From assembly GCA_023230265.1 (NCBI GenBank), contig JALNXR010000001.1, forward strand, positions 1 through 39,153: 39,153 nt of DNA. Reading direction: 5' to 3'. Origin of the DNA: Bacteroidales bacterium (GTDB taxonomy: Bacteria > Bacteroidota > Bacteroidia > Bacteroidales > UBA932). This document shows positions 1 to 39,153 of the stretch, piece by piece (position 1 is the stretch's first letter; the number at the start of each line of letters is the position of its first letter). The notes under the pieces were generated by a model that was not told where the DNA came from, did not search any database, and worked only from the letters and a program-made list of their open reading frames with translations. The translations under genes and the position numbers were made by a program.

Positions 1-397
1 CCTGCTTGAAGCAAATTTTTGCCAGCGAAGTTATTAACAGGCTGAACCTTGGAGCTTTTGGTGGCCCGCCGCTCCAGCCTGTTTATAACTTCAGACATAC
101 TATAAGACAGGCGGCTACGCTTCGCTAGGTTCTTTGCGTTTGTGTGGTTTCAAATCAGCCAAGCAACCGCTCTCCCTGAGCGGTGCGGGCCTGGGCGCAT
201 CAGCGAACCGGTGCAATAATCCACCGCGTAACGGCGGATTTACTATATTTGCGACACAAGTATGTCCTCCGCTATGCGGTGGACAACAATTATATTGAAA
301 CTCAATTTTTCAAATTCTTTTCAACCTGTATTTAGTTTAATATGCTAATATTCATTTGTGTTTTGAGTTTCATATCTGGTAGCAGGTAAGTTTTATT
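1..397. other. Non-coding left flank
   Basis: No convincing gene. The stretch holds a large inverted repeat (27-92), a short hairpin CCGCTC/GAGCGG near 168-184, and an AT-rich final 100 bases leading into the first gene. That AT-rich part probably carries its promoter, although no clear -35/-10 pair stands out. An AGCAGGT about 12 bases before the ATG at 398 is the likely ribosome binding site. Confidence 0.5.
27..92. repeat. Large imperfect inverted repeat
   Basis: The 18-base arms are 27-44 (GAAGTTATTAACAGGCTG) and 75-92 (CAGCCTGTTTATAACTTC), pairing with one mismatch. The loop contains a further GGAGC/GCTCC stem. The function is unknown. It could be a transcription terminator of an upstream gene without a U-tract, an end of a mobile element, or a recombination site. 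I could not fit it to the integron attC consensus. Confidence 0.55.
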
Positions 398-2044
398 ATG
401 AGTGGTCTATCACTACCTATTTCAATTAATGAACTTGTTCACGGTCATACCGTGGAGTGGGAGCGCATTGAATTTAAAGAGGGGTGGAATCCAGAAGATA
501 TACTGCATAGTATTTGTGCCTTTGCCAACGATTTTCATAATTTGGGCGGGGGATATATTATTGTGGGCATTGCTGAAAAGGACGGCATTCCTGTATTGCC
601 TCCCAAGGGGATACACAAAAACCAGCTTGATAAGATCCAAAAAGAACTGCTTAATTTAGGTCACTCCGCAATACAGCCAATGTATCATCCCATCTCTGTT
701 CCTTATGTCATTGAGAGTCAGCATGTTCTTGTTATCTGGGTGCCCGGAGGCGAAACACGACCGTACCAATGTCAAGTCTCTCTATCGAAGGCTAAAAACC
801 AATGGGATTACTACATTCGCAAACAATCCAGTTCAGTGCGTGCCGTCAAACAGGATAAGCAGGAATTACTTGGATTGACCGCAAAAGTTCCGTTTGATGA
901 TCGTTATAATCAACAGGCAGCTCTTGAAGATTTGTCACTTCGTTTTATCGAGGAATACTTAACCGAAGTCAACAGCGAGCTTGCCGAACAGATAGAACGC
1001 TTGCCTATCGAAACCATTGGCCGACAAATGAATATTGTCGGGGGGCCTGTAGAAGCACCATTCCCTAAGAATATCGGTCTCATGATGTTTAATGAACATC
1101 CTGAATGTTTTTTCCCTGCCACTCAGATTGATGTCATTTATTTTCCTGATGATCCTGGTGGAGATATTTTCGAGGAAAAAGAGTTCAAGGGTCCCTTGCC
1201 ACGAATTATCAGAGATGCACTCAGTCATATTAAGCGCAGCTACTTGAAGCAGACTATTATAAAATATCCCGACCGGGCAGAGGCAGACCGAATTTGGAAT
1301 TACCCCTATGCGGCAATAGAAGAGGCACTTGTTAACGCAGTCTATCATCGCTCTTACGAAATCCGTGAACCTGTGGAAGTTCGTATTACACCGGATGAAC
1401 TAATGATCCTTAGCTTTCCGGGACCGGATCGCTCGATTAAAATGAAGGATCTCATCTCTGGCAAAGCCGTTAACCGCCGATACCGCAACCGGAGGATCGG
1501 TGAATTTCTCAAAGAGCTGGAATTGACCGAGGGGCGGTCGACCGGAATCAGAAAGATAAATCAGGCAATCGCACAGAATGGATCTCCCGAACCGCGTTTT
1601 GAAACAGATGAAGATAGAAGTTATTTTTTGGTTCGATTTCCCGTACATCCCAAGTCTGTGATTAAGGCCAAAAAGGAAAAAATTACAGGTGCAGATCAGG
1701 AGACCATAAAAGTCACCATGGGAGTCACAGGGGAAGTCACAGGGCAAGAAAATGCACAGCCAGAGTTACAGCCAGAGTTACAGCCAGAGTTGCAGCCAGA
1801 GTCAATGGGAACACGGATTCTCCGAAAACTTACAGAAAGTCCGATGGGGAAAGCACAGCTATCTCAAGCACTGGGACAGAAAGCTGTCTCTGGACAATTG
1901 AACAAGGTTATTCGGATGCTTGTTGCAGATCAGACCATTGAGCCGACAATACCAGACAAACCTACTAGTCGTTTGCAGAAATACCGCCTTACCGCCAAGG
2001 GGCACCAGGTTTTAAAGAACATCCGGTCTGGCAAGGACTATTAG
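398..2044 (+). CDS. AlbA_2 (Schlafen-like) ATP-binding putative regulator
   Basis: This 548-residue protein resembles the RecG-like ATP-binding proteins with an N-terminal AlbA_2 (Schlafen-type) domain. The motif EFKEGWNPEDILHSICAFAN near residues 26-45 and GGGYIIVGI just after are typical of the fold. A central segment around 310-320 (EEALVNAVYHRSYE) matches the GHKL-like ATPase part of the family. The last 70 residues look like a winged helix. A low-complexity QPEL linker separates the two. Such proteins are often DNA- or RNA-binding regulators or nucleases near defence loci. Here it lies about 300 bases before brxF on the same strand, so regulation of BREX is a reasonable inference, not shown by the sequence. 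ATG 398 is the first start upstream of the domain. Confidence 0.75.
   Translation: MSGLSLPISINELVHGHTVEWERIEFKEGWNPEDILHSICAFANDFHNLGGGYIIVGIAEKDGIPVLPPKGIHKNQLDKIQKELLNLGHSAIQPMYHPISVPYVIESQHVLVIWVPGGETRPYQCQVSLSKAKNQWDYYIRKQSSSVRAVKQDKQELLGLTAKVPFDDRYNQQAALEDLSLRFIEEYLTEVNSELAEQIERLPIETIGRQMNIVGGPVEAPFPKNIGLMMFNEHPECFFPATQIDVIYFPDDPGGDIFEEKEFKGPLPRIIRDALSHIKRSYLKQTIIKYPDRAEADRIWNYPYAAIEEALVNAVYHRSYEIREPVEVRITPDELMILSFPGPDRSIKMKDLISGKAVNRRYRNRRIGEFLKELELTEGRSTGIRKINQAIAQNGSPEPRFETDEDRSYFLVRFPVHPKSVIKAKKEKITGADQETIKVTMGVTGEVTGQENAQPELQPELQPELQPESMGTRILRKLTESPMGKAQLSQALGQKAVSGQLNKVIRMLVADQTIEPTIPDKPTSRLQKYRLTAKGHQVLKNIRSGKDY
1757..1804 (+). repeat. Four tandem 12-bp units in a linker
   Basis: The unit CAGCCAGAGTTA is repeated four times with one change in each of the last two copies. 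It encodes QPEL repeats between the ATPase part and the C-terminal winged helix of the preceding protein. The length is a multiple of three, so gain or loss of units would change linker length without breaking the frame. Confidence 0.85.
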
Positions 2045-2348
2045 GATTGATTTAGGGGACAGACGCGTTGGAACAGAGAGGCGGAATTGTAGTTGGATTT
2101 AGATGGAGATAGCGGAGTGAGGTGCGAGTGAGTTTACCAGGAGATAAGGAAAAAGCTTTGAAGTCCATAACGGGGACGATTGCAGCAGGGGCGCGGGTGG
2201 CAATCCGTTTTTCAGCTACGAAGGCTTGGACCGCACATCTTTCTGCACTTTTATATTCATTTTTCCATGAGTTTGTCCTATTATGTAATGAATGCATTAA
2301 TTTCAAGTGGGAGTTGATAGAACGAGTAAGGCCTGATCGGAATAGTTT
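2045..2348. other. Intergenic region before the BREX operon
   Basis: About 300 bases without a supported gene. It begins with TTTAGGGGACAGACGCGTTG, which looks like part of a dispersed repeat. An open frame at 2122-2367 has no recognisable domain and overlaps brxF, so I do not call it. The promoter for brxF should lie here, but I see no strong consensus boxes. Confidence 0.4.
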
Positions 2349-2840
2349 ATGGCAGATTTGGTTGTAAATAAGGTTATGAGGTCAATTGAAGCGGCTGAGG
2401 AGCTGTATTATCGTCTTGTATTAGTAGCCGGTAAAAGCGGCACTGGTAAAACATCGGTCATGCAGAAGTTGGCTGACAAGCATAATACTGAGCTGATTAA
2501 TATCAACTTGTGTCTGTCTAAAGAGCTGCTGGAACTTACGGAAAAACAACGGCAGTTAAAGCTTACTGAAATTTTATCTGGAATTTTCGATTGTACAAAC
2601 AAGGTTGTTTTTCTTGATAATATCGAAGTTCTTTTTGATGTTGAACTTAAGCAGGACCCTTTGCGCTTGCTGCAGGGTTTATCCAGAAACCTTATCGTGG
2701 TCGCTTCATGGAATGGTTCATTTGATAACGGTAAGCTGACCTATGCTGAACCCGGCCACCGTGAATATAGAAAATATGATTCAATAGATGCTCTAGTTGT
2801 CGGCATAAACGAAGAGACAACAGCGGATTTTAGCCAATAA
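2349..2840 (+). CDS. brxF: BREX type 3 small ATPase BrxF
   Basis: This 163-residue P-loop protein has Walker A GKSGTGKT at residues 28-35 and a Walker B-like KVVFLDNIEVLF near 90. It is short, with no extra domain, as expected for BrxF, the small ATPase that marks type 3 BREX loci. It ends 17 bases before brxC and starts the operon. The identification rests on size, the two motifs and position immediately upstream of brxC. The ribosome binding site is weak (CGGAATAG), so the exact start is less certain than the gene. Confidence 0.85.
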   Translation: MADLVVNKVMRSIEAAEELYYRLVLVAGKSGTGKTSVMQKLADKHNTELININLCLSKELLELTEKQRQLKLTEILSGIFDCTNKVVFLDNIEVLFDVELKQDPLRLLQGLSRNLIVVASWNGSFDNGKLTYAEPGHREYRKYDSIDALVVGINEETTADFSQ

Positions 2841-2857
2841 GTTGAGGATGATGTGAT

Positions 2858-5800
2858 ATGAAATACGGAGAGCTAATTCAATTTGATCCGATCGAATCGG
2901 TCGTTCAGCTGCGTGATGCTGATAAAACAAGTGCTGCTCATCAGTTGGTTAACACCTATGTTATTTCTGATGAAATGGCCGAGCGAATGGTGCGCCTCGT
3001 AATTCCTCAGCTGCAGTTTGAGCAGCCGGTTGATAACAAGGGAATCTTGGTGGTCGGTAATTACGGTACCGGTAAATCACACTTGATGTCTGTTGTTTCC
3101 AGTATTGCTGCCGATGCTTCACTCCTTGACAGTTTGAACCACGAGAGCGTTAAAGCTGAAGCAGACAAGATTGCCGGTAAATTCAAAGTCATCCGCACAG
3201 AGATCGGCGCAACGACCATGTCACTCAGAGATATTCTGGTTGCAGAGCTGGAAGAGCATCTTGATAATATGGGCGTGAATTATGTCTTCCCAGGCTCGGG
3301 TATGATTACCAGTCATAAACGAGCTTTTGAAGATATGATGGCCAAGTTCGATGAGGTTTTTCCTGAACAAGGTCTCCTACTGGTGGTTGATGAGTTACTG
3401 GATTATCTGAGAACCCGAAAAGATCAGGAGCTGATTCTTGATTTGAACTTCCTCCGCGAAGTCGGCGAGGTCTGTAAGGATCTTCGTTTTCGTTTCATAG
3501 CCGGTGTGCAGGAAGCAATATTTGACAGTCCAAGATTTGCCTTTGTGGCTGATAGCATCCGAAGGGTGAAGGACCGGTTCGAACAGATTCTTATTGCTCG
3601 AAGTGATGTCAAATTCGTAGTAGCCGAGCGTCTGCTTAAGAAGACCGTCGAACAACAAGCCAAGATTCGTGAATACCTGATGCCATTTGCTAAATACTAT
3701 GGCGGCCTCAACGAGCGGATGGATGAATTTGTCCGGCTCTTTCCTGTACACCCTGATTACATAGACACATTCGAAAGAGTAACCGTTGTTGAAAAGCGTG
3801 AAGTCCTCAAAACCCTGTCTATGGGCATGAAGGGCATCTTGAATAAAGATGTTCCGGAAAATGAGCCCGGCCTGATCGCTTTTGACAGTTACTGGAGCAC
3901 CTTAAAACAAAATGCCTCTTTCCGGGCTATCCCTGAGATACGGGCGGTTATCGACTGCAGTCAGGTGCTTGAGTCTCGAATCGAAAATGCTATCTCCCGC
4001 AAACAATATAAACCAATGGCGCTGCGTCTGATCCATGCGCTTTCCGTTCATCGACTTACAACTGGTGATATTTACGCTCCATTGGGAGCCAGTGCTGAGG
4101 AACTGCGCGACCGCCTCTGCCTCTTTGATCCACTGATTGCCGAACTTGGAAGTGATGAGCCGGACAAGGATCTACAGACTCATGTTGAAACCGTTCTTCG
4201 TGAAATACATAAAACGGTCAGTGGTCAGTTTATCTCCTTCAATGCCGACAACCGTCAGTTCTATCTCGACCTGAAGAAAACAGATGATTTTGACGCCCTT
4301 ATTGATAAGAGAGCAGAAAGTTTAGGCGATACTCAGCTTGACCGTTTCTATTATGAAGCATTGAAGCGAGTTATGGAATGCCAGGACTCTACCTATGTGA
4401 CCGGATACAAGATCTGGCAGCATGAACTGGTATGGCAGGATCATAAAGCCGCTCGTTCCGGTTATCTCTTTTTTGGAGCACCCAACGAAAGATCTACGGC
4501 TGTGCCGACTCGGGATTTTTACATCTATTTCATTCAACCAAACGATCCTCCACGTTTCAAGGACGACAAGGTCAGTGATGAGGTTTTCTTTCGGCTAAAA
4601 CCATTGAGTGATACCAGCGAGGAATTTCAAACATCATTGAAGAACTATGCGGCTGCACTTGATCTGGCAGCAACGTCTTCAGGCCACGCAAAAGCTACCT
4701 ATGAAGCCAAAGCCAATGGCTTCCTCAAGAAGCTCGTTCAATGGCTGCAGAAACACATGATGGATGCCTTTGAAGTGACCTATCAAGGCAGATCCAAGCC
4801 CATGAACGAATGGGCAAAAGGCAAATCCATCAGAGACCTATCAGGTTTATCGCCGCATGAAACCATTAACTTCCGGGATCTGGTCAATACCATTGCCGGA
4901 ATCTGCCTTGCGCCTAATTTTGAAAATCAGGCTCCTGAATATCCCGTCTTTTCAGTCCTGATTACCGGAAACAACAGAGCGCAGGCTGCACAGGATGCGC
5001 TGCGGGCGATCGGTGGCCAGAACCGGACCAAGCAGGCAACGGCTGTACTGGATGCCTTGGAGCTTCTGGACGGTGAAAAGATAGAGCCTTACAAATCCAA
5101 ATACACCCGCTTTATTCTCGATGTCGTAAAAGCCAAAGGACATGGCCAGGTCGTAAACCGGAATGAAATTATTCAGGACGATCACGGCTCAGAATATATG
5201 AATCCAGGCGGTTTCCGTCTAGAGCCGGAATGGATAACAGTATTGATCTCTGCTCTGGTTTATTCAGGCGATATTGTACTATCCATCCCGGGTAAAAAGT
5301 TTGATGCAACTGGACTTCAGCAGCTTGCAGCGACAGGCATGGATGAACTGATCCGGTTCAAACACCTCGAACAGCCAAAGGAATGGAATATCCCGGCGCT
5401 TAAGGCCACGTTCGAGCTTCTCGGCATGACACCGGGCATGGCTCAATTGGTCGCTCAAGGGAATGATGAGCCTATTCAAAATCTTCAGCAGTCCGTTGGC
5501 AAGATTGTTAAACGGATTGTGATGACACAGCAGACCTTGCGTGAAGGTCTTTCATTCTGGGGACTGAATCTTCTTGGTGGTACAGATCTGGCAAATCAGG
5601 CATCAGGATTGGATGGTGCCAAGACCTTCTTTGAGTCACTTCAAGCCTATACATCTCCCGGTAAATTAAAAAATTTCCGTTACAGCATGGATGAAGTAAA
5701 AGCCCATGAAAATGCAGTGAAGGCGCTGGATGATCTGGATGCCCTACGTGAATTTGTCATGGATCACAGCCCGACAGCCTCGTGGCTATCAACAGCCGAA

Positions 5801-6619
5801 GGTGTTTTACCGCCAGAGCACGACTGGGTCGATCGCATGAAAACAACCCGTCAGGATGTGTTGGAAATGCTCAAGCAGACCGATCTGACTGAACTGGCCA
5901 GCCAGTCCCAGAATGTCGGGGCAAAGCTCCAGCAACTTAAGAAAGACTATATCGTTGTTTACATCGGCCTTCATACCAAGGCCCGCTTAGGTATAAACGA
6001 TGACAAACGTAAGGCAGCCTTGATGGGAGACCATCGCCTGCAGACGCTACTGAAACTGGCAGGCATTGATTTGATGCCAAGACAGCAGCTCACGGATTAC
6101 CAGAACCGGCTGGCCGGACTGAAAAGTTGCTTCGCCTTGACCGAGCAGAACCTTGAGGCCACACCGGCCTGTTCGCATTGCCAATTTCACCCTACGGCTG
6201 AAATTGGAGTTCAGGGTTCAGGGTTTCTGGTTTCTGGTTCGGATAAGTTGCAAAAGTTGGAAGATGAGTTGGACAAGATGTTGGAGCAATGGACTGCAAC
6301 TTTGTTGAACAACTTAGAAGACCCGATTACTCAGGCGAATATCAATGAACTGCTTCAAGATGATGATAAAAAGTTGGTGCAAGCCTTTATCGACTCCAAA
6401 GAATTGCCAGATGTAGTGGATAGTAACTTTACGCAGACGCTGAAAACAATTCTGGCCGGTCTGCAAAAGGTAATCATCAAAAAAAGTGACTTGTTGGCAA
6501 AGGTTTCTGATTTAGGTCCGGCAACACCAAATGACTTGAAAAGGGTGCTTAATACTTATGTGGACGAACTGGCAAAAGGAAAAGATCCGGCAAAAGTCCG
6601 CATCGTAATGGAGGCGTGA
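2858..6619 (+). CDS. brxC: BREX type 3 large P-loop ATPase BrxC
   Basis: At 1253 residues this is the size expected for BrxC, the large ATPase core of BREX. Walker A is GNYGTGKS at residues 67-74 and a Walker B-like [12 protein letters not shown] lies near 174. The N-terminal pattern ([19 protein letters not shown]) and a C-terminal CSHC zinc-ribbon half site near residue 1108 fit the family. GAGG ten bases before ATG 2858 supports the start. Near residues 1118-1128 a short repetitive insert ([11 protein letters not shown]) interrupts the region after the CSHC motif and looks like a translated dispersed repeat. The protein is presumed cytoplasmic and to work with BrxF, PglX and PglZ in phage exclusion. 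Confidence 0.93.
6209..6240 (+). repeat. Dispersed repeat translated inside brxC
   Basis: GTTCAGGGTTCAGGG followed by TTTCTGGTTTCTGGTTC forms two short direct repeats and is read in frame as [11 protein letters not shown]. It sits just after the CSHCQFHP zinc-ribbon element of BrxC. Its composition is unlike the surrounding gene, and GTTCAGGGTTCAGGG tracts are typical of dispersed repeats. The insertion keeps the frame. Confidence 0.5.
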
Positions 6620-6644
6620 ACCACAGATGGACACGGATCAACAC
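6619..6644 (+). repeat. Left dispersed repeat bracketing the AlbA_2 insert
   Basis: The 26 bases begin with AACCACAGATGGACACGGAT and then CAACAC. Their inverted relative is at 8355-8380: its reverse complement begins AACCACGAATAGACACAAAT. The repeat overlaps the last base of the brxC stop and supplies the ATG and first codons (MDTDQH) of the next gene. Confidence 0.65.
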
Positions 6645-8087
6645 AAAATTGAGAAGTTAATTCAGCAGGGAGAAAGCTTAACCCTGGAATTCAAGAGCGA
6701 CCTGAAATGTCTGCCTGATCGCGACTTGGTGGCAGCGGTCGTGTCTTTGGCCAATACCGATGGTGGCGAGCTACTGCTTGGGGTTGAGGATGATGGCACA
6801 CCGGAAGCTGTGCCATTTTATCCTCATGAATTCATTCAGCGCCAGTCGTCGATGGGACTAGTCGATCCCTCGGCCATGGTGCTGGAGGAAGTGGATGCCA
6901 GCCAGCTTGATCCCTTGCAACGCCTGCGCATTCGCAATGCCATCAAAAAATATGGTGGCGAACCATCCTTATTGCCGTTGGCAGATGAAGAGTTGGATGG
7001 TGCCTTAGGTCTGTGTTTAGAGGTGAACGGCATCAAGCGGCCAACGGTTGCGGGCTTACTTTTGTTGGGAACAGAAAACCTGTTGAGACAACACCTTCCT
7101 GCATATGAAGTCGCCTTTCAAGTTCTCAGTGGCACAGATGTAAGAGTAAATGAATTTTTCCGCAAACCCCTGCTTGAAACCTTTGAAGAGATTGAACTCC
7201 TTTTCAGGGCGAGAGTTGAAGAGGAAAAAATACAGGTTGGTCTTTTCCGCGTTCCAGTCCCCAATTATGATCGCCGTGCTTTTCGGGAGGCTTTTGTTAA
7301 CTCTTTGGTACACCGTGATTTCAGCAGACTGGGTGCAGTTCATGTCAAAATATCTGACGACGGACTGACCTTTAGTAATCCAGGCGGCTTTGTCGAGGGT
7401 GTCAATCTTAATAATCTTCTGGTTGCAGATCCTCGTTCCCGTAATCCCCTGTTAGCTGATGTAATAAAAAGAATAGGACTTGCTGAGCGGACTGGAAGGG
7501 GTATCGACCGTATTTATGAAGGCATGTTGCGATACGGCCGACCGGCACCGGATTACTCAATGTCTAATGAGTTCACGGTTTCCGTGCAGATGGCTAACAC
7601 GGCGGCTGATCTGGATTTCCTGAAAATGGTTGTGGAACAGGAAGACAAACCGGGAAACATGCCCGTTGATTCTCTGATTATTTTGTCGCGATTACGGAAA
7701 GAACGCAGGTTAACAACAGCTGACTTTGTTGCATCTGTACAAAAAACGGAGACCAGTGTTCGCTCTGTACTTGAAAAACTGGTTGAAACCGGCTTTCTGG
7801 AACCCCACGGTATCGGCAGGGGCCGGACCTATACACTGAGTGTTGATCTATATCAGAATGCCGGTCAGAATGCGGAGTATATACGCCAGGCAGGTTTTTC
7901 TGTCATCCAGCAGGAGCAGATGGTGCTTAGCTATATCAATAAACACGGAAGTATTAAACGAGCGGATGCCGCTGATTTGTGTCGCATCAGCCCGTTTCAA
8001 GCCACGCGATTGCTTAAACGCATGGAAAAAAAGGGCTTGATATTGCCGCTTGGACAGGGACGGGGGACTCGTTATGAGCAAAAATAG
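6627..8087 (+). CDS. AlbA_2 ATP-binding protein inserted in BREX, shortened
   Basis: This 486-residue relative of RecG-like AlbA_2 proteins has an N-terminal AlbA_2 start (LEFKSDLKCLPDRDLVAAVV, then NTDGGELLLGVEDDG). A GHKL-like segment (REAFVNSLVHRDFS near 219) follows, with two winged-helix segments in the last 150 residues. From family memory, the stretch GVEDDG normally leads into about 60 more AlbA_2 residues, and ADGTPEAVPFYPHEF comes later. Here the two are joined directly at DGT (residues 56-58), suggesting an in-frame internal deletion. GGAGG at 6610-6614 may drive translation. The start codon lies in a dispersed repeat. The gene is not part of the usual BREX-3 set and probably is an insert with a regulatory or nucleic-acid-binding role. 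Confidence 0.75.
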   Translation: MDTDQHKIEKLIQQGESLTLEFKSDLKCLPDRDLVAAVVSLANTDGGELLLGVEDDGTPEAVPFYPHEFIQRQSSMGLVDPSAMVLEEVDASQLDPLQRLRIRNAIKKYGGEPSLLPLADEELDGALGLCLEVNGIKRPTVAGLLLLGTENLLRQHLPAYEVAFQVLSGTDVRVNEFFRKPLLETFEEIELLFRARVEEEKIQVGLFRVPVPNYDRRAFREAFVNSLVHRDFSRLGAVHVKISDDGLTFSNPGGFVEGVNLNNLLVADPRSRNPLLADVIKRIGLAERTGRGIDRIYEGMLRYGRPAPDYSMSNEFTVSVQMANTAADLDFLKMVVEQEDKPGNMPVDSLIILSRLRKERRLTTADFVASVQKTETSVRSVLEKLVETGFLEPHGIGRGRTYTLSVDLYQNAGQNAEYIRQAGFSVIQQEQMVLSYINKHGSIKRADAADLCRISPFQATRLLKRMEKKGLILPLGQGRGTRYEQK

Positions 8088-8354
8088 CAAGAATACGAGC
8101 GGCGCACGCAATCGCTCGTATTTTGCGAGCGGCGCACGCATCTGCACCTATTTATGCTCGCTGAGCGTAACTGGGCGCACCGAGCAAAAAGCGAGCTTTA
8201 CGAGCATGGAGCCGCCTGGAACCGTGCGAATAATGCGCACGGCGCGTGAATATATGCGCTCAGCTCATAACTTATGCGCCAGACGCAAAAGGACGCGTAT
8301 CGTTCCTATACACGCATGTATAGAAGCGTGCATCACTCGCCTTTATCATCAGTC
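8088..8354. repeat. Palindrome-rich GCG repeat region
   Basis: About 270 bases rich in GCG, CGAGC and GCGCAC. CGAGCGGCGCACGCA occurs twice, at 8096-8110 and 8126-8140. AATACGAGCG (8092-8101) pairs with CGCTCGTATT (8113-8122). CCGTGCG/CGCACGG and CTATAC/GTATAG form further stems downstream. An open frame runs through it without a domain, and I regard that as fortuitous. It separates the AlbA_2 insert from pglX and may affect how much of the transcript reaches pglX. Confidence 0.6.
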
Positions 8355-8380
8355 GTGTGAATTTGTGTCTATTCGTGGTT
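8355..8380 (-). repeat. Right dispersed repeat bracketing the AlbA_2 insert
   Basis: GTGTGAATTTGTGTCTATTC then GTGGTT. Its reverse complement matches the repeat at 6619-6644 in 17 or so of 26 positions, with the conserved blocks AACCAC, GACAC and CACAC in register. It ends 15 bases before the pglX start. Confidence 0.6.
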
Positions 8381-8395
8381 CAAATAAAGGATAAT

Positions 8396-11296
8396 ATGAA
8401 CAAACAAGAGAGTTTATTTAAAACAAAGGTCGTTCCCGGCAAACCGGGCAGCGGCAACCTTTTTGATGAAGAATTAGTTCCGGCTAATGACGATCCTGTA
8501 GTTTGCCTTGGCAAGACCTTCAATAACGATGCGGCGCGTCGTGCGCATTTTACCGAGTTGCTGCGTCAAAAATTGCGCGACCCGGAGTTTCGCAAAATCG
8601 AAGGATTCCCAATTGGTGAAGATGAAGACATTCTCAAGCTCAGCGATCCGCCGTACTACACGGCCTGTCCGAATCCATGGATATCTGACTTTATTGAAGA
8701 ATGGGAGAGCCAGAAGCCGGAAAAGCCTGCGGATTATCATTATCACCGGGAGCCCTTTGCTGCCGATGTGAGCGAAGGTAAAAACGACCCGATCTACAAT
8801 GCACATTCTTATCATACCAAAGTGCCGCATAAGGCTATTATGCGCTACATCCTGCACTACACTGAGCCGGGCGATATTGTCTTTGACGGCTTCTGTGGAA
8901 CGGGTATGACCGGTGTGGCGGCGCAGCTATGCGGTGATCGAAAGGAGGTCGAATCTCTCGGTTATAAGGTTGATAAGGATGGTGTTATCTATCAGAAGCT
9001 GGAAGTTCATCCGCAGATTACGCAGATGGATGCAGATGAAAATACTGAAAATAATAATCTGCGAGAATCCGCGAAATCTGCGGATAAAAATGGATGGACT
9101 CCCTTTTCAAAACTGGGTGCTCGCAAAGCTGTATTAAATGATTTGTCTCCCGCTGCTACTTTTATTGCTTACAACTATAATACTCCTGTTGACATTAAAG
9201 CCTTTGAAAAAGAAGCTAAACGTATTCTTAAAGAAGTTGAAGACGAATGTGGGTGGATGTATGAGACTCTACATACGGATGGTAAGACAAAATGCAAAAT
9301 AAACTATACAGTTTGGTCAGATGTGTTTGTCTGCCCTGAGTGCACTGGCGAACTTGTGTTTTGGGATGTTGCTGTTGACAAGGTAGGTAAATCGGTAAAA
9401 GACGAATTTGCTTGCTCACATTGCAACTCCGTTACGACAAAAAAGAAACTAGATAGAGCATGGGTAAGCAAGTATGACGAAGCTATTAAGGACACCATTC
9501 GTCAGGCTAAGCAAGTGCCAGTATTGATAAACTACATCGTAAATGGGAAACGTGCGGAAAAACCAGTAGATGCATCAGACCATGCACTCATAGATAAGAT
9601 TGAAAGCAGTAAAATTCCATATTGGTTTCCAATATGTCGGATGATTGAAGGCGGAGAAACCCGAAGAAATGATCCTTTTGGAATTACTCATGTCCATCAT
9701 TTTTTTACAAAAAGGAACCTGTGGGCATTAAGTTCTTTGCTTGATAAATGTGATTTACGATTTCGTCTCATGTTTCAATCAATAGTAGCTACATTGTGTT
9801 CTAGGTTGGTGAGATACAATATGGGTAAACGAGGTAATGGACCGTTAAGTGGGACATTATATGTATCATCGTTAAATGCTGAGGGTGAAATAACAAAACT
9901 GGCAGCAGGTAAAATCCGTAATTTCTCCAAAGCCTTTGTCGCAAAAGAAAACGGCATTGTTCAATGCCAAAGTTTCGAATATACGCATCTCAAAGCGGCT
10001 TCTGTGGATTATCTTTTTATTGATCCTCCATTTGGAGCTAACCTAAATTATTCGGAACTTAATTTTTTGTGGGAGGCATGGCTAAACGTTATTACCAATA
10101 ATGTTCCTGAAGCGATTGAAAACAAAACTCAAGGCAAAGGCAGTCACGAATACCGCCATATTATGACAAATTGTTTTAAAGAAGCATACCGTGTTCTTAA
10201 GCCGGGTCGATGGATGACGGTTGAGTTTTCAAATACTAAGTCCTCAGTCTGGAATAGTATACAAACTGCGCTTGCGGATGCTGGGTTCATAATCGCCAAC
10301 GTATCTGCCCTAGATAAGAAACAGGGCAGTTTTAAAGCGGTTACAACACTTACCGCAGTGAAGCAAGACCTTGTAATCTCAGCCTACAAACCGAACGGTG
10401 GATTTGAAGAGCGTTTTCAGAGGGAAGTAAAAACGGAAGAGGGTGTCTGGGATTTTGTGAGGACGCACTTGAAATACCTTCCTGTTATTAAAAAACAGGG
10501 GCTTGAAATCGTTGCTGTACCGGAACGCGACCCAAGAATTCTCTATGATCAGGTTATCTCGTATTATGTGCGCAAGGGTTATAATGTACCTATTGATAGT
10601 CAGGAATTCCAAAGTGGACTGTCTCAGCGATTTTCCGAACGTGATGGCATGTATTTCCGTCCGGAGCAGGTGGCGGAATATGACCGCAAAAAAATGCTGG
10701 CAGGTACTTCAGTTGCAAAACAGGCTGAGTTTGCCGGTTTTGTGAATGATGAAGCTTCAGCTATTGATTGGTTGCGGTTTCTGCTTAACCGTAAACCCCA
10801 GAGTTTTCAGGATCTAAATCCCGAGTTCATGAGAATCATCTCAGGTTGGAGCAAAAATGAGGTTGGCCTTGAACTCTCAACCTTGCTTGAGCAGAACTTC
10901 CTGTGTTACGACGGCAAAGTCCCCGTGCCCGAACAGATCCACAGCTACCTCTCCACCAACTGGAAGGATATGCGCAATCATCCTAAGGACGACCCTGCAC
11001 TGGTTGCAAAGGCTAAAGGCCGCTGGTATGTTCCCGACCCGAACAAAGCGGGTGACTTGGAAAAGCTGCGTGAGCGAGCGCTGCTCAAAGAATTTGAGGA
11101 GTATAAGCAGGCCAAGAAAAAGCTCAAAATATTCCGTCTGGAAGCTGTCCGTGCCGGATTTAAGAAGGCCTGGCAGGAACACGATTATTCCGTTATCATA
11201 AATGTGGCAGAAAAGATCCCGAATAAGATTCTTGAGGAAGACCCTAAGCTGCTTATGTGGTATGATCAGGCCGTTACACGAATAGGAGGGGAATAA
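8396..11296 (+). CDS. pglX: BREX type 3 DNA methyltransferase PglX
   Basis: This 966-residue DNA methyltransferase would modify host DNA so that BREX spares it. The early DPPYYTACPNPW (about residue 84) is characteristic of this branch. The SAM motif is FDGFCGTGMTG near residue 164, and DPPF (FIDPPFGANLNYSE) near 541 is the amino-methyltransferase motif IV. A zinc ribbon CPEC...CSHC lies at about 311-342. ATG 8396 follows AAAGGATAAT and precedes the conserved region. An alternative start at 8357 would lie in a dispersed repeat. Residues about 205-232 (HPQITQMDADENTE to RESAKSADK) are a translated dispersed palindrome between the SAM motif and the rest of the domain, an unusual place. The target sequence cannot be read from the gene. 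Confidence 0.93.
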   Translation: MNKQESLFKTKVVPGKPGSGNLFDEELVPANDDPVVCLGKTFNNDAARRAHFTELLRQKLRDPEFRKIEGFPIGEDEDILKLSDPPYYTACPNPWISDFIEEWESQKPEKPADYHYHREPFAADVSEGKNDPIYNAHSYHTKVPHKAIMRYILHYTEPGDIVFDGFCGTGMTGVAAQLCGDRKEVESLGYKVDKDGVIYQKLEVHPQITQMDADENTENNNLRESAKSADKNGWTPFSKLGARKAVLNDLSPAATFIAYNYNTPVDIKAFEKEAKRILKEVEDECGWMYETLHTDGKTKCKINYTVWSDVFVCPECTGELVFWDVAVDKVGKSVKDEFACSHCNSVTTKKKLDRAWVSKYDEAIKDTIRQAKQVPVLINYIVNGKRAEKPVDASDHALIDKIESSKIPYWFPICRMIEGGETRRNDPFGITHVHHFFTKRNLWALSSLLDKCDLRFRLMFQSIVATLCSRLVRYNMGKRGNGPLSGTLYVSSLNAEGEITKLAAGKIRNFSKAFVAKENGIVQCQSFEYTHLKAASVDYLFIDPPFGANLNYSELNFLWEAWLNVITNNVPEAIENKTQGKGSHEYRHIMTNCFKEAYRVLKPGRWMTVEFSNTKSSVWNSIQTALADAGFIIANVSALDKKQGSFKAVTTLTAVKQDLVISAYKPNGGFEERFQREVKTEEGVWDFVRTHLKYLPVIKKQGLEIVAVPERDPRILYDQVISYYVRKGYNVPIDSQEFQSGLSQRFSERDGMYFRPEQVAEYDRKKMLAGTSVAKQAEFAGFVNDEASAIDWLRFLLNRKPQSFQDLNPEFMRIISGWSKNEVGLELSTLLEQNFLCYDGKVPVPEQIHSYLSTNWKDMRNHPKDDPALVAKAKGRWYVPDPNKAGDLEKLRERALLKEFEEYKQAKKKLKIFRLEAVRAGFKKAWQEHDYSVIINVAEKIPNKILEEDPKLLMWYDQAVTRIGGE
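9008..9090 (+). repeat. Dispersed palindromic element translated within pglX
   Basis: The left half starts ATCCGCAGATTACGCAGAT and the right half (9056-9085) contains ATCTGCGAGAATCCGCGAAA then TCTGCGGAT. The reverse complement of the right half starts ATCCGCAGATTTCGCGGAT, so the two halves form an imperfect palindrome. It is read without stops as HPQITQMDAD...NLRESAKSADK. Similar peptides are familiar from repeat-rich environmental genomes. Confidence 0.7.
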
Positions 11297-11298
11297 CT

Positions 11299-12780
11299 AT
11301 GCCTGCTGCGGTGGACCTGAGTAATTACGCGGACAACATTCTTGCCGCTGAAGATCGCCCACTATTTGAAGATGCCGTCGAAGCGGGAAAGGCAGGTGCG
11401 CTCCGAGCAGCTTATGTGATGATATGGCTAGCCTGCGCTGAATCCTTGAAGCGACGCTTTCGTGAAGCACAAAAACGTGATGGGGCTGCGGGGAGAATTG
11501 TTGGTGATGTAGAAAACAAGGAAAAAGAGCATAAGGCCGTAGATAAGTTCGTGCTGATGAAAGCGCATGAGTACGGGTTCATTTCCGATTCTGGCCACAC
11601 AGTCCTTAATCATGTTTATGAGATGCGCTGTTTGTATGGGCACCCTTACGAGGAAGCACCTTCACAAGAGCAGGTCTCGCACGCTGCGGCCGTAGTTGTT
11701 GAGCATGTATTGTCGAAGCCCGTCAAGCTGCGACATGGTTTTGGCAAACAACTACTTAAAAGCCTATTAGAAGAACCCAATTTTCTTGATGATCAACAAA
11801 CTGCTGTCGTGGCGTTCGCCAAGGATATTCTCCCACGTATTGATGAAAGCATATATGGCTGGCTACTCGATAATTACTGGGAGGAGCTGGAAAAAATTGC
11901 TGATGATTCATCCATGGCAATCTTCTTTCGCCGAGGGACTTGGTTTTCTCGTACCATGTTAAAAAAAGTTGGTGTGGATGTTTTCTCTCACGATGACTGG
12001 CATGACCGGTCCAGCCGGTTTCCAAAGACACTGATGCGGGCATGCAGTATCGCTGAAATATTCACGGAGCTTGGAAAGCGAGCACAGGATTCATTGGTTG
12101 GCTTAATCATCGCTGAATCAAGCACGCGTGCCAGTGTTCTCAAACACCTCGAACAACTCAGTATTAATGACGCATTGACCACGCGTCAGCATGCCCGATT
12201 TATCGAGCATATTTCCGAGATGGGAATAGGCGAAATTCGTTCCGCCGGTCTAAGCACGCTGACTTGCTATAGTAAATTGATCGATGCCATGAAATCCCAC
12301 AACTGGTATGTGCAGAATCCTGCAATCGACCTTGTTGTGTCGAATGGACCCGACCAAGCAGCTGAACTCAATGCGGAACAGCAGATTAATTTAGGACGAA
12401 ACATTCTTCAGTGTGCTGACGGAACAGAAAAATCTGCATGCATGTTTCTTGAAGAGCTCGCAAAGGACGGGTCTTTATGGCCGTTTGATGTGGTGCGCGG
12501 GATTGCTTTGGAGTCGTTCACAAATGAGGAAGATCAGATCCGATTCAAGGAACGTCATCTGGGTCGAGTTCTTTCCGCCATTGACCACTTAGAGGATGAT
12601 CAACAAGAGCAAATTATAACGGAGATTGCTGCATCAGTCGATGTTGGCACTCCAAAAGACAGGGTTGATCAAGATGATTTTGAAGGTCCTCTTGATTCAG
12701 TGAACGCATACACATGGGCAGCACCATTGTTGGAAAGTCTCAAAGCGAAAGCAGCAGCTCTTCCTGAAGAGGAGGATTAG
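11299..12780 (+). CDS. HEPN-like protein inside the BREX-3 operon
   Basis: I do not recognise the family of this 493-residue protein. Residues about 30-145 are helical and contain R110-x4-H115 (RCLYGHPYEEAP) followed by a helix ending VVVEHVL. That is the layout of HEPN domains, whose RX4-6H motif is catalytic in many RNases. The remaining 340 residues look helical, acidic and repeat-like, without a motif I can name. AGGAGGGG lies eight bases before the ATG. The gene starts 2 bases after pglX and ends 3 bases before brxHII, so it is fully integrated in the operon. A role as a toxin or sensor coupled to BREX is inference. A non-catalytic HEPN scaffold is possible. Confidence 0.6.
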   Translation: MPAAVDLSNYADNILAAEDRPLFEDAVEAGKAGALRAAYVMIWLACAESLKRRFREAQKRDGAAGRIVGDVENKEKEHKAVDKFVLMKAHEYGFISDSGHTVLNHVYEMRCLYGHPYEEAPSQEQVSHAAAVVVEHVLSKPVKLRHGFGKQLLKSLLEEPNFLDDQQTAVVAFAKDILPRIDESIYGWLLDNYWEELEKIADDSSMAIFFRRGTWFSRTMLKKVGVDVFSHDDWHDRSSRFPKTLMRACSIAEIFTELGKRAQDSLVGLIIAESSTRASVLKHLEQLSINDALTTRQHARFIEHISEMGIGEIRSAGLSTLTCYSKLIDAMKSHNWYVQNPAIDLVVSNGPDQAAELNAEQQINLGRNILQCADGTEKSACMFLEELAKDGSLWPFDVVRGIALESFTNEEDQIRFKERHLGRVLSAIDHLEDDQQEQIITEIAASVDVGTPKDRVDQDDFEGPLDSVNAYTWAAPLLESLKAKAAALPEEED

Positions 12781-12783
12781 CGG

Positions 12784-15669
12784 ATGGAGTCGCTTTGGAA
12801 ATACAGCACAATACACAAAAGTGCCTGCAAGGTGGTTGATGAACAGACCTTGTGGGGGCAGACGGTATGTCGTGTCTGGCTGCCGACTCAAGATGCAGTT
12901 GTGCGTGTTCCCTTGTCGGACCTGCAGGCAACAACAACCGATCAAAACCCGGAAATTGAAGCCCATCGAATCGCATATATCTCTGCTGCTGCAAAGGTGG
13001 CCGAGGTGCTTGAAGGCTCCTCAAGTGCCAGTGATGGCCATGTATTGCTGGCTCCAATGGAGTCCAATGTTATACCGCTACCGCACCAGATCAACGCGTT
13101 GTCCCGAGCCATATCGGGCGACCGTGTTCGTTACCTGCTGGCTGACGAGGTCGGTCTTGGAAAGACAATTGAAGCCGGGCTCGTAATGCGTGAGTTAAAA
13201 TTGCGCGGACTGGTACGCCGAACCTTGGTTGTGGCACCAAAGAGCTTGGCCATGCAGTGGGTGGCGGAAATGGATACACATTTCAATGAGTCCTTTTCAT
13301 TGGTTAATCCCGGCGATCTGGATGCCTTGGAACGCTTGGAGCGTCCGGGCCAATACATCAGCGGAGAAACGGATTATAAAAGCAACTACAACCCATGGAT
13401 GCGGTTTCCGCAAGCGATCGTAACACTGGATGCCGTTAAGCCACTGACACGTCGCAGGGGTTGGTCGAAGGAAAAAATTCAGGCGTATAACCGGAATCGC
13501 TACGAGAGACTGGTTCAAGGACAGTGGGATTTGATTATTGTGGATGAGTCACATCGTATGGGCGGCAGTACAGATCAGGTCGCCCGTTATAAGCTCGGGC
13601 AGGGACTGGCTGAGGCTGCACCTTATCTTCTGCTGCTGTCCGCTACACCCCATCAAGGAAAGTCGGATGCTTTCCAACGGCTTATGAGCCTGCTTGACCC
13701 TATGTCTTTTCCTGATCTGGAGAGTGTGACGCGGGAGAGGATATCTGAGTTTGTGATTCGGACAGAAAAAAGGAAGACCGTTACAGCCGAAGGGAAGCCG
13801 CTTTTTCGTCCACGTACTACACAGACAATCAATGTGAATCTGGAAAACAATCCTGCTCAAATTATCTTATATGATGCTGTTACCGATTATGTAAAAAAAG
13901 GTTATAACCGGGCGATAAAGGATCGTAAACCGCATATCGGTTTTTTAATGGTGCTGTTTCAGCGTATTGTTACTTCAAGTTCCCATGCTATTCGCTGTAC
14001 GCTGGAGCGCCGTCTGGAGGCATTGAAAAACTTGCGGAACTCCAGGAGCCCTCTGCCTGATGAGGATTGGGAAGAATTTACGGATCTGGATGGACAGATG
14101 CAGTTGGATCTTCTGGTTGAGGTGGATGAGCCGGGCAGAAAAAGTGAGATGGAGGAGGTTGATCATCTGCTTACTTTAGCCAGAAATGCTGAAGCTGCTG
14201 GCCCTGATGTTAAGAGTGAAACTTTGATGAATCTTGTTTTCCAGTTGCAAGGAGAGGAGAATGAGGATCAGCTGAAACTGCTTATTTTTACAGAGTTTGT
14301 TCCAACTCAGGCTATGCTTAAGGTGTTTTTGGAGGAGCGCGGAATTTCCTGTTCAATTTTAAACGGCTCTATGAGCATGGATGAACGGCGGTTGGCCCAG
14401 CGTGAGTTTCGGGATAAATCGCGGGTTCTTATCTCTACTGATGCCGGTGGTGAGGGCTTGAACCTTCAGTTTTGCCATGTGGTTGTGAATTATGATCTGC
14501 CATGGAACCCTATGCGTATCGAACAGCGGATAGGGCGGGTGGACCGTATTGGTCAAAGCAAAATAGTCAGAGCAGTCAATTTTGTGTATGAAAACTCTGT
14601 CGAGGGGCGGGTACGAGAGGTCTTGCAGGCAAAGCTTGCAATTATTTTGGATGAGATGGGCATTGATAAAGCTCATGATGTTCTTAATACGTCGTTATCC
14701 GGTGAGATGATTGAAAAGATGATGACAAGTGTTATTATGGAAGATGCTGACCCGGATACAGAGGTTGATCAGACCGTGAAAAACCTCCAGAGTGAATTGC
14801 ATGTTTTGCGGAAGCAATGTGCGGTTTACGGGATATCAGAAGAACCGGATTTGTTGGCGGCGGAAAAGCTGCGCAATCATCCGCTGCCCCATTGGGTTGA
14901 GCGGATGACCACACATTATCTGCAAACGAAGGAGTGCAAGGTCGAAAAGGATCTGCTCGGCTGGAATTTTACCTGGCCGGATGGTGAAAGGGTTAAGGGA
15001 GCGGTTTTTCAATCCAGTGAATTGCTTTCTGATGGCAATCTACTCTCTTTAGAAAATCCGCATGTGCGTGGGTTGGCGATGAACCTGCCGCAGTTTTTCC
15101 CTGGGCAGCCGCTGCCCTGTGTTTCAATAAAAGGATTGCCTGAGAGTGTGTCAGGTCTGTGGGGGCTTTTTGAAATTAGAATGACGGTTCAACAACGTTC
15201 TAACTCCCAAATAAGAATTCCGTTAACTAGACGCAGCTACCTTCCGGTGTTTTTGAGTGCAGATGGGAAGGTCTTTATGCCGACTGCAAGGCATATCTGG
15301 GACCAGCTGTTGACCAATGATCTCAGCCTAGATGAAAAGATATATAGTGGTGTGTCGTCTGTAATCGGCGAAAAATTGACCTCTGTGGCTGAGGAGGTTG
15401 GTCAGGATATCTTTAATTCGATGCAGGAAGCTCATGTTTTGGCCGTGGCTCGTGAGGAGGAGCGAGGGACAACTGCGTTTACATCCCGGCGCAAATCAAT
15501 TAACCGGCTTGGATTGCCTGAGGTCAGGCAGTTTAGAATGGCTCGTTTGGATGAGGATGAAGCACAATGGCGGAGTGAACTTCAGTCGGCTCGGCAAATA
15601 GTCCCGGAATTACGCCCGCTAATGATGATGAAGGTTCAAAAGTGCAAAGGTGCAGGAGTGCAAAGATGA
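12784..15669 (+). CDS. brxHII: BREX type 3 SNF2-family helicase BrxHII
   Basis: This 961-residue SF2/SNF2 helicase of the RapA/DrmD style has motif I DEVGLGKTIEAGL at 121-133, a DESH box (LIIVDESHRMGG), motif III LLSATPHQG and a helicase C domain. That domain contains DAGGEGLNLQ, NYDLPWNPMRIEQRIGR and DRIGQ. Size, motifs and place between pglX and pglZ fit BrxHII of type 3 BREX. It should act as a DNA translocase. GGAGG eight bases upstream supports ATG 12784. The last dozen residues (KVQKCKGAGVQR) derive from a dispersed repeat, so the original C-terminus may have been replaced. The stop overlaps the next start (ATGA). Confidence 0.9.
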   Translation: MESLWKYSTIHKSACKVVDEQTLWGQTVCRVWLPTQDAVVRVPLSDLQATTTDQNPEIEAHRIAYISAAAKVAEVLEGSSSASDGHVLLAPMESNVIPLPHQINALSRAISGDRVRYLLADEVGLGKTIEAGLVMRELKLRGLVRRTLVVAPKSLAMQWVAEMDTHFNESFSLVNPGDLDALERLERPGQYISGETDYKSNYNPWMRFPQAIVTLDAVKPLTRRRGWSKEKIQAYNRNRYERLVQGQWDLIIVDESHRMGGSTDQVARYKLGQGLAEAAPYLLLLSATPHQGKSDAFQRLMSLLDPMSFPDLESVTRERISEFVIRTEKRKTVTAEGKPLFRPRTTQTINVNLENNPAQIILYDAVTDYVKKGYNRAIKDRKPHIGFLMVLFQRIVTSSSHAIRCTLERRLEALKNLRNSRSPLPDEDWEEFTDLDGQMQLDLLVEVDEPGRKSEMEEVDHLLTLARNAEAAGPDVKSETLMNLVFQLQGEENEDQLKLLIFTEFVPTQAMLKVFLEERGISCSILNGSMSMDERRLAQREFRDKSRVLISTDAGGEGLNLQFCHVVVNYDLPWNPMRIEQRIGRVDRIGQSKIVRAVNFVYENSVEGRVREVLQAKLAIILDEMGIDKAHDVLNTSLSGEMIEKMMTSVIMEDADPDTEVDQTVKNLQSELHVLRKQCAVYGISEEPDLLAAEKLRNHPLPHWVERMTTHYLQTKECKVEKDLLGWNFTWPDGERVKGAVFQSSELLSDGNLLSLENPHVRGLAMNLPQFFPGQPLPCVSIKGLPESVSGLWGLFEIRMTVQQRSNSQIRIPLTRRSYLPVFLSADGKVFMPTARHIWDQLLTNDLSLDEKIYSGVSSVIGEKLTSVAEEVGQDIFNSMQEAHVLAVAREEERGTTAFTSRRKSINRLGLPEVRQFRMARLDEDEAQWRSELQSARQIVPELRPLMMMKVQKCKGAGVQR
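15634..15665 (+). repeat. Left GTGCA dispersed repeat
   Basis: AAAAGTGCAAAGGTGCAGGA then GTGCAAAG: three GTGCA units spaced by ten bases. It encodes the C-terminal tail of BrxHII and ends directly at the ATG of the four-helix-bundle gene. Its inverted partner is at 16045-16080. Confidence 0.7.
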
Positions 15670-16043
15670 GTAAAGTTGAGAAGTTTGAGGATTTGTTTGT
15701 TTGGCAAAAGGCTTTTGAGCTGAGTCGTGACATATACAGTATAACGACAAATGAACCTTTTGCTCGTGATTGGGGACTGAAAGATCAGATAAGACGTGCA
15801 TCTGTTTCGGTTATGTCCAACATTGCAGAAGGATTTGAACGTTATAGCAACCCGGATTTCGCAAGATTTTTGGCAATTGCACGCGGTTCATGCGCAGAAG
15901 TTAAAAGTCAGCTTTATCTAGCCCATTCACTTGACTGCATATCAGAAGAAAACTTCGAAAAATTACGTAAACTGTGCTCCCTATTGTCAGGAAGCATTGG
16001 AAAACTGCGAAGCTCACTCAACAAGACAGGAGGGCGAACCTAA
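15666..16043 (+). CDS. Four-helix-bundle protein (S23/23S IVS type)
   Basis: This 125-residue protein matches the four-helix-bundle family first met in intervening sequences of 23S rRNA genes. Typical segments are FEDLFVWQKAFELSRDIY at the N-terminus, QIRRASVSVMSNIAEGFER in the middle and ARGSCAEVKSQL after it. Its molecular role is not established. It is not part of the standard BREX-3 set and is inserted between brxHII and pglZ. Its ATG overlaps the brxHII stop and its TAA overlaps the pglZ ATG (TAATG), so translation is coupled. Inverted GTGCA repeats border it on both sides, as expected of a small repeat-bounded insert. No SD-like site stands out beyond the repeat. Confidence 0.88.
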   Translation: MSKVEKFEDLFVWQKAFELSRDIYSITTNEPFARDWGLKDQIRRASVSVMSNIAEGFERYSNPDFARFLAIARGSCAEVKSQLYLAHSLDCISEENFEKLRKLCSLLSGSIGKLRSSLNKTGGRT

Positions 16044-18064
16044 TGTACTCCTGCACTTCTGCACCGCTGCACTCCTTTTGGCGTCATACAATTCTAAAAG
16101 AGTTTGTGCCTGATGTTGCGAAATTAACTCTGGTGTCGGATCCGGATTGTCTATTGTCAGAGGAAAAACTGGCAATAGGGCTCAGAGAGCGCGGTTTTGA
16201 TATTATTGAGTTTAGTGATCCCATAGAATTCCGCTATGCGTATGAATCAAAGTATCGCTCAATCTGGGATCGGGGTGATCATACTGATCTTGTTGTTGTG
16301 CTGCGTTTACAGGATGCCAAACTGGACGCTCTTCCGTATGACCTTCTTCAGGCTGGCAGAAAGCTGGCATTCAATCTGGGCGAAATCTTTCCTAACATGA
16401 GTTATCCGATTGTTGAAGAGCTTGACCGCAGTTTATTGGATTCGTTATTTGAAGCACAGCAGAAGAACCCGCCCGATCGGATGGGTGATAATGCAACTAA
16501 GGATTTTATTCTCCGTTATGTGTTCGGTGTGGCGGCTGAGCTCATATCTACAGAGGTGGAACTGCTTCGTTCTCTGCTTCGTTTACATTACGGGAAGACA
16601 ATAATGCCTGATGTCCTGGCTGACAGGTTAGTTGAGGTGCTTGAAAACAGCGAAAGTTTTAAGGGATGGAGTCTTGCGGAGATTGTGTCGGATGCGGAAC
16701 AGTTTTTTGCTTTTATTCAGGAGCGCTGGCCGATATTTCTTGAAACTTTGGAACAAACTAGTGATTTTAAGGAAACTCTTGGTGCCTATGATTTTAAAAT
16801 TGCAGGTCCTGTTCAGTTGCCGTTTGATCATCAGGATATCAGGGTTTATATCGATAACTTGTTTGTGGAGGGTAAACTTACTCCTGTTGACCAGCCAGGC
16901 ATAAAGTTAGAGCGGGATTCATGGATTTTGAGCGGTATCACCACGTCTAAGGCGGCCGGTGATGATCTCAGGGTGGCGCGTCTATTTGAACTTGTGGACC
17001 AGATCCAGCTCTCCAAGGATTCAAGATATGATGATTGGCTTACATTTGCTATGAAATGGGGGGAGCTTTCAGCACTTGTTTATACGAGTGCTGAAAGCGA
17101 TGAGTATAAGCAGAGGCATAGTGAAATCGGCGGGAAGTTGAACGAGCTTTTTGCTAGTTGGCTGGAAGGTCATTATGCTGGCTTGATCAATCTTCCCCCT
17201 TCAGTACCGGCAATGCTTCATCATGTTCCAAGGCACATGGCTCGATATGTGGGAGATAAAAAAAGAGGTCGGGTTGCTTTGTTGGTTATTGACGGCCTCT
17301 CATTGGGCCAATGGGTTACAATGCGGAATGTAATTCAATCTCAGAGCAGTGGTCTTATTCTGCGCGAGTCAGCGGTTTTTGCGTGGATACCGACCGTTAC
17401 TTCTGTCTCCCGCCAATCTGTGTTTTCAGGCAAGCCGCCAATTTATTTCCCCGCCTCTATAAATTCAACAAACAACGATGAGAAGTTATGGAAGCAGTTT
17501 TGGCAGGACCATGGTGTTTCAAAATTCGATATAGCATATAAACGCGGTCTTGGAGGTGGAGATGCTGTGGCTGCTATGGAGAGCTTTGTCAATCCGTCGC
17601 AGACTCAGGTGGTCGGTTTAGTAATTGATAAAGTAGATAAGATCATGCACGGAATGCAGCTCGGAGCAGCAGGTATGCATAATCAGATAGATCAATGGTG
17701 TAGAGGTGAATACCTTATTACCCTGTTAAATTATCTGATCAGCCACGAGTATGCGATCTGGATTACATCGGACCATGGAAATATAGAAGCTAGCGGTAGA
17801 GGCCGTCCATCAGAGGGCGCTATTGCCGAAAGCCGCGGTGAGAGGGTTCGGATATATCCCACACCAGAATTGCGTGCTCAAGTCTCTTCAGAATTCACGT
17901 TTGCGAGAGAATGGAATCCAGTCGGACTGCCGGAAAATTACTTTCCTCTGGTAGCCACAGGATGCGATGCATTTATCAGGGAGGGGGATACAATAGTCGG
18001 ACACGGGGGTATTGCCATAGAGGAGGTTATCGTGCCTCTGATTAAAGTAGAAAGAGGGTCGTAA
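16043..18064 (+). CDS. pglZ: BREX type 3 PglZ, alkaline phosphatase-like
   Basis: This 673-residue protein has the alkaline-phosphatase-superfamily fold in its second half. It shows a metal-binding VIDGLSLGQW, TSVSRQSVFSG around the nucleophile region, VIDKVDKIMHG, TSDHGN, and a closing GHGGIAIEEVIVP. The N-terminal half (VSDPDCLLSEEKL, FRYAYESKYRSIWD) is the helical region shared by BREX-3 PglZ proteins. I place the start at ATG 16043, which overlaps the previous stop and follows AGGAGGG with good spacing. The first 12 residues come from the inverted GTGCA repeat, so the ancestral start was probably lost or replaced. PglZ is essential in studied BREX systems. Its biochemical target here is unknown. 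Confidence 0.92.
   Translation: MYSCTSAPLHSFWRHTILKEFVPDVAKLTLVSDPDCLLSEEKLAIGLRERGFDIIEFSDPIEFRYAYESKYRSIWDRGDHTDLVVVLRLQDAKLDALPYDLLQAGRKLAFNLGEIFPNMSYPIVEELDRSLLDSLFEAQQKNPPDRMGDNATKDFILRYVFGVAAELISTEVELLRSLLRLHYGKTIMPDVLADRLVEVLENSESFKGWSLAEIVSDAEQFFAFIQERWPIFLETLEQTSDFKETLGAYDFKIAGPVQLPFDHQDIRVYIDNLFVEGKLTPVDQPGIKLERDSWILSGITTSKAAGDDLRVARLFELVDQIQLSKDSRYDDWLTFAMKWGELSALVYTSAESDEYKQRHSEIGGKLNELFASWLEGHYAGLINLPPSVPAMLHHVPRHMARYVGDKKRGRVALLVIDGLSLGQWVTMRNVIQSQSSGLILRESAVFAWIPTVTSVSRQSVFSGKPPIYFPASINSTNNDEKLWKQFWQDHGVSKFDIAYKRGLGGGDAVAAMESFVNPSQTQVVGLVIDKVDKIMHGMQLGAAGMHNQIDQWCRGEYLITLLNYLISHEYAIWITSDHGNIEASGRGRPSEGAIAESRGERVRIYPTPELRAQVSSEFTFAREWNPVGLPENYFPLVATGCDAFIREGDTIVGHGGIAIEEVIVPLIKVERGS
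16045..16080 (-). repeat. Right GTGCA dispersed repeat, inverted
   Basis: ACTCCTGCACTTCTGCACCG then CTGCACTCC. Its reverse complement aligns with 15634-15665 through the three GTGCA units. It is translated as the first residues of PglZ (MYSCTSAPLHSF). Confidence 0.7.
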
Positions 18065-18066
18065 TT

Positions 18067-18816
18067 ATGATTGGAAGACACGATAAGCTCGGAATCAAAC
18101 AGACCATTCAAAAAAAATGGATGGATTATGTTGTTAAAATGATGTTAGCTGGTCTTACTGAAAAAGAGATTCGAGCAGAGTTGGATGAGTTTTTAGTCAC
18201 ACAAAAGCAAAGCGGAGGCACTGGTGAGCGAGGCAAGAAAACGTATGGCATGGCCATCAGCATACTAGCATCGTGGTTTGCACCGGACAAAGAGTTAATT
18301 CCCTTCAGGGATCATGCACTTGAACTAATTCGACATGAAAACCAACAAAACTGGTTGCCTTTTCACTGGGCGGTTATATCAGCATCATACCCCTTTTGGT
18401 TTAATGTCGCGAGGCAGACTGGAAGACTTTTTAATCTACAGAATCAGATTACTCAGCCACAGGTGTTTTCCCGACTTAAGGAGCAATATGGTGATAGAGA
18501 AACCGTTGCTCGAAATGCCCGATACACAATCCGTTCTTTTGTTGCATGGGATGCGCTCAAAGATTCCAAAATTAAGGGATGCTATGAACAAAGTAAAAGA
18601 ATTGAGATCAGTGATGCAAATCATGCAATTCTCTTGTATGAAGCTGCGCTTCATGCCGATAAAGAGGGAAAGGCATCCCTCGGGTTATTGAAAAACAATC
18701 CAGCCTTTTTTCCGTTTCAAATACCGGTTTTGAGTGGTGATTATATCGCACAAAACAGCAAGGCAATTGAAATTGTCCGCTACGGTCTGGATGACGAACT
18801 TCTAAAATTGAAATGA
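18067..18816 (+). CDS. brxA: BREX type 3 BrxA (DUF1819-like)
   Basis: This 249-residue protein starts 2 bases after the pglZ stop, with GAGGG upstream. The sequence (LTEKEIRAELDEFL, NQQNWLPFHWAVISASYPFW, LKEQYGDRETVARNARYTIRSFVAW) fits the BrxA/DUF1819 family, whose known members are small DNA-binding BREX proteins. It closes the six-gene core of the operon. Identification rests on the sequence pattern and on the type 3 context. No catalytic motif is expected. Confidence 0.85.
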   Translation: MIGRHDKLGIKQTIQKKWMDYVVKMMLAGLTEKEIRAELDEFLVTQKQSGGTGERGKKTYGMAISILASWFAPDKELIPFRDHALELIRHENQQNWLPFHWAVISASYPFWFNVARQTGRLFNLQNQITQPQVFSRLKEQYGDRETVARNARYTIRSFVAWDALKDSKIKGCYEQSKRIEISDANHAILLYEAALHADKEGKASLGLLKNNPAFFPFQIPVLSGDYIAQNSKAIEIVRYGLDDELLKLK

Positions 18817-18827
18817 GGTGTTATTAA

Positions 18828-19088
18828 CAAGAATCTAATTATGATCAAAGAAAGCAGGGCATCCGCATGGCGACCTTACACCGGGTTAAAGGCCTTGAAT
18901 TTGACTTCATCTTTGTGGTCGGAGTCAACGACGGCATAATACCCTTAAGCGCTGCCATGGCTGCCGATAACGACTTTGACCGAGCGGAGAATGAAATCCA
19001 GGAGCGCGCCCTGCTCTATGTTGCCGGCACACGAGCCCGCCAGCGACTCTTTGTCAGCTCATCAGGATTTCCCAGTACGTTTTTGTGA
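18828..19088 (+). pseudogene. C-terminal tail of a UvrD-like helicase
   Basis: The open segment reads GIRMATLHRVKGLEFDFIFV, then NEIQERALLYVAGTRARQRL and ends SSSGFPSTFL. These are the last helicase motifs (V and VI) and C-terminal end of UvrD/PcrA-like SF1 helicases. Only about 86 codons remain and there is no ATPase domain upstream, so this is a remnant. It lies between brxA and the ATPase-SNF2 pair and marks a recombination scar where another system was replaced. Confidence 0.8.
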
Positions 19089-19170
19089 TTTGTGAATGGA
19101 TGATTTATTGTGACTAGTTTTTATCCATTACTTGTAAAGTGTTGGAGATGTTTACACGGAGGATATTTAA

Positions 19171-21042
19171 GTGCCTGTATTTAATAAAGAAGCATACCTT
19201 GCGGCATGCCGCAATGACCTGAAGCATAAGGAAATAAATCAAGATTTGCCTCTTGATACTTTTGATACAAATGAGTCTCTTGAAGAGGCTCTTAACCGTT
19301 TGTCTGATGAACAGTGTTGTGATGCGCTTTATGCGGATTATTTAATGTCGCTTAATGGTGTGGATGCTAATACTGTTTTGGCTATTAGAAATCTTGTTAT
19401 TGGCAAAGGAGCTTTGGCCGCAAACTACTTGGCTGAACTTGCGCAAAACGCTGATGACGCTTCTGATGGCAAACAAACATCCGTCAAAATTGCGCTTGAG
19501 GGTAATTGGCTATTATTTGGTAACGATGGGCGAAAAATAACGGTGGGTAATCTTCATGGGTTGACCAGGTTTTTTACACATAATCAACCAATCAATGAAG
19601 AAACTATTGGAAAATTTGGCATTGGATTCAAGTCATGCTACCGTTTGGCAACAGAAGTCTTTGTTTATACTTGGGATAAAGATGGTGCCTTCGCTTTTAG
19701 GCTCCCAATATGCGACTCAAAATATCCTGACTCTTATTATGATAAGACAAGACTTGCGCGTATTGTCGAAAACTTGAAATCGCAAGGGGTGGCTATATTA
19801 AAGTCCGTGTGCGAAATTAATAAGCTTGGATATTGCACACCTGAATACATAGAGGCCCTTCCTGATGACATTACATCCATTGCCGCTGAATTCACCAAAA
19901 GTGAGAGGGGGACTCTCTTTTGCCTTCATCTCCACGAAAATGGACGAGAAGATGTAAGTTGTAAAATAAAAAATGACAGCATATTCCAAGAATTATGTCC
20001 TTTGTTTCTACCCAGTCTAACGAGTGTTATGGTGGAGCAAGGTCACCTGAAGGTCAACTCTCATAAACTTCGTAAACAGGATTGTATAGAAAATATTTTA
20101 GACGCTCACCGTGTTACCATTGTTAAAAACAAAGATGGTAAAAAAGAAAATCAAAGACAATGGATTATTGAGGGGAAACAACCCAATGATGTTTGGAAGA
20201 TAGCCTTAAATGCTGACTCTGATTATCGAATTATTAAACCAATAGAAGATCAGGTTCTTTCAATGGGAGGAACATATGCATTTTTCCATTTAAATGCAGC
20301 CAGCAAATCTTGGCCAATTAATATGCAATTGCACATAAACATGTCAACTAATCTTGCGCGAGATGATTGGAACCCCAGTGAAAGGAATGATTTAATACCC
20401 CAGATTAAACAAAGCGCAAAAGCACTAGCAAAATGGATAGATAAATCAGAAAATAAATTACATTGTGACTGGTCTATTCATGATTTATTTCAAAGGCAGC
20501 CAGATAAAGGAAGCTATGCTGAATTGTTTTATACGGCACTCAATGAGTCAGGCAAAGACCAACGCATCCATAAAACATTGTGGGGTACACAAACGTCAAA
20601 GCAAAATGCTGTTTCTCTGGCAGTTAGTTCAGCATCTGGGTTTAAAGCATGCTGGTCATTACTATCTGAATTTATAGGAACTGAAAAGTTTGAACATAAT
20701 ATTATACCTGCATACGATCATATTGATTTTGATCTTGTCCCTATTGATAAAATTGAGCTGCAAAAGTTATTTGACACTCTGACGACTAGAGCCTGTGCTG
20801 ATGCGGAATATTGGCAAAGTGTTTTTCTGGCGTTACTCAGTTTAGTAGTTTTGCCACAATATGTTGATCGAATTCTGAAAAATATAAACGTTGAGAAATC
20901 AAATGGCCAGTACGTTGATCTGTATGCGCTGTTTCAACAAAGGGCAGGCGCTGATTTAATACCTGCGTGGCATGACACTTTCAAAAAAGCTCTGAATTGG
21001 TGTGATCAGAGAATGCTGGCAACTAATATCTGCTCTCACTAG
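19171..21042 (+). pseudogene. Double-GHKL (sacsin-like) ATPase, 5' part, cut by IS
   Basis: The first 622 codons of a giant ATPase gene; the IS end adds one His codon and a TAG. GHKL (Hsp90-like) motifs are clear: N box ELAQNADDAS at 89-98, G1-like GNDGR at 117-121 and G2 GKFGIGFKS at 147-155, the pattern of sacsin-type N-terminal ATPases. GTG 19171 follows GGAGG at 19158-19162 with good spacing. Downstream in the same original frame (22587-26348) a second GHKL domain follows. The truncated product would retain one ATPase domain and might still be made. The gene pairs with the SNF2 helicase at 26351. Confidence 0.82.
21028..21036. repeat. Target site duplication, left copy
   Basis: ATCTGCTCT directly before the left IS end, identical to 22578-22586. 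It shows that the element inserted here by transposition and has not rearranged since. Confidence 0.95.
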
Positions 21043-22577
21043 CATCCCATAGGGATGCAGGTTTTTAGGCGTTTAGACTGTTAGCTCGTTAGGCCTTCAG
21101 ACCTCGTCTGGTCCAGCAAAGTGAAAAAAAAGCTGGCTTGCAGCTTCATTTTTCCTGTAACTTACAGGGATGAAAACAAAACAAAAAAGCAAACCAGCAA
21201 AATCACATTACACTTTTTTCCATCAGATTGTCCAGTGGATACCGCGAGGATTGCCAAATAAAATTGCAAAGGCAAAGAAAGCAGATATCAGGAACTTCTC
21301 TTGTATGAGTCATGTGTTGTCCTTACTGTATGGGCACTTTTCAAAATCAAATAGTCTCAATGAAATATGCGACGCTCTTAGATTACACGAAGCGGATCTA
21401 TCAAGAATACGTGGAGTAACCGCCCCGAAGCGAAATACGTTTTCCAACGCCAATAGAACAAGAAATCCCGAAATTGCTGAAGCTCTTTATTGGCAAATAC
21501 TCAAATCTTTGCAGACTGCATGTCCATCGTTCGGACAGGGAAGTAAGTACGGAGGATTCATCTCTCGCATAAAGCGTGACATCTTTGCAATCGACTCAAC
21601 AACACTTAAACTCACAATGAACTGTTTTGACTGGGCACGACATCGAAGGAAAAAAGCAGCAGCTAAAACTCATATGAGGATCAATATCGGCAATATGCTC
21701 CCATGTGTTGCTGTTGTTGAAGATGCTGCACATCATGATTCTACGAGAGGTGATGCTCTTTGCGCTTCTTTAAAGGACGGGGATATACTACTTGCGGACA
21801 GGGCCTATGTTAAATTCGATTTCCTTAACGCCCTTTCTCAACAAGGTGTCTTTTTTGTGCTTCGTGAAAAAAAGAATATGAAATACACCGTCTTGAAAAA
21901 CAATGATCATAAAGACCCTACAATTATTTCTGACGAAACCATTACTCTTTCTTTAGCTGGATCAAAAAACAAATACCCTGAAAATATCCGCAGAGTTACG
22001 GCCATTGTCAAAGTTAATGGTAAAGATGTCCAAATGTCGTTTGTCACCAATAATTTTAAATGGAGTCCTCGGACAATTGCAGAATTGTACAAAGCTCGGT
22101 GGATTATAGAGGTGTTCTTCAAGGAGATTAAGCAGACCTTGCAACTCTCTGACTTCATTGGATATAACGAGAATGCGGTTAAATGGCAAGTGTGGATCGG
22201 ACTGTTAGCACATCTTCTTATAAGATTTGCTAAGCATCAGTCAAAATGGAAGCTAAGTTTTTCCAGACTTGCCGGAACTATCAGGTCCGCATTATGGATG
22301 CGCATAGATTTGCTGGAAACACTGATTATCTATGGGACAGCCGATCCACCTAAAAGACCTGTTGTCTTTGCCCAACAGCTGTATTTTAAGGGGTTTGAGG
22401 CATATACCAGCAATACTATGGGACAGCCACTTAGTAAAAGCCCTGCCTAACGGCTCATTTGTGAACTCAATAAGCAAACCCCCTTTTGAAAATAGAGGCT
22501 TTTCGGATTATAGCCCCCATAAACAAAGGGCGAAAAAGAATATTGTTAGCAAATTGACAATCTATGGGATGCTAGTG
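21037..22577 (+). mobile_element. Complete IS4-family insertion sequence
   Basis: The 1541-bp element has perfect 16-bp terminal inverted repeats: CACTAGCATCCCATAG at 21037-21052 and its complement at 22562-22577. A 9-bp target duplication flanks it. One transposase gene fills most of it. Beside the left end GCATCCC-ATA-GGGATGC (21042-21058) forms a hairpin, a typical arrangement to limit transposase expression from outside transcripts. It interrupts the double-GHKL ATPase gene. Confidence 0.95.
21170..22450 (+). CDS. IS4-family transposase
   Basis: This 426-residue DDE transposase has the first Asp in AIDSTTLKL, the second in LLADRAY and the Glu in the IS4 signature YKARWIIEVFFKEIKQ, with Y-2-R-3-E-6-K spacing. 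The frame is intact, so the element may still be active. TTACAGGG lies before ATG 21170. It is on the same strand as the gene it interrupts, so host transcription reads into it; the left-end hairpin could dampen this. Confidence 0.93.
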   Translation: MKTKQKSKPAKSHYTFFHQIVQWIPRGLPNKIAKAKKADIRNFSCMSHVLSLLYGHFSKSNSLNEICDALRLHEADLSRIRGVTAPKRNTFSNANRTRNPEIAEALYWQILKSLQTACPSFGQGSKYGGFISRIKRDIFAIDSTTLKLTMNCFDWARHRRKKAAAKTHMRINIGNMLPCVAVVEDAAHHDSTRGDALCASLKDGDILLADRAYVKFDFLNALSQQGVFFVLREKKNMKYTVLKNNDHKDPTIISDETITLSLAGSKNKYPENIRRVTAIVKVNGKDVQMSFVTNNFKWSPRTIAELYKARWIIEVFFKEIKQTLQLSDFIGYNENAVKWQVWIGLLAHLLIRFAKHQSKWKLSFSRLAGTIRSALWMRIDLLETLIIYGTADPPKRPVVFAQQLYFKGFEAYTSNTMGQPLSKSPA

Positions 22578-22586
22578 ATCTGCTCT
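22578..22586. repeat. Target site duplication, right copy
   Basis: ATCTGCTCT, identical to 21028-21036. Translation through it (ATC TGC TCT) gives ICS in both halves, so excision with one copy kept restores the frame. Confidence 0.95.
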
Positions 22587-25500
22587 AATTCTTTGTCGAA
22601 TCATTTGAGGCGACTATCAGAACAACAGCACATTATTGACTGGTCAGACATTGAAAATGTGATGAGCGCGGAAGAAAACTGGGATGAAAAGGGTGCTAAG
22701 TTCTGGGATGACCTGCGTGATCCATGCCCGCGAAGTCTGACAAGGAAGGTGCTCTCGTTCCTACGGGTTCGAGATGGGAGCAATAAGTGGACTTTGGTAA
22801 GTGATGTTTGGTTGTTGGAAGGGAATTCTTTATGTTTGAAGGGTCTGTTCATTCCATGGCGAAGGGGTAATCAATTAAACGATAATCTGCGCAAACATGC
22901 CTTAGTGAAATTAAAAAGTTGGGAAATTTATGACCATTACATAGAGGCGGTTCAGGATAAAATAGAAAAAGATTATCCAGGTGTTTTTACTCAACGGATT
23001 GAAGTTGAAGGTCTGGGATTTCTAGATAACGCAATCCAGAGTATATCTACCCTTGAGCGTCAATGGCAACCTTTGGTTAAGGGTGGCGTTCGAAAATCAA
23101 TGACTAATTTTCTGAATAGTGAATGCAAGGCAAAAGAAACGCTTCTTTCACGAACCTTAGATGTGTCAATGAGAGAGGTGGTTTCATGGCTGCCTGAATA
23201 TCGAAATACTCCTGATTGGTTGACGCTGGATATAGAAAATTTAATAAACGGCCTGAACATTCCACAACATTGTTATTTCAAGCTTCTCACTAAAGCTGAA
23301 CTCACCGTAGACACAAAAAAATCCTTAGCTCAGGAACTTCTCAGAAAGTTTTATCTCTGGAAAGGGAAAGAGATTTCAAGCGACCAGACGTTAGCTCTTA
23401 AAGAACTTTTCAGGGATGTGACAAGTACATGGGAAATTAGGATTTCGAGTGGCACCCCAAAATTTCTCAGCCAATTTATAGATCACACCTCAGGTGGTGG
23501 GGTTGACTTTAACTTGCTTACAGTAAATAATGGCCAAATGGATTGGAGAGAATCAGAACAGTTGCCAGAACCGCTGACAAATATAGCTCCAATTGCTGAT
23601 ACCTGTCTAACGCTCGGCGAGCTGGCTCGTAAGGTGAAGCCTGCTGAGGGTGAGCGACCAATATTAGCTGGCCAACTCACCGATGAACTACGGCAAAATG
23701 AATCGTTCAATTCATTATATTCTAAATATCAAGATAAAACGCTGATCTATACAACACGTTTGGCCATAACATGGCATTGCAACAATAAGATTGTATGCGG
23801 AATTAATGATGCCATGTTTGCCGTAGATGAGGAAAACATTTATGTGACTCAGGCGGATATATCTTCTGATGATGCGCAGGCTTACGCTGATGTCATAAGT
23901 AATTATCTGCAACGTTCTGCAGATAAAGAGGTTGATAAATACAGAAAAACCCATCCACCTGAAGTTGTCTATGATAAATTTAGAAACAGAATTCTAAAAA
24001 CATTTCGCCGTGAATTTGTTAATGACGCAGGTTACAGGTGTGAGCATATTTTAAGGGAACTTCTTCAAAATGCTGAAAGTGCTTATGCCAGCAAAAAGGA
24101 GAAACCAAACGAGATGTATTTCTCTGTTTGTATGAATGAGGTTGGTGCAACCGGAAAAGAGAGTGTTGAAATATCACATCAGGGGCGATGCTTCAACGAA
24201 ATAGATAAATCAGGAAACGAGCGTGATGATATCCGGCGTATTGTAAGCACCGCTCCCATTGATGTTGCGATGGAGGATGAAGTGGGGCGCTTTAATCGTG
24301 GATTTAAATCTGTCTTTGATGCTACAGATTCTGTGAAAGTTAAAAGCGGTCCGTATGAATTTAACCTACGAGATTTTCTTTTAGTTGATCCGCAATACCC
24401 CGTTGCGTCTTGTGACTCGAAAAACACTAAAACTTTATTTTCTTTTGAGACCAAGACAGCGACTCTTGATAATATGCTTGGATGGTCAAAAGGCAGCAGA
24501 GGAGTTAGGCGCATTGGGGTTTTTAATGAATTTTCGTTTGTGTTTCTGCGATATATAACCTCTGTTGTTATGAAGCGTGGCAAGTCAGAGACAAGATGGA
24601 CTCTGCAACGAAAAATAATAAATGATAATGAACACGAGACAGTAATAGCATCTGGCTCAAGTACGGTTGATAAGTTTGTTAATATCAGTGAGTTTCCAAA
24701 AGGGCTTGTGATTAAACCAGCGGATAGAGTTGATGTTGCCATCTTGGTAAATGATAATAATATTCCAAAACCAAGTTTGCATAATCAATTGTATGTGACA
24801 TTTCCCGTTTCTACAAAAGGTCCAACTGGTTTCTTAATTAATGCACCATTTGATGTTGATCAAGGGCGAACTGGTATATTGCCAAAATCAAGAAATGCTG
24901 CATTGGTTAAAGCAGCTTTTTCAATAGCGCGTCAAAAAACAGAGGTGGCAATTAAAGAGTGTCCTGAAATTGAGGTATGGTTGGCGTGGGCAGCGATTTG
25001 GGATATTGCATCAGCACAGGCATGGATTAAATCTCACTTTTCTGACGATTCGATGCAGTTGACCAAAGACCTAGGTGAAGTTCGCGATCTTTTTCTTAAA
25101 AATATCCCTGTGAATGGTAGATTGCAGCATGCCGAATCACTTATCTTTCCCACACGCTTGATGCGTACAATATCGGAAATAAAGGGAACGGAATGGTCTA
25201 TTGATCAATCAGAATGGATGAGTCAGGAAATATGCGATGTTATATCATCAATAGCGAAAGACTGGCAACGGTATAGTTTTATTGATTACATTGAGGAAAA
25301 CAGCGATAATCAAATGCTTCTGAATGAGATTCACTTGCAACTTAATCGTACATGCTTCACAGAGGAATTAGGGAAAGGCGTTGTTGAACTTCGTGAGATT
25401 GATTCAGCCAAGGACAAGTTAAGCAAACTGTTGCAACAACAGATCCTTCAGCTTCAGGATTTTATTCCTGTCCCTGTCAAGGAACCTGATCGTAAACCTG

Positions 25501-26348
25501 TGCAGGCTCCGGAGGTTCTTTACAACTGGTGGAATGAGAATTGTGATCTAACCCCATATGTTCTTGAGGGCGCTTGGTGGGATCTTCTATTTCCCGAAAA
25601 TTTAACAGAAAGCACAGGGCGAAGGAAGGGCATGCTTTGTGAGGGTTTGTCAAATCCTGATAATGACGAGGGTAAGCTTTTGTGGTACAAGGTCCTTTCT
25701 TTACCGTGTTTAATGGGTACAGGTAGGCAAATGACTGCGGTTAGAGATTTTTGGATTAACAGGCTTAATACGACAGATTTCTTTAATGTTGCATCCAGCA
25801 ACAATGATGATATCCGTAAAGTATTCGATGATGCAATTCATCATAAATTAAAAGGTGATAGTGCCACAGGAGAAGATGCGGTGTTCTGGCGACGTGTTTT
25901 CTATGATATCCGAAAAATCAGAACATTGGTTTATGAAAATGATTTTGCTTCAGTTATTCTTGAGGTTGCATCCAATGATGTTTGTAACTTAGTTAGATTT
26001 ATGCGTAATGGAACTATTCCTGGACAGCAAGATTGGGCTGGAGTTATGGGGCAAAGTGCAGGCGGACCTCTTTTCTTTGTAATGCGAGAGCTAAGGCGGC
26101 TTGGTGTCATTGAATCAGCCGAAGCAGATAGCAGTTGTTATTTTGTGTGCAAGCCTGTCAGAAGGGCAGCATATGAGTTAGGTTGGATTGATCAAAGGTT
26201 GAGAGATCGTTACGATTTTAGCTCATTACAAGAGGCTAGTCGATGCATCTATGAAATCATTACTGAAGATGGAGAGGTTGGCGACAATCTTTTGCCATTA
26301 TATGACATCCCTCTGATGCATTATCATCAGAAATTGAGAGGACAATAA
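22587..26348 (+). pseudogene. Double-GHKL (sacsin-like) ATPase, 3' part
   Basis: Codons 623-1875 of the interrupted gene. Joined to the 5' part they read LATNICS-NSLSNHLRRLSEQ without a stop. A second GHKL domain lies at about residues 1100-1220: N box LRELLQNAESA and G2-like VGRFNRGFKSVF. The last 500 residues have no motif I can name and look helical, with a winged-helix-like end. The open frame also extends back into the IS (from 22332), but that N-terminus is only the shadow of the transposase. Whether an internal start gives a separate product is unknown. It ends 2 bases before the SNF2 gene, so the two formed one operon. Confidence 0.8.
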
Positions 26349-26350
26349 TT

Positions 26351-29134
26351 ATGAGCACCGAATATGAAGTCGGCAGTCGAGTGATACATAAAGCTCATCC
26401 CGAATATGGATTCGGAGTAATTCGATACATAGAAGAAGATGCATTTGGGGATTTGCGTTATCAGGTCAGCTTTGATCATGTGCTTCAAAATATCACTGTT
26501 CCCCCCGGTGGCTTAAAGCTGCTGCCGAAAACTTTAGATTTGTTAAATTCCCAGTCATTTGAGTCGGTAGAGATCTTCAACCGTAAGCTATCCGCAGGGC
26601 TTGTCTTAGGGGAGAATAATCGCACCGGGGCATTTATTCAGGCTGCCATACAGCCATTGCCACATCAAGCATACATTCTGGAGAAGGTTTTTTCAAATGG
26701 GCGCATGGGGCATATACTGGCTGATGATGTCGGCCTTGGTAAAACCATTGAGGCTGGCCTTATTATCACGGCAAGTAGACATTCAGACAAAGAATTGCGA
26801 GTTCTTGTTGTCTGTCCAGCAGGGCTAGCTCTGCAGTGGCAAGATGAAATGGAAGACAACTTCTCTTTATTTTTTTCAATAATGGGTGTTGATTTCGACG
26901 GAAAAAGATTAGGTGGATGGCAAAACAGGAATATGGTAATAGCTCCCATTGATAGAATGAAACGTGAGGATTACAGAGATATTTTAAAAAATATAGGAAT
27001 GTTTGATCTTGTTATATGTGACGAAGCTCACAGGTTAAATGCCTCACGCAATATAATGTCTAACGACCTTGAAAAAACTGCAAATTATAAACTCTTTGAA
27101 TTTTTGCTTGAAAGTGGATTAATTGATTATGTGCGTGGGGCTAATTATGAGCCCCGGTCTCCAAAGTTGCTTTTGCTTACAGCTACACCGCACCAAGGTG
27201 ATAACTTGCGTTTTCTTCATCTTTTGCATCTTGCGCGACCTGATTTGTATGTGCTTGATGAGAAAAAAATTACAGAACAATTGAGCCAGGAAAATTTAAT
27301 AGAAACACTTACACGTACACCTAAATCTGAAGCTGTTGGCTGGGATGGCAAACCAATATTTAAGGGACATGTAACTCATACGATTGACATATCCTGGACA
27401 GAAGAAGAGTTGGATCTGTCCCGTAAATTGACAAAGTATATCAAAAAAAGTTTAGAGGGTGAATATGCCACAAAGAACCATAACCAATTGGTTGTTGAAC
27501 TCGTTATGCATACCTTTCATAAGATAGCCGCATCCAGTTGGTTTGCCTTGAAGGAAACGATGAAAAACAGACGGTTTCAACTAACAGGTCAATCTAGTTT
27601 AAATAAACTTCCGAGTGATGATGGTGAAGTTCAAGAATCCACAAGCTTGCTAATACCAGGTAAGCAATTTTTTGATGATGAGTTGAAATTATTAGATGAC
27701 ATTATTGATTCCATCAACCTTCTTGTTTCTGATTCCAAGTGGGAATTATTTGTCAAACTTATGGATTCGATTAGTAAACATAAAAAAAATGAAAAACTTT
27801 TGATTTTCACACAATATCGGGCTACACAGGATATGCTGATCAGTCAACTTAAAGCCGCATATTCAAAGGAAAGCATTGAGTGTATAAATGGCGATATATC
27901 TATGGACGGACGTCGAGAGGCAAGAGCAAGGTTTGAAAAGGGTTCAAGATTTCTTGTGTCAACAGAAGCTGGTGGCGAGGGTATTAACCTTCAAAAGAAG
28001 TGCCATATTCTTGTGAATTACGATCTCCCGTGGAATCCTATGCGATTACAGCAACGCGTGGGCCGACTCGACAGATATGGTCAGACTCATATAGTGGATG
28101 TTTATAATCTCCGTGTGGAAAATTCTTGGGATCAAAGAATATCTACCCGTATAATTGAACGTCTTGACGTAATCCAATCAACAATGGACAAAGCAATTGA
28201 TGGAGTCGAAGATTATAAAGAGATGATTTTAGGAACAATTGCAGAAGACATTAACCCAACAAAACTCTTCGCTAAACAATATGCAAGCCTACAGACAGGT
28301 CTTTCTGATGCAGAAATTGACACAAGAATACAACGGGCGATGGATTCCGTTAAAAAATGGAATAGCTTGGTGCATAAATCTCTTGGTATGCCTGTTGAAC
28401 AAATCCATTCACACTGTCGGTTGACATCTGACCATCTGCGTACTGCTTACGAAAAATCATTACTTAATCATGAAATTAGCTTGCAAAGCACAAGGACAGA
28501 GGAAAATAAATTTATTCCAGATGTTTACCACTTCAAAATTCCTGATAAATTCAAAACCAAGAGTTTACGGGCATCCAAAGATTGCTATGTTGTTTTCAGT
28601 AGAGAGCGATTTGAAGAGGTTCGAAATGAAGTGATAGGAAGGGTGAGAGGACAAGATATTCGCCCTCAGCTTGCAGGTTTTGGAGATCCATTTACAGATT
28701 GGCTGTTTTCCTGTAGCTTTCTTGCTGATGATAATGAAAGCTCTTTTTGTATTACACCGCCAAAAGAGTGGGATCGTGGTTCTGGTATTGTTTTTGTGTA
28801 TGCGCTGGGCTGGATGGGAGGCTCAAGACGCCTGAATGCGCCAGACTCTTTGTGTGTGGTATTTGTGCCAAATAATGGAGATGCTGTGAGTTTACCACCG
28901 GAAGAGTCTATGGTTCTTGTATCATCACAAGACGGTGTATCTTCTTATCCGTATCTTGATATTTGCGATACAGCTGGACAGTCAGCACTCACTCTTGCCC
29001 GAAAGGAGTTGAAAGATATAGCAGAACATCGTGATCAGCGATCACGTTCAACTGCTTCAATATCTTTGCTTATGGCTGCTCAAGTTTGCGGTGCAATGGA
29101 GGCAGCGCAGCAAGGGCACCAGGGTTATTCCTGA
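26351..29134 (+). CDS. SNF2-family helicase paired with the GHKL ATPase
   Basis: This 927-residue RapA/DrmD-like helicase has motif I DDVGLGKTIEAGL at 125-137, a DEAH box (LVICDEAHRLNAS) and LLTATPHQG. The C domain has EAGGEGINLQ, NYDLPWNPMRLQQRVGR and DRYGQ. The first 60 residues (VIHKAHPEYGFGVIRYIEED) look like a small SH3/Tudor-type barrel. It resembles BrxHII upstream in length and motifs but belongs to a different pair, with the giant GHKL ATPase ending 2 bases earlier. No DISARM genes (drmA, drmB, drmC) or methylase accompany it, so I do not call it DrmD. A DNA translocase role is expected. With its partner interrupted, the system may be inactive. Confidence 0.88.
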   Translation: MSTEYEVGSRVIHKAHPEYGFGVIRYIEEDAFGDLRYQVSFDHVLQNITVPPGGLKLLPKTLDLLNSQSFESVEIFNRKLSAGLVLGENNRTGAFIQAAIQPLPHQAYILEKVFSNGRMGHILADDVGLGKTIEAGLIITASRHSDKELRVLVVCPAGLALQWQDEMEDNFSLFFSIMGVDFDGKRLGGWQNRNMVIAPIDRMKREDYRDILKNIGMFDLVICDEAHRLNASRNIMSNDLEKTANYKLFEFLLESGLIDYVRGANYEPRSPKLLLLTATPHQGDNLRFLHLLHLARPDLYVLDEKKITEQLSQENLIETLTRTPKSEAVGWDGKPIFKGHVTHTIDISWTEEELDLSRKLTKYIKKSLEGEYATKNHNQLVVELVMHTFHKIAASSWFALKETMKNRRFQLTGQSSLNKLPSDDGEVQESTSLLIPGKQFFDDELKLLDDIIDSINLLVSDSKWELFVKLMDSISKHKKNEKLLIFTQYRATQDMLISQLKAAYSKESIECINGDISMDGRREARARFEKGSRFLVSTEAGGEGINLQKKCHILVNYDLPWNPMRLQQRVGRLDRYGQTHIVDVYNLRVENSWDQRISTRIIERLDVIQSTMDKAIDGVEDYKEMILGTIAEDINPTKLFAKQYASLQTGLSDAEIDTRIQRAMDSVKKWNSLVHKSLGMPVEQIHSHCRLTSDHLRTAYEKSLLNHEISLQSTRTEENKFIPDVYHFKIPDKFKTKSLRASKDCYVVFSRERFEEVRNEVIGRVRGQDIRPQLAGFGDPFTDWLFSCSFLADDNESSFCITPPKEWDRGSGIVFVYALGWMGGSRRLNAPDSLCVVFVPNNGDAVSLPPEESMVLVSSQDGVSSYPYLDICDTAGQSALTLARKELKDIAEHRDQRSRSTASISLLMAAQVCGAMEAAQQGHQGYS

Positions 29135-29297
29135 AATTAGTGATGTCACTACGCGTGTGCATATAGTAACAGAGAGGAGAGCGATATTAAGTAGAAGTCA
29201 AATTCAAGTTTTGTTGCGAGAATTAAAAGCTGGTGGACGTATTTATGTCTGTGGTTCAACTAATACAGCTTGTTGGTTTGTAGTAATTTATTGCTGA
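29091..29297 (+). CDS. Possible small ORF after the SNF2 gene
   Basis: From GTG 29091 an open frame of 68 codons runs past the helicase stop (44-base overlap) and encodes TRVHIVTERRAILSRSQIQV and a Cys-rich end. The central part looks like a short helical, possibly DNA-binding, unit. No good ribosome binding site is visible and I recognise no family. It may be chance. Confidence 0.25.
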   Translation: MQWRQRSKGTRVIPEISDVTTRVHIVTERRAILSRSQIQVLLRELKAGGRIYVCGSTNTACWFVVIYC

Positions 29298-29330
29298 AAA
29301 TTGCAACTTGGTCGGTTGAAAAGCAATTTT
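29297..29330 (+). terminator. Possible hairpin after the ATPase-SNF2 pair
   Basis: AAAATTGC (29297-29304) pairs with GCAATTTT (29323-29330) around an 18-base loop. It is AT-rich, lacks a clear T tract and is weak as a terminator, but it lies just after the last codon of the preceding reading frame. Confidence 0.3.
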
Positions 29331-29386
29331 ATTCACAAATTAATTTCATAAAGTATTGAAAAACATTTTGTTACGTCTTCAATGTT

Positions 29387-29414
29387 TTGAAATTAGTTGC
29401 AATCGGGTTGTAAT
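29387..29414 (+). promoter_or_regulatory. Putative promoter of the HEPN gene
   Basis: TTGAAA (29387-29392) and TGTAAT (29409-29414) are separated by 16 bases. The HEPN start follows at 29450, with AAAAGGA as ribosome binding site at about 29437-29443. Confidence 0.45.
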
Positions 29415-29449
29415 AGTTGTGGTCATCAGTACCTTAAAAGGATTGTGAT

Positions 29450-30100
29450 ATGAAATTAAATTTTGATACATTAAAGAGACGGCAGCATGAGCTGGGGGAG
29501 ACGTTGCCGCAGGATGTTTATCTGCGGGTGCATCGGGCGTTGAGCTGGTTGAAGGCAGCAAATGAAAGCTCGTCGCCGGATGCTAAGTTTATCTTCCTGT
29601 GGATCGCGTTTAATGCAGCGTATGCACAGGAGTTTAAATCCGGTCAGGAGCTGATGAAGCGTGACTCTTTTAAGGAGTTTTTGGGTCGGCTGCTGCGTCT
29701 GGATTGTGAGGATCTGGTCTATAACATTGTCTGGGAGAATTACTCCGGCAAGATCCGTCTGTTTATCGATAATCAATATGTGTCGCGCTATTTTTGGGAT
29801 TATCACAATGGCAGGCTGACAGAGGAACAATGGGTTAAGAAGTTTGAACGGAGCCGCGCTATGGCACAGAAAGCTTTGGCAATTAAGGACACGGTTGTCT
29901 TTGTCGGTATTCTCTTTGACCGCCTCTATGTGCTGCGCAACCAGCTGGTGCATGGCGGTGCTACTTGGGAGAGCAAGGTCAACCGCGATCAGGTTCGCGA
30001 TGGGTATCGCATTATGCAGGATCTCGCTCCTGCTATCATTCATATCATTATGGAGAATGCCGAGGAAGCCTGGGGCAAACCCTGCTATCCACCAGTGTGA
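29450..30100 (+). CDS. HEPN-domain protein (full-length parent of fragments)
   Basis: This helical protein of 216 residues carries RNQLVHGG with R163-x4-H168, the RX4-6H motif of HEPN RNases including the common Asn after Arg. That suggests an RNA-cleaving defence or toxin protein. I cannot name a closer family. AAAAGGA lies seven bases before the ATG and a promoter-like pair is upstream, so it may be transcribed alone. No partner nucleotidyltransferase (MNT) is adjacent. Partial copies of this gene occur at 31502, 34018, 38014 and 38699. This is the only complete one in the window. Confidence 0.7.
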   Translation: MKLNFDTLKRRQHELGETLPQDVYLRVHRALSWLKAANESSSPDAKFIFLWIAFNAAYAQEFKSGQELMKRDSFKEFLGRLLRLDCEDLVYNIVWENYSGKIRLFIDNQYVSRYFWDYHNGRLTEEQWVKKFERSRAMAQKALAIKDTVVFVGILFDRLYVLRNQLVHGGATWESKVNRDQVRDGYRIMQDLAPAIIHIIMENAEEAWGKPCYPPV

Positions 30101-30213
30101 AGTTAGAGGTATTATGACAAACAAAAATTACAAAATAGCGGCAACGAATGGTCGAGGTGCAAAGTGGGGGAAGCTGTAAACTTGGTAAAAAAAAATAAAA
30201 GAGTTGAAGAAAT

Positions 30214-30354
30214 ATGAATCCGCGAAATTTCAAAGTATGGTTGACTGCAGTTCGAAAATTGCTGAATAATCCTGATCTTTCAGACAATCAAAACAATCTG
30301 CATTCTTTAGCATTTGATTATATTAGTGAGTGGAAAGAACGAAATTATGGTTAG
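30214..30354 (+). CDS. Small ORF coupled to the nuclease gene
   Basis: The 46-residue ORF (MNPRNFKVWLTAVRKLLNN and onward) has GAAGAA upstream. Its stop overlaps the nuclease ATG (ATGGTTAG), an arrangement typical of translational coupling. I recognise no family. An antitoxin-like or nuclease-modulating partner is possible. Confidence 0.45.
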   Translation: MNPRNFKVWLTAVRKLLNNPDLSDNQNNLHSLAFDYISEWKERNYG

Positions 30355-31249
30355 AATCGGAGATCAATATGCGCCGGATAACAGATTCAAGGCGGCGGCC
30401 AGGCTGCACCAGTCAAAATACAGGGCTGAGGTTCTGAAGGTCGGCTTTAATGAGTATGGCAACCGGCTGTCTGATGAGGATGCAAAAGCGCTGCTGAATT
30501 ACTATGACAAGCTGAACTGCAGGGGTATGCTGCGTTTCCGTTATCCTAATTATGCCAAGAGGCGCGATGCGGATATGCTGCGTAGTGAGCACATCCCGTT
30601 TAATCTGCTGGCTCCGCTCATTACAGATGAAAAGAGCGCGATAGCGATTATTAAGCGTGCGTTTGGAATTGAATGTACAGACATTCGCTGCATTAAAATG
30701 GAATATGCTCCTGAATCGAAGGAGAGTTACTTAAATGACGGAACGGCCTTTGATACGTATATTGAGGTAATTAAAGCGGGTGGTAAAAAATGCGGCATCG
30801 GGATTGAAGTGAAGTATACTGAGCAGGCTTATCCAGTTGGTAGGACAGAGAAACTAAATGTGGAAGATCATGATTCGCCATACTGGCGGACCGCAAGAAA
30901 TTCAGGCTCCTTTATTGATGCGGATGACCCGGTATTCGCTTCTGATCCACTGCGTCAGATATGGAGGAATCACCTGCTTGGACTATCAATGATTCAGCGT
31001 GGCAATATTGACGAGTTCTACTCCGTAACCATGTTTCCTGCTGGCAATGATCACTTTCATAAGGAGCTACCTCGCTATAAATATGTGTTAGCAATCGGGG
31101 CAAGCGATCATGTGCTTGGTTGCACCTTTGAGAAATTCATCGCAGCCATTGCTGGAAGTTCAGATTTTCTTGCATGGAAAGAGTGGCTCAGACGAAGGTA
31201 TGTTGTTTGCGGATATCGCATCGTGAATGATGGGCAGCCAGTCATATAG
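30347..31249 (+). CDS. PD-(D/E)XK nuclease, PGN_0703-like
   Basis: The 300-residue protein has AFDTYIEV and then GIGIEVKYTE. The Asp and E-x-K spacing fits the PD-(D/E)XK nuclease core, and overall it resembles the PGN_0703 family of putative restriction endonucleases. I choose ATG 30347, which overlaps the stop of the small upstream ORF, rather than the TTG at 30314. There is no methyltransferase beside it, so if it is a restriction enzyme it would depend on modified DNA, on the BREX methylase, or act differently. Confidence 0.65.
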   Translation: MVRIGDQYAPDNRFKAAARLHQSKYRAEVLKVGFNEYGNRLSDEDAKALLNYYDKLNCRGMLRFRYPNYAKRRDADMLRSEHIPFNLLAPLITDEKSAIAIIKRAFGIECTDIRCIKMEYAPESKESYLNDGTAFDTYIEVIKAGGKKCGIGIEVKYTEQAYPVGRTEKLNVEDHDSPYWRTARNSGSFIDADDPVFASDPLRQIWRNHLLGLSMIQRGNIDEFYSVTMFPAGNDHFHKELPRYKYVLAIGASDHVLGCTFEKFIAAIAGSSDFLAWKEWLRRRYVVCGYRIVNDGQPVI

Positions 31250-31281
31250 AACTTAACGAACAGAGTTAAAAGGCACTCACT

Positions 31282-31492
31282 ATGATGAAATTAATCTATC
31301 ACAGTGAGAGTGCGATTAAAGAGGGGAAGATGTCAAACCATAAAGAGGTCTTTTCTGAGCTGGAACAGAGAGCTGATCATAGCACCTTGGCGCGTGATAT
31401 ATAAAATTGAAAAAGGGTGTGTTTATATCGAAGTTGTGATTGATGGCCGTCGCAATCTTGAGGATCTGTTGTTCCGGAGAATTATACGTTGA
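31282..31492 (+). pseudogene. Toxin-antitoxin remnant (ParE/RelE tail)
   Basis: A frame from ATG 31282 reads SAIKEGKMSNHKEVFSELEQ and stops at 31404, resembling the C-terminal end of a Phd/RelB-type antitoxin. In another frame APWRVIYKIEKGCVYIEVVI then DGRRNLEDLLFRRIIR is the C-terminal half of a ParE/RelE toxin, ending at 31492. The toxin N-terminus is missing, so a deletion has fused the two genes. Confidence 0.7.
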
Positions 31493-31501
31493 ATAAAGCC
31501 C

Positions 31502-31662
31502 ACCGCCGGATGCTAAGTTTGTCTTTCTGTGGATCGCGTTTAATGCAGCGTATATTACTCCGGCAAGATCCGCCTGTTCATCGACAATCAATATGTGTCG
31601 CGCTATTTTGGGGATTATCACAATGGCATGCTGACAGAGGAGGAGTGGGTTAAGAAGTTTGG
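31502..31662 (+). pseudogene. HEPN gene fragment, copy B
   Basis: This matches the complete HEPN gene at about 29575-29622 and 29738-29845, with the 115 bases between lost. It lacks both ends. It lies directly between the toxin-antitoxin remnant and the AbiE module. Confidence 0.85.
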
Positions 31663-31676
31663 AAAGCACAAAGCAA

Positions 31677-31933
31677 CATTAACCACGAAAAGCACGAAAA
31701 GCACGAAAGGGGGTGCGTAGCTGAGTTTTTTGGCCCGCGAATCTCCGCGAAAGGATAAGGGTATTTCATCCCCGCTTCCGTCTTCGCGCTTCGCGTCTAC
31801 GCCGTGACAAGACGCGGGGTCGCTAATCGCTTGAAATACTCTTATCATAAGATCACTTTTAAAAACAATCTAGCGCACCCTCTGTGCCTCAGTGTCTCAG
31901 CGGCAAAAAATTGGTTACGGCTATGGTTCAGCT
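31677..31933 (+). repeat. Composite dispersed repeat, left copy
   Basis: It includes ACGAAAAG units, a CCGCGAATCTCCGCGAAAGG element and a palindromic block: GATAAGGGTATTTCA at 31754-31768 against TGAAATACTCTTATC at 31832-31846. It ends in CTCTGTGCCTCAGTGTCTCA. A near-identical copy is at 38394-38643. There is no gene here; a reverse-strand open frame is a by-product. Confidence 0.85.
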
Positions 31934-31968
31934 ATTCAATGTGGCTTTTCCTTTCTCCAGTTTTTTGA

Positions 31969-32007
31969 TTGCCTCGCTTCGAAAGTTATTGCATAATATG
32001 CGCAATA
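31969..32007 (+). promoter_or_regulatory. AbiE promoter with operator-like palindrome
   Basis: TTGCCT (31969-31974) and CATAAT (31992-31997) are 17 bases apart. TATTGC (31987-31992) and GCAATA (32002-32007) form an inverted repeat over the -10. AbiEi proteins are known to repress their own operon through inverted repeats, so this is a plausible operator. Confidence 0.5.
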
Positions 32008-32026
32008 GATCGGAATTTTATCGATT

Positions 32027-32677
32027 ATGAATGCAAATATTACATTAATGTTGCGTGGCTTTGGATCTGTTCCGCTTTCCACTGCTGCTGTTGACACACT
32101 TCTGGTAGATTATAATTCGCCAAAGGACAAGGTTTCCTACATGGTGGAGCAAGGTGAACTTATCCGCATCAAACGCGGACTCTACTGTGTCTCCCCCACT
32201 ATCACAGGACAACGACTGTCAACTGAAATTGTCGCAAACCATCTCTACGGCCCATCTTACATCTCATTGGAAACAGCGCTTTCCTTTTACAATCTCATCC
32301 CAGAGCGAATCACCTCTACTCAATCAGTTGTAACCAAGCGGACAAAAACTTTCCAAACTCCGCTTGGACGTTTCACATATAGTTCGATACCGGACAATTA
32401 TTACTCCATTGGTATCCGCCAGAAGAGCAGTGAGTCAGGGAGTACCTTTTTGATAGCATCTCCCGAGAAGGCGTTGTGTGATCTGATTTTACTACGGCCG
32501 AACCTGCGCATTGTCTCGAAAAAAGCTATGTTTGTTTTCTTAACGAAGTATATGCGAATTGATCTTCAAGAGCTTAAGAGCCCTGATCTCGCTGTTATTG
32601 ACGAATGTATTGCTACACAGCATAAGTCGACTCAACTTCGCTGCCTAAGAAAGGTCATTGAGCATGAATGTTTTTGA
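32027..32677 (+). CDS. AbiEi-type antitoxin
   Basis: The 216-residue protein has the winged-helix start of AbiEi antitoxins (YMVEQGELIRIKRGLYCVSP) followed by IVANHLYGPSYISLETALSF and IASPEKALCDL, typical of the family. AbiEi neutralises AbiEii and represses the operon. Its end overlaps the toxin start by 14 bases. The upstream palindrome over the -10 supports autoregulation. Confidence 0.88.
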   Translation: MNANITLMLRGFGSVPLSTAAVDTLLVDYNSPKDKVSYMVEQGELIRIKRGLYCVSPTITGQRLSTEIVANHLYGPSYISLETALSFYNLIPERITSTQSVVTKRTKTFQTPLGRFTYSSIPDNYYSIGIRQKSSESGSTFLIASPEKALCDLILLRPNLRIVSKKAMFVFLTKYMRIDLQELKSPDLAVIDECIATQHKSTQLRCLRKVIEHECF

Positions 32678-33497
32678 TTCCATGATGTCAAATTTCTCTA
32701 TCACTACGGATGCGGATTATAGGAACGCATTGCGTGAAGTAATGCAGAAGATTACGCTTGCCGCGCTCTACCGCAGTGATTTTTTCAAGAGGTCAGCTTT
32801 TTACGGAGGAACATGCCTGCATTTCTTTCACGGGCTGCCGCGATTCTCAGAGGATATGGACTTCTCCCTTTTACAGGCAGACTCAGGCTTTCGATTAACA
32901 GACTACTTTGATGTGATTGCCAACGAATTCAAGGCGATGGGAAGAGAGGTTACAATTAAGCGCAAAGAGAAAAGGCTAAACAGTGCAATTGAATCAGCTT
33001 TCCTGAAAGATAACACAGACGTTTACAATCTTGCTTTTAAAACAGAGAGAACTGTTAAAATCAAGATCGAAATAGACATTGTGCCACCACTTGAATTCAA
33101 AACAGAAAATCGCATACTCATGCTTCCATTCTCTTTTGCTACGCGCTGCTTTACCATCCCCTGTTTATATGCCGGCAAGATGCATGCGCTACTCTTCAGG
33201 GGTTGGAAGCAACGGGTTAAAGGCCGCGACTGGTACGATTTCGAGTGGTATATACGTCATCGGATTGGTTTAGATTTAAATCACTTTCAGCAACGTATGC
33301 AGCAAAGCCATCCAGAGTTACCCGTGCCCGAAACACTTGACGATCTAAAACAACTTGTCAAAAGGAGGATTGAGCAGCTCAATATTGAAGACGCAAAATT
33401 TGATGTCACACCCTTTGTTAAAAACACATCTGAACTGGATATCTGGAGCCGTGGTTACTTTAATGAGATAGTGAACCAAATGACAATAAACTTTTAA
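32664..33497 (+). CDS. AbiEii nucleotidyltransferase toxin
   Basis: The 277-residue protein has the nucleotidyltransferase core FYGGTCLHFFHGLPR then FSEDMDFSL, with GGT at 48-50 and R60-x-S-x-D-x-D66. KGRDWYDFEWY comes later, as in AbiEii toxins. Such toxins modify tRNA ends or use nucleotides to stop growth on infection. ATG 32664 has AAGG ten bases upstream; a TTG at 32658 is a less likely start. All catalytic residues I can check are present, so this pair looks functional. Confidence 0.9.
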   Translation: MNVFDSMMSNFSITTDADYRNALREVMQKITLAALYRSDFFKRSAFYGGTCLHFFHGLPRFSEDMDFSLLQADSGFRLTDYFDVIANEFKAMGREVTIKRKEKRLNSAIESAFLKDNTDVYNLAFKTERTVKIKIEIDIVPPLEFKTENRILMLPFSFATRCFTIPCLYAGKMHALLFRGWKQRVKGRDWYDFEWYIRHRIGLDLNHFQQRMQQSHPELPVPETLDDLKQLVKRRIEQLNIEDAKFDVTPFVKNTSELDIWSRGYFNEIVNQMTINF

Positions 33498-33504
33498 CCA
33501 TCGG

Positions 33505-33547
33505 CTAGCAGTTTTTCGGACTTCTTCGAAGTCCGAAAAACTGCTAG
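33505..33547 (+). terminator. Long perfect hairpin after AbiEii
   Basis: The arms are 20 bases (CTAGCAGTTTTTCGGACTTC at 33505-33524 and its complement at 33528-33547) around a TTC loop. ATAAAAAAG follows on this strand. It begins 7 bases after the toxin stop. It may terminate transcription or be a REP-type element. A related hairpin is at 33973-34008. Confidence 0.55.
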
Positions 33548-33561
33548 ATAAAAAAGAAATA

Positions 33562-33622
33562 CCTCTTAATATTATTTTAATATCTAATATTATGTGATAT
33601 AATACAAGTAATTATTAAGAGG
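33562..33622. repeat. AT-rich inverted repeat before the IS remnant
   Basis: CCTCTTAATA (33562-33571) and TATTAAGAGG (33613-33622) are perfect complements, with very AT-rich sequence between. It lies beside the transposase remnant and could be its left end, though no matching right end is visible. Confidence 0.4.
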
Positions 33623-33629
33623 GTTTGGT

Positions 33630-33825
33630 TTTATTGCATTACGACTGAAACTTATTGACCGGGACACCCCTATGTTGTTACCGCCTGACTTGCGGGATTG
33701 GGATAAAAGAAGCGATGGTTTCCCGCAGGTTTCTAACGAGAGGCATTGAGTCAGTATGCACTGAATGGGATCTTGTCACTCTGTCATATAACTGTAAACG
33801 GCTTTTTAACATCATCAATGCTTAA
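33630..33825 (+). pseudogene. IS1182-like transposase remnant
   Basis: One frame reads LRLKLIDRDTPMLLPPDLRD, the N-terminal signature of IS1182-family transposases. A second reads RRFLTRGIESVCTEWDLVTL and then SYNCKRLFNI, resembling their C-terminus. The two are adjacent, so nearly the whole catalytic part is deleted. The element is dead. Confidence 0.7.
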
Positions 33826-34017
33826 AAAAGGGCATATCGGCCCGTTTGGACGCCTCGTTATCATAAAACCACAATCGTACACAGAAATCTAACTCACGGG
33901 TAGGGTTGCTTACGACGACTTGTCATCAGATTTGAGCATCTTTTAGTATCTCAGCGGCTTTGCCGCTGCCTAAGCAGGCTGCCGGACTTTTAAGTCCGAC
34001 AGCCTGCTAGGAAGATA
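33826..34017. repeat. Non-coding stretch with two hairpins
   Basis: No gene is visible. CAGCGG-CTTTG-CCGCTG forms a hairpin at 33952-33968. AGCAGGCTGCCGGACTT (33973-33989) pairs with 33992-34008 with one mismatch. The second shares CAG-N5-CGGACTT with the hairpin at 33505, so the two probably belong to one repeat family flanking the IS remnant. Confidence 0.55.
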
Positions 34018-34284
34018 GCATGAGCTTGGCGATACTCTTCCGCATAATGTTTATCTGCGGGTGCATCGGGCATTGAGCTGGTTGAATGCGGCGAATGAAA
34101 GCTCTTCGCAATTAAGGACACGGTTGTCTTTGTCGGTATTCTCTTTGACCGTCTCTATGTGCTGCGCAATCAGCTGGTGCATGGCGGTGCCACCTGGGAG
34201 AGCAAGGTCAACCGCGATCAGGTGCGCGATGGGTATCGCATTATGCAGGACCTTGGCCCTGCCATCATTCATATCATTATGGAG
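34018..34284 (+). pseudogene. HEPN gene fragment, copy C
   Basis: This matches the complete gene at about 29485-29575 and then 29878-30055, keeping both sides but losing about 300 bases in the middle. The catalytic RNQLVH region is still encoded, out of context. It ends just before the Fic promoter, and beyond GGAG its sequence departs from the full gene. Confidence 0.85.
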
Positions 34285-34328
34285 CTTTCATCTATTCTCG
34301 ATTTCATGCGTTGCCGATAATAAGCGTG

Positions 34329-34357
34329 TTGACTATTCTCGTTTAATCTCTTATTAT
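34329..34357 (+). promoter_or_regulatory. Strong promoter close to the Fic start
   Basis: TTGACT (34329-34334), 17 bases, then TATTAT (34352-34357). Transcription should begin at about 34363-34366, which is at the ATG at 34365, so the mRNA may have no leader. No Shine-Dalgarno site precedes this ATG, which agrees with a leaderless transcript. Confidence 0.65.
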
Positions 34358-34364
34358 CAAAGCT

Positions 34365-35537
34365 ATGAATGTTAACGGAGATGGATCAGGACGATTTGTT
34401 AATTGTTCAGGCGGTTATCAGGCTTTTGTGCCGAATCAATTGCCGCCTGATATTGTTTTTTCAAAGTCACTATTACGTGCCCTATCTGATGCCGATAGGT
34501 TGATTGGGCAACTGGCAGGAGAAGGGCGTGCTCTTCAGAACCCGCACTTGCTGATGAGGCCATTCATAAAACGAGAGGCGGTCCTTTCCAGCCGTATTGA
34601 AGGAACACAGGCAACATTGGGTGAACTTCTGGTTTCTGATGCAGGAGCTTCTGTTGAAAGAAGTCCTGATGATTTACGAGAAGTCGGAAATTATGTGATC
34701 GCTCTTGAATATGGTATTTGTCGGTTGAAGGAGCTTCCTTTATCTCTTCGCCTTGTTTTGGAGTTGCATGCAAAACTGATGAAAGGTGTTCGAGGCGGAC
34801 ATGCCACTCCTGGCGAGTTTAGGCGTTCGCAAAATTGGATAGGTATTCCAGGCTGTACTCTCCAGAATGCTTCGTACGTGCCGCCGCCAGTTTCGGAGCT
34901 TATGAAATGCCTAGCGGAATGGGAGATTTTTTTGCATGATCGGTCATTGCCACCTTTGATTCAAGTCGCGATGCTTCACAGCCAGTTTGAAGCAATACAC
35001 CCCTTTTTAGATGGTAATGGTCGTGTTGGCCGGTTGCTGATTACACTGTTCCTGATCGAAAGAGGTATTCTACCCACACCCCTATTATATTTAAGTGCAT
35101 TCTTTGAAGCAACTCGGAGTGACTATTACAGTGGACTTGCCGGTGTAACCCAAAAAGGAGCATGGAACGAGTGGATTGAGTATTTTCTTAACGGTGTTGC
35201 CCGCATGTCGGAGGATGCGCTTAGCAGGGCGGAAAGAATGAACTCTTTATTGATTATCTGGCGTCAGCAAGCAATAGGACGAAGCAAAGTGCCCTTAAGA
35301 ATATTAGAGATGATTGAGGAAAACCCATACTGTACGTTAAAGCGGATATCCGAGAAATTGGATTTGGCATTTTCAACCGCGCAGAGGGGAGTTGATAAGT
35401 TAATAGAATCAGGCGTGTTAGTGCAAGTTGATGCATCTAAACGAAATCGGGTTTATTGTGCGCAGGGCATTATGGATATTCTGAATGAACCGCCAGCGTT
35501 CCTGAGTAAGGGGCATAAGGGCCAGCCCCTGATTTAG
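34365..35537 (+). CDS. Fic-family protein (class II, AMPylator-like)
   Basis: The 390-residue protein has the catalytic HPFLDGNGRVGR at 212-223 and an N-terminal inhibitory motif SSRIEG at 75-80 (S/T-x3-E-G/N), which defines class II Fic proteins that restrain themselves. A winged helix follows at the C-terminus (LRILEMIEENPYCTLKRISE). The activity would be AMP or another nucleotide-like group transfer to a protein; the target is unknown. The gene has its own promoter and no separate antitoxin gene. A stub of a second copy is at the end of the window. Confidence 0.93.
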   Translation: MNVNGDGSGRFVNCSGGYQAFVPNQLPPDIVFSKSLLRALSDADRLIGQLAGEGRALQNPHLLMRPFIKREAVLSSRIEGTQATLGELLVSDAGASVERSPDDLREVGNYVIALEYGICRLKELPLSLRLVLELHAKLMKGVRGGHATPGEFRRSQNWIGIPGCTLQNASYVPPPVSELMKCLAEWEIFLHDRSLPPLIQVAMLHSQFEAIHPFLDGNGRVGRLLITLFLIERGILPTPLLYLSAFFEATRSDYYSGLAGVTQKGAWNEWIEYFLNGVARMSEDALSRAERMNSLLIIWRQQAIGRSKVPLRILEMIEENPYCTLKRISEKLDLAFSTAQRGVDKLIESGVLVQVDASKRNRVYCAQGIMDILNEPPAFLSKGHKGQPLI

Positions 35538-35638
35538 AACTTAGCGTGTCTTAAATTTCAGTTATGATGGTAGATTAGCAGAAGTTTATGGTATATGTTG
35601 AATGCTTGATGCGGCCTGCGCGATTGGAGAAAGAGAAA

Positions 35639-38004
35639 ATGTCCAATAATGATAAGAGCAGTAATGAGCAGGAGCCTTCAAAAGGTCAGGTTAAAATGAA
35701 AAGCGGCCTGTTTCAAAAATTAGTTGAGAGTATAGAAGAAGCAGGGAAAATCCAAAAAGGTATGTTCAGGAAAAGCTCAGCTTTTTTTATGATTTGTTCC
35801 ACTGCCGACGTGATATTTATGCGCAACGTTTTGAGAGTAAAAAGAGCGGCAAGAGTGGATATCAACCAGTTTGTGTGAATTTATGGAAAAAGCCGCTTTG
35901 TCAGAAACCAAAGGCAAAGTGTAATAGATGTCAGCATCGGTTATTGGCTCCGTTAACAACCGATGTTTTGTCCCAGCATCTGGGAGGGAGGATCACAGTT
36001 GGAATATATCCTTTGCTTCAAAATGACTTTTGCCGGTTCCTTGTTGCTGATTTTGACAAGGCGGGCTGGCAGGCTGATGCGTCAGTCTATATGCAGGTAT
36101 GTGGGAATCGGGACATTCCAGTTGCTTTAGAGCGCTCCCGTTCTGGAAACGGCGGGCATGTTTGGATATTTTTTGAAAAAGAAGTTCCTGCTCGTCTGGC
36201 GAGGCAAATGGGTTCTTCTCTCATTACGGAAGCGATGATGGTTCGACCGGATATGGGGCTTGATTCGTATGACAGGCTCTTTCCTAATCAGGATACTTTA
36301 CCAAGCGGCGGATTCGGAAACTTGATTGCATTGCCATTGCAAAGAGGACCAGCTTTATGCGGTAACAGTTTATTTGTTGATGCAGCTTTCAGGGTTTATT
36401 CAGATCAGTGGGCCTTTTTGTCATCGCTCAGACGAATGGCGGTTGGTGAAATAGAACAAGTGGCCTTAGCTGCAAAATATGCGGGCAGGATTGTTGGAGT
36501 CCGCCCTGTTAGCGTGGATGATGAATCTGAAGACCCATGGTCGTTACCTCCTTCACGCCGTAAGAAAAAGGCGGAAATTTTTAATAATATCCCCAAGGAA
36601 ATAACGCTTGTTCTGAGTGATGAAGTATATGTGCCTAAAGAGCACCTTCCTCCTGTTTTGTTAAATGAAATTGTGAGGTTGGCCGCATTTCAGAATCCTG
36701 AATTTTATAAAGCGCAATCTATGCGACTTTCTGTTTACGGAAAACCACGCGTTATTGGTTGCGCTGATGATACCGGTGAGTACATCGGGTTGCCCCGTGG
36801 TTGTCTTGATGATTTGCTGGTATTTTTTCAGGAGTTGGGGGTTGTTGTCGTAGTTGAAGATAAACGCTATGAAGGCGTGGAGCTTAATGTGTCGTTTACA
36901 GGGGAGCTTTGGGTCAAGCAAGACCTTGCAGTCGCGGAGTTATTGAAACATGATTTTGGAGTATTGTCGGCATCAACTGCATTCGGTAAAACAGTTGTTG
37001 CAGCATTTATGATTGCCAAGCGAGGAGTGAATACATTGGTGTTGGTGCACAGACGACAACTCATGGACCAATGGGTTGAACGCCTTCGCATGTTTCTGGA
37101 TATTGATCGAAAAAAAATAGGTTCGATTGGAGGTGGAAAGCGTAAGGCAACTGGTGTTATAGATGTTGCTGTAATGCAAAATATTTGTCGAAAAGGCGAG
37201 GTTGATGATCTTGTCGCAAATTATGGACATGTGATAGTCGATGAGTGCCATCATGTTTCAGCGAGAAGTTTTGAGTTAATTGCTCGGCGTTGTCGCCCCC
37301 GCTATATGTTGGGTTTATCGGCAACTGTTGTTCGTAAGGACGGGCATCACCCTATAGTGTTTATGCAGTGTGGTCCGATTAGATTTCGCGCTAACGACAA
37401 GGAGGAGGCCGCCGCTCGCCCATTTACACATATAGTGGAGCCAATTAGCACTGGGTTTACTCTTCCCTCTGATGTTGAGGACGAAAAGATACAAATCCAG
37501 GATGTTTATAGGTTGCTAATTGAGGATCAACAACGGAATCAGCTGATAGCGGATAGGGCTCTCTTGGCTTTGAGCGAGGGCCGAAGTCCAGTGTTGTTAA
37601 CAGAACGTCGACAGCACCTTGATTGGTTCAGTGAATTTTTTGAGGGACGTGTTGAACATCTTGTGGTTTTGCATGGGGGAATGGGGATAAAGGAACGACG
37701 GATAAAACAAAAGATCCTTGCGGATACTGTGGAAAACGGATCTAACCGGCTTATTCTTGCAACTGGAAAATATCTGGGGGAGGGATTTGATGATGCCCGA
37801 TTGGATACATTATTGTTAGCAATGCCTGTGTCTTGGAAAGGGACTATTTCCCAATATGCAGGACGGCTACATCGTCTAGCAGCAGATAAAAGAAAAGTTG
37901 TTATCTATGATTTTGTGGACGAATCAGTGCCTGTTCTCAAAAGAATGTTTGAGCGTCGTTGCAAGGGGTATGTTGCGATAGGATATTCCTTTAAAAAAAG
38001 CTAA
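35639..38004 (+). CDS. TOTE-type primase-helicase with apparent frameshift
   Basis: The AEP primase part shows SKKSGKSGYQPVC, a CNRC pair, RFLVADFDKAGW and ERSRSGNGGHVWIFF, as in TOTE conflict-system primases. An XPB/UvsW-like SF2 helicase follows, with STAFGKT (Walker A), VDECHH and LSATVVRKDG, then QYAGRLHRL. The primase N-terminus (KLSFFYDLFHCRRDIY) begins before the first in-frame start at 35794 (a TTG). Upstream, a different frame from ATG 35639 (GGAG nearby) gives a fitting leader ending KIQK. One added A in the run at 35754-35758 would join them into one protein of about 788 residues. As read, only the TTG 35794 product (736 residues, part of the primase missing) is continuous. No nuclease domain follows the helicase. 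Confidence 0.78.
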
Positions 38005-38013
38005 GGGTGTTTC

Positions 38014-38098
38014 ATCGACAATCAATATGTGTCGCGCTATTTTTGGGATTATCACAATGGCAGGCTGACAGAGAAGGAGTGGGTTAAGAAGTTTGGAA
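38014..38098 (+). pseudogene. HEPN gene fragment, copy D
   Basis: This matches the complete gene at about 29763-29848 and is nearest to copy B. It starts 10 bases after the primase-helicase stop and opens the right-hand degenerate duplication. Both gene ends are absent. Confidence 0.8.
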
Positions 38099-38126
38099 AG
38101 CACAAAGCAACATTAACCACGAAAAG

Positions 38127-38393
38127 CCTAGCGCAGCATAGCCGCAACCAATTCTTTATCTCTCACAGAGGCACAGAGTTCTCTGAGTTGTTTCAGAGTT
38201 TCCACCAGCAAAGACTCAAAGGCGTAAAGTTCGGGCTCGACGTTCCCAGTTTTCCACATTTTTCACCTCTAAGATTTTTCACCTTAAAATATTCTCTCAG
38301 TGCTGCGAAAAGTTCAGCTACTCTCTGTGTTCTCTGTGCCTCTGTGAGAGATAATAAACGTACAAAAAAAACAAGAATATGAATGATAGTAGT
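38127..38393. mobile_element. MITE-like insertion of 267 bp
   Basis: Compared with the left copy near 31688, 267 bases are inserted after one ACGAAAAG unit, which is present on both sides (38119-38126, 38394-38401). Internal inverted repeats of 23 bases (38156-38178 and 38332-38354, starting TTATCTCTCACAGAGGCAC) bracket the middle. There is no gene inside. The duplicated ACGAAAAG may be a target duplication or a unit of the repeat array. Confidence 0.6.
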
Positions 38394-38643
38394 ACGAAAA
38401 GCACGAAAAGCACGAAAGGGGGTGCGTAGCTGAGTTTTTTGGCCCGCGAATCTCCGCGAAAGGATAAGGGTATTTCATCTCCGCTTCCGTCTTCGCGCTT
38501 CGCGTCTACGCCGTGACAAGACGCGGGGTCGCTAATCGCTTGAAATACTCTTATCATAAGATCACTTTTAAAAACAATCTAGCGCACCCTCTGTGCCTCA
38601 GTGTCTCAGCGGCAAAAAATTGGTTACGGCTATGGTTCAGCTT
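38394..38643 (+). repeat. Composite dispersed repeat, right copy
   Basis: Nearly identical to about 31685-31933, including the ACGAAAAG units, the palindromic block and the end CTATGGTTCAGCT. There is no gene. Confidence 0.85.
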
Positions 38644-38697
38644 TCCACTGCTAATGTTGACACACTTGACGATCTAAAGCAACTTGTCAAAGCGAGA
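38640..38697 (+). pseudogene. AbiEi/AbiEii stubs
   Basis: GCTTTCCACTGCT and GTTGACACACT match 32074-32100 of AbiEi. TTGACGATCTAAA and ACTTGTCAAA match about 33337-33362 of AbiEii. Together they are what remains of the AbiE pair in the duplicate, about 55 bases. Confidence 0.75.
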
Positions 38698-38698
38698 A

Positions 38699-38909
38699 TT
38701 GAGCTGGTTGAAGGCGGCGAATGAAAGCTTTGGCAATTAAGGACACGGTGATCTTTGTCGGTATTCTCTTTGACCGTCTCTATGTGCTGCGCAATCAGCT
38801 GGTGCATGGCGGTACCACCTAGGAGAGCAAGGTCAACCGCGATCAGGTATGCGATGGCTATCGCATTATGCAGGATTTCGTTCCTGCCATCATTCATATC
38901 ATTAGGGAG
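38699..38909 (+). pseudogene. HEPN gene fragment, copy E
   Basis: This matches about 29549-29570 joined to 29871-30055 of the complete gene. The join is at GAAAGCT, present at both ends of the missing 305 bases. Copy C lost a similar stretch at different breakpoints, so the deletions are independent. A TAG now interrupts the frame (ACCTAGGAG). Confidence 0.85.
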
Positions 38910-38953
38910 CTTTCATCTATTCTCTATTTAATGCGTTACCGATAATAAGCGTG

Positions 38954-39153
38954 TTGACTATTCTCGTTTAATCTCTTATTATCAAAGCTATGAATGTTAA
39001 AGGACATGGATCAGTACGATTTATTAATTATCTGGCGTCAGCAAGCAATAGGACGAAGCAAAGTGCCCTTAAGAATATTAGAGATGATTGAGGAAAACCC
39101 ATACTGTACGTTAAAGCGGATATCCGAGAAATTGGATTTGGCATTTTCAACCG
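38954..39153 (+). pseudogene. Fic promoter and shortened Fic gene, second copy
   Basis: The TTGACT/TATTAT promoter (38954-38982) and ATG (38990) are preserved. After about 10 codons the sequence jumps to the part equal to 35255-35380 of the Fic gene, so the catalytic domain is missing. The join changes the frame and a stop follows. The last roughly 120 bases are identical to the upstream gene. The window ends inside it. Confidence 0.85.

Follow-up and report, generated by a model that had tools for sequence, protein, structure and literature searches.

Decayed copies of a solo HEPN gene among the defence modules of a Bacteroidales contig

Tandem duplications and deletions ending in microhomology are known from decaying bacterial islands, and for defence islands the swapping of modules is usually deduced from core genes at their flanks or from mobile elements. 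The closest described systems are the rhs main and orphan loci, in which, according to excerpts of PMC3967940, partial copies lie downstream of the full-length gene, usually without start signals; these copies show 95% identity over 522 bp, and duplication followed by homologous recombination has been proposed for them. HEPN genes are described in excerpts of PMC3710099 as adjoining restriction/helicase operons, R-M and other defence genes. HEPN relics acting as module seams were not found in the titles or abstract openings of the literature searched.

The window, meaning the whole analysed stretch of 39,153 nucleotides, holds countable relics of one gene with breakpoints that are readable in two genomes, and is thus a concrete place to examine island turnover. 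The question that can be addressed here is whether turnover proceeds via homologous seams or via duplication and short-homology deletion. The closest genome to the window is the Kiritimatiellae MAG STCSWMC_123 (G001, with contigs given as C numbers), which repeats the HEPN relic pattern.

The intact HEPN gene, its relics and a duplicated block

The relevant features are as follows (relic positions are also given as nt of the HEPN gene).
29450..30100, + strand: 216-aa solo HEPN gene, intact, R163-N-Q-L-x-H168 being invariant
31268..31500, + strand: remnant of a Phd/ParE-type toxin-antitoxin pair, named from reading the sequence, with no family call
31495..31661, + strand: HEPN relic A, 31495-31553 being nt 116-174 and 31554-31661 nt 290-397, 92-93% identity (blastn)
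31685..31941, + strand: spacer of 257 bp that belongs to a family of dispersed repeats
32027..33497, + strand: AbiEi (32027-32677) and AbiEii (32658-33497), both open (Pfam, PADLOC)
34017..34284, + strand: HEPN relic B, 34017-34109 being nt 35-127 and 34097-34284 nt 420-606, 86-94% identity (blastn)
34365..35537, + strand: Fic-family gene, SoFic in PADLOC (Pfam, PADLOC)
35794..38004, + strand: TOTE-type archaeo-eukaryotic primase and helicase (Pfam, PADLOC)
38008..38095, + strand: HEPN relic A', nt 311-397, 93% identity, opening the second block copy
38128..38393, no strand: 266-bp insertion, missing from the first block copy
38635..38704, + strand: AbiE relic in which 33 bp of AbiEi meet 46 bp of AbiEii, with 6-bp homology at the join
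38699..38909, + strand: HEPN relic B', 38699-38729 being nt 91-121 and 38723-38909 nt 420-606, 92-94% identity
38910..39153, + strand: second Fic, running off the window, in which leader and 5' end continue into a C-terminal part

The AbiE, Fic and primase-helicase identities assigned in an earlier, sequence-only reading were borne out by Pfam and PADLOC. The counterpart of the toxin-antitoxin remnant on C36 of G001 is a gene pair that is longer and open. Inside the 266-bp insertion lie 32-bp inverted repeats, and a 9-bp sequence is repeated on either side of it.

R-x4-6-H is the motif of the HEPN superfamily, and R163, N164, Q165 and H168 occur without exception in an alignment of 49 proteins (window protein included), which were chosen among 120 listed of 5342 matches. 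The AlphaFold2 model of the window protein (mean pLDDT 87.1) is all-alpha, with nine helices and no strand of three or more residues. Pfam family PF18735 scores 19.5 bits against it, below the cut-off of 28.4, and matches 4 of the 49 family members at E 0.001 or better. Searches with the window protein gave no match in NCBIfam or PADLOC, and the PDB yielded nothing by sequence at E 1 or by fold at E 0.001; many of its plasmid homologues are annotated as HEPN domain-containing. The solo HEPN gene is a small defence gene that probably encodes an RNase, and the intact copy probably still functions as a putative RNase of the abortive-infection type, a second line of defence next to operons that change.

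Searching the window with the HEPN gene (blastn) recovered the one intact gene and four partial copies of the earlier reading, the latter as seven non-self pieces in four places (31-188 bp, 86-94% identity), and E-values of 2.9e-78 to 1.1e-7 exclude chance. Several copies share long near-identical stretches, as is expected of a homologous-seam (rhs-orphan-like) exchange locus. The claim that each copy keeps a different part of the gene did not hold, as everything kept in A' is also kept in A, and likewise for B' and B. More specifically, positions 38011-39153 are colinear with 31577-35379 through HEPN-A, the 257-bp spacer, 33 bp of AbiEi, 46 bp of AbiEii, HEPN-B, the Fic leader and the C-terminal part of Fic. 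A' and B' are explained by duplication of a block of about 6.4 kb, the second copy of which has been eroded, and since both lie in that copy the four relics do not represent four independent events.

It might be supposed that one tandem duplication explains all HEPN copies, and A' and B' do fit such a model. However, A and B both contain nt 116-127 and differ in their deletions, so that they must be two copies besides the intact gene; the model is refuted for these two, and G001 has a set of its own. We regard it as most improbable. Divergence between the two blocks is also uneven (8/490 vs 30/404 sites, Fisher p 1.9e-5, for two groups chosen after the data were seen), and thus a single simple duplication falls short as an explanation. 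Gene order leads us to infer that the block junction is spanned by a deletion on C102 of G001.

Those HEPN junctions that could be resolved show 0-7 bp of homology and are either deletions within the gene or joins to non-HEPN DNA. Homology of at least 4 bp occurs in 5 of 11 junctions vs 1.8% of random position pairs, where observed junctions were given the best run within their tie range and random pairs were taken at fixed positions; the remaining 6 of 11 show 0-3 bp. A version restricted to first splits gives 4/9 at 4 bp or more (P 5e-5). Individual cases range from the nt 174/290 junction inside relic A, with 0 bp, to relic B', in which both the internal deletion and the join to the AbiEii relic have 7 bp. 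HEPN is joined to non-HEPN DNA at the HEPN-B/Fic, AbiEii'/HEPN-B' and TOTE/A' junctions. Homology to the Fic gene on C107 of G001 starts at 34281, the end of relic B, and a GGAG at the junction of HEPN-B with the Fic leader, read by eye, is common with C107. Some of these junctions may have common ancestry.

HEPN copies in G001 and elsewhere

G001 carries one intact HEPN gene on C102, 11 pieces amounting to at least four copies on C114, and 38 bp on C5. The neighbours of the C114 pieces are UDG-like, PIN, AbiE, HipA and HigB genes. In contrast to HEPN, AbiE and HipA are present on C114 once each and the UDG-like gene twice, its second piece measuring 524 bp; this excess of HEPN is not predicted by passive duplication alone. 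The relics that follow AbiE and HipA have a dead deletion junction in common while their neighbours are unrelated, and thus dead HEPN DNA was itself copied. Three G001 relics share an element insertion near nt 107. Beyond repeats of up to 183 bp, the flanks of the relics show no further likeness.

Repeats other than HEPN are dispersed through G001 as well, with at least 81 matches, at least 62 of them in the 257-bp spacer (lower bounds, as 40 of 322 candidates were scored). Other dispersed repeats also lie at module edges, and a 196-bp repeat flanks an AlbA-type gene on C97 on both sides. Between the window and G001, no HEPN is present at the boundary of shared and non-shared sequence at 2199. 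HEPN as a universal module boundary is rejected on account of this boundary and of the C97 gene.

The window and C102 alleles differ in clusters, with 20/72 differences in nt 219-290, 8/34 in nt 1-34 and 19/545 elsewhere; none of 2000 permutations reached 20 differences in 72 nt, the 72-nt window and the segment borders having been chosen after the data were seen. The left flanks of the two genes are unrelated, the first 34 nt divergent and the following 73 nt identical. A run of 77 identical nt, the longest, is reached in 171/2000 permutations and is not significant. The first 34 nt of C102 are no nearer to another G001 copy, differing at 7/34 sites from c1 and at 8/34 from the window. Evidence on the direction of the clustered tract is mixed: of the four C114 relics, three lie nearer the window allele and one is equidistant, L074 and L075 are slightly nearer to C102, and most of the listed protein relatives have the isoleucine of C102. 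Such mosaic alleles indicate that homologous exchange happens.

Outside these two genomes, a different gene stands beside HEPN or its fragment in all eight other genomes of G001's class with a match, in agreement with the varying cargo that the seam idea had predicted, and Pfam names a nearby gene in seven of them. Neighbours also differ across the five plasmid regions read (of 25 records with a match), and no conserved partner gene was seen in these regions or at the eight class loci. As for the possibility raised earlier that homologues elsewhere are single-copy, one match per genome is the usual state outside this lineage: it holds in 8/8 class genomes and in 19 of 20 genomes (one has two) whose loci came from a peptide-pattern search biased to full-length genes.

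Explanations for the relic pile-up

The earlier reading proposed that HEPN copies were homologous seams, with defence modules exchanged by crossovers between resident and incoming HEPN. Part of this stands, given the varying neighbours, the pile-up in G001, the HEPN pieces that flank AbiE both in the window and on C114, the clustered differences and change of flank between the window and C102, and the dead relic between unrelated genes. However, two of the four copies are one block duplication, the resolved HEPN junctions are deletions or short-homology joins, and three junctions join HEPN to non-HEPN DNA. HEPN is lacking at 2199, fragments of other genes recur, there is as a rule one match per genome outside the lineage, and neither the start of C102 nor, by itself, the 77-nt run points to exchange. 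No HEPN-by-HEPN cargo swap was seen, and no pair of loci differed only in the cargo between two HEPN copies. We consider this seam model unlikely. It is possible, if doubtful, that dead relics were kept multiplied as non-coding homology docks into which modules flanked by HEPN pieces recombine; if so, a toxin gene would have become a recombination seam for immune-gene turnover.

A slightly more doubtful alternative is that many defence operons have HEPN as an accessory and that each arriving operon brought its own copy, which later decayed. The different neighbours at the eight class loci and in the five plasmid regions fit this, as does the HEPN-defence linkage described in the excerpted PMC3710099, yet the copies in the window and G001 are 79-96% identical to each other (overlaps of at least 20 sites) and thus closer than the window gene is to five full-length HEPN genes of other class genomes (59-68%), and the dead junction common to two relics means that at least some were copied after death. 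Carriage by a mobile element, whether transposon or integron cassette, is very unlikely. A Y1-type transposase gene and palindromic repeats occur among the C114 relics and other repeats are dispersed, but within G001 HEPN DNA is limited to C102, C114 and 38 bp on C5 vs the at least 62 spacer matches, which disfavours HEPN as a transposon part. Integron cassettes are rejected for G001, which has no integrase match (TIGR02249) over the curated cut-off; its 11 weaker tyrosine-recombinase-like matches have counterparts in 14 control genomes, and a crude pattern finds few attC-like core pairs (two in the window, one on C114).

We think it somewhat probable that this is a duplication-prone defence and toxin-antitoxin island pruned by short-homology deletions, with HEPN relics as one of several possible seam repeats. 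The solo gene would have multiplied within the lineage and then decayed, although 'within the lineage' may mean a wider pool because closer relatives than the class members exist (P0003-P0010, 79-92% aa). Deletions have worn down its copies, and of the resolved deletions about half end in 4-7 bp of shared sequence; in G001 dead relics have been copied to positions behind different cargo genes; and HEPN alleles differ in clustered tracts. Relics may have multiplied as segments between repeats, both HEPN pieces and other dispersed repeats, were repeatedly duplicated and deleted, while cargo would arrive horizontally. HEPN relics may give homology for some of these events without being a dedicated exchange device.

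Comparison with known systems

As in the rhs main and orphan loci of the excerpted PMC3967940, partial copies accompany a full-length gene. Unlike those described there, the HEPN copies are internally deleted relics between unrelated defence genes, with no toxin-tip/immunity pair, and no fusion product was seen among them. Excerpts of PMC3710099 describe a functional linkage of HEPN and defence genes, and contain no pile-up of relics between modules. The deletions ending in 4-7 bp repeats and the duplicated block resemble decaying islands in general; the difference is that one gene, HEPN, is unusually over-represented among the relics.

HEPN relics and a duplicated block in the window

The sequence-only reading reported one intact HEPN gene with four partial copies, and this is borne out. 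Besides the intact gene, which encodes a predicted RNase, seven HEPN pieces lie at four window sites with E-values from 2.9e-78 to 1.1e-7, which excludes chance matching. The pieces neighbor a PD-(D/E)XK gene, AbiEi/AbiEii, a Fic gene, and a TOTE primase-helicase, as well as what remains of a toxin-antitoxin pair, whose family names were read from sequence. A longer, open homologue of this pair lies on contig C36 of the closest genome, Kiritimatiellae MAG STCSWMC_123 (G001).

Table. The HEPN gene, its pieces, and the adjacent nuclease gene (window coordinates)
29450-30100, intact HEPN gene, 216 aa
30314-31249, PD-(D/E)XK gene
31495-31661, HEPN piece A, gene nt 116-174 and 290-397
34017-34284, HEPN piece B, gene nt 35-127 and 420-606
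38008-38095, HEPN piece A', gene nt 311-397
38699-38909, HEPN piece B', gene nt 91-121 and 420-606

Residues R163, N164, Q165, and H168 are invariant across 49/49 aligned proteins, and R163/H168 match R-x4-H, the HEPN RNase signature. The predicted structure is all-helical (pLDDT 87.1), the match to Pfam PF18735 scores under the family cut-off, and NCBIfam, PADLOC, and PDB gave no match.

When the window is compared with itself, 38011-39153 repeats 31577-35379 in the same order (HEPN-A, a 257-bp spacer, AbiEi, AbiEii, HEPN-B, Fic leader, Fic C-part), with the interiors of AbiE and Fic missing from the second block. Two of the four partial copies, A' and B', are thus products of one duplication. 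The blocks differ at 8/490 sites in A, spacer, and Fic C-part but at 30/404 in AbiE, B, and Fic leader (Fisher p 1.9e-5, with the grouping picked after the data were seen), and the two window Fic leaders and that of G001 contig C107 are roughly equidistant (3, 4, and 3 private differences). The duplication is therefore either old or followed by partial replacement of its copies. Missing from the first block is a 266-bp MITE-like insertion at 38128-38393, which contains 32-bp inverted repeats and is bordered on either side by a 9-bp repeat.

Recurrence in a second genome

The relic pattern is real and recurs. A single scan of genome contigs gave 23 loci, two of which (L001 and L022) lie within G001, whose DNA holds 13 HEPN matches: an intact gene on contig C102, 11 pieces on C114, and 38 bp on C5. 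The C114 pieces represent at least four copies (nt 55-105 is covered four times) in four intervals, UDG-like/Y1 transposase, PIN/AbiE, AbiE/HipA, and HipA/HigB. One out-of-frame deletion junction (nt 275 to 455, 179 nt) is common to the post-AbiE and post-HipA relics, and three relics have the same repeat element inserted near nt 107, while likeness among the 1.3-kb flanks of all four is limited to repeats of up to 183 bp; dead HEPN DNA was thus copied among unrelated neighbors. Such multiplication is not peculiar to HEPN there, since the UDG-like gene also has a second piece, 524 bp long, at 13903-14411 (coordinates on the reversed contig). The gene for a Y1-type transposase is found amid these relics, and a palindromic repeat adjoins the HEPN pieces in three of them (L037/L038). 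After its intact HEPN, C102 carries pieces of the primase and next a piece of Fic, with identity to the window near 98% in every case, and this reversed order would be the expected remainder of a deletion spanning the junction of the window's two blocks.

The expansion appears narrow. Window and G001 copies are mutually 79-96% identical (overlaps of at least 20 sites), compared with 59-68% identity to the window gene in five other members of the class of G001; protein relatives nearer than these are P0003-P0010 (79-92% aa). HEPN is rare, occurring in 1/114 family genomes and 9/345 class genomes, the eight besides G001 having a single match each (five full-length, three partial). Among the 20 genomes of L002-L021, found by peptide patterns and counted with L023 left out, 19 yielded a single match and the other yielded two. 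In one class member, three near-identical small GIY-YIG-like genes (named from reading the sequence) stand in a row downstream of HEPN (L076, 9844-10835, reverse-complement coordinates).

Junctions, probable tract exchange, and the role of HEPN

For eleven junctions, located in the window, C102, and C114, comparison with both parent sequences was feasible. Shared sequence of at least 4 bp occurs at 5/11 (4/9 in a stricter earlier count), against 1.8% of random position pairs: 7 bp inside B', 7 bp at AbiEii'/B' and 6 bp inside AbiE' (primes marking AbiE remnants of the second block), and 6 and 4 bp in the C102 primase relic. Mean homology is 3.2 bp versus 0.69 at random, equalled in 0/20,000 draws; six of the 11 have 0-3 bp. 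By eye, the HEPN-B/Fic leader junction has GGAG in common with the HEPN-free Fic copy of C107.

It had been proposed that HEPN copies served as homologous seams for the exchange of defence modules, and a special role of this kind is possible. The window and C102 genes differ at 47/651 sites, distributed as 8/34 (nt 1-34), 0/73 (35-107), 4/111 (108-218), 20/72 (219-290), and 15/361 thereafter. Twenty differences within 72 nt arose in 0/2000 permutations, this length being picked after the data were seen; the longest identical run, 77 nt, is not unusual (171/2000). Over nt 219-290, the window is nearer than C102 to three of the four C114 relics and equally near to the fourth; L074 and L075 lie marginally nearer C102. 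The two genes become homologous from the start codon onward, their left flanks being unrelated. This pattern fits crossover or conversion inside HEPN, but no other G001 HEPN copy is closer to the first 34 nt of C102. This clustering favors exchange within HEPN, but no HEPN-by-HEPN crossover joining different cargo exists among the resolved HEPN junctions.

Nor does HEPN appear unique as a seam. Window 105-2199 is common to G001 contig C97 at 96.5% identity, and this homology ends at 2199 with no HEPN there. The 196-bp repeat at window 105-300 is dispersed, lying on each side of an AlbA-type gene on C97, and is another candidate seam; C102 has fragments of it directly behind its Fic relic, and C107 has some as well. 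The 257-bp spacer (31685-31941, 38394-38650) itself belongs to a dispersed family, which makes up 62 of the 81 G001 matches counted (both lower bounds, with 40 of 322 candidates scored). The simplest account is a defence island that undergoes repeated segmental duplication, its copies then being pruned by short-homology deletion and HEPN tracts occasionally swapped by homologous exchange.

Finally, the only G001 matches to window 2200-20000 and 19000-29449, which hold BREX, sacsin-like genes, and a helicase, are 40-74 bp long. Within 19171-29134, a DDE transposase (21170-22450) stands between two genes whose matches to sacsin/TmtA-like ATPases are weak; a BrxH/DrmD-like helicase comes next, and together these may be a single defence system broken by an insertion sequence. 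The genes at 2349-18816 (BrxF, BrxC, PglXI, BrxH-type helicase, PglZ of NCBIfam BREX_PglZ_3, and BrxA) presumably form a complete type 3 BREX set.
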